IMG/VR virus record: IMGVR_UViG_3300023179_000016
Span: 62,001 to 126,000 of that record
DNA: 64,000 nucleotides
DNA from: a virus
Strand: one strand, 5' to 3'
In this document: positions 1 to 64,000 of the stretch, piece after piece
How positions within the stretch are numbered: position 1 is the stretch's first letter
Layout: the number at the start of each line of letters is the position of its first letter
Notes under the pieces: model-generated
Database searches by the model: none
The model's input: only the letters and a program-made list of their open reading frames with translations
Told to the model about the DNA's origin: nothing
Made by a program: the position numbers and the translations under genes

Positions 1-20
1 CCGCCCAACCGCAGGTCAGC

Positions 21-488
21 TCAGGCCTTGAACTTCGCGGCCAGCTCTGCAGGCAGCTGGCTGAAGTCGATGGCGGGCTTCGCGGGCTTGGCGATCTCGG
101 CACTCCTGAGGTCGATGAAGTGCTGGATCTCAGCCCTGTCGGCCGGGTCAGTCACCGTGCTGAGCAGGGCCTTGAGAGCCTTGATCTGCGGGTCGCCAGA
201 GCCAGAGCGAGCACCAGGGTTCTTGGTGACCCAGGTAGTCCCGCCGTTGAGTCGCTGGTCCTTGCGGAGCCAGTTGTTCACGAGGCCGACCACGTACTTC
301 TTGAGCTCCGGCTCAGAGAAGTTGGCCTTGAGGGTGATCTTACCCTCCTTGAACATGGTGACCAGCTCCGAGTGGATCTGGGCCAGCTCAGACTTGCTGG
401 GCGTGTGAGCTCCGTTAGGAGCGAACTGAGTGCAGAAGCAGCTGACGACATTGAAGACCGCTTCCTTCTGGTTCATTGCTGCGATCAT
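21..488 (-). CDS. Conserved phage hypothetical protein, paralogue of 1085-1522
   Basis: A 155-residue protein of unknown function. The start at 488 is chosen because GGAGG lies 8 bases upstream, and the paralogue at 1085-1522 starts at the same MNQKEAV region. A longer reading to 647 would run through the promoter-like block at 557-581. Three regions match the paralogue: MNQKEAV at the N-terminus, NNWLRKD-RLNGG in the middle, and a C-terminal half with ALxALLST-TDPADRAEIQ followed by LPAE-AAKF. The NWLRKD/RLNGG signature recalls small conserved proteins of other large phages, from memory only. The charged, helical, cysteine-poor sequence would suit a nucleic-acid-associated or regulatory role, but nothing in it proves that. 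It is much richer in GC than the tail genes. Confidence 0.8.
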   Translation of the reverse strand: MIAAMNQKEAVFNVVSCFCTQFAPNGAHTPSKSELAQIHSELVTMFKEGKITLKANFSEPELKKYVVGLVNNWLRKDQRLNGGTTWVTKNPGARSGSGDPQIKALKALLSTVTDPADRAEIQHFIDLRSAEIAKPAKPAIDFSQLPAELAAKFKA

Positions 489-530
489 GCGGGTTTCCTC
501 CGTTGGTTGGTTGTAGGTTCGGGCGCGAGC

Positions 531-564
531 TGTAAACTCGAGCATCATGCGCTCGACATTTACA
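531..564 (-). promoter_or_regulatory. Leader hairpin or operator of the 21-488 gene
   Basis: Nested inverted repeats lie between the promoter-like block and the ribosome binding site. TGTAAA at 531-536 pairs with TTTACA at 559-564, and CGAGC pairs with GCTCG inside it. It could be an mRNA 5' hairpin or a repressor site. Palindromes occupy the same relative place before the other two genes of this block. Confidence 0.55.
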
Positions 565-581
565 ATTAGATATAAGATCGG
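557..581 (-). promoter_or_regulatory. 25-bp promoter-like block, copy A
   Basis: On the minus strand it reads CCGATCTTATATCTA followed by ATTGTAAATG. The copy at 1647-1671 matches at about 23 of 25 positions, and 966-990 is a diverged copy of the same length. All three lie upstream of minus-strand genes of this block. The TATAT core suggests a -10 element, but no -35 box is evident. Confidence 0.6.
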
Positions 582-600
582 GGGAAGTCGGTATGCGGCC

Positions 601-614
601 GGCGTAGCAGTGTC
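601..614 (-). repeat. 14-bp direct repeat, copy 1
   Basis: GGCGTAGCAGTGTC is present exactly here and at 1004-1017. Each copy lies 14-20 bases beyond a promoter-like block, on the far side from the gene, so it could be an activator or -35-region element for the 21-488 and 668-925 genes. The third gene of the block lacks it. Confidence 0.6.
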
Positions 615-667
615 ACGGCGCGCGGACCAAAGGGTGGGGTCGTCCATGACCCCACCGTATCAGCGAC

Positions 668-925
668 TCAACCGGTCAGCAGGTCGTTCCAGTCGACTGG
701 TACGTAGCACTCGCCGGTCTCGCGGGCGAACTCGGATGGAGTGGGTTCGCGGCCGACTCGCACGTGCTGGTCGAGCTCCTCGATGTAGACGACCGACGGT
801 TCGGAGTCAGTGACCTCATAGAAGTACTGATCAGCGTCCGCATCCAGCATCTCCCGCTGGATTCCCTCGTGGGTGACGAGGACGGTATAGTCGGTGCACG
901 GCACAATAGAGATGAGTTTCACCAT
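668..925 (-). CDS. Small acidic protein of unknown function
   Basis: An 85-residue acidic protein starting MVKLISIVPC. The start at 925 is supported by GGAGG 8 bases upstream. The sequence looks like a compact alpha/beta fold, with strands such as TVLVTHEG and VVYIEELD and an acidic C-terminus ending WNDLLTG. No family is recognised and no catalytic or metal-binding cluster is visible. It lies between the two paralogues and shares their promoter-like block, 14-bp repeat and palindromic leader, so the three genes are probably expressed together at the same stage. Its GC-rich codon use matches them and not the tail genes. Confidence 0.75.
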   Translation of the reverse strand: MVKLISIVPCTDYTVLVTHEGIQREMLDADADQYFYEVTDSEPSVVYIEELDQHVRVGREPTPSEFARETGECYVPVDWNDLLTG

Positions 926-943
926 CAGGCAGACCTCCAGGTT

Positions 944-965
944 ATGAGTTAATTATTTAACTCAT
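944..965 (-). promoter_or_regulatory. Perfect inverted repeat in the leader of 668-925
   Basis: ATGAGTTAA and TTAACTCAT form 9-bp arms around TTAT. The repeat lies between the promoter-like block at 966-990 and the ribosome binding site, so it could be an operator or a 5' mRNA hairpin. Confidence 0.6.
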
Positions 966-990
966 CATTCACTTTTATATATAATGTCGG
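966..990 (-). promoter_or_regulatory. 25-bp promoter-like block, copy B
   Basis: On the minus strand it reads CCGACATTATATATAA then AAGTGAATG. It has the same length and layout as the blocks at 557-581 and 1647-1671, with the CCGA, TTATAT and AATG parts conserved. It lies about 40 bases upstream of the start at 925. Confidence 0.55.
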
Positions 991-1003
991 TAATAGGACA
1001 CCA

Positions 1004-1017
1004 GGCGTAGCAGTGTC
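1004..1017 (-). repeat. 14-bp direct repeat, copy 2
   Basis: Exact second copy of GGCGTAGCAGTGTC, also at 601-614, placed just beyond the promoter-like block of the 668-925 gene. Confidence 0.6.
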
Positions 1018-1084
1018 GGTGGCTCGAGCTACCGAGCCCGCTGCGGGGCGGAGCTTCCGTGCTCCGCCCCGACCCGCTCTTCGC

Positions 1085-1522
1085 TCAGCGCTTGCCGAAC
1101 TTGGCTGCGATCTCTGCAGGCAGCTTGCTGAAGTCGACCTTGGGTCGGTTCAGCTCGGCGATCCGAGAGTCGATGTGTCGCTGGATCTCAGCTCGATCCG
1201 TCGGGTCGGTGATGGTGCTGAGCAGAGCCCTGAGCGCAGTCAGCTGGGGATCATCGACTCGGGAGGACTTGGGTTGGTGATCGACCCCACCGTTCAGCCG
1301 CTTGTCCTTTCGGAGCCAGTTGTTGAGCAACCCTGAGACATAGTTGCTCAGCTCCTTGTCGGTGTACTCCTTCCTGAGCTCGATGCTCCCGTTCCTGAAC
1401 CCCTCGAACAAGACCTGACGGATGGTTCGGGTCTGCTCAGAAGTCGGCTCGCAGACGCCGACTCCATCGAACCCGGTGATCGCGACCACTGCCTGGTAGA
1501 CTGCTTCCTTCTGGTTCATCAT
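1085..1522 (-). CDS. Conserved phage hypothetical protein, paralogue of 21-488
   Basis: A 145-residue protein of unknown function. The start at 1522 (MMNQKEAV) has GAGGAG 6 bases upstream; a longer reading to 1567 lacks such a site. It shares with 21-488 the MNQKEAV start, the LSNYVSGLLNNWLRKDKRLN core, the ALRALLSTITDPTDRAEIQ segment and the LPAEIAAKFG end, so the two arose by duplication. They differ in the N-terminal region between residues 10 and 50. The upstream leader is longer and holds extra copies of the CYGAYMTTAYAT core. GC content is high, like its two neighbours. Confidence 0.8.
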   Translation of the reverse strand: MMNQKEAVYQAVVAITGFDGVGVCEPTSEQTRTIRQVLFEGFRNGSIELRKEYTDKELSNYVSGLLNNWLRKDKRLNGGVDHQPKSSRVDDPQLTALRALLSTITDPTDRAEIQRHIDSRIAELNRPKVDFSKLPAEIAAKFGKR

Positions 1523-1626
1523 GCGATGCTCCTCATGATCCATTGTAGGATCAGTTGACACATCCATGCGTCGGGTTGATTGATATGTAATGTCAGTACA
1601 ACATCACACATCAACATGTAAGATCA

Positions 1627-1642
1627 GTATTTAATTAAATAC
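1627..1642 (-). promoter_or_regulatory. 16-bp perfect palindrome in the leader of 1085-1522
   Basis: GTATTTAATTAAATAC is self-complementary with no spacer. It lies immediately downstream, in the minus-strand sense, of the block at 1647-1671. Perfect symmetry without a loop fits a dimeric repressor site better than an mRNA hairpin. Confidence 0.55.
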
Positions 1643-1646
1643 CAAT

Positions 1647-1671
1647 CATTTACATATAGATATAAGATCGG
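1647..1671 (-). promoter_or_regulatory. 25-bp promoter-like block, copy C
   Basis: On the minus strand it reads CCGATCTTATATCTA then TATGTAAATG, about 23 of 25 identical to 557-581. It lies about 125 bases before the start at 1522, giving this gene the longest leader of the three. Confidence 0.6.
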
Positions 1672-1695
1672 AAATCGTCGGGAAGAGATCATCCG

Positions 1696-1710
1696 AAAAT
1701 AGGGCCCGCC
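1696..1710 (+). repeat. 15-bp direct repeat, copy 1
   Basis: AAAATAGGGCCCGCC occurs here and again at 1788-1802, 92 bases apart, in the region upstream of the small-gene array. It contains the palindrome GGGCCC. A protein-binding role is possible but unproven. Confidence 0.5.
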
Positions 1711-1787
1711 GACCTCGACTTACAAGGGATCCCTAGAGTCGGGACCGGTACACGCTGCGCGAACGCTCTCTACATGCAACTTTTTAT

Positions 1788-1802
1788 AAAATAGGGCCCG
1801 CC
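1788..1802 (+). repeat. 15-bp direct repeat, copy 2
   Basis: Second exact copy of AAAATAGGGCCCGCC, 17 bases before the putative promoter at 1819. Confidence 0.5.
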
Positions 1803-1818
1803 ACCCTTGCTCCCTAAT

Positions 1819-1840
1819 AGGTACAATTTAACCGGTACCT
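1819..1840 (+). promoter_or_regulatory. Promoter-like box inside an inverted repeat
   Basis: AGGTACAATTTAACC contains the GTACAATT variant of the box seen before dUTPase (53881) and the methyltransferase-like gene (54446). AGGTAC at 1819-1824 and GTACCT at 1835-1840 form an inverted repeat around it, as expected for a promoter with an overlapping operator. It would drive the array starting at 1869. Confidence 0.45.
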
Positions 1841-1868
1841 CTTTTGCCTATTATATAAAAATAAACTC

Positions 1869-1994
1869 ATGAAGACCTATCATTTTAAGAAAGACAACGA
1901 GATACACTCTAGCATACCGAGAATAAAATTAACCGCTCTGCTTCTTCTCCTGAAGATAACGACGATCAAGGACCTAAACCTAGAACACATATGA
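1869..1994 (+). CDS. Small-gene array, member 1
   Basis: A 41-residue protein of unknown function: a basic N-terminus (MKTYHFKK) followed by a very hydrophobic helix, KLTALLLLLKITTIKDL. Its stop overlaps the next start in the form ATGA, so translation is probably coupled. No strong ribosome binding site is visible, and the TATATAAAAATAA stretch just upstream may be the promoter. The LLLLLK stretch resembles LLLLLYKMGL of the following product. Judged real from the unbroken overlap chain, not from homology. Confidence 0.5.
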   Translation: MKTYHFKKDNEIHSSIPRIKLTALLLLLKITTIKDLNLEHI

Positions 1995-2143
1995 CACGCG
2001 CACTACAAGCCAGCATCGTACGCCTATTGCTCACCCAAGACGGATATATCACTCCCAGCGACCCATCGGACGAGCCATGCACCCACACCGCAGACCTCTT
2101 GCTCCTGCTATATAAGATGGGCCTAGGGAGACTCCGCGCATGA
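1991..2143 (+). CDS. Small-gene array, member 2
   Basis: A 50-residue protein starting MTRALQASIVRLLL. After a short polar loop (TPSDPSDEPCTH) comes a hydrophobic helix TADLLLLLYKMGLGRLRA at the C-terminus, matching the position and pattern of the helix in member 1. It overlaps members 1 and 3 by four bases (ATGA). A transmembrane or coiled helix is possible, though the arginines at its end make an amphipathic interaction helix equally likely. Confidence 0.5.
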   Translation: MTRALQASIVRLLLTQDGYITPSDPSDEPCTHTADLLLLLYKMGLGRLRA

Positions 2144-2316
2144 GGCTCCACGACACCAGGGACCTGCTCAAGGTACTCGAGAAGCTCAATATCGCCTCCG
2201 CCAGCGAAAAGATAATGAGCGAGCTCACCGAGCACATGAAGCTGTGGTTTGGCCATTTTGATCAGGCTCACCCGGGCGCATACGCACCTATAGTCGACAA
2301 AAATGAAGAAAACTGA
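2140..2316 (+). CDS. Small-gene array, member 3
   Basis: A 58-residue protein: MRLHDTRDLLKVLEKLNIAS, then a second helix EKIMSELTEHMKLWF and an acidic C-terminus. AGGGAG lies nine bases before the start. The DLLKVLEKLNI helix has the LxxLLxxLxI pattern that recurs in members 4, 5, 6, 7 and 11. It overlaps member 2 by four bases and member 4 by fourteen. Function unknown. Confidence 0.55.
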   Translation: MRLHDTRDLLKVLEKLNIASASEKIMSELTEHMKLWFGHFDQAHPGAYAPIVDKNEEN

Positions 2317-2707
2317 GTTTGACGAGCATATGTATAGGCGCCTGGCTGGCTTCTTGGGCTGCATGGGCATAGAGATAGACGATTCTATGCTCGACCTGAT
2401 AAGGCGACACCACTGGCTCGACATGCGACAGGCGCGGCGCCCGTTCAAGCGCTACGGCGAGGACGACGATCTAGGCGACGAAGACGGCACCCTGTATCTC
2501 GCCGCAGCCGCGAGCGACGCACGGGACATAAAGCCGTGCGGATGCGAGTGGAATATAGTGAGACGTGTTCTCTATAAGGGGCAATGGTGTGTAGGCTGCT
2601 CGATGCACTTGATAGAGTTGCTAGAGATGCTCGGCGTCATCAGGGGTGAGGGAAGCGTCGAGGCCACCGTCATGTCGGCGCAAAAAGATGAGTGCGGCGC
2701 CTGGTAA
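2303..2707 (+). CDS. Small-gene array, member 4 (cysteine-containing)
   Basis: The largest member, 134 residues. The N-terminal half has RRLAGFLGCMGIEIDDSMLD. The centre is acidic (YGEDDDLGDEDG). A later segment has CGCEW and, 24 residues on, CVGC, which could bind a metal ion. The C-terminal helix HLIELLEMLGVIRGE shows the recurring LxxLLxxLxVI pattern. The gene is strongly GC-rich, unlike members to its right. It overlaps neighbours on both sides. No family is recognised. Confidence 0.65.
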   Translation: MKKTEFDEHMYRRLAGFLGCMGIEIDDSMLDLIRRHHWLDMRQARRPFKRYGEDDDLGDEDGTLYLAAAASDARDIKPCGCEWNIVRRVLYKGQWCVGCSMHLIELLEMLGVIRGEGSVEATVMSAQKDECGAW

Positions 2708-2891
2708 GACCGTACACGTCAGGCTCAGATGTGAGGGCGAGGAGTCGCTCGTCAGGTTGTTGAGCCGTCTAGAGGTGATACAATTATTAGCTATGCTGTA
2801 CGAGTACGGCTCTTCGAGAAGCATGTCGAGCCGCGCGTACGATGCAGTGATAATTGTCTCTAGGGGTGACGAGGCAGATGAAAATCGATGA
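2688..2891 (+). CDS. Small-gene array, member 5
   Basis: A 67-residue protein starting MSAAPGKTVHVRLRC. The ATG at 2688 is preferred over an upstream GTG at 2646 because it leaves a 20-base overlap typical of the array; the choice is not certain. The segment SLVRLLSRLEVIQLLAMLYE again shows the LVRLLxxLxVI pattern and is followed by a serine-rich stretch. The stop lies 14 bases inside the next gene. Function unknown. Confidence 0.5.
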   Translation: MSAAPGKTVHVRLRCEGEESLVRLLSRLEVIQLLAMLYEYGSSRSMSSRAYDAVIIVSRGDEADENR

Positions 2892-3105
2892 CGTGCTTAG
2901 ATATATCATGGCTTTTGCGGAGCAGGACCGGTGGAATACCAGGATGAATGGGTTGCCGCAGGATGCAGTGGTGCGCTTGCTCATGAAGCTGAGAGTTGTG
3001 GATGGGGTGGGGGCCCTAAGAAGCGTTGATGGAGAAAGATGCGGGGCGTGCGGATCAAGCAATAGACAAGAAGACAAGTATGTCGCTTTTATGGAGAGTA
3101 AGTAG
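2878..3105 (+). CDS. Small-gene array, member 6
   Basis: A 75-residue protein, MKIDDVLRYIMAFAEQDRW at the start, then AVVRLLMKLRVVDGVGALRS (recurring helix pattern) and a C-terminal CGACGSS segment that may bind metal. The start at 2878 follows AGGGG and GAGG motifs and overlaps member 5. The pattern RLL-KL-VV aligns by eye with member 5. Function unknown. Confidence 0.55.
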   Translation: MKIDDVLRYIMAFAEQDRWNTRMNGLPQDAVVRLLMKLRVVDGVGALRSVDGERCGACGSSNRQEDKYVAFMESK

Positions 3106-3129
3106 AAGATAATCTCTTACTTTGTTTTT

Positions 3130-3282
3130 GTGAAGTTTATAGTGGATTTTGAGAGATCTAACGACATGCCGGTTACCAAGGATTTTCTATGTCTTATAGA
3201 GAAGCTTGGTATATTAAAATTTAAGCAGCTTTACAGTCTCGAGCACTGGTTTTCTGACATAATGATAATAGAGTATGACTAG
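3130..3282 (+). CDS. Small-gene array, member 7
   Basis: A 50-residue protein beginning with a GTG codon (MKFIVDFERSNDM), 24 bases after member 6. FLCLIEKLGILKFKQL carries the recurring LIEKLGI pattern, followed by HWFSDIMIIEYD. Its stop overlaps the start of member 8 by eight bases. No clear ribosome binding site is seen, so translation may be coupled to member 6. Confidence 0.45.
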   Translation: MKFIVDFERSNDMPVTKDFLCLIEKLGILKFKQLYSLEHWFSDIMIIEYD

Positions 3283-3376
3283 CAACAGGCAGTTCAGTGA
3301 CTGGTATCAGCACGCGCAGAGATTGGCCAAGAAGATATCGTTTAGAAGATTCATATATCGATTGTTAAAAGTGTAA
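3275..3376 (+). CDS. Small-gene array, member 8
   Basis: A 33-residue basic peptide with C-terminal helix LAKKISFRRFIYRLLKV. It shares an overlapping TAATG junction with member 9. The KKxxxxRFIYRLL segment parallels FAKKMVLIEFLRRLMK of member 9 and VKRRLVRFIYKMID of member 10, suggesting three related tandem genes. Very short, so reality rests on context. Confidence 0.4.
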   Translation: MTSNRQFSDWYQHAQRLAKKISFRRFIYRLLKV

Positions 3377-3501
3377 TGAGCGACACAGAAGATAGCGATA
3401 CGATAAGAGACACTAAAAAATTCTTTGACTACCTGTCTTGCGCGTTCGCCAAGAAGATGGTCCTCATAGAGTTTCTGCGCAGATTGATGAAGATGCCATG
3501 A
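3376..3501 (+). CDS. Small-gene array, member 9
   Basis: A 41-residue peptide: acidic N-terminus (MSDTEDSDTIRDTKK) and basic C-terminal helix FAKKMVLIEFLRRLMKMP, the same layout as its neighbours. It starts within the stop of member 8 (TAATG) and its stop overlaps the start of member 10 (ATGA). Function unknown. Confidence 0.45.
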   Translation: MSDTEDSDTIRDTKKFFDYLSCAFAKKMVLIEFLRRLMKMP

Positions 3502-3692
3502 GCCACGTCAGCGATAACAATCTCATAAGGGTAAGGGAATATCAGGTGAAGCGCAGACTTGTCAGATTCATATACAAGATGATAGATAAGCCCATCGCGA
3601 CTAGCATGATCGATGCCCTTATGGAGTCGTTTAATATAAGTCTAAATGAAAACTACGAACTGATAGTGAAAGATATAGACGACATCAGCTAG
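3498..3692 (+). CDS. Small-gene array, member 10
   Basis: A 64-residue protein. QVKRRLVRFIYKMIDKPI aligns with the basic helices of members 8 and 9; then TSMIDALMESFNIS and an acidic C-terminus. The start at 3498 (MSHVSDNN) is chosen for its ATGA overlap with member 9. This is the last rightward member, and its end overlaps the last leftward member by eight bases. Confidence 0.5.
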   Translation: MSHVSDNNLIRVREYQVKRRLVRFIYKMIDKPIATSMIDALMESFNISLNENYELIVKDIDDIS

Positions 3693-3843
3693 TGGCAATC
3701 TCACTCGCCAGCTTTGTCATATAATCTACCCATAGATCATCTGGGTTTGCATTCTTGATGCCTAGAAATCTCAATAGAGATAACATCGACATTGCCGCAT
3801 CTATCTCTCTATATGTTGAGTTCTTGTTCACGGTGGCCGGCAT
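3685..3843 (-). CDS. Small-gene array, member 11 (leftward)
   Basis: A 52-residue protein, MPATVNKNSTYREIDAAMSM, then LSLLRFLGIKNANPDDLW. The LLRFLGI helix matches the pattern in members 3 and 7 although the gene is on the opposite strand. Its start lies 35 bases inside the upstream leftward gene, and its end converges on member 10. Function unknown. Confidence 0.5.
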   Translation of the reverse strand: MPATVNKNSTYREIDAAMSMLSLLRFLGIKNANPDDLWVDYMTKLASEIATS

Positions 3844-3967
3844 TTCTGGAATGAGAGAATAGTAGTTTATACATGAAAAATTTAAGCTCTAATGCGTAAT
3901 AGACATTGACCTTGCCATGTCTACTGCCTATATTGAAATTTAATTCTCTGTCAAATATCTTTTCCAT
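3809..3967 (-). CDS. Small-gene array, member 12 (leftward)
   Basis: A 52-residue protein starting MEKIFDRELNF. The start at 3967 has GAGGG 7 bases upstream and is preferred over a longer frame to 4000. Helix YYALELKFFMYKLLFSHS resembles the RFIYRLL and RFIYKMI helices of members 8 and 10. A TATAATT box on this strand lies at about 4040-4052. Function unknown. Confidence 0.55.
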   Translation of the reverse strand: MEKIFDRELNFNIGSRHGKVNVYYALELKFFMYKLLFSHSRNAGHREQELNI

Positions 3968-4039
3968 GTGTATTCCCTCGCGTGTTGGCAGAGGAAACAT
4001 TCATAAATTTGTGTTAGCCTCTGCGTTCAAAAGCTATCA

Positions 4040-4052
4040 CTTAATTATATCA
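4040..4052 (-). promoter_or_regulatory. TATAATT-type promoter for members 12 and 11
   Basis: The minus strand reads TGATATAATTAAG here, about 75 bases before the start at 3967. It matches the box found before many plus-strand genes and has no obvious -35 partner. Confidence 0.4.
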
Positions 4053-4080
4053 GTGAACAACACTAGAGTTAAGATGTTGA

Positions 4081-4102
4081 CTTAAATTAATAATTATTTA
4101 AG
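4081..4102 (-). terminator. AT-rich inverted repeat after member 13
   Basis: CTTAAAT and ATTTAAG form 7-bp arms around an 8-base loop directly after the stop of 4104-4265. It is too AT-rich to be a strong terminator and could equally be a binding site. Confidence 0.25.
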
Positions 4103-4103
4103 T

Positions 4104-4265
4104 TCAATATGGAAATGCGTTTGCAGAAGAGGATGCAACTTCGCCGGATTGGTATTTCTTATATATTTCTTCGCCGACGAGCTTCATCATGAACATGTAT
4201 AGTGAAAATTTTATATTTTCTTCTATATGTCTGTTGAAAAGCAGATTGTTTATTTTCGATCCCAT
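4104..4265 (-). CDS. Small-gene array, member 13 (leftward)
   Basis: A 53-residue protein starting MGSKINNLLFNRH. The start lies 16 bases inside the upstream gene. Hydrophobic segment NIKFSLYMFMMKLVGEEIY recalls KFFMYKLL of member 12. The C-terminus is small and polar (SSSANAFPY). Base composition is AT-rich, like the tail module and unlike members 1-6. Function unknown. Confidence 0.5.
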   Translation of the reverse strand: MGSKINNLLFNRHIEENIKFSLYMFMMKLVGEEIYKKYQSGEVASSSANAFPY

Positions 4266-4489
4266 TTATATTCTTGTACCTCGACGTCTCCTCCCATCAA
4301 GGTGTGATGCATTAAAACATCTACTGCCATTCTGGATCGCTGCTGTGTGGTTGGAGGGACTGTATTCAAGAATTCAGGTAAGCATATGCCTCTAAACGGA
4401 CACTTTGAACAGCGCTGCGATTCCATGCACTTGCCGTCTAATTCAATTATCTGCTCTAATATTTCTACATCTTCTGAATTAAGAGCCAT
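4250..4489 (-). CDS. Small four-cysteine protein, paralogue of 4479-4736
   Basis: A 79-residue protein with Cys21, Cys27, Cys30 and Cys36 in a C-x5-C-x2-C-x5-C arrangement after an ILEQIIELDGKC helix. That arrangement fits zinc or iron-sulfur binding. The next upstream gene shares ILKKIIEEEGNC and the CxxCP pair, so the two are paralogues. Similar short II-x-EEGNC...CxxCP proteins are familiar from other large phages, from memory only. AGGA precedes the start at 4489. It overlaps the upstream gene by 11 bases. The IscA-like gene lies just across the divergent promoter. Confidence 0.65.
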   Translation of the reverse strand: MALNSEDVEILEQIIELDGKCMESQRCSKCPFRGICLPEFLNTVPPTTQQRSRMAVDVLMHHTLMGGDVEVQEYKWDRK

Positions 4490-4736
4490 TGTTTCCTAAA
4501 AGATCGTCTACGGCTTCATCTAATAGCAACTTAGTTGCTATCTCGAGATATTTTGCATCGGCCTGTTCCTCAGTAAGATCTTCGATTCCTACAGCCTCGA
4601 CGCAAGACATCCAGGTGCCATCTGGTTTTTGCTTTAACTTACTCATAGGGCATGTTGCACATATGTTGGGTTTTGCCCAGCAACAGTTGCCTTCCTCTTC
4701 TATTATTTTTTTTAAGATGTTCTTCTTCTGGTCCAT
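4479..4736 (-). CDS. Small cysteine-rich protein, paralogue of 4250-4489
   Basis: An 85-residue protein with Cys18, Cys19, Cys26, Cys29 and Cys45; the C-x6-C-x2-CP motif follows ILKKIIEEEGN as in its neighbour. An acidic helical C-terminus (DEAVDDLLGN) follows. It is the first leftward gene from the promoter region at 4740-4807. A metal-binding role is likely; the partner and function are unknown. No clear Shine-Dalgarno sequence precedes it. Confidence 0.65.
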   Translation of the reverse strand: MDQKKNILKKIIEEEGNCCWAKPNICATCPMSKLKQKPDGTWMSCVEAVGIEDLTEEQADAKYLEIATKLLLDEAVDDLLGNNGS

Positions 4737-4755
4737 TTTATATATATTCGGATAA

Positions 4756-4800
4756 GGTTAATTATACAATCATATTGTATCGTGTTTAAAGGTATAATTT
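4756..4800. promoter_or_regulatory. Divergent promoters with a central operator-like repeat
   Basis: On the minus strand TTGTATAATTAACC (4756-4769) faces the small cysteine-protein genes. On the plus strand GGTATAATTT (4791-4800) lies 8 bases before the IscA-like gene. ATACAAT (4764-4770) and ATTGTAT (4774-4780) form a perfect inverted repeat around CAT that overlaps the leftward box. A protein bound there could switch between the two directions. Confidence 0.55.
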
Positions 4801-4807
4801 AAGTCTA

Positions 4808-5131
4808 ATGATATCAATTACTAAAAATGCTGCACAAGAGTTACTAAGGCTTCTTGAAGGCAAAGACAAGGATACATATATAAGAATTAGAGTTATAGGA
4901 GGCGGCTGCTCTGGCTTAAATTACAAGTTAGATTTTGACAATGAATCTACAGTTTCGTCTGACAAGATAGTCATATTTGATGCTGTCAAGGTGGCCATAG
5001 ATAGTAAGTCAGCACTATTTTTAGACAAGACTGAGTTAGATTATAGTGGAGGTTTAAATGGCAAAGGTTTCACGTTTAATAATCCAAACGCTAAAAGAAC
5101 ATGCGGATGTGGTTCTAGTTTTAGCGTATAA
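4808..5131 (+). CDS. IscA/HesB-family A-type iron-sulfur carrier
   Basis: A 107-residue protein of the full length typical of IscA/ErpA. It has the three conserved cysteines of the family: Cys34 in GGGCSGLNY, and Cys99 and Cys101 in TCGCGSSFSV. In bacteria these proteins deliver iron-sulfur clusters to apoproteins. Its phage substrate is unknown; neighbouring cysteine-cluster proteins are one possibility and a virion iron site another. It begins the rightward structural block behind a TATAATT box. The alignment-level match and intact ligands make the family call firm; the role is inferred. Confidence 0.9.
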   Translation: MISITKNAAQELLRLLEGKDKDTYIRIRVIGGGCSGLNYKLDFDNESTVSSDKIVIFDAVKVAIDSKSALFLDKTELDYSGGLNGKGFTFNNPNAKRTCGCGSSFSV

Positions 5132-5156
5132 GCGCTTTATAGGGTAAAATTACAAT

Positions 5157-5978
5157 ATGAGCATGGATCGTCCAGATAAACCGTATCCCATACCTCCGCC
5201 AGCTTCACCGCTGTCGACTCCTTCTCCAATGCCCTTGTATATTCCCGATCCCAGCATAAAAGGGGTTAGTTTTGATCAATTATTAAATCAACGCGGCATT
5301 AGGATGATACATAAAAAGGCAATACCATGCATGAATATAGGATCTGTCAACTATCAAGCGCATGAGCCAGATTGTTCATTTTGCGACGATTCTGGCATTC
5401 TGTATTACGACAGTAAAGAAACATGGGGAGTATTTACTGGCAACTCAATAGAAAAAACTTTTGAAGCCCACGGTGTATGGGAAATTGGCACTGCTGTTGT
5501 CACTCTGCCGACAGAATATAAAGACGGCACACAAGCCGATTTTAATACATACGATAAATTGGTGATACCAGATTACACGGTGAGATTATGGGAATTAAAA
5601 GAATACGAACCTACAACTGACAATAAGCAGCGTCTTAGATACGATGTAACTAATGTAGAGTATGCCTCTTCTATATCCAATGGAATACAAAAACTGTACT
5701 ATCCTGGCTCAGATTTTAATATTAGCGAAGAAGGTTATATAGAATGGATACCAGGTCAAGAACCATCATATGATTCTGTAAATCAAAGAGGCGAAGTCAT
5801 AGGATGGGCTTACTTTGCTAATCCGGTATACATAGTTCTGCAATCTCTTAGAGAATTAAGAATAACTCAAGAATTAATAGGTGGAGTCAAACAGGCTAGA
5901 AGATTACCGCAGCAAGTTCTAGTAAGAAGAGACTTCATGGCCGATAACTCAGAAAAGATAAACACTTCTCAACCTTAA
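5157..5978 (+). CDS. Probable virion protein with a cysteine motif (connector candidate)
   Basis: A 273-residue protein. A proline-rich N-terminus (residues 8-33) leads to a C-x14-C-x2-C motif with Cys58, Cys73, Cys76 and His69 in EPDCSFCDDSG, likely a zinc site. The rest is a beta-rich body with YDKLVIPDY and WELKEY, ending in a basic helix (LIGGVKQARRLPQQ). Position at the head of the neck and tail genes suggests a head-tail adaptor or other structural component. No family was recognised. A GTAAAATT box precedes it. Confidence 0.6.
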   Translation: MSMDRPDKPYPIPPPASPLSTPSPMPLYIPDPSIKGVSFDQLLNQRGIRMIHKKAIPCMNIGSVNYQAHEPDCSFCDDSGILYYDSKETWGVFTGNSIEKTFEAHGVWEIGTAVVTLPTEYKDGTQADFNTYDKLVIPDYTVRLWELKEYEPTTDNKQRLRYDVTNVEYASSISNGIQKLYYPGSDFNISEEGYIEWIPGQEPSYDSVNQRGEVIGWAYFANPVYIVLQSLRELRITQELIGGVKQARRLPQQVLVRRDFMADNSEKINTSQP

Positions 5979-6031
5979 ATTAAGTACAAATATGAGTTAT
6001 AATTACACTATTAATAGGTTTATATCGTAAT

Positions 6032-7618
6032 ATGCCAAAGGTAGTCAGCAAAGCACAATATAGGATGATGCAGGGAATTCTGCATGGTAAACACAAGGGC
6101 ACCAAAAGAGGCGATCATGGTCCACCTAAATGGGCTATCGAGCATTATGATTTTCCAGATTATAAATCTCTTCCAGAATCTAAGGGAAAAGAGTTGGAAG
6201 GTGGTCATTGGGGACATGGGGATGGCAACAGCGAATACCATAAGCACAAAACTAGAAAAGAATATAATAAGCACCATCCGCATCACGGTCATGGAAGAAA
6301 TAAAAAAAATAAAGATGAATCTAAAAAGTCGCATGAAAAGAAGAAAAAATCTTTAAAGAAGACAGATTCTGGCTATGAGTGGGCCGCGATGATACTGATG
6401 GATGACAACAATAGGGTTCTATTGGGTCAGCATACTGACGGTAGTTTAGCATTTCCAGGTGGACATGTTGACTCTACTGATCCAGATACAGAAGTCACTG
6501 CTATCAGAGAAACCAAAGAAGAGACAGGCATTGAAGTACAGACTGCAACTAAAATTTGGAGCTCTAAGGGCAAAAATAAAGGCGATCTGTATATAGCAGA
6601 AAAGTTCACAGGTTCTCCTAAAAACAGCAATGAGCTTAAAAATTTAAAGTGGCATGAGCCTCATGAAATACAGTGGGAAGATGTTAGAGATTGCTGTGTC
6701 AAACCGCTAAAATATTTTATTAAATATAAGCTCGGCAAATCTTTGAAGGGCATGATGGCCCTAGAATCTTTAAATAAAAATATAGTTAGACAGAAGTCAG
6801 GTGTAACACACGAGATAACTCACGGCGATGCACTAAGATTGATTGGCACAGGTTTATTTAAAAAAATTAAAAAAGAAGTCGAGGACATGCAGGATGAGGA
6901 CTTTAGAGATTTTAAATTAGACACTTGCACAGTTAAGATAAGAAAACACATGAACGATGTCTATTCAGGTAACGTTGTAGATGGCCATAAAACCATATAT
7001 CAATTTACTAATAAATCTCTGCCAGAAGTTACTGCTGCACTCATGAGTGTTTTTGAGTGGTACTTGCCAGAAGATGAGGATATTCTAAACACGATCGATG
7101 AGAAGAACATATCTGATGACGATATACATGGTGGCCTATCTGCTCTAATAGATCATTATAAAAAGCACAACATAAGCAACATCTATGCTGAGATGGAAAA
7201 TATTCGCGAAGAGATAAGAAATGGTGTCGCAGTAGATGTTCAGCAGATAGAAGCCAGAATAATGAAGTTATTTGACAAGCTAGAAGATGTAGTGCACACG
7301 ATAGTAGATAAGCACAACACTCTAAAAGATTTAACAGAAAAAGAGTTAGAAGAGATCGATAAAAAATTACGCGAACTACAGTCGAAGATCGACGACATGA
7401 ATAAGAAATCAGAAACTGTAGAGGCTATTTCTGTACATAAAAAGAACCCAGAAAAAATTCTTAGAGAAGAATACTCTTACCTGCCAAGACCCTCTATAGA
7501 GATTTCGCCAGAAGGCAAAATCAAGATAACGTTTGACTCCGAATGGACATCGCTTGAAAAAGAAAATTTCTTGCATGATCTCCGTGCCAAAGTACTTAAA
7601 AAAGAGAAAAGCAAATAA
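6032..7618 (+). CDS. Nudix-domain protein with basic and coiled-coil regions
   Basis: A 528-residue multi-part protein. Residues 1-60 (SKAQYRMMQGILHGK, GPPKWAIEHY) resemble a motif of head-assembly proteins in other phages, from memory. Residues 60-115 are rich in His and Lys. Residues 118-230 form a Nudix domain: GGHVDST, then RETKEETGI, which keeps the catalytic REx2EExG, although the upstream glutamate of the Nudix box is replaced by Asp with one extra residue. Nudix enzymes cleave nucleoside diphosphates linked to another group. The C-terminal 250 residues include long charged helices. It lies among structural genes and overlaps the next start (TAATG). Confidence 0.7.
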   Translation: MPKVVSKAQYRMMQGILHGKHKGTKRGDHGPPKWAIEHYDFPDYKSLPESKGKELEGGHWGHGDGNSEYHKHKTRKEYNKHHPHHGHGRNKKNKDESKKSHEKKKKSLKKTDSGYEWAAMILMDDNNRVLLGQHTDGSLAFPGGHVDSTDPDTEVTAIRETKEETGIEVQTATKIWSSKGKNKGDLYIAEKFTGSPKNSNELKNLKWHEPHEIQWEDVRDCCVKPLKYFIKYKLGKSLKGMMALESLNKNIVRQKSGVTHEITHGDALRLIGTGLFKKIKKEVEDMQDEDFRDFKLDTCTVKIRKHMNDVYSGNVVDGHKTIYQFTNKSLPEVTAALMSVFEWYLPEDEDILNTIDEKNISDDDIHGGLSALIDHYKKHNISNIYAEMENIREEIRNGVAVDVQQIEARIMKLFDKLEDVVHTIVDKHNTLKDLTEKELEEIDKKLRELQSKIDDMNKKSETVEAISVHKKNPEKILREEYSYLPRPSIEISPEGKIKITFDSEWTSLEKENFLHDLRAKVLKKEKSK

Positions 7619-8262
7619 TGAGATCTATTTTTTTAGAATTAGAATCATTGAGAGCTTATTTAAACTCTAGAGAGATGGATGCAGACAGCATAGAAGAAAT
7701 TATATCTGCTGCAGAAAAAGAGATCTCTTCTGCACTTCAAGATAAATTAGATGAAGGTTTAGAATTAGCGGTTCAATCCGGTGTTCAAAAAGATTCATCA
7801 GATTTTATTAATGATTTAAGACCTAGATTTGATGCGTTCATAGTAGATACAAGATCTGGATCCACCGACTTCTCAGATCCTCCTTTTCCAATGCTCGATA
7901 GACTTTTAACTGGCAATGTAAAACCTATGAAAGATGGTTCCGGTGTATATAAAGTGATACCAGTTGGAGCCCCTAGTAAATCAACAAGATCACCTATTCA
8001 CACAAATATATTTGACGCTCAAAAGGCTATCATGGCAGAAAGAAATCAGGCCTCTAGGGAGCGTCTTCGCGGTACGGCGTCAAGAGGGACGGGGGCACAA
8101 TTTAGAACCGCCACCAGCAAACAAGATAGAAATTCGCAGTGGGTTATGCCGGCCAAAGACAAAGACTTTACTGAAGATTTAGATCAAATAAACGAAATGC
8201 TTAGAGAAGAGCGCGAAAAGATAATAAACGATGTTATTCGTTCCTATATGGAGAACTACTAA
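7618..8262 (+). CDS. Probable neck or connector protein
   Basis: A 214-residue protein, starting in the stop of the Nudix gene (TAATG). The N-terminus is an acidic helix (IEEIISAAEKEISSALQDKL). The middle has FDAFIVDTRSGSTDF and YKVIPVGAPS, followed by IHTNIFDAQKAIMAERNQ and a glutamate-rich C-terminal helix. No family is recognised. Order (before the tail-terminator candidate and sheath) suggests a neck component. A short stretch around 8050-8100 is more GC-rich than the rest. Confidence 0.55.
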   Translation: MRSIFLELESLRAYLNSREMDADSIEEIISAAEKEISSALQDKLDEGLELAVQSGVQKDSSDFINDLRPRFDAFIVDTRSGSTDFSDPPFPMLDRLLTGNVKPMKDGSGVYKVIPVGAPSKSTRSPIHTNIFDAQKAIMAERNQASRERLRGTASRGTGAQFRTATSKQDRNSQWVMPAKDKDFTEDLDQINEMLREEREKIINDVIRSYMENY

Positions 8263-8987
8263 TGTCTTTCGTAATGCCAGAAATAGTGATGCAGAAGATA
8301 TTAGACTATGGCATAAAACAACTTCGTCAAAATAAAGTCGAATTTTATGATCTATTCAGTCAATTCACTCAAGAAGAGCTTAACAGCGACTATGGTGAAA
8401 AATATCTAGAAGAGATATGGAATTGGTTTACTACCACCAAAATACCAGTTGTTAAAGCTTGGACCTTTAATAGGCAAAACATACCCAGTATAAGTGTACA
8501 TCTTGCAAATGAGACCGAAGATGAAAGCAAAGCCAGTCTTCAGGACATTGGTGGATTGACCGATGACGGTGAGACCGGCATGGGCGTATTCACAGTAATG
8601 ATAGATATAGGAATACATGCCAATAAAGCCGGCGATCATGTGTTGTGGCTGTATTACATAGTTGCATACATACTGTTTAAACACAAGAGAATGGCAGAAA
8701 GATTTGGTCTTTCTTTACATACATTTAGTGCTTCCGATTACAATAAAGACGCTAATAAGATGACAGAAAATATATGGACTAGATGGGTAAGATATAGATG
8801 CACTACTCAGAACTTCTGGCCATCGATTAAGTATCTAGAAATTAACGGAATAAATACGGATGTTAGCATCTTAGAAGATCCATCTGGAGACTATGCAACA
8901 GACGATATAGAAAATATGGATACTGAGTATAATGGGGGAATAATGGTGAGCAGTACGGAAAAAGACAACGAAGATGTGCTTATTTAG
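8262..8987 (+). CDS. Putative tail terminator or completion protein
   Basis: A 241-residue protein translationally coupled to the previous gene (TAATG). Segments IPSISVHLANETEDESKA, MGVFTVMIDIGIHANKAGDH and IWTRWVRYRC suggest an alpha/beta fold like small tail-terminator proteins. In contractile-tailed phages the terminator gene commonly precedes the sheath gene, as here, and that order is the main argument. The acidic C-terminal 40 residues look disordered. Function is inferred from position and general fold only. Confidence 0.45.
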   Translation: MSFVMPEIVMQKILDYGIKQLRQNKVEFYDLFSQFTQEELNSDYGEKYLEEIWNWFTTTKIPVVKAWTFNRQNIPSISVHLANETEDESKASLQDIGGLTDDGETGMGVFTVMIDIGIHANKAGDHVLWLYYIVAYILFKHKRMAERFGLSLHTFSASDYNKDANKMTENIWTRWVRYRCTTQNFWPSIKYLEINGINTDVSILEDPSGDYATDDIENMDTEYNGGIMVSSTEKDNEDVLI

Positions 8988-9023
8988 GCCCAATTAACGG
9001 TTAAAATGTATTTAAGGTGCAAT

Positions 9024-9329
9024 ATGAGAAAAAGAAATAATCACATGGTTCTAGAAAAGAATAACGCTGTTGAACTTAAAACCGCTGACGACACTGTTGA
9101 TGAGGCCGTAAAGACAGAGTCAACTATAGTTGAAGAAGTAGCCGTAGTAGAAGAACCAGTTCAAAAAGTTGACTTTGATACGTGGTATACAGTCCGTAGG
9201 GGTGCAATACCGCTACATCATCACAAAGAAATAATAAAGGCGGACTTTACGGCTAGAAAAGTACCGCAAGTCTGCACTATGTCAGAATTTGACAGTGCAT
9301 TAGAAAAATATGGCCTAAAAGTTAATTAA
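9024..9329 (+). CDS. Small conserved virion-cluster protein
   Basis: A 101-residue protein. The start at 9024 has AAGG six bases upstream; an in-frame ATG at 9006 falls inside the promoter-like GTTAAAATG and is rejected. Residues 1-50 are low-complexity and acidic (VEEVAVVEEPV). Residues 53-101 form a compact domain, FDTWYTVRRGAIPLHHHKEI then SEFDSALEKYGLKV. Comparable small proteins next to sheath genes are known from large phages by memory, without a function. It may be a minor tail component. Confidence 0.6.
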   Translation: MRKRNNHMVLEKNNAVELKTADDTVDEAVKTESTIVEEVAVVEEPVQKVDFDTWYTVRRGAIPLHHHKEIIKADFTARKVPQVCTMSEFDSALEKYGLKVN

Positions 9330-9346
9330 ACTAACTAAATAGATAT

Positions 9347-9357
9347 GTTATAATTTA
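9347..9357 (+). promoter_or_regulatory. TATAATT-type promoter of the sheath gene
   Basis: GTTATAATTTA lies about 35 bases before the sheath start, which has a strong CAGGAG binding site. Together with the terminator at 11639 it would make sheath mRNA a separate, abundant transcript. Confidence 0.5.
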
Positions 9358-9389
9358 CAAGAAACTTGTAGAGATCAGGAGATACAGAC

Positions 9390-11630
9390 ATGGCAATCAA
9401 TGTGAGCTTTAACGGCGCGACAATTTACAAACCAGGCGCTTACTCCAAAACCACGATAGATCTAGGCGGTGGATTTCCACTAAGCCCAACCGGTCTAGTG
9501 GCGATTTTTGGCGAAGCAGATGCTGGAGCACCAGGATCCGCAGAAATAAACATAGCTGATAATTACTTTAGCCCAGATCAACTACCACAGATTAGAGCAA
9601 AATATGGCAGAGGCAGTATAGTAGATGCATGCAATCTACTCTTCTCTCCAGGTGCCGATGGAGCTATTCCTGGAGGCGCTCAAGCTGTATACATCTACAA
9701 GACCAATGCTTCTGTGCGCGCTACTCTAGACCCTGTCGCAGCCGGCGGCGGATCAAATGATTACGGAAGATTGCGCGCTAGAGAATGGGGCGCTGGAGGT
9801 AATCAAGTCACCTTCAAAAATACACTCATAGCTGAATCTCCAGCAAATATCACAAGTGCCACAATTACCTTTCCGGTAGTTGTCGTTCTCGGCGCCAACG
9901 ATGAATTAAAATACAGTCTCAATGGAAATCCAGAAGCTACTGCTACAGTAGCTGCCGGCAGCTATGCAAACGTTGCCGCATTAGTTGCAGCGCTTAACTC
10001 TGCATTGGGCGCAGGTACGCTAGTTGCCTCTGCAGGTGCTGCCGCAAACACAGTCAAATTGACTCAGGCAGCTGGTACCAATATACATAGAACTGGTGCC
10101 GGAAGATCTATGCAGATTACCTCTGGCAATATCAATGCAAGTATTGGCATGACAAATAATGAATGGGCTGCAGCAGAATCTGAGACTATGGCTGTGCTCA
10201 CCGTTAAAAATCCAGTATCTACTCTAGAAGAAACAAGCAGTGTCGGTGGAGATATAGTTATATCTATGGGTCGCGATACTAGCGGCAGCTGCACTGCTGC
10301 TAGCGTATCTATATCTGCGACACAGGTAACACTCACTCAAACTGGTGCTTCCCCTGCCTCTATAGCGCTAAACAAATCTGATTTTCCAACTATTCAATCT
10401 CTTGTTGATTATGTTAACACTTTGTCTGGTTGGAGCGCGGCTGCAGCTAGTGTTAGAACCGGACAATTATCTCTTTCTATTCTAGATAGAGTTTCCAGTG
10501 CCGGCGCTCTTCATTACGGAGCATCTGCACTAAAGCCCGCTAGAATAAAACAAGATGCAACAAAAGTCGCTGAATTCTTCGATCTTTCTTCTCAGGTCGA
10601 ACTTGTTCCTCTGACTTCTGCATCTGAAGTTAAAAAAGTTGGCTTACCAGATCAGCAAGGCGTGCCAAGTGCACTCTATCTAACCGGTGGAGTTAAAGGC
10701 GGAACTTCCTCTTCTGAGATCACAAATGCTCTCAGTAAGTTTGAAAAATTCCGCGTCAATTCTGTTGTTCCTCTCTTCTCTAGAGATGCAACAGACGATA
10801 TAAATGATGCTCTTACTGATGGATCTTCTACATACACCATTGATGCGATTCATCAGGCAGTTAAGACACATCTTAGCTTGATGTCAACTACCAAAAAGAA
10901 GTCTGAGCGTCAAGGATATCTGTCGTGTAAGGCCAGCTACTCTGATTGTAAGTCTAAAATTGCAAGCATGTCTAGCGCTAGAATACAGATGACAATTCAA
11001 GACGTAAGACAGGCCGATGCCGATGGCAATATCAAGTGGTTCCAGCCTTGGGCTGGTGCTGCACTACTTGCCGGCGCACGCGGTGGATCTCCTATCGGCA
11101 ATCCAATGACATTTAAATATTTCAATATGTCTGGTGTCAGACAGACTGGACAGCCAATATCAACCGCAGAACAAGATATCGCAACAGACTTCGACCCAGA
11201 TACTCAGTATGATGATGCAATTCAGTCTGGCGTAACCTTCTGGGAAGCTCCTCAGACTGGTGGATTCCGTCTAGTTGTAGATAACACTACATACGGAAAA
11301 GACGGTAATTGGGTCTACAACAGAGCCAACGTTCTTTATGCTGCCGATGTACTCGCATATGATTTTAGAAATCAACTAGAAAATATCTATGTTGGTCTAA
11401 AAAATACTGTGTCTGCATCAGAGATTAAATCTACCTGCGAATCTATACTTTCAACGTATCTTTCTCAAGGTATTACCGTAAACACTGCTGACGCACCAAA
11501 CGGATTCAAGCAGCTTGTCGTTCAAATTAATGGCAACACTGTCAATGTATCTGTTGTGGTCAAGCTAGTTGAGGGAATCGACTTTGTACTTGCAGATATC
11601 ACGCTACAGAGAGCGCAACAGAGCGCTTAA
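9390..11630 (+). CDS. Tail sheath protein
   Basis: A 746-residue contractile-tail sheath subunit. The N-terminus (FNGATIYKPGAY) and the C-terminal domain (DGNWVYNRANVLYAADVLAY, later VEGIDFVLADITL) follow the layout of sheath proteins, whose C-terminal domain builds the sheath lattice. Residues about 155-250 insert a beta-rich module (LKYSLNG, SYANVAALVAALNSAL) that also occurs in the baseplate proteins at 23306 and 30436. At 746 residues it is longer than many sheaths, explained by inserted outer domains. AGGAG lies 9 bases before the start. It is followed by a strong terminator, fitting high expression. Confidence 0.88.
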   Translation: MAINVSFNGATIYKPGAYSKTTIDLGGGFPLSPTGLVAIFGEADAGAPGSAEINIADNYFSPDQLPQIRAKYGRGSIVDACNLLFSPGADGAIPGGAQAVYIYKTNASVRATLDPVAAGGGSNDYGRLRAREWGAGGNQVTFKNTLIAESPANITSATITFPVVVVLGANDELKYSLNGNPEATATVAAGSYANVAALVAALNSALGAGTLVASAGAAANTVKLTQAAGTNIHRTGAGRSMQITSGNINASIGMTNNEWAAAESETMAVLTVKNPVSTLEETSSVGGDIVISMGRDTSGSCTAASVSISATQVTLTQTGASPASIALNKSDFPTIQSLVDYVNTLSGWSAAAASVRTGQLSLSILDRVSSAGALHYGASALKPARIKQDATKVAEFFDLSSQVELVPLTSASEVKKVGLPDQQGVPSALYLTGGVKGGTSSSEITNALSKFEKFRVNSVVPLFSRDATDDINDALTDGSSTYTIDAIHQAVKTHLSLMSTTKKKSERQGYLSCKASYSDCKSKIASMSSARIQMTIQDVRQADADGNIKWFQPWAGAALLAGARGGSPIGNPMTFKYFNMSGVRQTGQPISTAEQDIATDFDPDTQYDDAIQSGVTFWEAPQTGGFRLVVDNTTYGKDGNWVYNRANVLYAADVLAYDFRNQLENIYVGLKNTVSASEIKSTCESILSTYLSQGITVNTADAPNGFKQLVVQINGNTVNVSVVVKLVEGIDFVLADITLQRAQQSA

Positions 11631-11638
11631 CAATAAAC

Positions 11639-11660
11639 GGGAGGGGATGGTTCCCCTCCC
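11639..11660 (+). terminator. Strong hairpin terminator after the sheath gene
   Basis: GGGAGGGGA and TCCCCTCCC form a 9-bp GC-rich stem with a short loop, followed by ATTTATTTAAAA. It lies nine bases past the sheath stop. Confidence 0.85.
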
Positions 11661-11673
11661 ATTTATTTAAAAT

Positions 11674-12192
11674 ATGTATACTAACTTAATTAAAAAATTA
11701 AATAGTTTGTTAAGTCTAATTAAAGCCGAAAATAAAAAGGGTTTTAATATAGATATTGCTCCTACACCAGGCGTAATAGATCCAGAAAAAGATAACAGAA
11801 TAATAGCTCTTAGAGCTGCATGGTCTCAGGCTCATGCGCAGGGCAAACATGATTTAAAGCAGGAAGTAGATAAGCACATAAACTTAAGACTTTCTGAAAT
11901 AGCTGAGCAAAATAAAAAACTCAACGAAGCAATGGGTAAACCAGAGCAAACCATACAGAGGTCTAAGATTAAATCTCCTTTTACCATGGAGGATGCCCAT
12001 AGCGTTTTATTAATGCCGCACGAAGATGCAAGAAAATTCGCTGAGTCTAAAGTTCACAAGCATGTCGGAATTTCATCAGCCCATAAGGGCGAAATATTAT
12101 ATAAAATATTAAGGGCTAAAAATCCCACAGAATTATCTAGATTCATAGCGTATCATGTATCAAACCCTAGAAGAACTATGGGAAAAGATTAG
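11674..12192 (+). CDS. Hypothetical protein between sheath and tube genes
   Basis: A 172-residue basic, helical protein. Features: LIKKLNSLLSLIKAENKKGF at the N-terminus, ALRAAWSQAHAQGKHDLKQE in the middle, and HKHVGISSAHKGEILYKIL near the end. It has no recognisable domain and no clear ribosome binding site. It is the first gene after the sheath terminator, so it depends on readthrough or a weak promoter in TTTAAAATATG. A role in tail assembly is a guess from position. Confidence 0.6.
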   Translation: MYTNLIKKLNSLLSLIKAENKKGFNIDIAPTPGVIDPEKDNRIIALRAAWSQAHAQGKHDLKQEVDKHINLRLSEIAEQNKKLNEAMGKPEQTIQRSKIKSPFTMEDAHSVLLMPHEDARKFAESKVHKHVGISSAHKGEILYKILRAKNPTELSRFIAYHVSNPRRTMGKD

Positions 12193-12271
12193 TTTAACTT
12201 CATGTGTGATATATTATATTAATTACTTAAAATGAATGGTATAGGTCAACCTCAAGACCAGAAGGAACTTT

Positions 12272-12829
12272 ATGGCTAAAAAACCGATTTTTATAACAGG
12301 CGCAAATGCTAAACTTAAAATAGACGGTAAAACATTTGCATATGCACAAGATGTCAGCTATAGTGTCGCAGTAGATACTATCCCGATTGAAACAATGGGT
12401 CGCTATGAAGCTGTAACCAATGAACCAGTAAATTATTCTGTCGCTGGCGAGTTTGCTATTGTTCGGTACACTTCTGCTGCTGTTGCCGCACAGGCAGGAA
12501 TAGATGCTGCGGCATCTGGCGGTAACGGATTAGGTAACGTCAAGGGTAACAATAACAGCACCAACGGTTTATCTTCCCATGTTAATCCAGGTAAACTATT
12601 GGACTCTGTGACATGGGATTTAGAAGTTTTTCAAAAGGGTGCAGGAGCGGGTACCAATGCTCCGGTAATAAAGGTCTTAGATTGTCGCATCACTAGAAAG
12701 AGTGGTGGCCTCAATAAAAGAGGTATTTTAGTCGAGAGAGTTTCATTTGTTGGTCTACTACATGCCGACGAATCTATGACAGGTCAGCAGGCAGTTTCCA
12801 ATTCTGGTGACACTGATCTTAGCGGCTAA
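12272..12829 (+). CDS. Tail tube protein
   Basis: A 185-residue protein and the likely main tube subunit. The start has AAGGA five bases upstream. The motif KPIFITGANAKLKIDGKTFA then VSYSVAVDTIPIETMGRYE and NYSVAGEFAIVRY fits the beta-sandwich tube fold, and it sits after the sheath with its own terminator at 12859. Two further genes (12906 and 13463) encode the same fold. A glycine/asparagine-rich loop at residues 80-105 is the most variable part. The assignment as main tube protein rests on order and on its independent terminator. Confidence 0.75.
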   Translation: MAKKPIFITGANAKLKIDGKTFAYAQDVSYSVAVDTIPIETMGRYEAVTNEPVNYSVAGEFAIVRYTSAAVAAQAGIDAAASGGNGLGNVKGNNNSTNGLSSHVNPGKLLDSVTWDLEVFQKGAGAGTNAPVIKVLDCRITRKSGGLNKRGILVERVSFVGLLHADESMTGQQAVSNSGDTDLSG

Positions 12830-12858
12830 ATTAACAATAACAATAGTTTGAATATAAG

Positions 12859-12890
12859 AAGGACGTCCTCAAGGCGTCCTTTTTATTTTA
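12859..12890 (+). terminator. Terminator after the tail tube gene
   Basis: AAGGACG and CGTCCTT form a 7-bp stem with a 9-base loop, followed by TTTTTATTTTA. It isolates the tube transcript. A GATACAATATA promoter-like box for the next gene follows directly. Confidence 0.8.
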
Positions 12891-12905
12891 TGATACAATA
12901 TATTT

Positions 12906-13460
12906 ATGGGCAATAAACCATTTTTTTTAACGGGCGCAAATGCCAAAATTAAAGTCAATGACATGACCGTTGCTTTCTGCACCGATGTATCTTATTCTGT
13001 TCAAATAATGCATCAGACACCTAAAATTTTAGGTATGTATGAAGGCACATCTGTAGAACCTATTGGTTATAATGTTTCTGGCTCATTTAGAGTTGTTAGA
13101 TATGTTAGAAACGCTGTAGATAATTTAGGTGCCCCATCTGGATCTAAGGCTAAAAATAGTGGCAATGGTATAGGTAATATGTCGTCTAGTGGACCTTGGC
13201 TCACTAACGATGCGCAAACACATCTATCTCTTGTTCCTGCTGATTTAGAAAACGCTATGGGTTTTGATCTAGAGATACATCAAAAATTATCAACTGGCGA
13301 ATTTTTAGGCGTCGCTAAGATAAGAAATTGTAGAATAGTTCAAACAGATTTTTCTTTGTCTAAGAGAGCAGCAGCAATACAAACTTATAATTTTGTTGCT
13401 CTATATGCAGACGAAGATAGCTTTATCGCAGATTTTAGTGGCAGAGGGCAGCACTTCTAA
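12906..13460 (+). CDS. Tail-tube-fold paralogue 2
   Basis: A 184-residue protein clearly related to the 12272 product: KPFFLTGANAKIKVNDMTVA, VSYSVQ, IGYNVSGSFRVVRYV and FDLEIHQKL match FITGANAKLKIDGK, VSYSV, VNYSVAGEFAIVRY and WDLEVFQKG. It may form a specialised ring, such as the tube-baseplate or tube-neck junction, as gp54-like initiators or secondary tube proteins do in other phages. It stands behind its own promoter-like box. Confidence 0.7.
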   Translation: MGNKPFFLTGANAKIKVNDMTVAFCTDVSYSVQIMHQTPKILGMYEGTSVEPIGYNVSGSFRVVRYVRNAVDNLGAPSGSKAKNSGNGIGNMSSSGPWLTNDAQTHLSLVPADLENAMGFDLEIHQKLSTGEFLGVAKIRNCRIVQTDFSLSKRAAAIQTYNFVALYADEDSFIADFSGRGQHF

Positions 13461-13462
13461 TT

Positions 13463-14044
13463 ATGGCTAAAACAGGCTTTGATAACGGCAGCGGATTTAA
13501 AAATGTTGGAGAAAATCTAACTAGTTCTTTTGGTAGTTTATTGTCTGCTAGACCTACAGCCAAATATGCTTCTGGTGCTCGATGTTTATTAAAAATAAAC
13601 AATAAATTGTGTGGTTTTGCGTTTGCTATTTCTTGGAGAATAACTACACAATCTACCGAAATTAACACAATAGATGATCCATTCGCATATGAACTTGCTC
13701 CTCAAAGAATTACAGTAGATGGCACTATATCTGCCTTACATATACCGGGTGAAGGTATTGGAGTTAAGTTATGGCAACCAGATTCATTAAATTTTTTATT
13801 TCAACAGTATATAACGATAGAGGTTAGAGATTCTGCCACTGATAACTTATTGTTTTTTACTGATAGAGCTATGATAGTTAGTAGACAAGAAGATATAAAA
13901 GTAGATTCTTTGGCCAATGTTCAATTAAGTTGGAGAGCAATAGGATTCAAGGATGAAAGAGAACCTAAATTGCCGGATGGACTCGACAACGGTACGCCTT
14001 TAGAAAACGCCTCTAAATTCCTTAAAAAATTAACATCATTTTAA
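13463..14044 (+). CDS. Tail-tube-fold paralogue 3
   Basis: A 193-residue protein, two bases after the previous stop. The core SGARCLLKINNKLCGFAFAI then INTIDDPFAYELAPQRITVD aligns with the tube proteins' TGANAKLKIDGK, IETMGRYE and VNYSVAG. It has about 30 extra N-terminal residues and a distinct C-terminus, so it is the most diverged of the three. A role as tube initiator or baseplate-proximal ring is plausible but inferred from the fold and order. Confidence 0.6.
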   Translation: MAKTGFDNGSGFKNVGENLTSSFGSLLSARPTAKYASGARCLLKINNKLCGFAFAISWRITTQSTEINTIDDPFAYELAPQRITVDGTISALHIPGEGIGVKLWQPDSLNFLFQQYITIEVRDSATDNLLFFTDRAMIVSRQEDIKVDSLANVQLSWRAIGFKDEREPKLPDGLDNGTPLENASKFLKKLTSF

Positions 14045-14066
14045 TATATAGTGATTTAGTTATTTT

Positions 14067-14077
14067 GGTATAATTAT
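14067..14077 (+). promoter_or_regulatory. TATAATT-type promoter before the chaperone-like genes
   Basis: GGTATAATTAT lies about 15 bases upstream of the start at 14090. GAGG follows at 14081-14084 as the ribosome binding site. Confidence 0.45.
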
Positions 14078-14089
14078 ATTGAGGTGTTT

Positions 14090-14470
14090 ATGGATTTATT
14101 GACTAAAGAACGCACAGTAGATATAAGTTGCACAGGTGAGGTAACTGGCAAAAAATATGAAGGTAGTTTTACCGTTCTGTGCTCTCTCAATATAGGTCAG
14201 AGACACGCTTTAGCGTTAGAAAAGACTAGACTTTTAGGCAATCATTCTAATCCTACAGATGACCTTATAGGTTTATCTGTTATCCTGGCTAATTTAAGAA
14301 TTAAAGTAGTCGATGGACCAGAATGGTGGAAACAAAGTAAGGGTGGATCTACATTAGAAGATGAAGAGGTCATAGTGACTCTTTTTGAAAAAATTCAAGA
14401 GGCAGAACGCTTGTGGAAAGATTCTTTGAAGCAGAAAGCACAGAAGCTACCAGAGCAAATTTCTCAATAG
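14090..14470 (+). CDS. Putative tail assembly chaperone, first part
   Basis: A 126-residue protein. The start ATG at 14090 has GAGG five bases upstream. The protein has a beta-rich N-terminus (TVDISCTGEVTGKKYEGSF) and a helical C-terminus. It lies two genes before the tape measure and overlaps the next frame by about 58 bases in the -1 register, as tail assembly chaperone pairs do. No canonical slippery heptamer was found in the overlap, so frameshifting is uncertain. The function is inferred from order and this overlap. Confidence 0.55.
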   Translation: MDLLTKERTVDISCTGEVTGKKYEGSFTVLCSLNIGQRHALALEKTRLLGNHSNPTDDLIGLSVILANLRIKVVDGPEWWKQSKGGSTLEDEEVIVTLFEKIQEAERLWKDSLKQKAQKLPEQISQ

Positions 14471-14907
14471 CAGAAGCAGTACAAAAGATAGCAGCCTATA
14501 ACGCAAGAGCTGATCTCGACAACGAGCATCAGCTTTTGCTTTTTTTACAGAGTTGGTGGTCAAATTTATATAATAAACCATTAAAAGACCCAATATTGGC
14601 CTCATATACATTAGAAGAGCTATTATATGAATTTTATGACAGATTAGAGCGGCAAAGAGCCAGAGAAGAGAACATTCAGACAGAAAATGATAGAATAGAA
14701 GAGGCCAAAGATAAAGCGGTTGAGGATTGGATCAGAGAAGAAGAGAATAAAGAATTATTAAAAGATGATCAAAAAAACACAGACGACAAACAATCAGATC
14801 CAACCAAAGACCCAGAAAATATAAAATGGATGCAAGAGCAGATAGATAAAGCCAAAAATGAGTATGGTGAAACTTTTGGTGAAGATATAATAGAAAATTT
14901 TGAATAG
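14413..14907 (+). CDS. Putative tail assembly chaperone, second part
   Basis: A 164-residue frame open from about 14389, directly before the tape measure. It could start independently at the GTG at 14413, with AGAGG about ten bases upstream, or be reached by a -1 shift from the 14090 frame. The N-terminal part is helical (IAEAVQKIAAYNARADLDNE) and the C-terminal 80 residues are highly charged (EENKELLKDDQKNTDDK). In known phages the extended chaperone form binds the tape measure; here this is inference from position. Confidence 0.5.
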   Translation: MERFFEAESTEATRANFSIAEAVQKIAAYNARADLDNEHQLLLFLQSWWSNLYNKPLKDPILASYTLEELLYEFYDRLERQRAREENIQTENDRIEEAKDKAVEDWIREEENKELLKDDQKNTDDKQSDPTKDPENIKWMQEQIDKAKNEYGETFGEDIIENFE

Positions 14908-14909
14908 TT

Positions 14910-17870
14910 ATGGCAAATAAAAAAGACGACGATTTAAGAAAAAGAATACAAGAGGCTAAAAAACCTACTCTTGGTGAGGAAGAACTCTCTAGAAGAATAG
15001 AGCAAAGTATAGAGCTTCGTGAAGCTTTAACTGCTGGTCTAGAATCTGGTCTAGGATCTGGGGATCCTAAACTTTTAAATCAAACGCTTTCTGCGATAAA
15101 CAAATCTGCTAAGGCTATTGCTAGAGATGAGCCGAGATTAGAGCTAAAACAAGCAGCCAGATTAGAGCGTCAAGGTTCTTTGATAGCATCTACAGTTCAA
15201 AGTATGTTTTCAGCAGAATCATCTAGTACACGCGGACGAATTTCGCAGATGGCTAGAAGCTCCGATATCATAAATGGTTCATTATCACTAACAGATGCTC
15301 CGTATGAAGAACTTGAAGAAAGACAAAGACAACAAGAAATTAGATTGGGTAAATTGGGTCAAAGAGCAGGTAGCGCCGCATCTGCCTTAATATTAGACCC
15401 CAACAATCCTAAATCAACTAAAATAGAACAAAAATTACAACGAACCCTACAAGAAAGAGAAGAAGTTCTTTCTAGTATGGCAGTCAATGAAGTGACATTA
15501 AAGAGAAAAAAGTCTTTAGGCTTAGACCCAGAATCTAAAATAGAAGATTTATACAAAACATCTTTTTTTGCTCAATCTTTGTTGAATGAAAATAAAATAG
15601 CGCAGAACTACGGATCAGATCAGATAAAAATTAAGGGTGAAAAACCTGGAGAAGAAATTTCTGTTAAAAAAACAGAAATAGATTCTAAATTAGTTGAAGA
15701 ATCAAAAAACTTATTAGAATCTATGAAAAAATTAGCAAAAGAAACTGATCACACTTCTGAAAGTTTTAAAAAACAAAGAGCTATAGCAGAACAACACAAA
15801 GAAAACATTGAGACACTTAGAGGAGCACAAAAAGCTAAAAGAGATTATGATGAGCAGACATACACCGATGCTGTCAGTAAAGCTCAAAAATATGCCGCTT
15901 ATGGTTCTTTTGCTAATATAGCCGGCGGAGCAGCACAAGAATTGTTTGTAAACCAAAGAAAACAAACAATGGCGAATCAGCGCGGATTTGCTCAATTTGA
16001 AAATATGAAATATGATACATATAGGGCTGCACTTTCTGGCGATGTGCAATCTATGATGATGTTGGGTCAATTTTCGGGAGCTGAAGATTTTGGTGGACAA
16101 TTGAAAGCTGGACAAACAGCTGCATTAGGACTTAAAGGAGTCGGGGCTGGGTTTGATATCAAGGCGGGAAGCGCATTAATTGGTGCTGGTGCAGCTGGTT
16201 CAGTTGGGGGTACTTTTACTGGAGCTGTTGGTCAAAGTGTCAATGTCGCGCGAGAAGGCGCGCAGATGGTCGCGGGCGGTACAGCAAATCTTATAACAAT
16301 AGGTGAAGATATAAGAAAGTCACAGTTCGGTCCTGGAGGCTCTGCCAATACCGAAAAACTTCAAGGTGCCTTCGCCAATGTAGAAACAATGAAAGCGATA
16401 ACAAAAATACCTGCTTTTCAGCAACAACAGTTACTAGATTTTTCTAGGGGAATGGGAGAAGTTGCTAGAGGTATGGGTGGTCAAGGGGAGGCATTTCTAA
16501 ACGAGTCGCTTGGGTCCAATAAGATGTTAGATAGAATGCAAAGTTTACGCATGTCTCCGGAAGAAATGACTAAAATGATGTCCTTTGGTGTAAACGAGGT
16601 CGGTAGTACATTTACAGCACAATCTGCATTTGCCGCTAGAGGCCTTGAAAAATCTGGTATAGGGACTAAAGAACAAAATCTACAGAGAATGGCCATGCTG
16701 TCTCAAGCTGGTGCCAACAATCCAGAAACTGCACTTTCAAATGTCTTAGAGGCCGCAGTGGGTAGAGGTTTTGATAATTCTAAATCTATGTCAGTTTTAG
16801 TTCAAAATACCGCAGAAATGGCAAAACAAAGTGCTACTTCTATGGCTGCAGGTTTAGATGTTACCGGCAGTATTTCTACTATATTGGCTGCCGGCGCAGA
16901 CAAAAATATGCCCAATAGAGAATTTGCACTTGAAAGATCTAGAACAGTTCAAGAAGCAATACAAGGAACTACGGCCAACACGGGGACCGATTTATTGGGT
17001 TTGATGAACACATCTACCATATCGTCGTTAACAGGACTTAGCGGCAAATCTGCGACATTTGCAGCTAAAATATCAATGTCTGAATTGAGGTCTCTAAAAG
17101 GGAAATCTAAGGGAGAAATAGAAGACTATTTTGCAGAAAGAGGCGTCGATCCAAACGAATTTGGATCTGGTGCAGTTGAAGGCATCAATCAATTGATGAA
17201 ATCTAAAGCAGAAGCATTGCTTCGCGGCAAAACTGGAATGGGTTTAGTTGCAGATTTAAGTGAAAAAGATAAAGATAAAATATTAAGTGCCTTTACAACC
17301 GGCGATCCTTCTAAGTTGGGTGGAGATAAAAGACTACAAGCGATTGTAAGTCAATTACAAGAAGGCATAGGCAGTAAAGAATTAATTAGGGGCGTTGGTG
17401 CTGGATTTATAGGAGAAAATGAACCTAATTCTAAAGCTAAAGTTGAAGGACTTAAAAAGGGCGAAGGTGGAGGAGAACTTCAAAAAGCCTTTGATGCAAT
17501 GTCTACAAGCGGCGCTGCTCAATTAACCGATGCCGCGAAAAGAGCTACTGATTCTTTAGGCAGTGCAGCAAAAGCGTTAAAAGGTTTTGCACAAATAGCT
17601 GTAAATCTTAGAGCCTCTGATTATGAAAAAATTGCAACAGACGCGGCAGCTAAAGCAGCAGGTACAGGTGAATTTTCTAAAGCAGCAAATGAGATGTTTA
17701 GTAATTCTGTTGGTAAATTTGGTGATTTTGTTCAAGAATTAACAGATTTATTAAAAACAGCAGATATATCTGGTAGAAATAGTGTTGCACCTGCAGGCGC
17801 TATAAGACAGCTAAAGAGCGCCACAGAAAAACAAAGATTTATGAAGACCTCACCGGGAGGCAAAAAATAA
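14910..17870 (+). CDS. Tape measure protein
   Basis: A 986-residue protein setting tail length and likely leaving the tube at infection. It is largely helical and rich in Ala, Gln, Lys and Glu. A hydrophobic, glycine-rich stretch at about residues 395-465 (GAAGSVGGTFTGAVGQ) may be the membrane-interacting part. By the usual rule of about 1.5 angstrom per residue it predicts a tail near 150 nm. The start is two bases after the chaperone frame, and its stop abuts the hub gene. The call rests on length, composition and position. Confidence 0.8.
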   Translation: MANKKDDDLRKRIQEAKKPTLGEEELSRRIEQSIELREALTAGLESGLGSGDPKLLNQTLSAINKSAKAIARDEPRLELKQAARLERQGSLIASTVQSMFSAESSSTRGRISQMARSSDIINGSLSLTDAPYEELEERQRQQEIRLGKLGQRAGSAASALILDPNNPKSTKIEQKLQRTLQEREEVLSSMAVNEVTLKRKKSLGLDPESKIEDLYKTSFFAQSLLNENKIAQNYGSDQIKIKGEKPGEEISVKKTEIDSKLVEESKNLLESMKKLAKETDHTSESFKKQRAIAEQHKENIETLRGAQKAKRDYDEQTYTDAVSKAQKYAAYGSFANIAGGAAQELFVNQRKQTMANQRGFAQFENMKYDTYRAALSGDVQSMMMLGQFSGAEDFGGQLKAGQTAALGLKGVGAGFDIKAGSALIGAGAAGSVGGTFTGAVGQSVNVAREGAQMVAGGTANLITIGEDIRKSQFGPGGSANTEKLQGAFANVETMKAITKIPAFQQQQLLDFSRGMGEVARGMGGQGEAFLNESLGSNKMLDRMQSLRMSPEEMTKMMSFGVNEVGSTFTAQSAFAARGLEKSGIGTKEQNLQRMAMLSQAGANNPETALSNVLEAAVGRGFDNSKSMSVLVQNTAEMAKQSATSMAAGLDVTGSISTILAAGADKNMPNREFALERSRTVQEAIQGTTANTGTDLLGLMNTSTISSLTGLSGKSATFAAKISMSELRSLKGKSKGEIEDYFAERGVDPNEFGSGAVEGINQLMKSKAEALLRGKTGMGLVADLSEKDKDKILSAFTTGDPSKLGGDKRLQAIVSQLQEGIGSKELIRGVGAGFIGENEPNSKAKVEGLKKGEGGGELQKAFDAMSTSGAAQLTDAAKRATDSLGSAAKALKGFAQIAVNLRASDYEKIATDAAAKAAGTGEFSKAANEMFSNSVGKFGDFVQELTDLLKTADISGRNSVAPAGAIRQLKSATEKQRFMKTSPGGKK

Positions 17871-19658
17871 ATGGAAAACAATTTTCATGTGGATACTCCG
17901 CATGCCGCCGTCGTTATATGGAACTATAAAGATAGACTAGGCGCCGATGGTAGCAATATATCTACAGTAGACGACACAGAGAAAGAGATAATAATAAATA
18001 CATCTGATTGTATTTCCATTGAGACGACAAAAGCAAAAGGGAATCCTCAGGGGTCTTTTAGATTTGTTTTGGCACCGTCGACAAATTGGGTCTCAGCAAT
18101 AACAGCTGGAAGTTGGTGCTGCATCTTCATGTCTACGAAAGAAATAAAACCTTGGGACTTAACTACTGCAAACGATACTCGTGAATTTAAAAAAAATAGT
18201 CTGAAGATGATAGGAAAGATAGAGTCGGTGAGAATTGAGACTCAAGTAGATCAGTCTGGCGCTAGAAGAAGTTTATACTATGTTAGTGGTGTCGATTGGG
18301 GTTGTGTTTTTAATACTAATATTTATATCGATCCAGCAATACCTGCTTCTGGTGATCCTAGTACTCAGGGGAACATTCTATTTGTAGCGTTAAGAAAACT
18401 ATTTGAAGATAAAAATAATCACATGCAGTACATATCAACTGACGATGTCATAACAGGTTTAAAAGATATTTGTGGCGTAAATCTTACAGATATAAATAAA
18501 GGCGCACAGAGTGTGGGTAAATTAGGTAAATCCGTATATGAGTTTAAGTTCCCGCAGGGACTAAAGAATTATTTGGGTTTGTCCTCTGACAAAATAATGT
18601 CTAACATAAACCTAAAGTCTGGCTCTTTACAAAAACTTCAAAATAAATATGAACCTGTAGTAGAGGCAGTGAGTGTACCCTCTGTATTAACTCTTCAGGG
18701 TCAATTTAGTCTATGGCAAGTAATGATGGAAAATTCAAATCCATCGTTAAACGAAATGTTTTGCGAAATAGATTGGGACGATGAGATGAGCGATGCGCCT
18801 AATTTTATCTTATATAAAAGAATAAAGCCTTTTTCATTTAAGGAAGGAAAGAAGTCTAATACTATATCGTCGAATATTAGATCATATTTTCAACTCGTAA
18901 AACGACACGAAATACATAATATAAATGTCGTATCTATAAATGCAGGCACAAACTCTAGAGATAAATTTAATTATGCGCAAATAAGATTTGATACTCAGCA
19001 ATTGCAGGCCCTAGACAATATAATAAGAAGAGGTCTAGAGACATTTGACGAAGTTGCATTTCAGCGAGAAGGTTTCAAAGCATTCATCGAATCGACTAAA
19101 CAACTACCGATCGTCCCTAAAAAAGATAAAAATATAACACATAAGGAGATTGGGGTTACAAAAGAAGTTGCAGCTGGATGGGTAGGTCTTCTTAGAGAAT
19201 GGTATTTTGACACACACAGAATGTTAAATGGCACCATTAATATGGTTGGTGTTTCTGAATATATGGCAGTAGGAAACAATATACAGTTTGATCTAAGTCT
19301 AATAAATCCAACCCTTAACATGACAGAAACAACCTTAAAAGGTAAAAATAAATATTATGTATTAGCTCATATAGAGTCAATATCGCATAAATTCTCTATA
19401 GAGGGGGATGGAGCTAGATCTTACATGACAAACATACAATTCTCCAGAGGTGTAATAATAGAAGGCGGAAAAGAAAACAAAAAAGGTCACGACGATAAAA
19501 ACAAATCTGAACAAAAAACCTTTATCTTAGATCAAGATGCGACTCTTATTCCGCGAGTCTATGACATAAACAGTATCAATACTGTATTGACCCAACATGA
19601 AAAAGATCCAGGTCCACCACAAACTACCATTGAAAAAGATTTAAAGGGTCAGTTGTAG
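17871..19658 (+). CDS. Baseplate hub protein (gp27/gpD-like role)
   Basis: A 595-residue protein that starts immediately after the tape measure stop and ends 4 bases before the spike gene. The N-terminus (DTPHAAVVIWNYKDRL, IETTKAKGNPQGSFRFVL) and the segment KMIGKIESVRIETQVDQSG fit the paired-barrel hub fold. Position between tape measure and spike is that of the central hub trimer. The C-terminal 60 residues are polar and probably flexible. Family call is by order and overall pattern, with no single diagnostic residue. Confidence 0.6.
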   Translation: MENNFHVDTPHAAVVIWNYKDRLGADGSNISTVDDTEKEIIINTSDCISIETTKAKGNPQGSFRFVLAPSTNWVSAITAGSWCCIFMSTKEIKPWDLTTANDTREFKKNSLKMIGKIESVRIETQVDQSGARRSLYYVSGVDWGCVFNTNIYIDPAIPASGDPSTQGNILFVALRKLFEDKNNHMQYISTDDVITGLKDICGVNLTDINKGAQSVGKLGKSVYEFKFPQGLKNYLGLSSDKIMSNINLKSGSLQKLQNKYEPVVEAVSVPSVLTLQGQFSLWQVMMENSNPSLNEMFCEIDWDDEMSDAPNFILYKRIKPFSFKEGKKSNTISSNIRSYFQLVKRHEIHNINVVSINAGTNSRDKFNYAQIRFDTQQLQALDNIIRRGLETFDEVAFQREGFKAFIESTKQLPIVPKKDKNITHKEIGVTKEVAAGWVGLLREWYFDTHRMLNGTINMVGVSEYMAVGNNIQFDLSLINPTLNMTETTLKGKNKYYVLAHIESISHKFSIEGDGARSYMTNIQFSRGVIIEGGKENKKGHDDKNKSEQKTFILDQDATLIPRVYDINSINTVLTQHEKDPGPPQTTIEKDLKGQL

Positions 19659-19662
19659 TTTT

Positions 19663-20676
19663 ATGTTATTTGATGATCCATTTGATATCGTAGATGATAG
19701 CTCTATCTGGAGAGATAGCGGCAGTTTTGTGGCCGTAGAGGATAAAGATCCGTATTTGAGAAGGGGCATCATTAAAAAAGTAATCAAAGACAACTCAACT
19801 AATAAATTAAAATTTCTTGTCGAGGTTTATCATTTAGGTCGTCAATTAGAAACTATATGCGATCTAATGTTGAGAAGCGGTGGGGTTTTTAACTATGAAG
19901 AAATAGTACCTAGGGGATACAAAATAGAAGACAAGCTAGATGAATTTGCTTCTTATAACGCAAAACCAGGGGACATGGTGATAGTTGCATCACTCAATGG
20001 GCAATTTAGAGAGGGCATCATTTTAGGTTTTATGATGCACACCTCTAGAAAAGCCACTTTAGATTATGAAAAGGGTCCACAACACATACAAGAATTTAAT
20101 GGTGTTGAGACACATATAAACGAAAATGGTGAATATAAATTAACTTTTAAAGGTCTTCAAAAAAACATAGATAAGCTAAAAGAAAAACCTACTAGTGAAG
20201 CACCTAAACCACAATATGATGATTCTATAGGCGGTTCGTATCTTAAATTTGACAAGACTGGTAGTTTTTTATTAACCGACTCTGCCAAAGAGAATCCTCA
20301 ATCTATTAATATAGATAAAACTAATGGATCATTGGTGATTACATCTGGAAAAATAGTTTTAACTATGAGCAAAAACGATGAAAAAATATCTATAAAAAAT
20401 AAAATAACAAACATTGACTCAGAGACCAGTATATCTCAAAATACAAAAGAGTTTAGCGTGTCTGCAACCGGCTCTACAAAACTAAAAAGCCCTAAAATAG
20501 CGATAGGTAACGATGGAACAGAGTTATTAGATCAGTTAGCTAAATTAATCGATGGATTAGGAAAAGTTCAACCAATATCGCCGCTTGGCCCTTGTACACC
20601 GTTACAGGCTACGCCCCAATGGGCAGAAGTAATGTCTATAAAATCTAAAATAAAAGACATAACAGGCGCTTTGTAA
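19663..20676 (+). CDS. Baseplate spike (gpV/gp5-like, OB-fold type)
   Basis: A 337-residue protein. The N-terminal half has RRGIIKKVIKDN, then DMVIVASLNGQFREGIILGF, typical of the OB-fold of baseplate spikes. The C-terminal half has short repeats suggestive of a beta-helix (SLVITSGKIVLTMSKNDEKI, FSVSATGSTKLKSPKIAIG), as in needle domains. It would pierce the outer cell layer at contraction. No lysozyme domain is present in it, unlike T4 gp5; the only lysozyme in the window is at 52812. Confidence 0.65.
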   Translation: MLFDDPFDIVDDSSIWRDSGSFVAVEDKDPYLRRGIIKKVIKDNSTNKLKFLVEVYHLGRQLETICDLMLRSGGVFNYEEIVPRGYKIEDKLDEFASYNAKPGDMVIVASLNGQFREGIILGFMMHTSRKATLDYEKGPQHIQEFNGVETHINENGEYKLTFKGLQKNIDKLKEKPTSEAPKPQYDDSIGGSYLKFDKTGSFLLTDSAKENPQSINIDKTNGSLVITSGKIVLTMSKNDEKISIKNKITNIDSETSISQNTKEFSVSATGSTKLKSPKIAIGNDGTELLDQLAKLIDGLGKVQPISPLGPCTPLQATPQWAEVMSIKSKIKDITGAL

Positions 20677-20699
20677 GATAAATGGACTAACGCAATATA

Positions 20700-20711
20700 G
20701 TTTATAATAAG
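20700..20711 (+). promoter_or_regulatory. TATAAT-type promoter in the baseplate cluster
   Basis: GTTTATAATAAG lies just before the start at 20715, in a 38-base gap of an otherwise tightly packed cluster. Confidence 0.4.
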
Positions 20712-20714
20712 TTT

Positions 20715-21662
20715 ATGTCTATACAGAATCTTGCCAACATATTAGATAACTCAGTTAAATCACTATTAAATAAATCTTCAAATACTGCTAAAGGGCCAGA
20801 TGTTGCCCAAGAAGATGTTAAAAAGACTTTAGATGATATATATTCAATTTCATCAGATGACTGGTATTCTGCTAAACCATATGGTTTTAAATTTCAATAT
20901 AAACAAAAAAATAGATATATGGTCATGTTTTTGCCAATAGGGCCTAGCAACATCAATATAAATACAAATTTTGCTACTAATATCATACCTACATTATATG
21001 GAACTGTAGAGGAACACTCGCCTGTTAGGTATTACGATATATCTATAGAAGGCACCACCGGAATGGCGCCAAAATACATTAGCCCAAAACATGTAAGCGA
21101 TCCGGCAGAGGCCAGTAAGATATCAAAAGATAGAACGACAGGTAGATCCTCCTTTACAGTAAGTAAAAATGCACTAGGCATTTTTCCTAAAACGCTCAAT
21201 CTAGTTCAACAAACCATTGATAAAGCCGCAGATATTTTAAGTTCACCTAAAACTGAACTTGGCGTCAATAACGACAATAGCGGGTATGTTGCATTTCACA
21301 ATCTATATAGATTTTTATTACTTTACAAGAAAAACATACTTGAGGAATCCGAGGAGAAAGAACCGCTAATATTCTTCAATTATAAAGATAATAATGAATA
21401 TTATGTAACTATTAAAAATTTCTCATTAAGAAGATCTGCCGAAAACCCAATGTTATATTATTACAGCATACAAATGCGTGCGTATAATCTTAGGTCAATA
21501 GGCGGCAACAAAATAGAATACGACTTAAAGAACAGAATTAAAGAATTAGGTTTAGATGGCGTCACTTCATCGTCGTTGTTTGGCGAATTTAAATCTGTAA
21601 GCAATAAGGCTAAATCTGGCATGGCTTTAATTAAAGGTGTTGGTAGATCGGTAGGTAGATAA
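20715..21662 (+). CDS. Baseplate protein of unknown type
   Basis: A 315-residue protein between spike and wedge genes. After a helical N-terminus comes a beta-rich part: YGFKFQYKQKNRYMVMFLPI, then YDISIEGTTGMAPKY. The C-terminal half has IFFNYKDNNEYYVTIKNFSL and YYYSIQMRAYNL, resembling distal-tail or hub-connector proteins. It is likely part of the inner baseplate, connecting hub and wedge. The family could not be named with confidence. Confidence 0.55.
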   Translation: MSIQNLANILDNSVKSLLNKSSNTAKGPDVAQEDVKKTLDDIYSISSDDWYSAKPYGFKFQYKQKNRYMVMFLPIGPSNININTNFATNIIPTLYGTVEEHSPVRYYDISIEGTTGMAPKYISPKHVSDPAEASKISKDRTTGRSSFTVSKNALGIFPKTLNLVQQTIDKAADILSSPKTELGVNNDNSGYVAFHNLYRFLLLYKKNILEESEEKEPLIFFNYKDNNEYYVTIKNFSLRRSAENPMLYYYSIQMRAYNLRSIGGNKIEYDLKNRIKELGLDGVTSSSLFGEFKSVSNKAKSGMALIKGVGRSVGR

Positions 21663-21665
21663 ATA

Positions 21666-23267
21666 ATGTCTACTATAAATAAAGCATATTCTGCCATTGC
21701 AGACATTAACTTATGGTATAAAAATAAGTCTAATGACGATTTAGTTTTAGCAGATATACCTAGTTTAATACCATTGAGATGGGCGTATTTTAGAGATAAT
21801 TGGGAGTTTATCAAGCAAACATTGGTAAATTCTATTAGTAGCAATGACGATCCAGATTTTTTTAATAGTCAAATAAAAGATTTTTCTAATTTTATTTATT
21901 ATCAAAGAACAATTACAGCTAAAATCAATCCGTTTTCAGATTCAAATAATTTTTATAGGTTTTACTACATATTTAATCAAATATCTGTACAGTCTATTAA
22001 CTTAAACAATGAAGAAATAAAAATAATAGAAAATGAAAAATTAAGAGTTAGCGCTTTTTCTAGAAATAATTTCATAAGTGCAAAAAACGATATAATAGAG
22101 TATAGAGATAGATTAGCAGATACATGCGGTTTAAGCGATGATGCCTACAATACTGCATTTAATAAAAGCTCTATACCTGCGCAAACAACAGCCACAATAG
22201 ACGACATAAATTTAATAAACACGCTACAGCAAAGTGTGAAAACAATAGATTTTATATTAGCAAATCTATTTGCTGTAGATGTGGCAGTAGATCCATTTGC
22301 TATTGCTAGAGCCAACGCAAATAACCCTAATATAAATATTGGTCAATATAGTTCTGGTACACTTGTTAAAATTAACTATGGTGAAAGCTTGCAATCTTTA
22401 GCTAATAGATATCTAGGCAATCCAGATAAATGGTTGGATATAGCTATAGCCAATGGCTTAAAGCCTCCATATATAGACGAAGTGGGTGAAAAATTACCGT
22501 TACTATCTAACGGAAGAGAGAATCAAATAAATCTTTCTGAAACTGATCTTAATGGTTTATTAAACATAGATAAGCTCTACATAAATCAACCCGTGTTTTT
22601 GCAGTCCTCAACTCAAGTAACTATAGATCAAAGAACTATAGTTAACATAAGACAGATACCGATATCCGGAGAGATAATATTAGAGTTAGACGGTGCTAGA
22701 GATTTAGATAAATATCAAGTAGCTGATAATGCCAGAATCAGGGTATTTAAGCCAAACACTATAAATAGTTCTTTTTATGTACTGATACCATCCAATGCAC
22801 CATTGGACACCAATAGAAAGGAAGAAGTGCCATGGTTTTTGGCAAAAAAAGCAGAAGATGAGAAAAAAGCAAGAATAGACTTCTATATCGACGACAACAA
22901 TGACCTATCCTTCGATACCAACGGTGATTTAAAACTTAATTTTGGCATAGATAACGCAATACAGGCTATAAAACTTAAACTATCTACCGAATTAGGCACA
23001 TTAAATCGCCATCCAAATTTTGGTTTAGTAAATGTCATAGGTGAAAACAGTAATAATATAAGCGGCATAAAAAAGACGTTGACTCAATCAATAGTTGATC
23101 AAATAGCTCAAGATGCCAGATTTGATAGGGTAGAACAGTTATCTGTCAGTTATTTAGTAAATAAACTTACTAATGAGGGGGTAGCTGGCTTTATCATAAA
23201 CCTTTCGGTACGCCTAGCAGGCAGTAAACAAGTAATTCCTATAAGTTTTACTATAAATAACACTTAA
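21666..23267 (+). CDS. Baseplate wedge protein: LysM-like plus gp25-like domains
   Basis: A 533-residue protein. Residues about 230-270 (VKINYGESLQSLANRYLGNP) are LysM-like, as in T4 gp53. Residues about 410-533 (DLKLNFGIDNAIQAIKLKLS, then LGTLNRHPNFG) match the gp25/gpW baseplate wedge domain, which links wedge to sheath. T4 keeps gp53 and gp25 as separate proteins, so here two wedge parts appear fused. The N-terminal 200 residues are helical and unassigned. It is followed by the gp6/J-like gene, the usual order. Confidence 0.75.
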   Translation: MSTINKAYSAIADINLWYKNKSNDDLVLADIPSLIPLRWAYFRDNWEFIKQTLVNSISSNDDPDFFNSQIKDFSNFIYYQRTITAKINPFSDSNNFYRFYYIFNQISVQSINLNNEEIKIIENEKLRVSAFSRNNFISAKNDIIEYRDRLADTCGLSDDAYNTAFNKSSIPAQTTATIDDINLINTLQQSVKTIDFILANLFAVDVAVDPFAIARANANNPNINIGQYSSGTLVKINYGESLQSLANRYLGNPDKWLDIAIANGLKPPYIDEVGEKLPLLSNGRENQINLSETDLNGLLNIDKLYINQPVFLQSSTQVTIDQRTIVNIRQIPISGEIILELDGARDLDKYQVADNARIRVFKPNTINSSFYVLIPSNAPLDTNRKEEVPWFLAKKAEDEKKARIDFYIDDNNDLSFDTNGDLKLNFGIDNAIQAIKLKLSTELGTLNRHPNFGLVNVIGENSNNISGIKKTLTQSIVDQIAQDARFDRVEQLSVSYLVNKLTNEGVAGFIINLSVRLAGSKQVIPISFTINNT

Positions 23268-23305
23268 TATGTTAAAATCATAGTATAAACTAATAAAGGG
23301 CGTTT

Positions 23306-26300
23306 ATGGCTATAGAGATTAGAAGTTATAATCAAATATTAGGTGACATGATAAGAAAGGTAATCGCTGAGACTGCCTTAAACGATATCAATACTGGTTC
23401 AGTTCTTCTAACTCTGTTAGAGGCAGTAGCCTCTAATGACTTTGAAAATAATGCTGCAGTATTAAATATATTAGATTTATTAAACATAGATGCAGTAATA
23501 AATAATGACTTAGATGCTAGAGCGGCTGATTATAGTTTAGTAAGAAGAACAGCAATAAAGGCATCTGGTTTAGTAAACATATACAACAGCAATATAGTAA
23601 AGCGCAGCACTGGTTTGTATGTTATTAAACCACCACCAATAGCTGGACAAACAAAATTATACGTAAATGACACAGACGGCTGGTCTTCTACTGGATCTCT
23701 TTATATAGGTAGAGGGACTCAAAGCTTTGAGGGACCAATATCATATACCAATATAACTGTCTATTCAACGTATTCAGAGATAACATTAGCATCAGCATTG
23801 CAAAAAGATCATTTGATATCAGATGTAGTAATAGATTCTCAGGGAGAACCAGATAGAACTATTGCTGCTGGCACTATTGTAAAGATACCAGCTAACAATC
23901 AAAATCCAGAGACAAAGTACGCTACTCTTAGAGATGCGGTAATTCCATCAGGAGAAGATTCTATCGATGGCGTAGAAGTTATTGCGCTGGTTGCCGGCTC
24001 TTCTGCCAATGCTGGAATAAATACAATCACTGAATTTGACTCTATTCCATTTTCTGGCGCAAAGGTTACAAATACGACTGCATTTTCCAGCGGCAAAGAT
24101 ATAGAAACAGATACCGAATTAAGAAACAGGATAAAATCCTATACTGTAACGCTAGCGAGAGGTACTGCCCCAAGTATCGTATCATCCATAATAGGTGTAT
24201 CTGATCCGGACGAGAGCAAGCAGATTGCCTCTGCAGTGTTGACAGAGCCGATTGATGTAGGCGAACCGTCCATATTGTATGTTGACGATGGATCTGGATT
24301 CCAGCCATCTTATGCTGGACAATCGGTGGACATATTGCTAAGTGAAGCCAATGGCAGTGAAGAGTTTCTTCAACTGGCAAACTATCCGGTTCCAAGACCA
24401 CAAGTAGTTAACGTTGCGGATGGACCGTTTAATATTCAAGATGGTTCGTTCTTGCGCGTAAATATCGACGGAACAGAAGAGACTGTATATTTTAGCTCTA
24501 GTCAATTTTTAAATATGTCTGCCGCAACTGTTGCAGAAATTGTTGTCGCTATCAATACATCATCCACATTATTTAAGGCCAGATTTACCAACAATTCTAA
24601 AAATATACTTATATATCCTGTCGCGCACAATGCAGAAATAATACAGGTTGCGGCCCTTAGAGCCACAGATGATTCCTCCTTATATATTAATACTCTATTA
24701 AAATTCCCAACAGATGAATTTAGTTATATATCGCTATATCAAAATAGCACTCGTCTAAGGGAAAAATCGAAGACTGCAGAACTGACAACGACTCCATATG
24801 CTCAATGGAATATCGCGGTAGAGAGCAATATAATAATATCTGTAGATGGCACTCCAGCTCAAGATAGAAGTTTTGCGCTCAGCGATTTTCCCGGCTCTCC
24901 GTCTTTTTCCTCGTTAACGTTAGAAAATTGGATAACCGCATTCAATAATAAGTTTGCAGGTCTTACAGCGATATCTACGCCAAGCCAAACAATGTTGATC
25001 AGATCAAACAAGGAGGGTGCTTCTTCGAGTATACAAATAGTAGGAGGCACTCTATTGAATAAGTGGTTTGCAAATCTAGATAAAGAATCTGTCGGACAGA
25101 CCGCTCAATTTCAATTAAATAGACAGACCGGCAATCTTAGAATATTGACAGACATCGAGCAGGGCGATATAATCTCTGCCGGTGTAGAAGATGCTAAAGG
25201 TTTTGTAATTTCTAGCGTTACTACTTCAGGCACATATAATTTCGGCACTGATTCTTTTGGTAGGCCTGCCAACATGGTAGTAGTTGTAGATTCCACATAT
25301 TGCAATCAGATTTCTGTTCCATTGTTGATAGGAAGCACTTTGGTGATTTCTTCTGCCGGTGCCTCGACAATGAGAATTATGTCTAGTTCTTCAGATTCTT
25401 TTGCTGCCTTAAAACCATCAGATTATGTATATCTCACACCAAGAAATTCTTGGTTAGATCCTGCTAATACTGGTCTATTTAAAATAAAGGCAAAAGGTAG
25501 TCATACATTAGCTGGGAGCGATACATTTATTGACGTTGAAAACCCTGGGATGATCGCGGAGGGGGTATCGCCTCCAATAACTATAGCAGACTCTTTAGAT
25601 ATAAAAGGTTTTGAGACGGATGGGTATCCTCAGGTCTGGCGTGGATCTTATTTAGATAACCCCCCTGCTGAACCGATCAGTGGCGTAATAGATTCTCTTA
25701 ATAGCGATCTTGCTGGTGTGCTGGCCACATTATATAAATCAAACTCAATCAAGATAACATCGACAAGCGAAAAAAATGGCAATATAGCTATACCTGTATC
25801 TATAAGCAATGCGTCAGTTATATTTGAAGAAACTTCGACAGCACAAACAGGAAACCCCGCACATGTAGCTACAAGAGTCTCCGATAAATCATTGGTTGGC
25901 ATGTTTAAAAGAACAAATCCGACAACTACTAATGTATTTCTTGATAGACATGTATATAGCGATATTAAGGGTTCTTTAACCTCTATCAGCTATCCAGATT
26001 CTCCACCCTTTTCTGGCCCATATAGCGAAAATATAGAATCTACGGGTGTACTAACTGATGCTAACGTCTCGTATGACGATTACGTCTCGTTTACAAGAGG
26101 CAACAATAGAGGCCAGATTAGAGAAATAAACACTAAAATTTCTGGCGATATGGTTGGCACTCAACAAGGGGTTGCAAGAACAGAGAGAGATCATGTAGTC
26201 GGAGACGAGATTCAGCTTATGAGACCTCTTTCTCTATCGACAGATGATAGCATTGTCGTCGTCATGGACAAAGATCCGACTACTAAGACTGTTGATATAA

Positions 26301-29300
26301 AAATGGCCAGAACCGCAAGAACAAATTCTGGCTCTATTGGTTCATTCTTACCTACAACTACAGAATTTTCAGCAGATGACGAAGATAATGAACCTGGAAT
26401 AAATTTTGGTAATACAAACGTTTGGGGAACAACGATCAATGGCACCAATTTTAATGATTACGCTATCTGGATGCGCGCTAGGAATTGGTATTCCACGGGT
26501 GGAGTAAGCGGATCCGGCGGCAAAATGCTGGTTAGATCTGCTCAATATGGACCCAATGGCGAAAAATTAAGATTTAGCATAGAGTATCCTACCGCAGCTA
26601 ATCAGTCACCCACTACAACATATACGAATACGCCCTCGTATAGCTTAAATTCTTATTTCTTTGGCTCAGGCCCACAAAAGGCTAGTGCCTTATCTGCCGG
26701 CGATGTTGTCACTATATATGGACCATATCCAGATGATAGCACTAATTTTCCAAGCGGAGCTGCCTCTTCTGGTAATTTCTATGACTATGAATTTTCTGCT
26801 GGCTCTCTAGCAAGTATCGCTGTAGGTGATGTGGTCTCTATAGGAAGCGATTCTGGCTTGCAATCTTCTAATTGCGGTCAATTTAGCGTATTTAATAAAA
26901 GTGGACTAACTATCAGAGTATTTAATCCTAGTGCTGTAGCGTCTTTTGCTGGTGCTCAAGAAATCACTAATATAACATGCGTGGCTGATATCGTAGGTAG
27001 TCCTACTATATATGAGATAAGTGCATCCGGCGACTCAATGATGACACCAATCAATCAAAAATATTTTGTTATTTATGACAGTGCTGGTTCAGTTGGAGTA
27101 TGGTATGACGTAAATAATACCGGTTCTATGCCACCACCAATGTTTGGAATAAATAGGACTATAAAAGTTGCCTCTGTTATAAGCGGTGATCTTGCTGACG
27201 ATGTTGCATCAAAGACTGCCGCAGTCTTAAATCTAGATGGTGCCTTTACTGTAACTAACTTAGGTGGAATTTTTTATGTTACTAATGTAGTCAATGGGGC
27301 TTTCACGAGCGGTAACGGTGGCACATTAATATGGCCAGTTACCACTACAGTAGGATCGCCGGATATCACTGTAGATGGTAAGTATTTTACATTAAATGAC
27401 TCTTCTGGCTCTGTGGCATTCTGGTATGATGTCGGTAATGATGGAACACCAGAGCCGTTTCACGGAGCAGATAGATCGGTAAAAATAGATTCTGTTGCTT
27501 ATGGTGACAGCGCTGCAAATGTTGCAGCTGCAACTGCAGCTGCAATTAATTCCGATCCTCAATTCAACGCAATTAACGTTGGCGATGTTGTCACTGCAAC
27601 CAATGTCTCTATAATGGACGTCAATGATGCGTCTGCTGGGACATCTGGTTTTGCGATTAATGTGGTCGATGGTTCCTCTCCTATCAATGAAACTATATCA
27701 AATCCAGGCGATATAGTGTTTTTCTCGCTCACTGGAACTGACGTGTCTACGATACAATCTACTGTAAACGATAAAGAAATATTAGAGATTGCCGCGGCAG
27801 GAAGCACTTCGTCAACCATAACTAAAGCAACAAAAGAAGATGTATATGCGTATTCTGGTAATTCTAGTGCTCTAGCATATAATCATAACCCTAATTCTAA
27901 CTCTTTAAGAGGTTTTATTAGTCTATATGATGGCGTAAATTGGGTAAAAGAATTTAAAAATACTGATCCTAATTTTACAGTAAAAAAGACTTTCACTCTA
28001 AATAACGTCGCTCCCAGCGTATATCAAATGAACACCGCGCCTAATTATAATTCTAGTTCTTTAGGTGAACTATTTAAACTTATACCAGTTACAGTAACAA
28101 ATATACACCATCATTTAACACAAAAAGCTCTATCACAGCTGCCTATTATCTCCAATATTAGAATATGCAATGATAGAAAAAATGTACAAATAACATCTAA
28201 AAATCTAGGTTCTTCTGGCGCTATAGAGATAATAGGCGGCAATGCCAATAAATCTCAAGCATATCTCGAGAGTGAATCTGAAGTTGCCACAGATACGAGT
28301 GGTCAGTATCTATTAGCTAAAATACCCGCATACCCAGATACATTTAATATAGGTGATTATGTAAAATTAGAGAACGATTCTGGTGTTAAAAGATATTCTA
28401 GATTAATATCTAGCGACACCATCACGGTTACAAATACTACAACCGGCATAGTCGAATATAATTTTAATCCTAAAACAACCAATATATCTAGCTCTACTGC
28501 TTTTACTATTACTGATGTATCTTCTTCATATGGAAGACCTTCTGGATTTATATGGCGCTGGACACATGATGGTTCTGCTACACTCGCACAAGTGAAAGCA
28601 GGCGACCTAGTATACGCATTTGGCGCTACATTAAGTTGGGATCAAGGTAACAAGGTTAGAGTTACCGGCGATGACAATGTATCTGGTCTTCCAATAATAA
28701 ACGTGAATGATGCCTTAAATTATTTTGATGTTGTTAATTCTTACGGCAAAAGTATGTCCTCTACTGTAGTCGGCGTAAACAATGTAGTGCAAATATGTCC
28801 AACTCCAGTAATTAAATGGAATCTAAGCCACAGAACAAGAACCAATATATTATCTATTGTTGGTAATGGCACTACTGCAACTATAACCTGCGTAAATGCC
28901 CATATGCTGAACACTGGGGACGTTGTAGATATAATAGACAGCGACAACATACCGGATGGTATCTATGGGCCCATAGTTGCAATAGCAGAAAATAAATTGA
29001 CAATAGCTTATGTATCTTCTCCTTTTATCGAGACCAGTTCCGGCGCAACTGTAATTAAAGATGGCATAACACCTACCAGATACAGAGTAGAAAAATTAGG
29101 CTATAACGGCATGACTAGAATATCTAGGCAAGACGGGCAGTCACCGCGTTTTGCCGATAACGGTGTTGCCGTGGATGATTATGTTGTGGTGGGCGGTAAT
29201 ACTTTTGCATCTAATAATAATGGTAGATTTAGAGTAGTTTCTGTCGACAATGATTCAATAATCATCATTAATGACACTGCTACAGATGAACTAAATACCG

Positions 29301-30436
29301 TAACACCGTTTAATAATAAAAATAAATATGCTGTTTGGACTTCCAATACAAATATAGTGACAGGGGATCCAGGGACCTTTAAGAACGTGTTTGTTGGTAC
29401 TTGGGTTAAAAAACCAGAAGACCCAGACTCGTACTATAGACAAGTTGTATCTATGTCTCCTATTACACCATCATTAGCCACTACTATAACCTTAGGTGCA
29501 AACTATAGTGGTTCTAGTGCTACAGCATCTGGCGTTAAATATGACATGTTAAATGATTATGATAAAGGGGTGATATTGCAGAGCATAGACGATATAAAAA
29601 TATATGAGGGCGATTCTGCTGTAGTTGGAGACACACTGTACGTTCAGAATATAGTTAATTCTAATTGGTTCAGTGTTGGCAATGTGGGCAGTTTTGCTGT
29701 AACTGGCATTGGAACTAATGAAGTTAGACTTAATCCTCTTTCTGATGTAATTGCACACAAACCGTTTTTGAGAGTCAATAATGCTGCTGGTTCATCGCAA
29801 TCAAACAGATTGATGTCTGTAAACACGTCTGGTTTCTATCTTATAGAGAGTAACGCTAATAAATTTAGCACTATCAGACAACTATCGCATGTCGCAATAG
29901 ATGATTTAAATAGCTTAAGAAGATCGCTATATATATCGCCACACAATAGGTCGTATAAATTCAGTAATTCAAATAATACAAGTGTGACCCATATGGGTAA
30001 ATTAGGTTATAGCACAGACGTCACTACCGGCATAGATGGATATCTATACTATACTGGTCTTCTTAGAAGAGCACAAAGGATAGTCGACGGGTATGAACCA
30101 GATCCCGATAATTATCCCGGCAGAAGAGCAGTAGGTGGTTTAATAGAGATATTACCGCCACTGAATCGTAAGATTTCTGTGTCTGTAAACATAACTACAA
30201 ATGAGGGTGTAAATCTTGGCGACATATCTAACAATATAAAATCTGTAGTGATTAATTATGTCTCTACACTGGGAGTCGGAGAAGACGTAATATTGTCAGA
30301 AATAATAGCGTCGATAATGCAAATAAAGGGAGTGGGGGCAGTAACGTTCTCATATCCATCGCCATCTACGGAAAGAATCACTATTGCGGACAACGAAAAA
30401 GCAACTGTCGATCCTAACGATATTGGTATTTCATAA
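23306..30436 (+). CDS. Giant baseplate wedge protein (J/gp6-like) with large insertion
   Basis: A 2376-residue protein. Residues 1-300 (GSVLLTLLEAVASNDFENNA, LDARAADYSLVRRTA) and the last 130 residues (ILPPLNRKISVSVNI, GVGEDVILSEIIASIMQIKG) match the two ends of baseplate J/gp6 proteins, which are usually 300-700 residues long. About 1900 residues lie between. They include tandem copies of a domain with YDSAGSVGVWYDVNNTG and NDSSGSVAFWYDVGNDG (about residues 1250-1420), and small modules also found in the sheath. The insertion probably projects from the wedge. The stop overlaps the next start (TAATG). Confidence 0.8.
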   Translation: MAIEIRSYNQILGDMIRKVIAETALNDINTGSVLLTLLEAVASNDFENNAAVLNILDLLNIDAVINNDLDARAADYSLVRRTAIKASGLVNIYNSNIVKRSTGLYVIKPPPIAGQTKLYVNDTDGWSSTGSLYIGRGTQSFEGPISYTNITVYSTYSEITLASALQKDHLISDVVIDSQGEPDRTIAAGTIVKIPANNQNPETKYATLRDAVIPSGEDSIDGVEVIALVAGSSANAGINTITEFDSIPFSGAKVTNTTAFSSGKDIETDTELRNRIKSYTVTLARGTAPSIVSSIIGVSDPDESKQIASAVLTEPIDVGEPSILYVDDGSGFQPSYAGQSVDILLSEANGSEEFLQLANYPVPRPQVVNVADGPFNIQDGSFLRVNIDGTEETVYFSSSQFLNMSAATVAEIVVAINTSSTLFKARFTNNSKNILIYPVAHNAEIIQVAALRATDDSSLYINTLLKFPTDEFSYISLYQNSTRLREKSKTAELTTTPYAQWNIAVESNIIISVDGTPAQDRSFALSDFPGSPSFSSLTLENWITAFNNKFAGLTAISTPSQTMLIRSNKEGASSSIQIVGGTLLNKWFANLDKESVGQTAQFQLNRQTGNLRILTDIEQGDIISAGVEDAKGFVISSVTTSGTYNFGTDSFGRPANMVVVVDSTYCNQISVPLLIGSTLVISSAGASTMRIMSSSSDSFAALKPSDYVYLTPRNSWLDPANTGLFKIKAKGSHTLAGSDTFIDVENPGMIAEGVSPPITIADSLDIKGFETDGYPQVWRGSYLDNPPAEPISGVIDSLNSDLAGVLATLYKSNSIKITSTSEKNGNIAIPVSISNASVIFEETSTAQTGNPAHVATRVSDKSLVGMFKRTNPTTTNVFLDRHVYSDIKGSLTSISYPDSPPFSGPYSENIESTGVLTDANVSYDDYVSFTRGNNRGQIREINTKISGDMVGTQQGVARTERDHVVGDEIQLMRPLSLSTDDSIVVVMDKDPTTKTVDIKMARTARTNSGSIGSFLPTTTEFSADDEDNEPGINFGNTNVWGTTINGTNFNDYAIWMRARNWYSTGGVSGSGGKMLVRSAQYGPNGEKLRFSIEYPTAANQSPTTTYTNTPSYSLNSYFFGSGPQKASALSAGDVVTIYGPYPDDSTNFPSGAASSGNFYDYEFSAGSLASIAVGDVVSIGSDSGLQSSNCGQFSVFNKSGLTIRVFNPSAVASFAGAQEITNITCVADIVGSPTIYEISASGDSMMTPINQKYFVIYDSAGSVGVWYDVNNTGSMPPPMFGINRTIKVASVISGDLADDVASKTAAVLNLDGAFTVTNLGGIFYVTNVVNGAFTSGNGGTLIWPVTTTVGSPDITVDGKYFTLNDSSGSVAFWYDVGNDGTPEPFHGADRSVKIDSVAYGDSAANVAAATAAAINSDPQFNAINVGDVVTATNVSIMDVNDASAGTSGFAINVVDGSSPINETISNPGDIVFFSLTGTDVSTIQSTVNDKEILEIAAAGSTSSTITKATKEDVYAYSGNSSALAYNHNPNSNSLRGFISLYDGVNWVKEFKNTDPNFTVKKTFTLNNVAPSVYQMNTAPNYNSSSLGELFKLIPVTVTNIHHHLTQKALSQLPIISNIRICNDRKNVQITSKNLGSSGAIEIIGGNANKSQAYLESESEVATDTSGQYLLAKIPAYPDTFNIGDYVKLENDSGVKRYSRLISSDTITVTNTTTGIVEYNFNPKTTNISSSTAFTITDVSSSYGRPSGFIWRWTHDGSATLAQVKAGDLVYAFGATLSWDQGNKVRVTGDDNVSGLPIINVNDALNYFDVVNSYGKSMSSTVVGVNNVVQICPTPVIKWNLSHRTRTNILSIVGNGTTATITCVNAHMLNTGDVVDIIDSDNIPDGIYGPIVAIAENKLTIAYVSSPFIETSSGATVIKDGITPTRYRVEKLGYNGMTRISRQDGQSPRFADNGVAVDDYVVVGGNTFASNNNGRFRVVSVDNDSIIIINDTATDELNTVTPFNNKNKYAVWTSNTNIVTGDPGTFKNVFVGTWVKKPEDPDSYYRQVVSMSPITPSLATTITLGANYSGSSATASGVKYDMLNDYDKGVILQSIDDIKIYEGDSAVVGDTLYVQNIVNSNWFSVGNVGSFAVTGIGTNEVRLNPLSDVIAHKPFLRVNNAAGSSQSNRLMSVNTSGFYLIESNANKFSTIRQLSHVAIDDLNSLRRSLYISPHNRSYKFSNSNNTSVTHMGKLGYSTDVTTGIDGYLYYTGLLRRAQRIVDGYEPDPDNYPGRRAVGGLIEILPPLNRKISVSVNITTNEGVNLGDISNNIKSVVINYVSTLGVGEDVILSEIIASIMQIKGVGAVTFSYPSPSTERITIADNEKATVDPNDIGIS

Positions 30437-32967
30437 TGGCAGATAATAAAGGCAAAATAGATCAACTACATGATCTTCTACCTAGAGGCTTTAATAGCCG
30501 CAACAATGCCAATTGGAAGGCAATGGTAGAGGCCTTTGGCGAACAAGATCAAAAGATATTCGATCTGATATCGGAAGTTAGAAAACAATTCTTTGTTAAG
30601 ACAGCGTCTCGTCCATATCTTGATAGGTTAGGTGCAAATAATAAGATTGCTAGACCTAAATTAGTCGGCATGGATGATCCGTCTTTTAGACAGTATATAC
30701 CGATACTTTCTTATCAACCTAAGCAAGTAAAACTGATAATAGATAAATTACTAGACGTATTCTTCTTCAAAGAATCAACCACTGCATTTATCACTACTCA
30801 GAACTTTGGACCATTTAATTTCGACGACGGATGGGAATTAGAGTTATTTATCGATGAGCAATATACAGATCGAGTCGTTTTTACTAATGCAGACTTTACA
30901 GATATACATGCTGCAACAGCAAATGAAACAGTGGCGGCAATTAATAGACAAACAAAGCACTGTTATGCCACATCGTATTATGATAGTATCACTAAAAACA
31001 CATATATAAGAATCTTTACTAATACTATAGGTTCTAAAGGTTCACTACGTATTAAGGGCGGAAGAATAAATACTGCAATTAGATTAAACGGTTTTATCGA
31101 TGCTGCAGGTGTCGGATCAAATACGCAGTGGAGTGTCACAAAAGTTGGAGATGAGGTTGTTTTTCAATATGTTGGAGGCACATCGCCTGCGATAGATCAG
31201 TTGCAAGTCGGCGACATAGCCATAATCAATATTCCGGGAAACGTTGGATCGTTTGAGATTAAAAGCATAGATCTAGTCAATAATAATATAAGTTTTAAAA
31301 ATCTTTTTGCCACAGTTGGTCTATATACTCAGACATCTGAATATGATATAAAGTTTATAAGACCTAAAAAATATGTCGCATACACGAATGTGCGTAGAGC
31401 AATGACTTGGGAAACCACTTCTGGAGAAGTAGTGGTAGAGATACCTACCTCTCCACCGGTCGTTAAGAGATCATTAAGGGGATCGTTCCACACTAATGGT
31501 GTATTTAGTCAAATGTCTAATAGAGACTCAGATAACTCTATGACATTAGTAGATGCATATCTATTCCCAGAATCTGGTTCTTTTGTAATGGAAGAATCTA
31601 GAGAAATGTTGACTAGAATGCTAACAAGTTCTGAAAACGAGATAGTTTCTAAAAAGAATCAATATAGATTACAGCATCCAGTTACTGTATATGAATTTTC
31701 TAGCAGAACTGTTTTAAATACCACTGGAGATATTCTAGCTGGAACAACGCAGATTACGAATCTTGCTAGTACTGTCGGAATTCAAATAGGGCAACAAGTA
31801 TCGATGGATGGTGTTCCGGGTTATTCTCGTGTCGTAAGCATATCTGGTTCCACCGTCAATATTTCTTTCCCCGCAAGCTCTACAATATTAGGCGGACAAA
31901 TAAAATTTTTAGGTAACACGCTAAACGGAATAACCCCAAGTTTACCAAAATTAGCGTCATTAAACGAATATTCGCTATCTTCAATAACTAGGGTATCAGA
32001 TGTCGTAACAGCTACTACATCTATGCCTAATGATTATGTAGTGGGCGAATATACTGTAATATATGGGTGCGATGGGATCTTAGTTGCATCTGAAACAGGT
32101 GACACAACAAATCTATCGAACACTATACTTAATTTAAGTAGCACATCTGGAATAGTTCCGGGCATGCTAGTAGCAGGTCCTGGAATTCCAATTGGCACAA
32201 CCGTAGTATCTGTAGGCATATCTTCTATAATTATAAGTGATTTTGCCACTGCAACATCGATAGGTGTTAATTTAACTTTTAGTGAGAATTTAAACGGAGC
32301 ATATAAGATAGAATCGGTATCTGGTTCTACTTTTAGTTTTACTGCACCTGGGTCCAATGGAACACCCTTGATCCCTGGTTCAGTTAGAGTAGAAAGAATG
32401 GGTTTATCAAACTCTGGTTCCAAAATAATAGTCCTTGACGCGATACATAGTGAAGTCAGTAGAATATCTGGCTCATATGTTTGGGATAAAACGGCGCCCT
32501 ATGTATTATCTTCTAGTGCTTCAGAAATAACAGATGAGATTAAGGCTGGAAAAATAGTTAGATTGCTAAATACAACTGCCAACACTATGCCAGATTCTGG
32601 CGGATATGTCATATTTGACTATGGGAGAGAGAATCAAGAGGGTCCTGTAAGATATTTATATAAGCCAACCGATAATACTTTGGCCATAGATCCATCTTAC
32701 ACATTTCAACATGGTCATTCGGTAGGGTCACCGGTTATAGCTATTAGTAAAAAGGGCCCTCATGCAGTCAGTACTAGCGGCAAGGAGTATTCACCATATA
32801 TCACAGATCCATCTGAGGCCAGATTCATATTGCAGGACCTAGTTAAGTCTATAAAGAGTGCTGGCATATTCGTGAATTTCTTAGTTAGATATCCAGAACA
32901 GCTATACGGCGTACTAGATGTATATAATGAGCAAAATCTAGGGGCTGGAGCTCCATTTAGTGACTAA
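30436..32967 (+). CDS. Baseplate wedge / fibre-attachment protein (gpI-like N-terminus)
   Basis: An 843-residue protein coupled to the J-like gene. The N-terminus (IDQLHDLLPRGFNS, RPYLDRLGANNKIARPKLVG) fits tail protein I, which joins the wedge to fibres. Residues about 118-215 hold the DG...ATANETVAAINR module shared with sheath and J-like protein. The middle is beta-rich with repeats of VSISGSTVNIS type. The C-terminal 60 residues have a helix, DLVKSIKSAGIFVNFLVRYP. Its place before the giant fibre supports the attachment role. Confidence 0.65.
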   Translation: MADNKGKIDQLHDLLPRGFNSRNNANWKAMVEAFGEQDQKIFDLISEVRKQFFVKTASRPYLDRLGANNKIARPKLVGMDDPSFRQYIPILSYQPKQVKLIIDKLLDVFFFKESTTAFITTQNFGPFNFDDGWELELFIDEQYTDRVVFTNADFTDIHAATANETVAAINRQTKHCYATSYYDSITKNTYIRIFTNTIGSKGSLRIKGGRINTAIRLNGFIDAAGVGSNTQWSVTKVGDEVVFQYVGGTSPAIDQLQVGDIAIINIPGNVGSFEIKSIDLVNNNISFKNLFATVGLYTQTSEYDIKFIRPKKYVAYTNVRRAMTWETTSGEVVVEIPTSPPVVKRSLRGSFHTNGVFSQMSNRDSDNSMTLVDAYLFPESGSFVMEESREMLTRMLTSSENEIVSKKNQYRLQHPVTVYEFSSRTVLNTTGDILAGTTQITNLASTVGIQIGQQVSMDGVPGYSRVVSISGSTVNISFPASSTILGGQIKFLGNTLNGITPSLPKLASLNEYSLSSITRVSDVVTATTSMPNDYVVGEYTVIYGCDGILVASETGDTTNLSNTILNLSSTSGIVPGMLVAGPGIPIGTTVVSVGISSIIISDFATATSIGVNLTFSENLNGAYKIESVSGSTFSFTAPGSNGTPLIPGSVRVERMGLSNSGSKIIVLDAIHSEVSRISGSYVWDKTAPYVLSSSASEITDEIKAGKIVRLLNTTANTMPDSGGYVIFDYGRENQEGPVRYLYKPTDNTLAIDPSYTFQHGHSVGSPVIAISKKGPHAVSTSGKEYSPYITDPSEARFILQDLVKSIKSAGIFVNFLVRYPEQLYGVLDVYNEQNLGAGAPFSD

Positions 32968-33003
32968 TAAATATAAATATTGATATTTAAACTAACATCT
33001 AAC

Positions 33004-33016
33004 GCAGTATAATTTA
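33004..33016 (+). promoter_or_regulatory. TATAATT-type promoter of the fibre cluster
   Basis: GCAGTATAATTTA lies about 20 bases upstream of the fibre start, followed by AGGAG at 33023-33027. No -35 box is seen. Confidence 0.5.
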
Positions 33017-33034
33017 ATCACATAGGAGCTAAAC

Positions 33035-36000
33035 GTGGCTGTATTAGGAAGAGTTCTAATTAGTTCTGGTGAGCGCTTAGATTTACCAGATTTACTCAGT
33101 GTTGATTCATATACTGCAGGTGATTTTAAATTTCTATTAAAGGGTCTAGTAGGCGAAGATACGCCCTATATCTTAAAAGGCTTTGACATAATAGATCCTG
33201 AAAATGCTATCGGTACTCAAAGCTGCTCTATTAGAGTGGCAGATTCCGTCGTATTTTATCCTGGTTCTGGTGCTGGATCTTTTTATCACGGTCTAGAAGA
33301 AGGAAATACGCTTTCTGCACCGCTAGTTCCAGAACTTAGAAAAAATGCAGTCAACTATATATATTTAACTTTTTCTACCACAAATACTTCCATAGATACT
33401 AGGGCATTCTGGGATCCAGACAAGGACGGCGGCAACGGTGGAGAGTTTACACAAGACGTTAATACAGAGTCTGTCTTAAAAGTAGAAGTAAACGTATCGG
33501 TAGGATCGTTCCCACAAAATACTATACCGATTGCAAAAGTTACAGTTGGCGCTGTCGTAATATCCTCAATAGAGGATGCCAGAACCATGCTGTTCCGTTT
33601 AGGGACTGGTGGTATAAATCCAAATCCGTTTAATACGTATGCTTGGAGATCTCTTCCTGCCACTGCGTATCAAAGAACAGAACCACCTACAAAAACAACA
33701 GCGGGTGGAGTTAATCCATTTCAAGGTGCAGATAAAAACATCTATACTCTAAAAGAATGGATGGACGTAATAATGTCTAAACTCCGAGAAATCGGAGGCA
33801 CAACATATTGGTATGAAGACATATCTACGTATAGTTTAATATCTAGCTTTGTAGACGCAACAAGCACCGCCTTTAAATCAAAGGGTAAATGGCTACACGA
33901 TTCTTCGACTCCTGGTTTATTAACCTGGACAGAAGATGTTCACATTAAAACCACATCTGATTTAAGAACATACATCGTTAGAAGTGGCAGTAAAACATTA
34001 ACTGATGAGCAGGTAATGTATCTGCCATTGACTAGAAATCAACCAATAAACACAACAGATGATGTAGTTGATTGGGTCAATGGACAGGCGTGTGTTAATA
34101 CAATTGGCGGATCAGTTGGATTATTTTCTCAATTATCAAAAGGCGATTACGTAAAAAAAATAAACGACTCAAATGATAAGTTCTTAAGAGTCGAAGAATT
34201 CTACGATTCCATCAACTTAAGCGGATCGACCACTACATCATCTTTAGCAAAATCAATTAGATTAAGCTCTAATTATCTTGGCACCAGCGGTGCTGAAAAG
34301 GGCCGATACGATAAGGGCATATACGCCGTATCAGACGTTATTGTTTCTGACAGAAATCAAACAACCATAAGCTCAGTCGGTGGTAATTTCCACTGGATGG
34401 CTATGCGTAGTGACTCTATACAGAATATTTCTTCTATATCTACTACATATCTAAGCATAAATATAGAAGAACATGATGGAGCAACTGCATTAGTGACATC
34501 TACTAGTCCTCATGGTCTTGTAGATGGAGATAGAATCACTATAACTGGTTCTGCAAACTTTAATGGGACGTATACAGTAGAGGTGGAAACAACCACCACT
34601 CTCTATATCGCAAAGACTGGTGGAACCTTTGCAGATGAATATTCAAGATCTGCTCAATACGCGACGGTAACCACTTCAGCAAGATACACACCATACAGTC
34701 TTCAATTAGAATCTGCAAACCACGGTTTTAAGACAAACGACACGATTACGGTTTCTGGTACTACAAATTACAATGGGTCTTATAAGATCAGTGTAAGAAG
34801 CGATAATACGTTTACCATACCTGTGCCGTCTTATCTTTCATCTGAAAGTGTCGGCTCTGCTACATTAGCTAAAACTATAGTTAGAACAGAAGGGTCTGTA
34901 ATTCAGGTAGTTCAAGGTGAAGGAGCCGCAATAGGCGGGGATTCTGTGGAAAGCATCAGACAGTTTGTCGGAATGCAGTCTCTTACAGAAACAAATCCGT
35001 CGTATGCCGTGCCTGCATCTTACAATACCATAGACGGTTTTGTAAATTATAATTCTTCTGCCAGCGAAAATCTTACTGCAAGAGTTTCTAAGCTAACCGC
35101 AATGATGGCAGATAAAGCTCAAGACAAGACCATCAAATTAATGCCATCTGGCTATCAGAGTATTACTAATACTACCAGCGGCGCATATCAACAGATCACT
35201 TTCAACGCATTACCATCAGGAACTCCTCGTTTAGATGTTGTATTGCCTAGTTCTACAAACAATGGATATGCGCTGCTAAGCGGCAATATTTCATTACAGA
35301 CAAATCAAGCGGCCTATATACAGATTGACAGAAATGCAGCATTTTCTTATGCAAATCTAGCAGCTGTCACTATTGCAAACATAAAATCAGTTCCATTAGA
35401 TGAAAATGTCTTAGTGTTGGCGCTTAGAACTACCGGTACAAATGTTTGGCTTTGGGACGGCTTAAATGTTGTTGCAGGAGCTACTGTTCCCACGCTGTCG
35501 TATTTGGACACCATAGTAAGACAGAATCGCACACTCAAGATGATCGGAAATGGCCAGTGGCAATGGAATTTAGCCACTAATACGCTATCTTGGTCAGATG
35601 ATGTCTATATACAGATACCTTCACTATCAGATGCTAGAAACACTATACCTGCAGGCAGCGCAGTATTATCTGGCAATGATATAGTTGCATACGTAGATAT
35701 CAATAGAAGTTCTGGTGCAACTACTAATTTAACTGTCAATACTGCCAATATAAGTTCTCTGACATTAAATGACGACAGGGTAATAATTGCAAGAAGATAT
35801 CAGGATGACGTTATAGTAGGTAGTAACTCCATGCGTCTAGTCCACGGAGATCTTAAGGGACTAGACTCTGACGATAAAATCGTAAAAGTAACTGTTGTCG
35901 ACAATATAAATTTTGCTTTACCTACGGGTACTTCTATTACTGTAGATGGAATAAGTCTAGCCAACGGGGACACAGTCTTATTCACTAAAGCAAATAAAGT

Positions 36001-39000
36001 ATGCATGCTAACAGGCGTTGGCACTTCGTTGACATGGACGCAATTAAATTCGTTTAATGGTGCTACTACTCCACCAGAAGGAGCACTAGTATTCTCTAAA
36101 AATGGCACTAGCGCATACAATACGCTATGGATGAGATCTGGATCTGCTTGGAGACAAGTAGAGCACACCCAAATAACAAAAGAACCAACCGGATTTCCGA
36201 ATAGAACAGATACCACTATAAGCTTCAACAATAGCACTAGAACATTTACAATAACTCCAACAGGCGCTTTCTTTGAAGTATATCAAAAAGGTAAACCATA
36301 TAGATTTGACTCTGCTCAGAGCAAGACGATAACTAATACAGAAGGCCTGCACTACATATATTTTGATAATGGTATTCTTCAGTCTACTCAGACATTTGAT
36401 ATAGCTATAATAAAAGAATACGTATTTGTCGCAACTATTCAGTGGGATGCAACTAATCAAGTCAGAATAATGTTTGGCGACGAACGTCACGGTCTCACTA
36501 TGGATGGCGAGACGCATTCATATCTGCATCAATCTATAGGTGCTAGATATATAAGTGGACTATCTGCTGGTAATTTTACTACCTCAGGTACTGGTTCATC
36601 TAATTCAGACGCTCAACTCTCTATAGCGAATGGTACAGTCAGAGATGAAGACCTATCGTTTGACTACACAAATTCTGCTACACCAACTCAACCATTTCAG
36701 CAGATACTAAGTCCAATCGCTAATATACCGATGTACTACAGAAGTGGTGCTAGCGGCAATTGGAGAAAAGATACAGCCACAGCATATTCATTAAAACAAG
36801 GAACTAGCAGGATCAAATGGAACAATCCCGCGGGTCCATGGACCACGCCAGATGCGTCATCTGACGATAACTATGTGGCTGTTTGGCTTTTTTCAAGTAA
36901 CAGCCAAGAAGAACCAATTATAGGTATTGTTGGCCAAAGAGAAGACACTACATTAAATAATGCTCTAGCGAATAACACGTATGAATCTATTTCTTTTGGA
37001 AGTCTTCCATCTCTAGAATTGAAAGTGCTATATCGCCTAATATTCCAGACCTCATCTGCATATACCAACGCCGTCAAAGCAAGACTTGTAGATGTTAGAG
37101 ATCTTCGTAGAGCAGTAGATGTATCATTAGGTGCATATGCTCCTAGTGATCACGGTCTATTAACTGGGTTGACTGATCAAGATCACCCGGATTATTCTAT
37201 ATTTGTGAATAGTCCTTCATCTTATGTTGGTGCCCTAAAACAGATTCAAGTATCAGACAATAATGATGTTCAAAAAGCCCTTAACAGCCTAGATAGATTT
37301 TTTGCTCAGATGAGGCTTGCACCGCACCCAAGCAATGGCAATAGGGTGATAATGTCTGGGGCAGATCAGGCTCTAACTAACGGCATAACACTCACGCAGA
37401 ACATCAAGGATCTGATGATATCGTTTGATGGTGCGCAGATAGATTTCTCTACTGGCGCTGTATATAAAGCAGATGGATTAACAGCGCTCGGCGTCAATTT
37501 TACGCCTGCTACCATAACATCTAATCAGTATCGCTGGTATTCCATTACTGGAATAGCATCTTCGATAAATTCTGATAACACGATAAATCTTCAGTTAATA
37601 GTGTTACCTGCGTCAGGTGATGGAGCTACTCCAACTGCAGCACCAAAAGCTGCCTATGCAAAAGGTATACAAATAGGTTCAATTGTAGTTCGTGAAAATG
37701 GTTTAGGCGGCATAACCGCAATTACTGCCTCTAGCATAAGACAGCTTGGTATAGGTGGAGGCGGTAGCAGTAGTGATACTGGTAGCGGTCTAGGCGACGA
37801 TATAAATACACTTCGCTTTAAGGCAAGTTTCAGCGATGATTTTTCAGATAGTCCAACTAGCTCATCAAGCGCAGTCAATAGCTCTCTTACTACAGCATCA
37901 TATAATACGGCAAATACACTATATCGTCTGAGCTATGACGCATCGAGAACCGTTACTGGTACAGGCACATCGATGACGCTATCTGGCACACCATCATACA
38001 CCGTTGTAGCAGGAGACATGTTGGTTGTTGGATCTGAAGCTCGGCGCATAGTAACAGTATCTACTCAGACTTCTTATATTATAGAATCAGCATTCAGCTC
38101 TAATCCATCTGGTGCAGCCGCTTGCGTTTCTCAGGCTGTTCACACCAATGATGTTAGAGCCCATAATGAAAATTCTACAGGTCTTGCACTTAACTCGGTA
38201 ATAACAGACTCTGTAAATACTTTCATGCTTCGCTACAGAGATAGCGCCGCATCTGGTGACACTATCTGGGATTTCCCAAGCTCGGCACTGATTGCTGCCA
38301 GCGCCTCTGCAGATAATTCAAATTGGACTGCACCATTCACACGTGTAACTTCATTGAGCGCACAAGAACCAATACGCACCGTATCTGTATCTGGTTCTCA
38401 ATTTAGAGTAAGATTCTTCGCCAACGCAGTAAGCGGAACGGGCGCTGTAAACATACTAGATTATAAGGCGTATCTCCATGAAGATATCGGCACTGTATCT
38501 GGCACCACTATGGATCAAGCATATTGCTTGACTAACGGTACAGGCACCAGTGTAAATTGTTCTGTATCTTCTGCGACAGGTAAAACTCGCATCACTACTA
38601 CTTGGGCCTATGCCACCTCTGTTAATCCTGGTACCCAGCAAGGTCAAATAATGGTGATATTGGACGGCAAAATATTGCCGCGCTATATCGATGCCACTTT
38701 GACTCCTAGCGGTTATTATAAAGAGATATCTGGCCAAGTGATAGAGTTAGATTCTAATTATAGCAGCGTCGCTCTTGAGATTGATATCAAGAAGATGGTC
38801 AATGCTGTTGATACTACGAGTCAAAACAGCACTAATATAAGCTATATACAAGACATGAGCACCGCTGGTCTTCAAGGGTTTGTTGACGAGAGTTCTGTAT
38901 TAATTGCCTCTAGTACTATGACTGCTGGCCAACTTGGCGGTAACGGTATATTTAGAAGCACCATTACAAATCGCGCTTCTATTCCCGATCTAGCGAATGA

Positions 39001-41281
39001 TTTAAAAGTTAGAATCGGCGTAGACAGAATAATAACTCAGGGCATATATCAGATACAGAATGAGTCTGGTTCAAACGGTGAACCAGTTTGGGGGGTACTA
39101 AACGACGATAGAAATCTAATTAGATTTATTGGCGGTGGTTGGGGTAGCTATGTAGGAACAGAGTCTGCATCGATAAGCAACAACAATACGGCAAATTCTT
39201 CTATAGAAATTACTTTTTATGGTACTGGTTTAAATATACTAATGGTAAGAGATGTTGGACAAGCACCAGCATTAAGTTATCAATTAGACGGTCAGCCGCA
39301 AGTTTCATTCTTGTCTGGAACATTTTCTCAAGTAATTAACTTTAAGAATTATGCGTCAAATTCTATAGTTTCTGTTGTATCCAATCAGACTTTAGGTTTA
39401 CATACTGTAAAAATAAATCAAACCAATACAGCATATTGGGAAGTATACGGATTTGAAGTATTAAACGAGTCTGCAAATGTAAATGTTCGTCCAGGTATCG
39501 CATATGGCGGCGGTAAAAAATTAATATCGTCTTCTGCATCAAGTGTCGCCTATAATGGCGGAACATTTGATTCTGTTACACAAGATGGAGTATCTACATC
39601 GTTCTCTACTACTCGTGGAGCCCGAGTATTAACTTATATCAAATCAGATGGAACTATAGGTAAATCAGCTTATCTTACTAATGCTTCTTCACTTGAATTG
39701 ACATCAGCAAATCATACTTACGAAGAAGTAGCTAGAACGTACTATCCCAGAGAATTTGGCAGCGGTAGAACGCTAGACGATTCTTCTAACCTGCTTGCCT
39801 TTAATAATTTATTTGATACTGCAGGACCAAGGGGTTTTACGCTAGATGATGGCGTAACCACACTAGTTGCAAGTAAATCAATTATAGCAACTACAGGCGG
39901 CGTTGAAGTATTAAGGGTAGGTTATCAAAGTACGGCAAATGATTATGTAATGTTTACTTTCGTAGGTACCGGTCTAGACATTATGCATGTGGAAGCTAGT
40001 TCTCAATCTAGTCCAGATTCATATACATATTCTATAGATAGTTCTAGTCCTCAACCGCTATTAACTACTGGTATAACTACTCCAACTATTCAAAAAATAG
40101 TATCTGGCTTACCATATGGCACGCACACGTTAATAATTAAACGTTCAAATACGAATCCTACTTATTGGGACTATGGTATAGTAAAATTTATAGTGTATCA
40201 ACCTAAAAAACCATCTATTCCTGCGGGTGCGATAGAACTAGCAGATCACAATATAATGGCTAATTTTGCCTTTGCCGGTGCTGGTCAATATACCGTATCT
40301 ACCGGCACCTTAAGAAGAAACAACATGAGAGAGGCCATATATAGTGGATCTAGTTGGGTACTTGGAACAAGCTATACTAGCACATGGGGCACTGGAATAT
40401 ATACTGAAACTAATAGTCAAAACGCATATATAGAGTATACGTTTTTTGGTACCGGTTTTGATTGGAAGCATATAACTAATACAACTCAAACATCTAATTG
40501 CACAGTAACGTTAAATGGATCGCCATTAAACAACACATATCCTGGAGCAGCATCTATAACGGTAAGACATGCAGGTAACGGAGGCTTTTCAAGTTCTCCA
40601 ACATTAAGCAATAGTAGTGCACTTTTAAGTACACTTACTTCAAACATTTTAAACAAAAACGGAAGTCTCGCTTCTGCAAGTTTTGGTATTTCTGGTCTTC
40701 CTTTGGGTCTATATAAACTTAGATTTACTCAAAGTGCTGCCACATCTGCAAGCACATATATGACATCACTTTATCTAGATGTGATCACTCCGATACATTC
40801 ATTAAGATCCAATACAAATTCCAGTATTCAAAATGCTCTTACTGTGGGTAATTGTTCTGTCTCAGACAGCAGGCTTACATCTCCCATAAAGACAGAAAGT
40901 CCAAAAAAGAATATAAATAAGGCGCAAGGCATCACGGGTGGATTAACGCTCACAACAACAGCCAATACATATACAGCTATGACAGATATGATTTTAACTG
41001 TAAAATCTGAAGGTAGTTGGTTCTTAGTTGGTTATAGCGTTAATATGCAAATGAACGGTGCATACGTAGGATGGACTTCAATATATTTAAACGGTGTAAT
41101 AGTTCAAGAAACTGAACAAAGAATATACAGTATAACTGGTGAAATACCTCAATCATGTTATGCCCCAGTATATCTTCCAAAGGGAACACATAATTTAGTA
41201 CTTATGTGGAAAATAAATAATGGAGCTGGCACATTGACTAGTAATTTCACTAACAGAGTAATCACAGCAATCAGCATCTAA
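33035..41281 (+). CDS. Giant tail fibre protein
   Basis: A 2748-residue protein starting with GTG (MAVLGRVLISSGERLDLPDL), AGGAG 7 bases upstream. The N-terminal 250 residues probably attach to the baseplate. The middle has at least two beta modules of the type HGLVDGDRITITGSANFNGT and HGFKTNDTITVSGTTNYNGS, plus many Ser/Thr/Gly-rich stretches. From about residue 1943 (GLQGFVDESSVL, NRASIPDLANDLKVRIG) to the end it is homologous to nearly the whole product of 42247-44970. Fibre is inferred from size, composition, position and tip duplication. No intramolecular chaperone motif was recognised. Confidence 0.8.
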   Translation: MAVLGRVLISSGERLDLPDLLSVDSYTAGDFKFLLKGLVGEDTPYILKGFDIIDPENAIGTQSCSIRVADSVVFYPGSGAGSFYHGLEEGNTLSAPLVPELRKNAVNYIYLTFSTTNTSIDTRAFWDPDKDGGNGGEFTQDVNTESVLKVEVNVSVGSFPQNTIPIAKVTVGAVVISSIEDARTMLFRLGTGGINPNPFNTYAWRSLPATAYQRTEPPTKTTAGGVNPFQGADKNIYTLKEWMDVIMSKLREIGGTTYWYEDISTYSLISSFVDATSTAFKSKGKWLHDSSTPGLLTWTEDVHIKTTSDLRTYIVRSGSKTLTDEQVMYLPLTRNQPINTTDDVVDWVNGQACVNTIGGSVGLFSQLSKGDYVKKINDSNDKFLRVEEFYDSINLSGSTTTSSLAKSIRLSSNYLGTSGAEKGRYDKGIYAVSDVIVSDRNQTTISSVGGNFHWMAMRSDSIQNISSISTTYLSINIEEHDGATALVTSTSPHGLVDGDRITITGSANFNGTYTVEVETTTTLYIAKTGGTFADEYSRSAQYATVTTSARYTPYSLQLESANHGFKTNDTITVSGTTNYNGSYKISVRSDNTFTIPVPSYLSSESVGSATLAKTIVRTEGSVIQVVQGEGAAIGGDSVESIRQFVGMQSLTETNPSYAVPASYNTIDGFVNYNSSASENLTARVSKLTAMMADKAQDKTIKLMPSGYQSITNTTSGAYQQITFNALPSGTPRLDVVLPSSTNNGYALLSGNISLQTNQAAYIQIDRNAAFSYANLAAVTIANIKSVPLDENVLVLALRTTGTNVWLWDGLNVVAGATVPTLSYLDTIVRQNRTLKMIGNGQWQWNLATNTLSWSDDVYIQIPSLSDARNTIPAGSAVLSGNDIVAYVDINRSSGATTNLTVNTANISSLTLNDDRVIIARRYQDDVIVGSNSMRLVHGDLKGLDSDDKIVKVTVVDNINFALPTGTSITVDGISLANGDTVLFTKANKVCMLTGVGTSLTWTQLNSFNGATTPPEGALVFSKNGTSAYNTLWMRSGSAWRQVEHTQITKEPTGFPNRTDTTISFNNSTRTFTITPTGAFFEVYQKGKPYRFDSAQSKTITNTEGLHYIYFDNGILQSTQTFDIAIIKEYVFVATIQWDATNQVRIMFGDERHGLTMDGETHSYLHQSIGARYISGLSAGNFTTSGTGSSNSDAQLSIANGTVRDEDLSFDYTNSATPTQPFQQILSPIANIPMYYRSGASGNWRKDTATAYSLKQGTSRIKWNNPAGPWTTPDASSDDNYVAVWLFSSNSQEEPIIGIVGQREDTTLNNALANNTYESISFGSLPSLELKVLYRLIFQTSSAYTNAVKARLVDVRDLRRAVDVSLGAYAPSDHGLLTGLTDQDHPDYSIFVNSPSSYVGALKQIQVSDNNDVQKALNSLDRFFAQMRLAPHPSNGNRVIMSGADQALTNGITLTQNIKDLMISFDGAQIDFSTGAVYKADGLTALGVNFTPATITSNQYRWYSITGIASSINSDNTINLQLIVLPASGDGATPTAAPKAAYAKGIQIGSIVVRENGLGGITAITASSIRQLGIGGGGSSSDTGSGLGDDINTLRFKASFSDDFSDSPTSSSSAVNSSLTTASYNTANTLYRLSYDASRTVTGTGTSMTLSGTPSYTVVAGDMLVVGSEARRIVTVSTQTSYIIESAFSSNPSGAAACVSQAVHTNDVRAHNENSTGLALNSVITDSVNTFMLRYRDSAASGDTIWDFPSSALIAASASADNSNWTAPFTRVTSLSAQEPIRTVSVSGSQFRVRFFANAVSGTGAVNILDYKAYLHEDIGTVSGTTMDQAYCLTNGTGTSVNCSVSSATGKTRITTTWAYATSVNPGTQQGQIMVILDGKILPRYIDATLTPSGYYKEISGQVIELDSNYSSVALEIDIKKMVNAVDTTSQNSTNISYIQDMSTAGLQGFVDESSVLIASSTMTAGQLGGNGIFRSTITNRASIPDLANDLKVRIGVDRIITQGIYQIQNESGSNGEPVWGVLNDDRNLIRFIGGGWGSYVGTESASISNNNTANSSIEITFYGTGLNILMVRDVGQAPALSYQLDGQPQVSFLSGTFSQVINFKNYASNSIVSVVSNQTLGLHTVKINQTNTAYWEVYGFEVLNESANVNVRPGIAYGGGKKLISSSASSVAYNGGTFDSVTQDGVSTSFSTTRGARVLTYIKSDGTIGKSAYLTNASSLELTSANHTYEEVARTYYPREFGSGRTLDDSSNLLAFNNLFDTAGPRGFTLDDGVTTLVASKSIIATTGGVEVLRVGYQSTANDYVMFTFVGTGLDIMHVEASSQSSPDSYTYSIDSSSPQPLLTTGITTPTIQKIVSGLPYGTHTLIIKRSNTNPTYWDYGIVKFIVYQPKKPSIPAGAIELADHNIMANFAFAGAGQYTVSTGTLRRNNMREAIYSGSSWVLGTSYTSTWGTGIYTETNSQNAYIEYTFFGTGFDWKHITNTTQTSNCTVTLNGSPLNNTYPGAASITVRHAGNGGFSSSPTLSNSSALLSTLTSNILNKNGSLASASFGISGLPLGLYKLRFTQSAATSASTYMTSLYLDVITPIHSLRSNTNSSIQNALTVGNCSVSDSRLTSPIKTESPKKNINKAQGITGGLTLTTTANTYTAMTDMILTVKSEGSWFLVGYSVNMQMNGAYVGWTSIYLNGVIVQETEQRIYSITGEIPQSCYAPVYLPKGTHNLVLMWKINNGAGTLTSNFTNRVITAISI

Positions 41282-41296
41282 TTAAGAGAGATACAT

Positions 41297-41635
41297 ATGG
41301 TTAAATACACTATTGAAATTAAATGGAAAGATCACTCGATAAATCTTGAATCTTTAGAAAAATGGCTAAGAGAAAATGCTGGCGAGCATTATTGCGGCAA
41401 CTCTGCAGATATTAATCTTAGATTGCACTTTTTAGAAGAACCATCTGAAGATGTAAAAGACGCAATCATGGCAAAAATGGAAGAACTAGATGATCCAGAG
41501 CATGAGATGTGCAAGTCTTATATGTCTCATGCAGAAAAGACAGAGGCGAAGAAGAAAGCAAAAGAATCTGCCATTAGGGCACTTGCAGATGTATCTGGTC
41601 TATCTAAAGAACAAGTAGAGGCCTTATTGGGATAA
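41297..41635 (+). CDS. Small conserved protein within the fibre cluster
   Basis: A 112-residue protein: an alpha/beta N-terminus (YTIEIKWKDHSINLESLEKW, AGEHYCGNSADINLRLHF) and a charged helical C-terminus (EAKKKAKESAIRAL). AGAGAG lies before the start. Proteins of this type next to fibre genes are familiar from other phages, from memory, without a known function; a fibre assembly chaperone or small decoration protein is possible. It sits 16 bases after the giant fibre. Confidence 0.65.
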   Translation: MVKYTIEIKWKDHSINLESLEKWLRENAGEHYCGNSADINLRLHFLEEPSEDVKDAIMAKMEELDDPEHEMCKSYMSHAEKTEAKKKAKESAIRALADVSGLSKEQVEALLG

Positions 41636-41638
41636 TTT

Positions 41639-42190
41639 ATGGCTAGGATAGCTGGTATTCATTACAATCCTGACGTCATCGGATCAGTTAAACCTTTTGC
41701 AGGATCAGATCTGCCGATTGGTTTTCTTTTCTGCGATGGTTCCCCAATATCCAGAACCGCCTATCCCTTATTGTTTGCTGCAATTGGAACTACTTATGGC
41801 GTTGGTGACGGTTCTACAACCTTTAATTTACCTGATTTTCGTGGTCGAGCTGCAATAGGTAAAGATAATATGGGTGGCACAGCCGCAAATAGAATCACTG
41901 CTGCAGGTTCTGGTATAACTGGTACTACCTTAGGTGCTACAGGTGGCGCAGAAACACATACACTAAGTATTGCTCAAACACCGTCTCATTATCACCATTT
42001 AACTACAGCAAATAACAACGGATGGGCATACGATAACAATTTCTCAAATCCTAATAACAAGTGGTCTTCTGTTGTAGCCATAAATAGCGGCTTATATTCT
42101 GCGGATAGATCTGAATCAATTGGAGGAGATGGGCCTCACAACAATACGCAACCATCATTAGTTATTAATTATGTCATTAAGGCATCGTAA
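41639..42190 (+). CDS. Tail-collar domain protein
   Basis: A 183-residue protein of the phage tail-collar (microcystin-dependent-protein-like) family. Diagnostic segments are GFLFCDGSPISRTAYPLLFA, IGTTYGVGDGSTTFNLPDFR and RGRAAIGKDNMGG. Later residues include a histidine-rich SHYHHL and a C-terminal NTQPSLVINYVIK, both usual in the family. Such proteins form a trimeric fibre part, often close to the tip. It starts 3 bases after the previous stop. Confidence 0.85.
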   Translation: MARIAGIHYNPDVIGSVKPFAGSDLPIGFLFCDGSPISRTAYPLLFAAIGTTYGVGDGSTTFNLPDFRGRAAIGKDNMGGTAANRITAAGSGITGTTLGATGGAETHTLSIAQTPSHYHHLTTANNNGWAYDNNFSNPNNKWSSVVAINSGLYSADRSESIGGDGPHNNTQPSLVINYVIKAS

Positions 42191-42246
42191 TATAAACTTA
42201 TATGATCATAAATTACCTTATTAAAATTAACAATTAAGAGAAGACA

Positions 42247-44970
42247 ATGCCAATAACTACCGATCTAAATAAAAAAAGCAATGTGCGGTTCAATTCGGCA
42301 GCAGATTTGAGTGCAAATCTTAGTCAGCCAGTTATAGCTCGTTATAATGCTATCTCTACAGCCGGTCAAACTACCATATCTCTCCCATTCTTAGTGGATC
42401 AATCTAATACCGACGCATGCTTTGTCTTTGTAAACGGTCAGAAACTCACGATCGGTTCATCTAATGACTATATATTTTCTGCGATAGATGGGGCAAATTC
42501 GTCATCGTTGATCACTTTAAGCTCTGCTCTTACCGCGGGACTAAATATTGAAGTATTCAAGATGGGTCTCAAGAGAGAAATTGAGTTTCAGACTGACTCT
42601 CGCTTCACGCAGATGTATGATCTATATGGTGCCGGCTTTCAAGGTTTCGTAGATGAGAGTTCTCGCCTAACTGCGACAAGCGGCACACCAACATCTACGC
42701 AATTTAAATCTACCGTAATTAACCGCGCATCTATCCCAGATATAGCAAACGATCTAAAAGCTAGAATTGGCATAGAAAGAATAATAACCCAGCAAATATA
42801 TCAGATACAAAATGAGTTTGGACCAAATGGTGAACCCGTATGGGGAGCATTAAATGACGATCGCGGGTTGATAAGATTTGTCGGAAATTGGTTCAATCAA
42901 AATGATAATTATGGCATTCGCGCATATTCTTCTAACAGCACATCTGATTACGTAGAGATTACATTTTACGGGACAGGGTTGAATCTATTGCATGTTGCAA
43001 ATCCGACAGGTTATGCGTATGCTGTCTCTATTGACAACAATATAGGTGTATCAGAAACTACATATGTCACTCCAACTACCACATCAAATATTCTTGGAGT
43101 GAGAAATTACTCCTCTAATCAACAAATAAATGTAGGATTGGGTTTGACACTTGGTCTTCACACTGTAAGAATAAGAAATGCCACAACTACAAGTTCTAGT
43201 ATTAACTGCTATGGTTTTGAAGTTTTAAATGAATCCTCAAGCGTTAATGTGCGGCCTGGCATAGCTTATCAAAACAATAAAAAAGTAGTCTCAAGTGCTG
43301 TAAACTCTATTGCATATAATTCTGTAGCCACTGGCACTAAAGGTGGACGCGTTCTTGTATATCAGAAATCAGACGGCACTGTAGGCCAGAGTTGGCAAGC
43401 GGTAGATTCTGGTTCTCCACTTTATCTCACTAATGCTAACCATACCAATGAAGAGGTAGTTAGAGCATATCATTTGCGCGAATTTGGTGCCGGTAGGGGT
43501 TCTAACGTATCCAATAACTTCACCGGAGATGATTTTAGTACGCTTACCTCTAGCGTTTCGAGTAGGGCATTTACATTAGATGATGGAACTACTACTCTTG
43601 CCGGTAATGCTGTAAATACAAATCAAGGATCAGGGCTTCCAGAAGGACTTTATTTGAACGCTTCGGGTAGTTTTTGGACTTTTACTTTTATTGGTACTGG
43701 TATAGATATAGTTCAATATGACTCAGGTTCAGGAACAGATACTACGTTGCAGATGACTATAGATGGCAGTTCAGTTGGAACTTATACTACTGGAAGCACA
43801 TCTATGAGAACGGTAAAAATCGCATCTGGACTATCTTATGGAACACATGTGTTAAGGTTGACTAGAGCCGCAGGTAGTACTCTAATTCCCACCGTTGTTA
43901 GATTTATTGTATATCAACCTAAAAAACCTTCTTTACCTTCCGGCGCAGTAGAGCTTGCTGATTACAACGTGATGGCTGATTATGTTCTTAATTCAACTGC
44001 CAACGTATTAAATTTAGGTACAGGGGTCTTAAGAAAAGTTATTACTAGAGAAGCCACATATGTTGGAACTTGGTCTATATCTTCCGTTGCGACAAGTGAA
44101 ATAAGTGGTTTTTCTACTAATTCTTCTACTACTGGGGACTATGTACAGTTTGTTTTTTTTGGTACGGGGTTTGAATATAGGTTTTCGACTGACGCATCTA
44201 CGCCTACTTGGCGGATTACAATAGATGGATCGTTTAACCTATCAACTTCTAACTCTTCTCCTGTAGGTGGTGCTGGATGGAGTGGCGCGGTATCGGCAGA
44301 TACCAATAAATATGGAACCGGTATATCCACATGGACATCTAGCAGTGGAACATTGGTATTAGCAGCTTCTGCTAGCAATAGCAATGGCATAAGAGTTAAC
44401 GGATTATCTATAGGTCTTCATACTGTTAAAATTGAAAAGACAGCAGGCACTGGCAATATTTATAATACAGGTTTTGATATTGTCACGCCTATTCATTCTC
44501 ATAAGCCTAATTTATACGCTGATATACAAAACACCTTACTAATTGGATCTCAGGGTATTACCGACAATAGAAGATTTACTCCGATTAAAGAAGCCCTGCC
44601 TTCTCAGAAATCTTGGGTTCAGGCAGTTGGTGTTACAGCTAATCCTACAACCACTGTCTCTTCATATGTTCCGTGCCCCGACATGAGTGTTACTATAAAA
44701 ACTAATGGACAGCCTATACAGATACAATATTCGATCTCTATAACTAACAATGGGGGCTCATATTCTGCCTTTAGAGTTTACGTTGATGGTATTGCCGTTG
44801 GAGTTAGAAAAGGTGCGCATACAGGGTCAGGATTAAACACGAATCTTGGCGATACAATAATCGTTCCTGTGTCTGCAGGCACGCATAAAGTAGATATTTA
44901 TTGGTTAACTTTTGGTAACATATTAACTGCAGAAACTATAGATAGAGGTCTCATAGTACGAGAACTTTAA
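42247..44970 (+). CDS. Tail fibre protein 2 (duplicate of the giant fibre C-terminus)
   Basis: A 907-residue protein. The first 125 residues (VRFNSAADLSANLSQPVIAR, ACFVFVNGQKLTIGS) are distinct and probably mediate attachment. From about residue 128 it matches the giant fibre from residue 1943: GFVDESSRL, NRASIPDIANDLKARIGIER, NGEPVWGALNDDR, VNVRPGIAY and LADYNVMADY have direct counterparts. Divergence is greatest between the conserved blocks, as expected if the copies bind different receptors. It has its own short leader with AAGAGAAG before the start. Confidence 0.75.
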   Translation: MPITTDLNKKSNVRFNSAADLSANLSQPVIARYNAISTAGQTTISLPFLVDQSNTDACFVFVNGQKLTIGSSNDYIFSAIDGANSSSLITLSSALTAGLNIEVFKMGLKREIEFQTDSRFTQMYDLYGAGFQGFVDESSRLTATSGTPTSTQFKSTVINRASIPDIANDLKARIGIERIITQQIYQIQNEFGPNGEPVWGALNDDRGLIRFVGNWFNQNDNYGIRAYSSNSTSDYVEITFYGTGLNLLHVANPTGYAYAVSIDNNIGVSETTYVTPTTTSNILGVRNYSSNQQINVGLGLTLGLHTVRIRNATTTSSSINCYGFEVLNESSSVNVRPGIAYQNNKKVVSSAVNSIAYNSVATGTKGGRVLVYQKSDGTVGQSWQAVDSGSPLYLTNANHTNEEVVRAYHLREFGAGRGSNVSNNFTGDDFSTLTSSVSSRAFTLDDGTTTLAGNAVNTNQGSGLPEGLYLNASGSFWTFTFIGTGIDIVQYDSGSGTDTTLQMTIDGSSVGTYTTGSTSMRTVKIASGLSYGTHVLRLTRAAGSTLIPTVVRFIVYQPKKPSLPSGAVELADYNVMADYVLNSTANVLNLGTGVLRKVITREATYVGTWSISSVATSEISGFSTNSSTTGDYVQFVFFGTGFEYRFSTDASTPTWRITIDGSFNLSTSNSSPVGGAGWSGAVSADTNKYGTGISTWTSSSGTLVLAASASNSNGIRVNGLSIGLHTVKIEKTAGTGNIYNTGFDIVTPIHSHKPNLYADIQNTLLIGSQGITDNRRFTPIKEALPSQKSWVQAVGVTANPTTTVSSYVPCPDMSVTIKTNGQPIQIQYSISITNNGGSYSAFRVYVDGIAVGVRKGAHTGSGLNTNLGDTIIVPVSAGTHKVDIYWLTFGNILTAETIDRGLIVREL

Positions 44971-45058
44971 TAAGCATTTATGACTAAAATTTTAAATAAT
45001 TATATTAAGACAACATATCTACACAGTTATAAATCTAAGAATTAGGTAACCATAACAT

Positions 45059-47752
45059 ATGGCAATAACAAATTTAAATTACGGTTCGTTAGCTTCTCCT
45101 ACGCAGCAAAAATTTACTATAACCGGTTCGGGTACATACTACACACCGCCTAATTGTCTATATATACGTGTGAGAATGGTCGGCGGCGGCGGTGGTGGCG
45201 CGGGCGGTGGTGGTGGTTCCGCTGGAAGCGGCGGCTCGGGTGGTAACACTACTTTCGGTTCATCCTTGCTTACAGCTAACGGAGGAACGGGCGGCGCACC
45301 GGCTGCTACTAGCGGCGTTGCTGGTGGTGGTGGCGCGACAATTAACTCTCCCGCCTATGGATCGGCACTCGGTGGTGGTGCGGGGTCTGGAGGAAATAGT
45401 TATCTTGTGGCCGGTTATGCTGCCGGTATGTCTGGCGGCGTCAATCCACTCGGTGGGGCCGGCGCGTCAGCGGCCAACGCTGCTGGCGGGGCTGCGGCGA
45501 CTAATAGCGGCGCGGGCGGCGGCGGTGGTGGTAGTAACCAGTCGGGCGGCGGAACAGGCGGTGGCGGTGGTGCCGGCGGTTATATTGAGGCAATCATTCC
45601 CAGTCCTTCGACGACCTATTCTTATTCGATTGGAACAGGAGGAACAGCGGGGACAGCCGGAACCAACGGATTTGTTGGCGGTGCTGGCGGTTCTGGTGTA
45701 ATTATAGTCGATGAATTCTATACCTTTACCGGTGGAGTTTCTAGTGGAACTACTGTAGTAGGTTCAGGTCTTAAAAATTATCTTGCTTCTGTTACAACGT
45801 CAAATGGTGCAAATTCTCTATCTGGTAATTTTGAAGGCGGTTCGACAGCCTCATTCTCTCTAGCAAATACAGCACTATCTTCACAGTTGGCTCCTACATC
45901 TGTTGCTTCAGCCGGTATAGAATTTAGTTCTTCTAACGGCGGTACCAATGCTAATGCAAATCTTAGCCTAAGTTCTACTGGTGCTAATCAACTTACAGGT
46001 CTATATTCTGCATTATTGTCTTCTAGTGCTTCATCTACTGCAGGCAATATGTTAGTGTCTAAAGCTTTTTACATAGACAAGAGCGATCAGGCAAAAATAT
46101 TGCAGATAAGTTTTAATTATAGCGTAATAAGCGGTGGAACTAATTTAGTTCTTTCGGGCACGTCGACGAACTCATTTGCAATATGGGCATATGACGTTAC
46201 AAATGCTGTATGGATACAGCCTGCAGGCGTATATAATATAACTCAAGGTACTGGTGTTGGGACATGCACGGCAACTTTTCAAACTACATCTAATAGTACT
46301 CAATATCAAATAGCGCTGATAAATGTAAATGCTACATCTGGGGCGTATACTTTAGCCTTAGATGAATTTTCTGTTGGACCGCAAATAAAGTCTATCGGTC
46401 CTGCCATGTCGGATTGGCAATCTTATACACCCGCATTTACAGCATCAACAGTTAATCCATCGCTTGGATCTGGCGGAAACTTTAATCAGCAAGGTCGCTG
46501 GCGACGTGTTGGCGATACCATGCAAGTGCAAGTTTCTCTAACTTGGGGAACTTCTGGTACTTCGTTCGGCACTGGGACTTATCGCATCGGATTGCCATCT
46601 GGTTATAGCATGGATACAGCCAAGATCGCGACATCCGGCCCAGGCGGTGTTGGCGTTTTGCAAGGACAGGCAGCCTATTGGGACGCTTCTCCAGGAACAG
46701 GAGCATCTGATCTCTTAGCGGTATATGATGGCTCGGGGACCGGCTATATATCTCTCTCGCGCCTTGGTGGCGGCAGTAACGTCAACCCGACGGCGCCTAT
46801 CACTTGGGCGAACGGGGACACGATCAACGCTGAGTTTTTCGTACCCATCGCGGGCTGGTCGTCCAATACGCTGATCTCCGACTCGGCGGATACGCGGGTG
46901 GTGGCGTTTAATGCCGCAAATACTTCAAATCAAGCGGTCACGGCGAGTGTCACAACGCTTGCTTTCCCTAATAACGTATCAGACAGCCATGGAGCATTCA
47001 GCGGAACCAATACCTACATCGTTCCAGTTCCGGGAGACTATGTAGTCAATGGGATCTTTGTAGTCATCGGAACGACAACTGATATCTACGTTTATCTAAA
47101 CGGTTCAAGCAGCGTGCACCTTGTCGGCGTTGCTAATACTTCCCAAGCATTTAATGGATCGGCCCTGCTTAGAAACCTAAAAGCAGGTGATGCAATTACT
47201 CTTCGCGCAAGCAGCAACACAACGATTGCCGGTTCCACCGATAATTGTAGGCTGCAAATTTACCGGCTCTCCGGCCCATCGCAGATCGCAGCGAGTGAGG
47301 TCATTGCATGCAGAGCCTATCTGAGCGCCGGTAAATCTATTTCAACGACAAACTTCAGCACGATTGCTTACGATGTAAAACTTTACGACACTCACAACAC
47401 CTATAACACAAGCACCGGCCTCTTTACTTGTCCTTCACCCGGCTACTATCGAGTCACCGCTGCGTTAGGGGCTGACGCGACTGCGGCAGCCAGACATTTT
47501 GAAATTCGCATTATTCAAAACGGCACATCTGCGACACCGCCAGTTGGCGGGACAATTCAAGCGATTGCAACCGGGACAAAGCCGTCAGGAACCACTTCTT
47601 ATCGTTTGAATGCAAACGGTACGGCAACATTTTTATGTAACACAGGCGACACGATTCAGGCGGCAGCAGCGGCCCATGACACGGCTTTTACGTCGGATTT
47701 CGGAAGCTATAACAACTCGATCATGATCGAGCGAATCGGCGGTGTGATGTAA
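45059..47752 (+). CDS. Glycine-rich tail fibre / receptor-binding protein
   Basis: An 897-residue protein. Residues 1-35 (YYTPPNCLYIRVRMVGGGGG) begin a glycine-rich domain that runs to about residue 220. A Ser/Thr-rich middle follows. Residues about 445-600 have WQSYTPAFTA and RRVGDTMQVQVSL, a domain common in phage tail proteins. The last 300 residues contain two similar beta domains (PGDYVVNGIFVV, PGYYRVTAALGA) like C1q/TNF-type trimeric tips. DNA from about 46440 to the stop is markedly more GC-rich than the rest, which suggests recent exchange of the tip. Confidence 0.78.
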   Translation: MAITNLNYGSLASPTQQKFTITGSGTYYTPPNCLYIRVRMVGGGGGGAGGGGGSAGSGGSGGNTTFGSSLLTANGGTGGAPAATSGVAGGGGATINSPAYGSALGGGAGSGGNSYLVAGYAAGMSGGVNPLGGAGASAANAAGGAAATNSGAGGGGGGSNQSGGGTGGGGGAGGYIEAIIPSPSTTYSYSIGTGGTAGTAGTNGFVGGAGGSGVIIVDEFYTFTGGVSSGTTVVGSGLKNYLASVTTSNGANSLSGNFEGGSTASFSLANTALSSQLAPTSVASAGIEFSSSNGGTNANANLSLSSTGANQLTGLYSALLSSSASSTAGNMLVSKAFYIDKSDQAKILQISFNYSVISGGTNLVLSGTSTNSFAIWAYDVTNAVWIQPAGVYNITQGTGVGTCTATFQTTSNSTQYQIALINVNATSGAYTLALDEFSVGPQIKSIGPAMSDWQSYTPAFTASTVNPSLGSGGNFNQQGRWRRVGDTMQVQVSLTWGTSGTSFGTGTYRIGLPSGYSMDTAKIATSGPGGVGVLQGQAAYWDASPGTGASDLLAVYDGSGTGYISLSRLGGGSNVNPTAPITWANGDTINAEFFVPIAGWSSNTLISDSADTRVVAFNAANTSNQAVTASVTTLAFPNNVSDSHGAFSGTNTYIVPVPGDYVVNGIFVVIGTTTDIYVYLNGSSSVHLVGVANTSQAFNGSALLRNLKAGDAITLRASSNTTIAGSTDNCRLQIYRLSGPSQIAASEVIACRAYLSAGKSISTTNFSTIAYDVKLYDTHNTYNTSTGLFTCPSPGYYRVTAALGADATAAARHFEIRIIQNGTSATPPVGGTIQAIATGTKPSGTTSYRLNANGTATFLCNTGDTIQAAAAAHDTAFTSDFGSYNNSIMIERIGGVM

Positions 47753-48112
47753 TTAAAAAAGAAGCATATCGCCGACATCAATATATACTTGCGAGTCTAT
47801 GTTGTGAGATATAGCAAAACGAGAATTCCAAGTAATCGTGACTCCGCTCACGTTATTATCAGATGTCATGTGTATGTTGATCTTACATTTGGGGTCAATT
47901 ATGGACAGTCTTTCTAACAAAGATCTTTTAGCCATCATTAGCCAACTATCATCTGTCTTGATCAGATCGCCAGAATCTTCAAAGTTTCTAAAAAAATCAA
48001 AGACTGCCGCCCTATAGTCTTTAGGGTCTATAGAGTTTTCTTTCTTTTCTCTTCTGTCTTTTATCTTCTTGTCTATCTCATTTAATAGATTTGATTTAAT
48101 ACTTGGACTCAT
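47753..48112 (-). CDS. Hypothetical protein, last gene of the leftward operon
   Basis: A 119-residue protein, helical and basic at the N-terminus (LLNEIDKKIKDRREKKENS), with a beta-rich C-terminus (INIHMTSDNNVSGVTITWNS). It starts in an ATGA overlap with the gene upstream and ends one base from the convergent fibre gene. No family is recognised. The operon places it with replication functions. Confidence 0.6.
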   Translation of the reverse strand: MSPSIKSNLLNEIDKKIKDRREKKENSIDPKDYRAAVFDFFRNFEDSGDLIKTDDSWLMMAKRSLLERLSIIDPKCKINIHMTSDNNVSGVTITWNSRFAISHNIDSQVYIDVGDMLLF

Positions 48113-48438
48113 GTGTTTACTCTAGATACAACTATATGATTACCAAATTTAATCGGTATCTTGTCGCCTATGTTTAATTTCATAGTGGTGCTATATGTAT
48201 AATTAGATACAGTTGTCGTGGGTGATGTATGTGCGCTATATGTCACGATATATTCGCCGCTCATAGGTACTTTATAATAATAAGTAGCTGGAAATTCCCC
48301 TATTACCTTTAAAGATCTAAGCAATTTAGATAGTCTCCAGGATTCGGTCAAAACTTCCATGCTTCCGGCTGTGACGCCGCCGTGTGTGTCTATTCCATAT
48401 CTACTATCAAAATAGATGGTGGTTCCCTTAGAAATCAT
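48109..48438 (-). CDS. Hypothetical beta-rich protein of the replication operon
   Basis: A 109-residue protein. AAGGAG lies 7 bases before the start at 48438, within the end of the primase gene. The sequence is rich in beta strands (GEYIVTYSAHTSP, DKIPIKFGNHIVVSRV). No domain is recognised. It overlaps both neighbours by four bases. It could be a small nucleic-acid-binding accessory factor, but nothing specific shows it. Confidence 0.6.
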   Translation of the reverse strand: MISKGTTIYFDSRYGIDTHGGVTAGSMEVLTESWRLSKLLRSLKVIGEFPATYYYKVPMSGEYIVTYSAHTSPTTTVSNYTYSTTMKLNIGDKIPIKFGNHIVVSRVNT

Positions 48439-49310
48439 CGCGATGCTCCTTTTAAATTCTTCATGAAGACGCTAACTAAATATTGCGAATTGTTCTCTTT
48501 TAAGAGATCATTCCAGTCTTTATTAGTCTCTTCTGTGAGAGAATAATGAGTAATACAATTAAAATCTAACATCTTCTTAAGACCTTTTAGGCCAGCCTCA
48601 TCAGAGTCAAATGCAGATATTACTTTGTATCCCTTTTCTTTAAGTTCTTTAAGAGCGCCTGCTTGATGCTCGGATACGCCAGAGCCAGAAGAACAAATGA
48701 ACTTCCAGGGATTACGAGAAAAGCCATCATACTTAACATTAAACGCTTGTTGCAGAGATAGCGCGTTAAAATACCCTTCACAAACCACCACAGCTTTTAC
48801 ATGGGGCATCATCTTAGATTGATTCCACATGCCAAAAAGTAAACCTAAACGAGTACCTGGTAAAGTAGTAATCTTCCAAGGATCCCCGTCGCTATTTATT
48901 CTTTCTTCTATAAATCTTATCTGTGCACCGCAGAAATGATTTTCATAATAATACGGAAATACTATACCATCCATGTCTAAATCATAGTACATGTCGCCTT
49001 CTAGATTTAGACCTCTACTCTTTAGATATAATACACCGTTATTTGCCCTAGGATCTGACAAAGGTATGAAGGAACTTGGCCATGCCATTGCTCGGACCTC
49101 GTTGTCAGAATCCGTGGCAATTTCTATCCCTCCCTTAATAAACTCGTGTATGTCTATGCCAGCTGTCTCGCAATATTGCTCTAATGAATAGCCTCTCTGG
49201 CATTTTCCAGCACACCATGTCCACGGCAGATTTGTCTTTTCATCTATATGCCAGTATAAGCAATCGTTCTTTCTTCCACCTTTGCATATATAGCATTTCT
49301 TGCTTAACAT
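48435..49310 (-). CDS. DNA primase (zinc finger plus TOPRIM)
   Basis: A 291-residue primase that makes RNA primers for lagging-strand synthesis. The N-terminal zinc-binding motif uses Cys6, Cys9, Cys33 and Cys37 (CYIC and CAGKC). The TOPRIM domain has VVVCEGYFNALSLQ with Glu178, then ISAFDSDEAG with Asp235 and Asp237, the metal-binding acidic residues. KDWNDLL follows, as in phage DnaG-type proteins. At 291 residues it is compact compared with cellular DnaG (about 580) and lacks an evident helicase-binding domain. The helicase gene lies two genes upstream in the same operon. Confidence 0.88.
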   Translation of the reverse strand: MLSKKCYICKGGRKNDCLYWHIDEKTNLPWTWCAGKCQRGYSLEQYCETAGIDIHEFIKGGIEIATDSDNEVRAMAWPSSFIPLSDPRANNGVLYLKSRGLNLEGDMYYDLDMDGIVFPYYYENHFCGAQIRFIEERINSDGDPWKITTLPGTRLGLLFGMWNQSKMMPHVKAVVVCEGYFNALSLQQAFNVKYDGFSRNPWKFICSSGSGVSEHQAGALKELKEKGYKVISAFDSDEAGLKGLKKMLDFNCITHYSLTEETNKDWNDLLKENNSQYLVSVFMKNLKGASR

Positions 49311-49570
49311 AAGTCACCTAACACCTCATTTATCCCGGTAATTTCTGTATACCCATAAAACTTAATTAGATTATCTATATTCTTCTGAATGTTTGCATTT
49401 AAATTTTTTATATATGCCGCATAATAATATGCGGCAGCTATCACTGGTGCACCTGACGCTATCGATATAAGCGATATCAACTCTATATCATCTTTAGCAT
49501 AGGGATTATTCTTGCAGACAGATTCTGTTATCGTAGCTAAATGTCTATAACTTGTTAGATCTATTTTCAT
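49304..49570 (-). CDS. Small protein between helicase and primase
   Basis: An 88-residue, mostly helical protein. It contains IELISLISIASGAPVIAAAY followed by YYAAYIKNLNANIQKNIDNL. It starts directly after the helicase stop and overlaps the primase start by seven bases. Its location suggests a helicase-primase linking or accessory factor, but no homology is recognised. The hydrophobic segment is probably too polar to be a clear transmembrane helix. Confidence 0.6.
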   Translation of the reverse strand: MKIDLTSYRHLATITESVCKNNPYAKDDIELISLISIASGAPVIAAAYYYAAYIKNLNANIQKNIDNLIKFYGYTEITGINEVLGDLC

Positions 49571-50584
49571 TTAATCTGGTTGTCCAAGCATGGCTTCAAG
49601 TTTATCTAGCTTCTCTTCTTGCTGCTTTAGCTTACCTCTTTTTTCTCGCTCTACTATCTCCTCCATCGAGATCTTCACATATCGACCCTTCTCGAAACCG
49701 CATACTATTTTGTTGCCGGCTCGACCAAATCGGTCTTTATGAATTATGAATTCAGACGTTTGAGCTTCAAAATTAGGGACCACTTCGATAATAACCGTCG
49801 CAGGTTCCACTATCGCAGTGCAATCTTTTATTCTAGTGTCTATATCTTTTGCACCGCCCTTTTTAGAGACAGAATACAGCTGAGCAAACAGCACTACCGG
49901 CATAGTAGAAGATTTTATATATTGACCCAACCATACTCTTATATCGTTTAGATTGTCATATGCAGTCTTTTTAGAATCTTTAAGAGAATATTTGATGAGT
50001 TGATAGTAGTCAATAAGAACACAGCTATAACTAGCTTCTTTCTTAACCGCTTCTAGTGCCTTTTTGATACCTTCAACTTTAGTAGTTAATCCATCTTTAT
50101 AGGTTACATCTATAACCTTTACATATTTTGTAATTTCTGGAAACAGATAGATTACTCTCTTTTGGTCTTCGATGGGCATATGGCCCTTCTTGTAATCGTT
50201 GAAATTTAATCCTAATTCTAGACATGCAATCCTGAATATGACATCGTGCTCAGATTCTTCATTAGAGAGCACAAGTGTCTTCTTATTCTGCTTCCACAGT
50301 GGATATGTTATGTTAGCAGCAACAGTAGATTTACCTGATCCTGTATAGGCACAGAACAGATATAGATTTTCTCTTGTAAATGGTATTGTAGCGCTAAGAG
50401 GCTCATTGATGAGCGTAATTCGCTCTTTGAGCATCTCGTTGTATCTATGGATGTTTGTCAACATCCCGCGCAATGAGTCTTTATCGCCAAAAGATTCGAT
50501 CTCATCTAAAGAAACTTCTAGATCTGAACCGTCTTTTTTAGATAACTTTAATTGGAGCTCAATTTGCTCCGCTGTCAGTTTCAT
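49571..50584 (-). CDS. Replicative DnaB-type helicase core
   Basis: A 337-residue RecA-fold helicase. The Walker A motif TGSGKST lies at residues 81-87, CVLIDYYQLI contains the Walker B aspartate, and VVLFAQLYSVSKKGG matches the H3/sensor region. The C-terminus is a charged helix (REKRGKLKQQEEKLDKLEAM). The start at 50584 has GGAG six bases upstream; a TTG at 50596 is rejected. It lacks the N-terminal scaffold domain of bacterial DnaB (about 470 residues), as many phage helicases do. It is in an operon with the primase and a possible loader. Confidence 0.85.
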   Translation of the reverse strand: MKLTAEQIELQLKLSKKDGSDLEVSLDEIESFGDKDSLRGMLTNIHRYNEMLKERITLINEPLSATIPFTRENLYLFCAYTGSGKSTVAANITYPLWKQNKKTLVLSNEESEHDVIFRIACLELGLNFNDYKKGHMPIEDQKRVIYLFPEITKYVKVIDVTYKDGLTTKVEGIKKALEAVKKEASYSCVLIDYYQLIKYSLKDSKKTAYDNLNDIRVWLGQYIKSSTMPVVLFAQLYSVSKKGGAKDIDTRIKDCTAIVEPATVIIEVVPNFEAQTSEFIIHKDRFGRAGNKIVCGFEKGRYVKISMEEIVEREKRGKLKQQEEKLDKLEAMLGQPD

Positions 50585-51104
50585 CTGTTTCTCCAAAAAC
50601 GTTTTTTATCATATCTTGTACATCAAGATTATACTGCTGCTGTCGCCATCTCTCTTCTAATTCTGATGTATCTAATACAGGGAACTGGTCTGCATATCGA
50701 CGCTGTGCTCGATATTCTGCAGCACTCATGTTTCCGTGAGAAGTTTCTTTCTTAGAATTTAGTTTAGCCGGAGATTTAAACAGTTCAAGAAATGTCAGTA
50801 GAGCAATATTATTTATGTTTTCGATCCATTGATCGGCAAACTCTTTTTCAGTTTTGTCGAAATTTGGTATGCATCTTTTGAAGGATTTATATGATTTTTT
50901 AATTATGTGGGTGTTTGGATGATGGGCCTTTATCGCCTTCTTAAGAAGCGAATCATATAGGTCGTCGAAGGTTGCGCCAGCCTCTTTCCAAGACTGGAAC
51001 AACTCCTCAAAGTTATTCTTCATATTCTTATGAGAGCGATCCTTAGTTGGAAGGAGGGCTATCCACTCATCTAAGATGATATCTAATAGTTTAGATTTTT
51101 CCAT
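50559..51104 (-). CDS. Hypothetical protein upstream of helicase, loader candidate
   Basis: A 181-residue helical, charged protein. The start is placed at 51104 (MEKSKLLDII); a TTG two codons earlier is possible. Features: ILDEWIALLPTKDRSHKNMK, SWKEAGATFDDLYDSLLKKA and, near the end, AAEYRAQRRYADQFPVLDTS. It overlaps genes on both sides. Its place directly before the helicase is where phages often encode a helicase loader (gp59 or DnaC type), but there is no ATPase motif and no recognised homology. Confidence 0.55.
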   Translation of the reverse strand: MEKSKLLDIILDEWIALLPTKDRSHKNMKNNFEELFQSWKEAGATFDDLYDSLLKKAIKAHHPNTHIIKKSYKSFKRCIPNFDKTEKEFADQWIENINNIALLTFLELFKSPAKLNSKKETSHGNMSAAEYRAQRRYADQFPVLDTSELEERWRQQQYNLDVQDMIKNVFGETDETDSGAN

Positions 51105-51312
51105 GGCCAATCTCAGCGCCTGATTCGATACCGTCTATAATTTCACCAGTTTTTAGGTTAGTTATACGGATCTTAGCGGAGTTATTGACCTTATCTAAGA
51201 AGAGAAGTTCTAACTTATATTCGTCGTTTATTATGAATGGTCTAGCTCTACCCAACCACCAATAAAGACTAGTCTTAAGTTTACCAGCATACTCGTTAAA
51301 GGAATCAGACAT
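51091..51312 (-). CDS. Small hypothetical protein, first gene of the leftward operon
   Basis: A 73-residue protein starting MSDSFNEYAGKLK at 51312, with GGAG nine bases upstream; the TTG at 51327 is rejected. Segments LYWWLGRARPFIINDEYKLE and KIRITNLKTGEIIDGI suggest a small beta-rich fold. No family is recognised. It is first after the bidirectional promoter region and overlaps the next gene by 14 bases. Confidence 0.6.
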   Translation of the reverse strand: MSDSFNEYAGKLKTSLYWWLGRARPFIINDEYKLELLFLDKVNNSAKIRITNLKTGEIIDGIESGAEIGHGKI

Positions 51313-51333
51313 AAAATATTTCTCCAAATTATT

Positions 51334-51400
51334 GATTTATTATACTGATCGATAAAAATGAGTCAAATAAGGTATCTATTACCTTTAGTAGAATATACTC
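51334..51400. promoter_or_regulatory. Bidirectional promoter region between replication operon and helicase
   Basis: The minus strand has TCAGTATAATAAATC (51334-51348) for the leftward operon. The plus strand has TAGTAGAATATACTC just before 51401 for the SF2 helicase. Between them AAGGTA (51369-51374) and TACCTT (51380-51385) form an inverted repeat with a 5-base loop, a possible operator. Confidence 0.5.
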
Positions 51401-52798
51401 ATGAAAATATTCGTATATAATGACTCTATAAAAATTGAAAATCCAACTCAAGACACGTTAAATATTATAAAATCGGATCTTGTTTATAGAGACAAATCTA
51501 AAGATTATCAACTCAGAAAAATGGCAAGAAATCCTTGGCATCGTAATTCTGTCTTATACAAAAAATTACAAAAAGAAGTAGAGGGTGTTCTATATAAAGA
51601 ACAAGACGATGTCATCGTCGTGTCTTCCGCCTTATTCGATGAATATAAATCCATATTCAATGGGTGTCACGTAGAAGATTTAAGAAAAGAGACAGGGTCT
51701 AAGATAAGCCTTCCGTGGACAAACAAGCCATTTGATCTCAGAGATTATCAACGAGAAGCAGTAGATGTGATGATGGTCTCTAATAGAGGCATAATAAATT
51801 ACGCTACCGGTCTAGGAAAGACATTACTGGCGACGCATCTGATAAAGCAATACAAGAGAAAAGCATTAGTAGTTTGTCCAAGTGAATCTGTCGCGAAGCA
51901 GTTCTACGATATTTTAGAAAAATCATTCGGAAAGACAAGAGTAGGCTTTTACGGAGGCGGGAAGAAAAAGATAGAAGATATAACGGTAGGTATTGCCGCA
52001 TCGATATCATTAAATATCCACGAATTCAAGAATAAAGATTTAGGTCTCGTCATAATAGACGAATGCCATCATACTCCAGCAAATACCTTCATGCAGATAG
52101 CAGAAGGTCTTTCACACGTAGGTAAGATGTTCGGTCTAACTGCAACTGATTATAGATCCGACGGCAAAGATCTCTTGATAAAGGCAGGATGCGGGTCTGT
52201 TCTCGTCAAGAGAGATATAAAATGGGGAATCGAGAATGGATGGCTCGCTGAACCTTATTTTATAGTGAGAGAGGTTCTTACTCACGGCAAGGACTATAAA
52301 GACGATAAATTAAAATCATATAAAGAGCACGTGTTGAACAACAACGAGATGAAATCTAGAATCGAATCGGACGCACGGGCGATGATTAGCGCCGGCAAGC
52401 AGGTACTTATCCTTGTAGATGAAGTAGCCCACGGCAAAGAATTATCTAAGAATTTAGGAATACCGTTTGCGACCGGACAAGATAAGAAGTCGCAAGAATA
52501 TGTAGATGCTTTGAATAAAAAGAAGATATCTGCATTGGTAGGAACCTCAGGAAAAGTGGGGGAGGGAACAGACACTAAAAATGTGGATGTGCTTATATTA
52601 GCAGATTTCACGGCCTCTAAGGGTCCTGTAATACAGGCAGTAGGTAGAGCTCTTAGAAAGCAAGATGATAAGACTAAGGCCCTAATATTGGACTATATTC
52701 CTTTAGGATCTTCTATGTTGACTAGACATGCCAAAGGCAGAATTAAGTACTACCAAGAGATAACAGACAAGATTAAGATAATACAGCACAATTCATAG
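51401..52798 (+). CDS. SF2 DNA helicase (UvsW/XPB-like)
   Basis: A 465-residue superfamily 2 helicase. RDYQREAVDVMM precedes the Walker A motif ATGLGKT (residues 135-141). The DEAH-type box is DECHH starting at residue 220, followed by motif III-like FGLTAT and C-terminal motif VI-like QAVGRALRKQDD. Helicases of this type (T4 UvsW) process stalled forks and recombination intermediates and help start recombination-dependent replication. Unusually short N-terminal domain (about 100 residues). It is transcribed away from the helicase-primase operon. Confidence 0.85.
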   Translation: MKIFVYNDSIKIENPTQDTLNIIKSDLVYRDKSKDYQLRKMARNPWHRNSVLYKKLQKEVEGVLYKEQDDVIVVSSALFDEYKSIFNGCHVEDLRKETGSKISLPWTNKPFDLRDYQREAVDVMMVSNRGIINYATGLGKTLLATHLIKQYKRKALVVCPSESVAKQFYDILEKSFGKTRVGFYGGGKKKIEDITVGIAASISLNIHEFKNKDLGLVIIDECHHTPANTFMQIAEGLSHVGKMFGLTATDYRSDGKDLLIKAGCGSVLVKRDIKWGIENGWLAEPYFIVREVLTHGKDYKDDKLKSYKEHVLNNNEMKSRIESDARAMISAGKQVLILVDEVAHGKELSKNLGIPFATGQDKKSQEYVDALNKKKISALVGTSGKVGEGTDTKNVDVLILADFTASKGPVIQAVGRALRKQDDKTKALILDYIPLGSSMLTRHAKGRIKYYQEITDKIKIIQHNS

Positions 52799-52808
52799 TA
52801 TAATAGTC
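52797..52808 (+). promoter_or_regulatory. TATAAT-type promoter of the endolysin gene
   Basis: AGTATAATAGTC begins in the last codons of the SF2 helicase gene and ends three bases before the endolysin start, allowing separate expression of lysis. Confidence 0.45.
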
Positions 52809-52811
52809 TGC

Positions 52812-53351
52812 ATGAGACAGCCCAATAAAGCGTGTATAGATATAATCAAGTCATTTGAAGGTCTTTTTCTTAAGCCTTATCTATGTCCAGCTGGAATACC
52901 AACTATAGGTTACGGCACCATTAGATACCCTGATGGCACATCTGTCTCTTTAAAAGATTCCCCAATATCTGAACAAGATGCAGAAAGATACCTGATGCAT
53001 GAGATAAACGAGAAAGCAAACGGCGTCGAGTCGCTTTTAACTATAAAAGTATCCGACAACGAATTTGGTGCTCTAGTGTCTTTTGCCTACAACCTTGGTC
53101 TAGGTAATCTTAAAAAATCCACTCTATTAAAGATATTAAACGCTGACGCAGACAGACAAAAAATCGGAGATGAATTCTTAAAATGGAATAAGGCTGCCGG
53201 TAAAGAACTATCTGGTCTTACTAGACGTAGACAGGCAGAGAGAGCACTTTTTCTTCAACCAGACACTTCTCCATCTAATTTGCCAGAAGGTCCTTCAGAT
53301 AAAGAGATAGAAGAAAAACTCGAACAGATAGAAAAAGATATAACATCTTAA
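52812..53351 (+). CDS. Endolysin, GH24 lysozyme
   Basis: A 179-residue lysozyme that cuts peptidoglycan glycan strands. FEGLFLKPYLCPAGIPTIGY contains the E-x8-C-x5-T active-site pattern with Glu16, Cys25 and Thr31; Cys in place of Asp is a known variant of this family. FGALVSFAYNLG and GLTRRRQAERALF complete the fold. The last 25 residues (PEGPSDKEIEEKLEQIEK) are an acidic tail not needed for the domain. No signal peptide is seen, so release would need a holin; none was recognised nearby. TAATG overlap with the next gene. Confidence 0.9.
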   Translation: MRQPNKACIDIIKSFEGLFLKPYLCPAGIPTIGYGTIRYPDGTSVSLKDSPISEQDAERYLMHEINEKANGVESLLTIKVSDNEFGALVSFAYNLGLGNLKKSTLLKILNADADRQKIGDEFLKWNKAAGKELSGLTRRRQAERALFLQPDTSPSNLPEGPSDKEIEEKLEQIEKDITS

Positions 53352-53677
53352 TGCAAAAGATCGGCAATATCTTCATTAATCCATTAGAATTAAATCTGAT
53401 CCCGGGCTTGTTATTAACTAAAGGTCTATATCAAGTCACAATGAGCTCTACATTGATCAGATTAGATGATCCATATTCTTTTGAGACACAAAATTCATCT
53501 TGGCATTCTAGATCAGACATGAATGTAATGTTTGGCGATGATGTGCATAGTGTTGTTTACACTATAAATTCTATAGATGGTTATAGTGGGGTCTATAAGC
53601 ATTTTAGAATGACAAAGTCAGAACTTATACTATTGAATCTAGCCAATAGATTTTTAAACAAGCCTCTTGTTCCTTAA
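53351..53677 (+). CDS. Hypothetical protein after endolysin
   Basis: A 108-residue protein coupled to the endolysin by a TAATG overlap. Segments: LELNLIPGLLLTKGLYQVTM, DDVHSVVYTINSIDGYSG and FRMTKSELILLNLANRFLN. There is no clear transmembrane helix, so it is not an obvious holin. Beta-rich with a helical C-terminus. Function unknown; coupling to the endolysin may be incidental. Confidence 0.6.
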   Translation: MQKIGNIFINPLELNLIPGLLLTKGLYQVTMSSTLIRLDDPYSFETQNSSWHSRSDMNVMFGDDVHSVVYTINSIDGYSGVYKHFRMTKSELILLNLANRFLNKPLVP

Positions 53678-53699
53678 AAACAAACCAAATCTTCTTGCT

Positions 53700-53739
53700 C
53701 GCGCGCTCTTAGCGCGCGAAGTGTGTGCGAAGCACACAC
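53700..53739. repeat. Two adjacent perfect 8-bp hairpins
   Basis: CGCGCGCT and AGCGCGCG (53700-53707, 53711-53718) enclose CTT. Two bases later GTGTGTGC and GCACACAC (53721-53728, 53732-53739) enclose GAA. The second hairpin contains GCGAAGC, a DNA mini-hairpin known to be exceptionally stable. Neither is followed by a T-run, so they do not look like terminators. They stand next to tandem repeats in a gene-free region. Confidence 0.8.
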
Positions 53740-53789
53740 GTAAGCTTAGAGTAAGCTTAGATAAATTTTGTAAGCTTAGAGTAAGCAAG
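53740..53789 (+). repeat. Iteron-like tandem repeats, putative replication origin
   Basis: GTAAGCTTAG(A) occurs at 53740-53750, 53751-53761 and 53770-53780, with a partial fourth copy GTAAGCAAG at 53781-53789. The 17-base unit GTAAGCTTAGAGTAAGC is therefore present twice, 30 bases apart. An AT-rich stretch (53838-53885) follows. Direct repeats beside hairpins and an AT-rich segment are typical of origins or of binding-site clusters; no function is proven. Confidence 0.5.
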
Positions 53790-53880
53790 TAGTGGGAGTT
53801 TCTTCTATTATGATACCCGCGACAGCACACTTTTTAACTTAGATATAAAAATATTTTTTAACTTCATAAAAATATAAAAT

Positions 53881-53891
53881 CAGTACAATTA
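53881..53891 (+). promoter_or_regulatory. GTACAATT-type promoter of the dUTPase gene
   Basis: CAGTACAATTA lies about 20 bases before the dUTPase start, followed by a TAGGAG binding site. It is the same variant as at 1819 and 54446. Confidence 0.45.
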
Positions 53892-53910
53892 GCCAAATTA
53901 GGAGATTTAT

Positions 53911-54432
53911 ATGCTTACCATTAAAAATGAAGAGGCTAAAGATATTGTTAAAAAAATATACGAAGAGACATATAAGATAGAAGTTAAAATTGAAGAGGGC
54001 GGTAAATTACCTTCTAAGGTAAGACAGACTGATGCTGGCTTCGACGTATATTCGACAGAGGATATTTCACTTTACCCAGGTCAATCTGGAAAAACGCCAT
54101 TAAATATAAGACTTAAATTACCAAAATCTACCTATGCAGAGATCACTACTAAATCTGGTTTAGGCTCAAGAGGTCATTCAGTCAGAGCTGGCATAATAGA
54201 TGAAGAATATAGAGGCGTAGTTCACGTCATTCATTCTAATGTGAGCCTATTTGATGGTACAGACTATCCATATTCGATGAATCAGCAGCCGCTTCTAATA
54301 AAGAAAGGCGAGAAAATAGCTCAGATGATAATTCATCCCTATAGTTCTAACTATTATATAGAAGAAGTCACTGAACTTGACACCGCTACGTCGCGAGGAG
54401 AAGGCGGCTTTGGCAGTACAGGTAGTCACTAA
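53911..54432 (+). CDS. dut: dUTPase
   Basis: A 173-residue trimeric-type dUTP pyrophosphatase, which removes dUTP and supplies dUMP for thymidylate synthesis. All five family motifs are present: DAGFDVYS (residues 41-48), TTKSGLGSRG (79-88), AGIIDEEYRG (93-102), KGEKIAQMII (132-141) and RGEGGFGSTG (162-171). An N-terminal extension of about 25 residues and a loop between motifs 3 and 4 (SLFDGTDYPYSMNQQ) are longer than in minimal enzymes. AGGAG precedes the start. Confidence 0.95.
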   Translation: MLTIKNEEAKDIVKKIYEETYKIEVKIEEGGKLPSKVRQTDAGFDVYSTEDISLYPGQSGKTPLNIRLKLPKSTYAEITTKSGLGSRGHSVRAGIIDEEYRGVVHVIHSNVSLFDGTDYPYSMNQQPLLIKKGEKIAQMIIHPYSSNYYIEEVTELDTATSRGEGGFGSTGSH

Positions 54433-54445
54433 TATTCTGTGAACT

Positions 54446-54456
54446 AAGTACAATTA
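54446..54456 (+). promoter_or_regulatory. GTACAATT-type promoter before the methyltransferase-like gene
   Basis: AAGTACAATTA lies just upstream of the start at 54461, in a 28-base gap after dUTPase. No Shine-Dalgarno sequence is evident, so the mRNA may be nearly leaderless. Confidence 0.4.
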
Positions 54457-54460
54457 GTAC

Positions 54461-55228
54461 ATGAAATTAGATAATCTATCAAGTCTCTTCAATACCACGA
54501 TAAGAATACAAGAGAGATCGCCTCTCAGCCAAGATGCTATATGGCCAGCTAATATAGAGATCTGTCTGACCCGCGTACCTATAAGAAAGAGAGACGGATG
54601 GGACCCGGAAGAATTCACTAAATTTGCCAAAAAACTTAAGACAAATATGGTGACAAATGGAGTTGTATTCTTGATATGCTATGCTCCAATAGAGGCCAAA
54701 TGGCGCCCATTTGAGATAGCAAAGATAATGGTCGATGCAGGATTCAATCATGTCGACAATATCGTAATCAAAAAGACCTGGTTTCCTGGAAAAAGATCTG
54801 AGACTAACCTAGTAAACTCTCACGAGTATGTTCTGCATTTTTGCAATGGGAGTGTTTGGAAATTAGATCGTCTTCCTGTTAGACAGTATCTAGACATCGA
54901 CGACGATCTGTCGTGCCCCGGAAACACGTGGGAAGTAGAGACCGGTTCACTAGATGAATCTTATCCAGTAGATCTCGCGGAGCTCCTTATAAGGATGACT
55001 AATTGCTTGCCAGGTTCAGTTGTCTTTGATCCATATGGAGGGGGAACTGGCGCATTAAAGGCCGCCCTTAAATTAGGACATAGTTTTTTTGGATTTGAGA
55101 CAGACAAGAAGCAATTAAAAAAATACGAAAAGATAGTAGAAAGCTTTAACGACAGAAAGAAAAACAACAAAAAGAGAATTAACACGGTCTTGAAACAAAA
55201 AGACTTAATGGACGATGACGATATTTGA
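54461..55228 (+). CDS. DNA methyltransferase-like protein lacking motif IV
   Basis: A 255-residue protein with the fold order of beta-class amino-methyltransferases. The C-terminal part has YPVDLAELLIRMTNCLPG, FDPYGGGTGALKAALKLG and FFGFE, the motif X/I region that binds S-adenosylmethionine. However, the catalytic motif IV (usually S/DPPY) is replaced by LTRVP at about residues 36-40. The cofactor site therefore looks intact and the amino-transfer site lost or changed. It may be an inactive binder, an unusual modification enzyme or a DNA-binding decoy. The C-terminus is strongly charged. It overlaps the GroEL ribosome binding region. Confidence 0.75.
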   Translation: MKLDNLSSLFNTTIRIQERSPLSQDAIWPANIEICLTRVPIRKRDGWDPEEFTKFAKKLKTNMVTNGVVFLICYAPIEAKWRPFEIAKIMVDAGFNHVDNIVIKKTWFPGKRSETNLVNSHEYVLHFCNGSVWKLDRLPVRQYLDIDDDLSCPGNTWEVETGSLDESYPVDLAELLIRMTNCLPGSVVFDPYGGGTGALKAALKLGHSFFGFETDKKQLKKYEKIVESFNDRKKNNKKRINTVLKQKDLMDDDDI

Positions 55229-55236
55229 GGTTAAAT

Positions 55237-56964
55237 ATGTTATATGAAAAATCCAAGGCCAAAAGAATACTAGTAGATAAGAATAAAGTTAGGAGCATAG
55301 TTCATTCCACAATAAATGATATGGCGACTATTGTGGGAGCTACTCTAGGTCCAGGTGGAAATCCTGTCTTGATCGAGAGAGACGGTCTATCTCCATTAAT
55401 AACAAAAGATGGGGTCACTGTAGCTAAATCTTTAGGTGTGGACAACGCAGAGGCCAATATCATAGTAGATGCGGCAAAAGAGATATGTCTCAAGACTGCC
55501 AAAGAAGCCGGCGATGGCACAACTACTGCTATTGTTCTAGCTAATAGCATAACTAAGCATGGCTCGCTGTTCTTAGAAAAAAACCCAAAATATAATCCCC
55601 AGCGGATGATAACCGAACTGCAGGATCTTTATAAAACTATAATTGTGCCCTATCTAAAAGATAAGGCTAGAGTAGTAGATAGCAGACACGAATTAATTAA
55701 TGTGGCAAAGATCTCTGCCAATGGCGATCAAAGAATTGCAGAGGCGGCAGTAGATGCTGTTCTAGCAGCAGGGGACGATGGACATGTCTTGATCGAAGAG
55801 GCTCAAGGTGATCAGTTAAGAGTTGAAACTATGGACGGTTTCATAGTGACTACTGGCCTAAGAGATATCGGCTCTGTCGGTCGAGTATTCATAAATGACA
55901 GGGCAAATCAGCAAGTCAAGATGGATAGAGGGCTTGTCTTTCTATTTGATGGCTCTTTAAACGACTTAAAGATTCCAAGCGCTATACAGCAAGCCGTAGA
56001 GGGAACAGAACTGTACGGTCTACCCATAATGGTTTTTGCTCATGGATTTGCCGATGTCGTAACAGATGCATTTGCTAAAACTACTAAAGGCGGCTATACC
56101 GTAGTTCCAGTCAAAACTCCTATGAGTGGAATAGCCAACTCTAGATCTTCATTCTTGTTAGATATGGCGGCATATACCGGAGCAACGGTGTTTGATCCAG
56201 GATCTGTAGATAAATTTATAGAAGACGAGGATCATGTAGGATTTGGTTTTTTCAATTCTGCAAAGGTAGGCATGTACGAATCTGTTGTTCAATCTGAATC
56301 AAATACAGATGTTTTAGATGCCAGAATAAATGAACTTAAGCACCTGATGGAGGTTAGTCCGAGTGATTTTGATAAGATGCATATCAAGGCCTCTATCGGT
56401 AAATTAACAGGCGGAATATCGACTGTGTGGGTCGGCGGTGGATCAGAATTAGAAGCAAGAGAAAAAAGAGATAGAGTAGAGGATGCGGTAGAAGCTGTTA
56501 AATCTGCAATTGCAGAGGGCATAGTTCCAGGTGGATGTGCGGTTCAATTAACGCTATCTTGGATCATAGCGACCCACCCTAATAAAAAACCTTCCTGGGA
56601 AATAATGGCTCTAGCTTTAACAGAACCATTTAATCTATTGCTTAATAATTGCGGTGAAACCGTAGATGAGGTGTGGCCTCATTTAAAAGAGCATATACAG
56701 GATTGCGCCGCAAGCAATCTCTTACCTAAGATGGTATTTGACGCCAATCAGCATACCATAGTTGATCCTATGGTGAGCGGAATTGTAGAACCAGCTAAAG
56801 TATGTAGAGTTACAATTGGTAATGCTTTATCTGTCGCCTCATTATTGGTAACATTAGGTGGTATTGTAGTAGTACCAAGAGATTCTGCACTAGAAAATCA
56901 ATTGGCTCTTAGTAAACAGGCCTTTAAAGATATGATGACTGGTGCAGGCGTTGGAGCAGAATAA
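55237..56964 (+). CDS. GroEL-like chaperonin
   Basis: A 575-residue group I chaperonin. The start at 55237 has GAGG six bases upstream, rejecting the TTG at 55225. The ATP-binding signatures GATLGPGGN, ITKDGVTVAKSL and AGDGTTTA are intact, and PGGCAVQL lies in the C-terminal equatorial part. The C-terminus lacks the usual GGM repeats, ending GAGVGAE. The apical region is diverged. Phage chaperonins are known in some large phages and can act without GroES; no GroES is recognised in this window. The very large fibre and baseplate proteins are plausible clients, by inference. Confidence 0.93.
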   Translation: MLYEKSKAKRILVDKNKVRSIVHSTINDMATIVGATLGPGGNPVLIERDGLSPLITKDGVTVAKSLGVDNAEANIIVDAAKEICLKTAKEAGDGTTTAIVLANSITKHGSLFLEKNPKYNPQRMITELQDLYKTIIVPYLKDKARVVDSRHELINVAKISANGDQRIAEAAVDAVLAAGDDGHVLIEEAQGDQLRVETMDGFIVTTGLRDIGSVGRVFINDRANQQVKMDRGLVFLFDGSLNDLKIPSAIQQAVEGTELYGLPIMVFAHGFADVVTDAFAKTTKGGYTVVPVKTPMSGIANSRSSFLLDMAAYTGATVFDPGSVDKFIEDEDHVGFGFFNSAKVGMYESVVQSESNTDVLDARINELKHLMEVSPSDFDKMHIKASIGKLTGGISTVWVGGGSELEAREKRDRVEDAVEAVKSAIAEGIVPGGCAVQLTLSWIIATHPNKKPSWEIMALALTEPFNLLLNNCGETVDEVWPHLKEHIQDCAASNLLPKMVFDANQHTIVDPMVSGIVEPAKVCRVTIGNALSVASLLVTLGGIVVVPRDSALENQLALSKQAFKDMMTGAGVGAE

Positions 56965-57665
56965 TGGACATCAAGTCTCTATTAGAAAAAGAACCAATTA
57001 GATACGTTTTGTTTCTTATAGTAGGAATAACTATAGGAACGATTTTTTATCCAACAAAGAGCATAGAAGAAACGCTTAATCAAAAGCATCAACAGGAAAT
57101 TGCTCAACTTAAGCAAACTTTTTCTACTGAGAAAAAATCACTAAACGAACAAATAGATTCTATTAATTCACAGTTTTCTTCTTACAAGAAAGAAACAGAT
57201 ATTCAACTTACAAAAAATGTAAATGAAATAAAAGACTTAAAAAGAAAGCAAAAAACTTCATATTTTAAAATAATTAAGCCGGATGGAACCATAGAGATAA
57301 AGAAATTTTCTGAGTCTGAAGAGACTGAATCTCAGAGAGTTGTTGAGCAGGTTCAACAAGAATTTAAGATTAAATTAACTCAAATAGAGCAAAAATGGGA
57401 ACAAGTGCATAGAGACAGAGTTGAACAGTTAGATAAATCGTTCAAACAAAAAGAAAGTAATTACATAAAAACCATAGAAGAATTAGAAAAGTCTAAGACT
57501 ATTCTAATAAATTCTAAAAAATTTACAGTTGAGGCTGGCATTATGACTAATAAAGACTATTATGGCCACGCTACAATGGATGTCTGGGGACCAATGGTTT
57601 TAGGAATACATGGTCAATTTAATGTAAATAATGCCATGGGAGCAGGCATAGGTATCAGATTCTAA
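56964..57665 (+). CDS. Membrane-anchored coiled-coil protein with beta-rich end
   Basis: A 233-residue protein. Residues 12-30 (IRYVLFLIVGITIGTIFY) form one transmembrane helix. Residues about 36-175 are a long coiled coil rich in Gln, Lys and Glu. The last 47 residues contain four predicted strands (FTVEAGIM, GHATMDVWG, PMVLGIHGQF, AGIGIRF) and end in Phe like an outer-membrane beta signal. The coiled coil could reach roughly 20 nm, close to periplasm width. A spanin-like or envelope-bridging role is inferred. It overlaps both neighbours at TAATG junctions. Confidence 0.65.
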   Translation: MDIKSLLEKEPIRYVLFLIVGITIGTIFYPTKSIEETLNQKHQQEIAQLKQTFSTEKKSLNEQIDSINSQFSSYKKETDIQLTKNVNEIKDLKRKQKTSYFKIIKPDGTIEIKKFSESEETESQRVVEQVQQEFKIKLTQIEQKWEQVHRDRVEQLDKSFKQKESNYIKTIEELEKSKTILINSKKFTVEAGIMTNKDYYGHATMDVWGPMVLGIHGQFNVNNAMGAGIGIRF

Positions 57666-58012
57666 TGCCAAAATATTATTTTTTCTGTGAAAAGTGTGAT
57701 ATTAAGGTGCATAGATATGTGGCATCTAGTGTATTAAGTACTGTTTGTACTTGTGGCAATAAGACTACCCGTTTGCTCCCTAAAATAGACGGACAGACTG
57801 AAGTCCGCGAGATAGTTGATCCTTATCTAAATAAGACGCATCAAAAGGATCAAAAAGAAATATTAGATGAACGTAGAGAGCAATACTATTGGGAAATAGA
57901 AGTGCCCAGATTGATAGAAAAATACTCTTTAGAGACATGTTTAGAACAAAAATGGCTTGTCTATAACGACAAGGGCGAATTAGTAATAAACAAAGCTCCG
58001 TCAAAACGCTAG
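57665..58012 (+). CDS. FmdB-like zinc-ribbon protein
   Basis: A 115-residue protein. The N-terminal zinc ribbon has Cys8 and Cys11 (FFCEKC) and Cys28 and Cys30 (CTCG), spaced as in FmdB-type ribbon domains. The rest is charged and helical (HQKDQKEILDERREQYYWEI). Such domains occur in small regulatory or packaging-related phage proteins; the actual role is unknown. Its start overlaps the previous stop (TAATG). Confidence 0.7.
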   Translation: MPKYYFFCEKCDIKVHRYVASSVLSTVCTCGNKTTRLLPKIDGQTEVREIVDPYLNKTHQKDQKEILDERREQYYWEIEVPRLIEKYSLETCLEQKWLVYNDKGELVINKAPSKR

Positions 58013-58022
58013 TATAAAAATA
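58011..58022 (+). promoter_or_regulatory. TATAAA-type promoter of the SbcC-like gene
   Basis: AGTATAAAAATA begins at the stop of the zinc-ribbon gene and lies just before the start at 58025. It resembles the common box, with AAA in place of ATT. Confidence 0.35.
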
Positions 58023-58024
58023 CT

Positions 58025-59737
58025 ATGCAAATAATATCTGTAAATATAGAAAATATTTTAAGTTTTGAGAAGGCTTCTTTGTCTTTTGAAGACAAGGGAC
58101 TATGTTTAGTAGAGGGGTGGAATTTTGACGCCGAGAGATCCAATGGCGCAGGGAAATCTGCTATATTTAATTGCATAAGTTTTGCCCTATATGACAAGTT
58201 TCCAAGAAAAATCACTGCTACAGAAATTTTAAGAAGAGACACTAAGAAAGGTCAAGTCACTGTAAAAATTCTATGTGGCGAAGACGAATGGACCATAATT
58301 AGAAAAAGACCAAAAGAAGTTAAATTCTATAAAAACAATATAGAGCAGACCCTTACTCAAAGCGAATTCGAGTCTCTAATCGGATTAAACTATGATCAGT
58401 TTATCATTACAGTTTATAATAGTCAAAATGTTGGAAATAATATTAGATTTTTAAACTGCTCGGATTCCGATAAGAAAGGTTTTCTTTTAAAGCTACTTAA
58501 TTTAGAAAAACTTGATCTTTACAAAAAGAACTCAGACTTAAAATTTAAAGAATTAAGCTCGCAGATAGAAGAACACACCAATAAGATATCTAATCTAAAT
58601 GCAAAAATAGATGCTTACAGGGAATCTCTAATAGATGAGAATGAAGTCAATATTAACATTGTTGAGATTAAACAAAAAATAGAAGATTTAAACTCTAAAC
58701 TGATTCAGTTAAGTCTAGTTGAAAAACCAGATATTGATAAATTTTATAAATTAGAGGAAGACATTAAAAACAAGATTCTAGTGATAAATAAGGTCAAATA
58801 TAAAAGAGAACTGTTGTTTAACGAATATCAAAAGATCGACAATACTGCAATAGAAAAAACTTGCATGCATTGCGGCAATACTATTAGTGCAGATACTGTT
58901 GAACTACATAAAGAAGAAAAAGATAGAACTTTACAATCTATAAAGAAACAATTAGATCAATACGATTCTGACTGCGTCAAGGAAAATGAACTAAATGACT
59001 TACTATCCAAGATAAAACTAAAGAAAAACTCCAGTACTGCAGAATACGATAAGGCTAAAGAGCAAAGTTTAGATATTAAAAATATTATAAATATTTATAA
59101 TTCGGAGTTGAATAGTTTAAATTTAAAACTTAAAAATAATTCAATATATTTAAACAAGATCAATGATTTAGTCAATTCATGTAACAACATGTCGACATTG
59201 GTTGATGAAAATAAGCGCGAATTAGAGTTTTATAAAACCATATCCAACATTTACTCCTCTACCGGAGCGCAAGCCTATATCCTTGATTCTATTATAGATT
59301 ACTTCAACGAGAGTGTCCAAAAATATATGCAAATATTGTGGCCTAATATGGATTACACTTTAAATTCTTATAAGGAAACCTTAAAGGGCGAAACTGTTGC
59401 AAAGTTTTCAGAAACACTGACTATGGATGGTAAGCAGATCTCTATAGGAAGTCTGTCCGGTGGCGAATATCGAGCTGTGTCCTTGTGCATCGATTTTGCT
59501 TTATTAGACGTAATAAATAATCAATTTAATATTAATATCAACCCAATTATATTAGATGAACCTTTTGATGGATTAGACTCGGCAGGGAAAGAGATAGTAA
59601 TTTCTCTATTAGAGGGAACAGCTAAAGATCGTCAAATACTTGTAGTAGATCATGCTAGTGAGTCTAAGTTATTGTTTTCTAAAGTAATAAGCGTTGAAAA
59701 GAAAAATGGCATATCTTCTATTAAACTAGAAGTATGA
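58025..59737 (+). CDS. SbcC/gp46-like recombination ATPase
   Basis: A 570-residue SMC-type ATPase. The Walker A motif SNGAGKS is at residues 39-45. Coiled coils flank a zinc hook CMHC (Cys280, Cys283). The signature LSGGEYRAVSL and the Walker B motif IILDEPFDGLDSAG are in the C-terminal part. With a nuclease partner (SbcD/gp47) such proteins resect DNA ends for recombination-dependent replication. No partner nuclease is recognised in this window. It is short compared with bacterial SbcC (about 1000), as gp46 is (560). Confidence 0.88.
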   Translation: MQIISVNIENILSFEKASLSFEDKGLCLVEGWNFDAERSNGAGKSAIFNCISFALYDKFPRKITATEILRRDTKKGQVTVKILCGEDEWTIIRKRPKEVKFYKNNIEQTLTQSEFESLIGLNYDQFIITVYNSQNVGNNIRFLNCSDSDKKGFLLKLLNLEKLDLYKKNSDLKFKELSSQIEEHTNKISNLNAKIDAYRESLIDENEVNINIVEIKQKIEDLNSKLIQLSLVEKPDIDKFYKLEEDIKNKILVINKVKYKRELLFNEYQKIDNTAIEKTCMHCGNTISADTVELHKEEKDRTLQSIKKQLDQYDSDCVKENELNDLLSKIKLKKNSSTAEYDKAKEQSLDIKNIINIYNSELNSLNLKLKNNSIYLNKINDLVNSCNNMSTLVDENKRELEFYKTISNIYSSTGAQAYILDSIIDYFNESVQKYMQILWPNMDYTLNSYKETLKGETVAKFSETLTMDGKQISIGSLSGGEYRAVSLCIDFALLDVINNQFNININPIILDEPFDGLDSAGKEIVISLLEGTAKDRQILVVDHASESKLLFSKVISVEKKNGISSIKLEV

Positions 59738-59743
59738 TAGTAT

Positions 59744-60049
59744 ATGTATATGGATCAGATGCAAGATAAAATTGATGAACTGATAAAGGCATTAAAACAG
59801 TCTAAGAATATCATTTCTCCTGCTCCTCTTGCCACGATTCCAGCCTTAAAACCTATTAAGGCACCATCTATGGTCGTATCCAGCACTTCTAATCCTAAAT
59901 TGCCAGCGCCGGCGCCTGATGCTAAAAAAGACCCAAAAAAAATTGCTCAACAAATAAGAGATGGCGCCATGTCTACAAAGACGCAAAAAATAATGTTAAA
60001 GAGTGAAACATTACACATTTCACCCAATGGGCAATGGACCTTAATATAA
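59744..60049 (+). CDS. Small proline-rich hypothetical protein
   Basis: A 101-residue protein. A short helix (MQDKIDELIKALKQSKN) is followed by a Pro/Ala/Ser-rich, probably disordered centre (LPAPAPDAKKDPKK) and a small C-terminal beta segment, LHISPNGQWTLI. The start may be the second ATG at 59750. No ribosome binding site is obvious. Function unknown; no family recognised. Confidence 0.55.
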   Translation: MYMDQMQDKIDELIKALKQSKNIISPAPLATIPALKPIKAPSMVVSSTSNPKLPAPAPDAKKDPKKIAQQIRDGAMSTKTQKIMLKSETLHISPNGQWTLI

Positions 60050-60090
60050 AAACATAAATTTATATTTTTAAAATAAGGTATCATCAATAG

Positions 60091-60645
60091 ATGAAGAAAA
60101 AACCTTCTTTTAATCAAGAGATGGCTATACGTGGAGCCAATAGAAGGCTTTTTGCCAGAAGCCCGCTAGTGATACAAAAATTAGAGCAGTCTAGACAAGA
60201 ATTTCCTAGATTTAAAAAAGATGGATCTAGGCATAAAAAAAATTGGGTCAAAAGACAGTGTGAAGTTTGTCAAGAATGGGTCAGCAGCTCAAAGATAGCT
60301 GTTGACCATATTGATCCAGTTGTTCCACCCGAAGGATTCCCCGTAGAATTTGATATGTGGGATAGGATAACTCTTTTTCTTAAAAGACTCTGGTGCGATA
60401 TTTCAAATCTTCAGAGAATTTGTAGCGAATGCCATGATAAAAAAACCTACAAAGAGCGAATAGATAGATTGTCTAAAAAATACATAGATGAGCTTAACAT
60501 AATCGAAATAGAATTAAAGTCAAATAAAAAACAATATTTAGATTTTAAGAAACAAATCAAAAAATATCTTGCAAAAAAGAAAATAGTTGGTTTAGAACCT
60601 GTGGTACAAAAGGCATTGGCGATCAAAAATAATTTTGAAAAATAG
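60091..60645 (+). CDS. HNH endonuclease
   Basis: A 184-residue protein with an HNH nuclease domain. Zinc-binding pairs are Cys57/Cys60 (CEVC) and Cys111/Cys114 (CSEC). The catalytic region is VDHIDPVV with His73, then NLQRICSECHDKKT with Asn106 and His115. The N-terminus is basic and the C-terminal 60 residues are a lysine-rich helix. It may be a free-standing homing nuclease or a phage DNA-processing enzyme; no intron or target scar is visible nearby. A TTAAAATAAGG stretch lies upstream. Confidence 0.85.
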   Translation: MKKKPSFNQEMAIRGANRRLFARSPLVIQKLEQSRQEFPRFKKDGSRHKKNWVKRQCEVCQEWVSSSKIAVDHIDPVVPPEGFPVEFDMWDRITLFLKRLWCDISNLQRICSECHDKKTYKERIDRLSKKYIDELNIIEIELKSNKKQYLDFKKQIKKYLAKKKIVGLEPVVQKALAIKNNFEK

Positions 60646-60653
60646 GAGAAAAT

Positions 60654-60953
60654 ATGGCCAACATGGAATCTGTTAAAAAAGTGCTCAGTAAATCTTTTGT
60701 CGACAATCATGACAATATAAATGAAGATGTCGCCGGTGAATTAATAATTAAGGCAGAACAAAAGATTAAAGAAATTGAAGAAGAAAAGGCAGCCGATGAA
60801 AAGCTTATGGCGGCAAAACAAATAGTCAAAGATATCAATAGTGCATATACTAGCGCAGTAAAGTATGAACGGGCTAAAATATCGTTCTTGCTAGAAAAGA
60901 TCAATGAGATACAGACAGGTCAAGTAAACCCTAGTTCAGGCGCCAACTCTTGA
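60654..60953 (+). CDS. Small helical hypothetical protein
   Basis: A 99-residue protein. TAGGAG lies before the start. It is almost entirely helical and charged: DVAGELIIKAEQKIKEIEEE, then AAKQIVKDINSAYTSAVKYE. A coiled-coil oligomer is likely. It starts eight bases after the HNH gene. Function unknown. Confidence 0.65.
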   Translation: MANMESVKKVLSKSFVDNHDNINEDVAGELIIKAEQKIKEIEEEKAADEKLMAAKQIVKDINSAYTSAVKYERAKISFLLEKINEIQTGQVNPSSGANS

Positions 60954-60974
60954 TATAATAATTAAGAGGTTAAT

Positions 60975-61334
60975 ATGAGTTTAAAAACAGATTATTTTGA
61001 TGGCTTAACTGGTTTACACCAAAAAGAGATTGATGCATTTAACGCCGGTGTTACATTCGTTAATGTAAGCAATCTCAGCACTATTAGTGCTGAGATGGTA
61101 AATGCTGCCTCTGCAGGTAAAACTTCTTTCGTGGTCAGCATTACTACGTCCTATTTACCTAATGTCTTAAGAGGCAGTAGAGGCGATAATCTAATCGCTA
61201 AATCTTATCTAGCGGGCGTAAGAAAGGCACTATCTGATCAATCCGTGTTTGAATACGAGTGTACTCCTACCCTAAATATCGCTGATCCTCTTAATGTTAA
61301 GATAGATCTAAATTTCAATTTTCAAACAACTTAA
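60975..61334 (+). CDS. Hypothetical protein upstream of the polymerase gene
   Basis: A 119-residue protein. AAGAGG precedes the start, and a TATAATAATT box lies just upstream. The sequence mixes helix (EIDAFNAGVTFVNVSNLS) and strands (KTSFVVSITTSYLPNVL, NVKIDLNFNFQTT). It resembles small structural proteins, without a recognised family. A strong terminator follows, so it is the last gene of its transcript. Confidence 0.6.
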   Translation: MSLKTDYFDGLTGLHQKEIDAFNAGVTFVNVSNLSTISAEMVNAASAGKTSFVVSITTSYLPNVLRGSRGDNLIAKSYLAGVRKALSDQSVFEYECTPTLNIADPLNVKIDLNFNFQTT

Positions 61335-61356
61335 TTTTTATATAAAATTTAATTAT

Positions 61357-61390
61357 AAAAGGCCGGCGCAATGCCGGCCTTTTCTTTTTG
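61357..61390 (+). terminator. Strong terminator before the polymerase gene
   Basis: AAAAGGCCGGC and GCCGGCCTTTT form an 11-bp stem with a GCAAT loop, followed by CTTTTT. It separates the polymerase transcript from upstream genes. Confidence 0.9.
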
Positions 61391-61400
61391 TATAATTCGT
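61389..61400 (+). promoter_or_regulatory. TATAATT-type promoter of the polymerase gene
   Basis: TTGTATAATTCG overlaps the end of the terminator T-tract and ends two bases before the ATG at 61403. No Shine-Dalgarno sequence fits between, so the message may be leaderless or the true start may be regulated otherwise. Confidence 0.45.
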
Positions 61401-61402
61401 TC

Positions 61403-64000
61403 ATGTCATCCGGAAAAATAAATTATCTTTGGTTGGACGTCGAAACAACAGGTTTAGACTCTGTTAGAAATGACATTGTGCAACTTGCCTGTATACCTGT
61501 CATCGATGGGGTTGAAAATTCTCATTTTAATGAATACTGTCAGCCACATGATTGGTCTACCGTAGAAGATGGCGCAATAGCAGTTTCTGGTATCACAAGA
61601 GATCAATTAAAGACATTTCAAGACCCAAAATTACTAATCAGTAAACTAATATCATTCTTGCGTAAGTTTAATACTAAATTTACTATAGCAGGATACAACG
61701 TGTCTTTCGATAAAGACTTCCTTTCTTCTGCCTTTAAGAAGGCAAATAAAGAAAGAGAGTATTTTGAGCTATTCACTTCAGATGTAAGAGATACATACAA
61801 AAGGGCTAAAAGATTAAAGAGTCAATTACAGACGCAAAATCTAAAATTAGCCACATTAGCCAAACACTTTGATCTTCCAATACAAGCACACAACGCTATA
61901 TCGGACATTACTGCTACCATGAAGGTAGATAAGATATTAGCTAACATGCTTGGTGAGACTGAAATAAAAATAGATGACAGTTATGAAATAATTGATATAG
62001 AGTTGCCAGAACCTGCGCAACTCCATTGTCATTCAATGTTTAGCCATACAGACTCCCTTAACTCTGTCAAAGAGTGGGCAGAATGGTGCGAGACCAATAA
62101 AATACCAGGATTCTCAATAGTCGATCACGGAAATGCGACGTCTCTGTTTGATATGGTGCGGATCACTAATTCGGTTGTTGGTGTGCCGGGTTGCGGTATA
62201 CTTGTTAATCATAATAATTTTAAATTTTATTTAAATGCTTGGGCAACTTCTAACACTGGATACAGCAATATTTTAAAATTGGCCTCTATAGGTTGGTCAT
62301 CGAGAATAGAAGATTCTTCTATAGAGTTTCCAGTTGTTTCTTTAGAGCAGATCATAAAATATAAAAACGGCATTGTATTCGGTGTTCCTGGGGCAAACGG
62401 ACCAATTAAAGAATTGCTTATTTCTAGGCAGACTGAACAGGCTCAAGAAATAATAGAGATGTTAAATTCTAATCTTGATATTAGATTAGAATTAGCCGCA
62501 GTAAACATCCATCATTTCTTTGATTCGACTATAGGTTTTGTGGGATACAATGTCGATGGTGGAAATATACAAAAACATATAAATCAGTTCTATTACGACA
62601 TCGGAACTAAATTAGGCATCAAGCTGGTCCCTGTCACAGATGCCCATTTTATAAATAAAGAAGACAAGATAGTACAGGATTGCATATCCAAGAACTCCTA
62701 CAAAGACAATAGATATTTCTTTGAAAGTCGCCATCAGATAAAGTCTAGAGAGATGTATTCTATATTAAGATCTCATATAGGCGATTCATTTACTGTAGAA
62801 ATCTATAAACAGCTAGTATCTAACACTATAGATATAATTGAATTAGCTAGATCAATCAAGATAAAGCATGAATATCATTTACCAAATATTCAGATACCAG
62901 AAGAAATAAAGCAAAAAACATCTGATTATGGTCAGCAGTGCTATTACTACACCTTACAGAAGATAAAAGAACACGGTAGATGGAACAACTCTAAAGAGTA
63001 TGTTGAAAGATTTAAAAAAGAAATAGATGTTATTACTAAAAACGACACCCTCAACTTCCTACCGTACTTCCTCATATATGAAGATGTCTGTAGACACGCT
63101 AGATCTTCTGGTTTTTTACAGGGAATTGCGAGGGGGTCCGCCGGTGGATCACTATTAAGTTTTTATTTAAAGATAATTCACGTCGATCCTGTAAAGGCAA
63201 ATCTTCCCTTTGAAAGATTTTTAAGTAAGGCCAGAATCAGAGCCGGATCCTTTCCTGATATTGATCTTGATATCGCGGATAAGGCTAGATCATTGGTAAT
63301 GAAATTCTTAAAAGATAAATATGGTCTTGGTTTTGCTCAAATCTCTACCTTTAATAAAATGAAGACTAAAAATGCCATAAAGGACGCCATGTACGCTCTT
63401 TATGGCAGAAATCGCAACGACCCTGAAGTTAAAGCCGTATGCGATCAGATAGATGACAGCCCTCAAGGCGTCGACGAATATGATTTTTTGTATGGATATG
63501 CAGATCAAGAGGGAATAGAACATCAAGGCGAAATACAGAAGAAACAGATCTTAAAAAATTTCTTTGAGCAGCGCCCTGAAGTAGAGTCTATGGTTAAAAA
63601 ACTAATAGGTTCTATTAGAGGATGGTCCAGACACGCATCTGCATTCATCATATCTACCTTAGACCTATCGATGGATCGCGTGCCTACCATGATTATGGAC
63701 GATAAAGAATTGGGTGAAATATTGGTGACTCAATTCGATGCCTCTATGGTCGAAAAATCAGGTCTAGTAAAGGCGGACATATTAGGCATTAAAACGTTAA
63801 CTACTACTTCAGATGCCATAGAACTAATAAGACAAAATCACTCTATAGATCTATTAGCAGAAGACAATGGCGTCCCATTGGTATATAGACTGCCCGATAA
63901 AGATTCAGGTGTTTTCGCAGACTTTTATAATAAAGATACTGACTCTTCGTTCCAATTTAACACTGAATTAATTAAAGGGTACGCAAGAGAGTTTGCTCCA
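61403..64000 (+). CDS. dnaE: C-family DNA polymerase (DnaE-like) with N-terminal exonuclease, partial
   Basis: The first 866 residues of a replicative polymerase; the frame is open to the window end. Residues 1-185 are a DnaQ-type 3'-5' proofreading exonuclease (DVETTGL with Asp12 and Glu14; HNAISD with His163 and Asp168). A PHP domain begins with LHCHS (207-211). The Pol III alpha palm has RGSAGGS (577-583), PDIDLD (618-623) and KADILGIKTL (Asp792), giving the three catalytic aspartates. In PolC the exonuclease sits inside PHP, and DnaE has none, so this order (exo, PHP, pol) is different. About 300-400 residues should remain beyond the window. Confidence 0.92.
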   Translation, partial: MSSGKINYLWLDVETTGLDSVRNDIVQLACIPVIDGVENSHFNEYCQPHDWSTVEDGAIAVSGITRDQLKTFQDPKLLISKLISFLRKFNTKFTIAGYNVSFDKDFLSSAFKKANKEREYFELFTSDVRDTYKRAKRLKSQLQTQNLKLATLAKHFDLPIQAHNAISDITATMKVDKILANMLGETEIKIDDSYEIIDIELPEPAQLHCHSMFSHTDSLNSVKEWAEWCETNKIPGFSIVDHGNATSLFDMVRITNSVVGVPGCGILVNHNNFKFYLNAWATSNTGYSNILKLASIGWSSRIEDSSIEFPVVSLEQIIKYKNGIVFGVPGANGPIKELLISRQTEQAQEIIEMLNSNLDIRLELAAVNIHHFFDSTIGFVGYNVDGGNIQKHINQFYYDIGTKLGIKLVPVTDAHFINKEDKIVQDCISKNSYKDNRYFFESRHQIKSREMYSILRSHIGDSFTVEIYKQLVSNTIDIIELARSIKIKHEYHLPNIQIPEEIKQKTSDYGQQCYYYTLQKIKEHGRWNNSKEYVERFKKEIDVITKNDTLNFLPYFLIYEDVCRHARSSGFLQGIARGSAGGSLLSFYLKIIHVDPVKANLPFERFLSKARIRAGSFPDIDLDIADKARSLVMKFLKDKYGLGFAQISTFNKMKTKNAIKDAMYALYGRNRNDPEVKAVCDQIDDSPQGVDEYDFLYGYADQEGIEHQGEIQKKQILKNFFEQRPEVESMVKKLIGSIRGWSRHASAFIISTLDLSMDRVPTMIMDDKELGEILVTQFDASMVEKSGLVKADILGIKTLTTTSDAIELIRQNHSIDLLAEDNGVPLVYRLPDKDSGVFADFYNKDTDSSFQFNTELIKGYAREFAP

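Follow-up and report, generated by a model that had tools for sequence, protein, structure and literature searches.

We identified an array of 13 tiny genes in a 64,000-nucleotide stretch of a virus record (IMGVR_UViG_3300023179_000016, positions 62,001 to 126,000; the window), and this array is a hypervariable, overlapping operon of microproteins whose position is fixed across uncultured phages of an SPO1/Mx1-like clade. The array members are coding sequences, and a single short helix-turn motif of amphipathic character, LxxLLxKLGIKSAR, unites them. In many relatives, some array proteins further carry segments resembling parts of three self-assembling virion proteins (the major capsid protein (MCP), tail tube, and the sheath N-terminus), with the resemblance kept at the amino-acid level.

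Position, selection, and leader of the array

The open reading frame listing comprised 10 rightward and 3 leftward frames converging at 1869-4265, with overlaps of 1-35 bases between neighbors and two gaps overall, in agreement with the original prediction down to identical coordinates (Table 1). The array lies mid-record, at 63.9-66.3 kb of 153.4 kb in a record that is possibly incomplete, and the run of small genes continues beyond position 4265 into 2 leftward genes (b1 and b2) that form the best-conserved flank.

Relatives were located through the SPO1 gp6.4-like virion gene, which gave 72 loci, and the same array, sought in related phages as originally suggested, was present in the same place in about 30 related uncultured phages. 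The gene order in these relatives runs from leftward MxQKEAV-type genes through the array and two leftward Cys-rich genes to the SPO1 6.4-like virion gene. Ka/Ks of the array reading frames was mostly 0.07-0.44, indicating purifying selection, versus about 1 in the leader (0.9-1.4 for frames within it). Homologues in L008 were found for the 50-, 134-, 67-, 75-, 50-, and 53-aa products, with Ks saturated or high and Ka of 0.5-0.8, and phmmer added an L008 homologue for the 64-aa product, while the leftward 52- and 63-aa products had homologues in many relatives. The homologue search was negative for the frames of 41 aa (1869), 58 aa (2140, motif only), 33 aa (3275), and 41 aa (3376).

The leader contained 29 invariant columns in an alignment of 12 phages, and its core was absent elsewhere in the complete genomes examined. 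It appears more like DNA, or a promoter, than RNA because only 6 pairs were predicted, 1 of them with a compensatory change; an RNA structure was rejected on these few pairs, Rfam also giving no match.

Table 1. Features of the array and its flanks (window coordinates)
Feature	Position	Strand	Evidence
Conserved non-coding leader, ~170 bp, marks array start	1695..1868	+	Alignment across 12 phages
Leader core CTTACAAGGGATCCCTAGAGTCGGGACCGGTAC	1719-1751	+	Leader alignment
Leader second box GGGCCCGCCACCCT	about 1794	+	Leader alignment
Leader elements CCTAATAGG and GGTACC	immediately before first ORF	+	Leader alignment
MxQKEAV-type gene at left boundary, several copies in these phages	1085..1567	-	Up to 57% in relatives; extra copies in same record
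Array gene 1, 41 aa, LTALLLLLKI	1869..1994	+	ORF, pattern match; homologue search empty
Array gene 2, 50 aa, LLLLLYKMGL	1991..2143	+	Homologue L008:2119, phmmer 1.9e-5, 33% aa, Ks saturated
Array gene 3, 58 aa, DLLKVLEKLNIASASE	2140..2316	+	15.1 bits against motif profile built without own phage
Array gene 4, 134 aa, CxC segment and LIELLEMLGVI	2303..2707	+	Homologue L008:2262, 2.6e-6
Array gene 5, 67 aa, LVRLLSRLEVI	2688..2891	+	Homologue L008:2638-2799, 44%, 3e-13
Array gene 6, 75 aa, VVRLLMKLRVV	2878..3105	+	Homologue L008:2819, 0.004, 37% aa, Ks saturated
Array gene 7, 50 aa, FLCLIEKLGIL	3130..3282	+	Homologue L008:3043, 38%, 4.6e-8
Array gene 8, 33 aa, RFIYRLLKV	3275..3376	+	ORF only
Array gene 9, 41 aa, LIEFLRRLMK	3376..3501	+	ORF only
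Array gene 10, 64 aa, RFIYKMI and IDALMESFNI	3498..3692	+	Homologue L008:3222, 1e-4; phrog_13288 (unknown function) 7e-4
Array gene 11, 52 aa, MLSLLRFLGIKNA...LWVDYM	3685..3843	-	13-member family; predicted two-helix hairpin, pLDDT 66
Array gene 12, 52-63 aa, KFFMYKLL	3809..4000 (or 3967)	-	Homologues in many relatives, best 2e-7
Array gene 13, 53 aa, YMFMMKLVG	4104..4265	-	Homologues in many relatives, best 3e-9
Flanking Cys-rich gene b1, 79 aa	4250..4489	-	36-61% in about 30 relatives
Flanking Cys-rich gene b2, 85 aa	4479..4736	-	Up to 70% in relatives
SPO1 gp6.4-like virion gene (right landmark)	5157..5978	+	phrog_1004 7e-24; SPO1 6.4 4e-13

The shared helix motif

The search pattern, [LIVMF]..[LIVMFCA][LIVMF]..[LIMF]x[IVLM], was defined after the data had been seen. 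It occurred in 9 of the 13 products (all except the 33-aa, the 41-aa at 3376, and the leftward 63- and 53-aa products), bearing out the LxxLLxxLxI likeness first noticed in the sequence, at a density of 13 per 1000 aa for array products versus 0.36 per 1000 aa for the large proteins of the phage. Among other small predicted proteins, 4 of 122 carried it, the gene caller used there favoring the motif by a bonus. With this bias removed and the profile built without this phage, a six-frame test gave scores of at least 10 bits in 2 of 69 array frames versus 0 of 2909 other frames. The motif is family-wide in relatives, where it sharpens to the LxxLLxKLGIKSAR form, is present in almost every one of 108 array proteins with core Leu positions 87-92% conserved, and is enriched in 29 of 30 arrays. 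A second set in the window (RFIYRLL, KFFMYKLL, and YMFMMKLV) appears to be a truncated version of the shared helix, since LLHKLLHG, KFFLAKLLYTHKS, and YMFMVKLLRLYG fill the equivalent slots in relatives.

The original prediction saw in the array the duplication and divergence of a small helical module. The shared module stands, but duplication alone is too simple because members are unalike beyond the motif of ~15 residues and the flanks around it are swapped among the array proteins of relatives, some flanks being virion-protein segments; shuffling and recombination are therefore at work, and mosaic exchange was found between arrays L014 and L015. The motif as a DNA repeat was rejected, as KLGIKSA codons differ between copies, though AAGCTTGG recurs. 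Against PDB, the motif matched generic Leu-rich helices only, and structure predictions of array proteins (pLDDT 66-70) were too low for a fold search.

Virion-like segments in the array proteins of relatives

The array proteins of relatives are collages of the shared helix and short segments like MCP, tail tube, and the sheath N-terminus, and a baseplate protein is probably a further source. Against profiles of 128 phage protein families, 12 matches reached at least 13.5 bits, all to capsid, tube, or sheath, and reversed or shuffled controls gave 0 at this threshold; array pieces resembled non-virion proteins no more than the controls did, and such a likeness was rejected. Using hhalign, 9 array proteins aligned with MCP 234-268 (E 1.5e-4). 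The top PDB match of one array protein was SPO1 MCP gp6.1 residues 35-66, and the matches of this protein among phage records were mostly SPO1-like MCP N-termini. The sheath look-alikes were identical to their own phage's sheath at 11-14 of 19 residues, encoded partly by different codons, and a scan with them led back to genuine sheath genes at 26 of the 28 loci checked. The matching segments span 18-45 residues only, with no full-length HK97-type MCP, contractile sheath, or tail tube fold among them, and are mostly N-terminal in the source protein; the same segments recur, and pieces move from slot to slot.

Recognizable virion segments occur in a minority of array proteins, some phages of the clade have none, and none was found in the window's own array. 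Scans with one window protein and with alignment A4 gave no matches. The MCP 231-267-like and tube segments rest on within-clade profile comparison because, searched alone against phage records, each gave chance-level matches only. The segment from the N-terminus of MCP (about residues 15-57) was also identified in ORFs of 552-568 aa directly upstream of the MCP gene, a slot occupied in this phage by its head protease, and a 261-aa SPO1 ORF contains a similar stretch, hinting at a shared assembly signal.

Small-gene clusters are common in phages. A literature search returned no report of such an array, and an operon with one short motif in almost all members, several of them collages of it with pieces of the phage's own capsid, tube, and sheath, had no family match in the libraries searched.

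Candidate roles of the array

A host-takeover or anti-defence role, as first suggested, is plausible. No Pfam, PHROG, or PADLOC match to known anti-defence families was obtained for the array proteins scanned, PADLOC giving no match at all. An RpbA (RNA polymerase binding) reading of the 64-aa product was rejected, as the weak Pfam match (0.014) is absent for its L008 homologue.

Virion proteins are sensed by bacterial defences: DSR2 is triggered by the monomeric tail tube, contacted via tube strands beta2 and beta8 (PMC10981675), and CapRel is triggered by MCP (PMC9712102). We tentatively propose that array proteins may be counter-defence decoys for host receptors of this kind; that they form a mutable microprotein library showing look-alikes of the phage's own capsid and tail parts on a common helix, blinding or saturating such receptors, is a more doubtful proposition. 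Expression of the array would start from the leader promoter region and, if early as assumed, would probably precede the late proteins. The common helix would dock on a shared partner or build a scaffold, and the variable part would occupy host receptors for capsid or tail subunits not yet assembled; the real subunits would then fail to trigger abortive defence. Members lacking a virion segment, including every member in the window, would have other host or defence targets via the same helix. The decoy reading rests on the relatives because of the window's own array, in which no virion piece is recognizable. Anti-defence proteins against virion sensors, such as DSAD1 against DSR2, are also small phage proteins, and the sensed tube and capsid are the proteins imitated here; DSAD1, however, is a single protein rather than an array of chimeras and has not been described as a piece of the tube. 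If defence receptors are the target of the look-alikes, the arrays would record, in readable form, the virion-protein parts that bacteria sense, and the discovery of virion-sensing immunity would become directly testable.

Other readings were weighed against the decoy proposal. A regulatory or recombination DNA element with incidental ORFs would fit the conserved non-coding leader and the 4 window frames without homologues. It is highly improbable, however, as many array genes have Ka/Ks well below 1 against a leader value near 1, the codons of the conserved motif vary, and homology among relatives holds at the protein level. Virion-incorporation tags, co-assembling the microproteins into particles for delivery to the next cell as with T4 internal proteins, would account for the MCP ~15-57 segment in the ORFs upstream of MCP and its likeness in SPO1; we judge them improbable, as neither sheath nor tube N-termini are known packaging signals. 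T4-like internal head proteins with capsid-targeting sequences are likewise small, with a short signal also serving capsid assembly, but the segments here also come from tube and sheath, and the common motif often lies within the protein, with variable tails after it. The segments could instead interfere with assembly, interface arms (the MCP N-terminal arm and sheath or tube N-termini) capping polymers to poison competitors in co-infection or to time the phage's own assembly, and would then be natural peptide inhibitors of phage morphogenesis. All three sources self-assemble, the segments are mostly N-terminal, and sheath N-terminal arms link subunits; this reading is nevertheless unlikely, given that the producer's own virions would also be hampered unless timing were tight and that some phages of the clade lack recognizable segments.

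The members may also be generic host-takeover microproteins in which the helix binds a host target and the virion pieces are recombination-captured raw material without meaning of their own. The window array without recognizable pieces, the exchange between L014 and L015, and the movement of pieces between slots agree with this, but above controls only polymer-forming virion proteins appeared among the 128 families, and the segments recur with amino-acid similarity maintained through different codons, leaving it somewhat unlikely. The distant relative SPO1, a Bacillus phage of a related myovirus lineage, has in its terminal redundancy a host-takeover module of tightly packed small genes, and the array, too, groups small, overlapping genes for which no Pfam or annotated-PHROG match was obtained beyond the virion segments. 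We know of no LxxLLxKLGIKSAR motif or virion look-alikes in that module. Unlike this phage, SPO1 has no annotated array upstream of gene 6.4, and the present array has an accessory island on one side and virion genes on the other.

Setting and recurrence of the array

The virus record is 153,399 bases long, with the window covering its bases 62001-126000, and the virion genes of this phage are similar to those of Bacillus phage SPO1 and Myxococcus phage Mx1. Its major capsid protein (MCP) matched phrog_752 (5.5e-54) and the solved SPO1 gp6.1 (1.4e-65). No close relative of the window's first 20 kb was found in phage records. The array (window 1869-4265) occupies the right-hand end of a G+C-rich island of small leftward genes (record 56-65 kb). 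After it come two Cys-rich genes, both small and leftward, then an IscA/HesB-like gene, matched only in L009 among the related loci compared, and an SPO1 6.4-like virion gene. ORF listing returned the thirteen frames exactly as originally predicted. Elsewhere in the window, we identified three related tube-like genes in tandem and, by eye from its sequence, a GroEL-type chaperonin gene candidate. MxQKEAV...NNWLRKDKRLNGG...NPGSRxGSGDPQLKALRAL proteins (~155 aa) are present in several copies per phage of this group, and those tested had no Pfam or PHROG family.

A search with the 6.4-like gene gathered 72 related contigs. The predicted array recurred at the equivalent place in most loci with enough upstream sequence, as consecutive tiny rightward genes and then a few leftward ones, bounded by a leftward MxQKEAV-type gene on one side and two Cys-rich genes on the other. 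Homologues of window genes 2, 4, 5, 6, 7, 10, 11, and 13 were found in L008, with their order kept. The non-coding leader directly upstream of the first array gene was kept in 12 phages, whose alignment held almost no covarying structure; in complete genomes, wherever its core was found, it occurred at the array start only. The annotations of SPO1 and Mx1 show no array at the equivalent spot. A PagL-like lipid A deacylase gene within several arrays, with a homologue elsewhere in the window phage, suggests a Gram-negative host. The metagenome bins containing relatives' contigs (Saprospiraceae, Cytophagales, and Flavobacteriaceae) are a weak pointer to host identity. One array includes a small c-type cytochrome gene.

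Selection, exchange, and the shared motif

Relative versus relative, Ka/Ks was 0.07-0.44 for most array frames, whose boundaries are our own calls, against 0.9-1.4 for leader frames, a built-in control. Four of the 13 window frames (1869, 2140, 3275, and 3376) had no homologue found; they are supported by position, and 1869 and 2140 also by the motif. Between relatives L014 and L015, identical array genes lie beside genes with Ks of 0.4-0.6, a mosaic indicating that array segments were exchanged.

MAFFT alignment of 108 rightward array proteins gave a single ungapped core of L (95/107), a hydrophobic residue, any residue, L or F (87/108), L (99/108), any residue, K (71/108), L (94/108), G/N/D (77/108), and I/V/L (96/107), often followed by KSAR and located anywhere from near the N-terminus through to the C-terminus. 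In 29 of 30 arrays, the looser helix pattern of the original prediction was more frequent than in shuffled sequences, using a gene caller that rewards the motif with a bonus; a six-frame test, in which each tested phage was left out when its profile was built, is therefore cleaner. At 12 bits or more, array versus outside frames matched in 6/104 versus 4/2774 (genome G001), 5/89 versus 3/3556 (G002), 5/126 versus 9/3704 (G005), and 1/69 versus 0/2909 (window phage; 2 versus 0 at 10 bits or more), with none in G004. Outside matches were mostly other tiny genes, several of them clustered. The predicted structure of gene 11 (pLDDT 66) has helices at 7-26 and 34-51 and a turn at LGIKNA. The shared motif is likely a helix-turn module. 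At the sequence level, these comparisons show a selected, shuffling operon of microproteins built on one helix, and this architecture is the new part, judged against the open-access literature.

A second short motif, NGQWxLxK, is N-terminal, internal, or C-terminal in otherwise dissimilar window-phage proteins and occurs in an array gene family of ~98 aa. One G005 gene (start codon uncertain) outside the array, close to the MCP gene, encodes LLVNLGIKSAR and then a Gly-rich stretch resembling tail fibres.

Virion look-alikes and possible function

In several array proteins of relatives, the motif is fused to segments of virion proteins. When 128 family profiles from five phages were compared with 539 array proteins, 12 real matches reached at least 13.5 bits (MCP, 4; three tube-like paralogues, 7; sheath, 1) versus 0 reversed and 0 shuffled, representing fewer distinct proteins because the tube paralogues match identical segments. 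Below ~10 bits, real matches and noise overlap, and weaker assignments, like all of these made on short segments, therefore rest on recurrence and position, not on score alone. In independent checks, one array member matched the major head protein family phrog_752 (0.0022) and one matched phrog_3776 (1.7e-4), to which the tube-like gene of the window belongs; hhalign aligned nine array proteins to MCP 234-268 (1.5e-4, probability 51), and the best PDB match of an L017 array protein was SPO1 gp6.1 35-66 (0.05). In viral contigs searched with the sheath look-alikes, 26 of the 28 loci checked had true sheath genes. In four phages, 11-14 of 19 residues were identical between look-alike and own sheath, with different codons at 2/14 to 8/12 of these; most of these look-alikes are thus old and kept similar, and the one in L056 may be a recent copy.

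The L022:7276-7524 protein seems to be a composite of a baseplate-like start, a piece similar to MCP 150-165, the motif, and MCP 49-74, the sole piece significant by itself. What the CSCP...LLHKLLHG slot gene contains differs between relatives: an MCP piece (L049), a tube piece (L042, L056), or, in L022, no piece of either kind. In the window's own array, only the helix could be recognised. Read from sequence, the matches show that array proteins in relatives recurrently imitate self-assembling proteins of the phage.

Features of the window phage and related phages (L, related loci; G, phage genomes; number after colon, position)
Feature	Location	Detail
Leader	window 1695-1868	
IscA/HesB-type iron-sulphur protein gene	window 4808-5131	adjoins array; PF01521, 1.5e-19
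Tube-like genes	window 12272-12829, 12906-13460, 13463-14044	
GroEL-type candidate	window 55225-56964	
MCP gene	record 142278-143729	
MxQKEAV-type genes	window 21-647, 1085-1567; L002:6953-7417, 15851-16333	
PagL-like genes	L049:7890-8381; also L027, L031, L043, L053; homologue, record 17284-17826	PF09411, 5e-8
c-type cytochrome gene	L027:7882-8208	PF13442, 1e-8
NGQWxLxK proteins	record 38649-39287, 51344-51895, 54053-54757, 121744-122049	
NGQWxLxK array family	L012:6263-6559 and other arrays	
LLVNLGIKSAR gene	G005:11520-11984 (-)	
MCP 38-91 look-alikes	L017:150, L049:5990, L022:7276	
MCP 231-267 look-alikes	L042:5957, L038:3865, L012:6572	
Tube N-terminus look-alikes	L017:800, L012:7153, L055:7471, L042:4816, L056:6190, L027:5859	
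Sheath N-terminus look-alikes	L056:7314, L038:3428, L027:5059, L029:5254, L028:7084, L055:7229	
Look-alike of N-terminus of baseplate-like 2359-aa protein	L017:1054	51%, 3.5e-6
552-568 aa ORFs upstream of MCP	G001, G002, G005, G007, G008 (L095-L097, L100, L101)	

The bacterial receptor DSR2 is triggered by monomeric tail tube (PMC10981675) and CapRel by MCP (PMC9712102). Because bacterial receptors respond to such virion proteins, we tentatively rate highest a counter-defence function, in which array proteins would be decoys for these receptors. Generic host takeover, with the virion pieces incidental, is rated second and somewhat less probable; interference with assembly is unlikely, and tagging of virions more doubtful again.

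MCP residues ~15-57 (GGVLQAESLEATLKSVTF) recur in ORFs of 552-568 aa directly upstream of MCP in five genomes, and the equivalent place in the window phage holds the head protease. This stretch, possibly a common assembly signal, also has a similar counterpart in a 261-aa SPO1 ORF.
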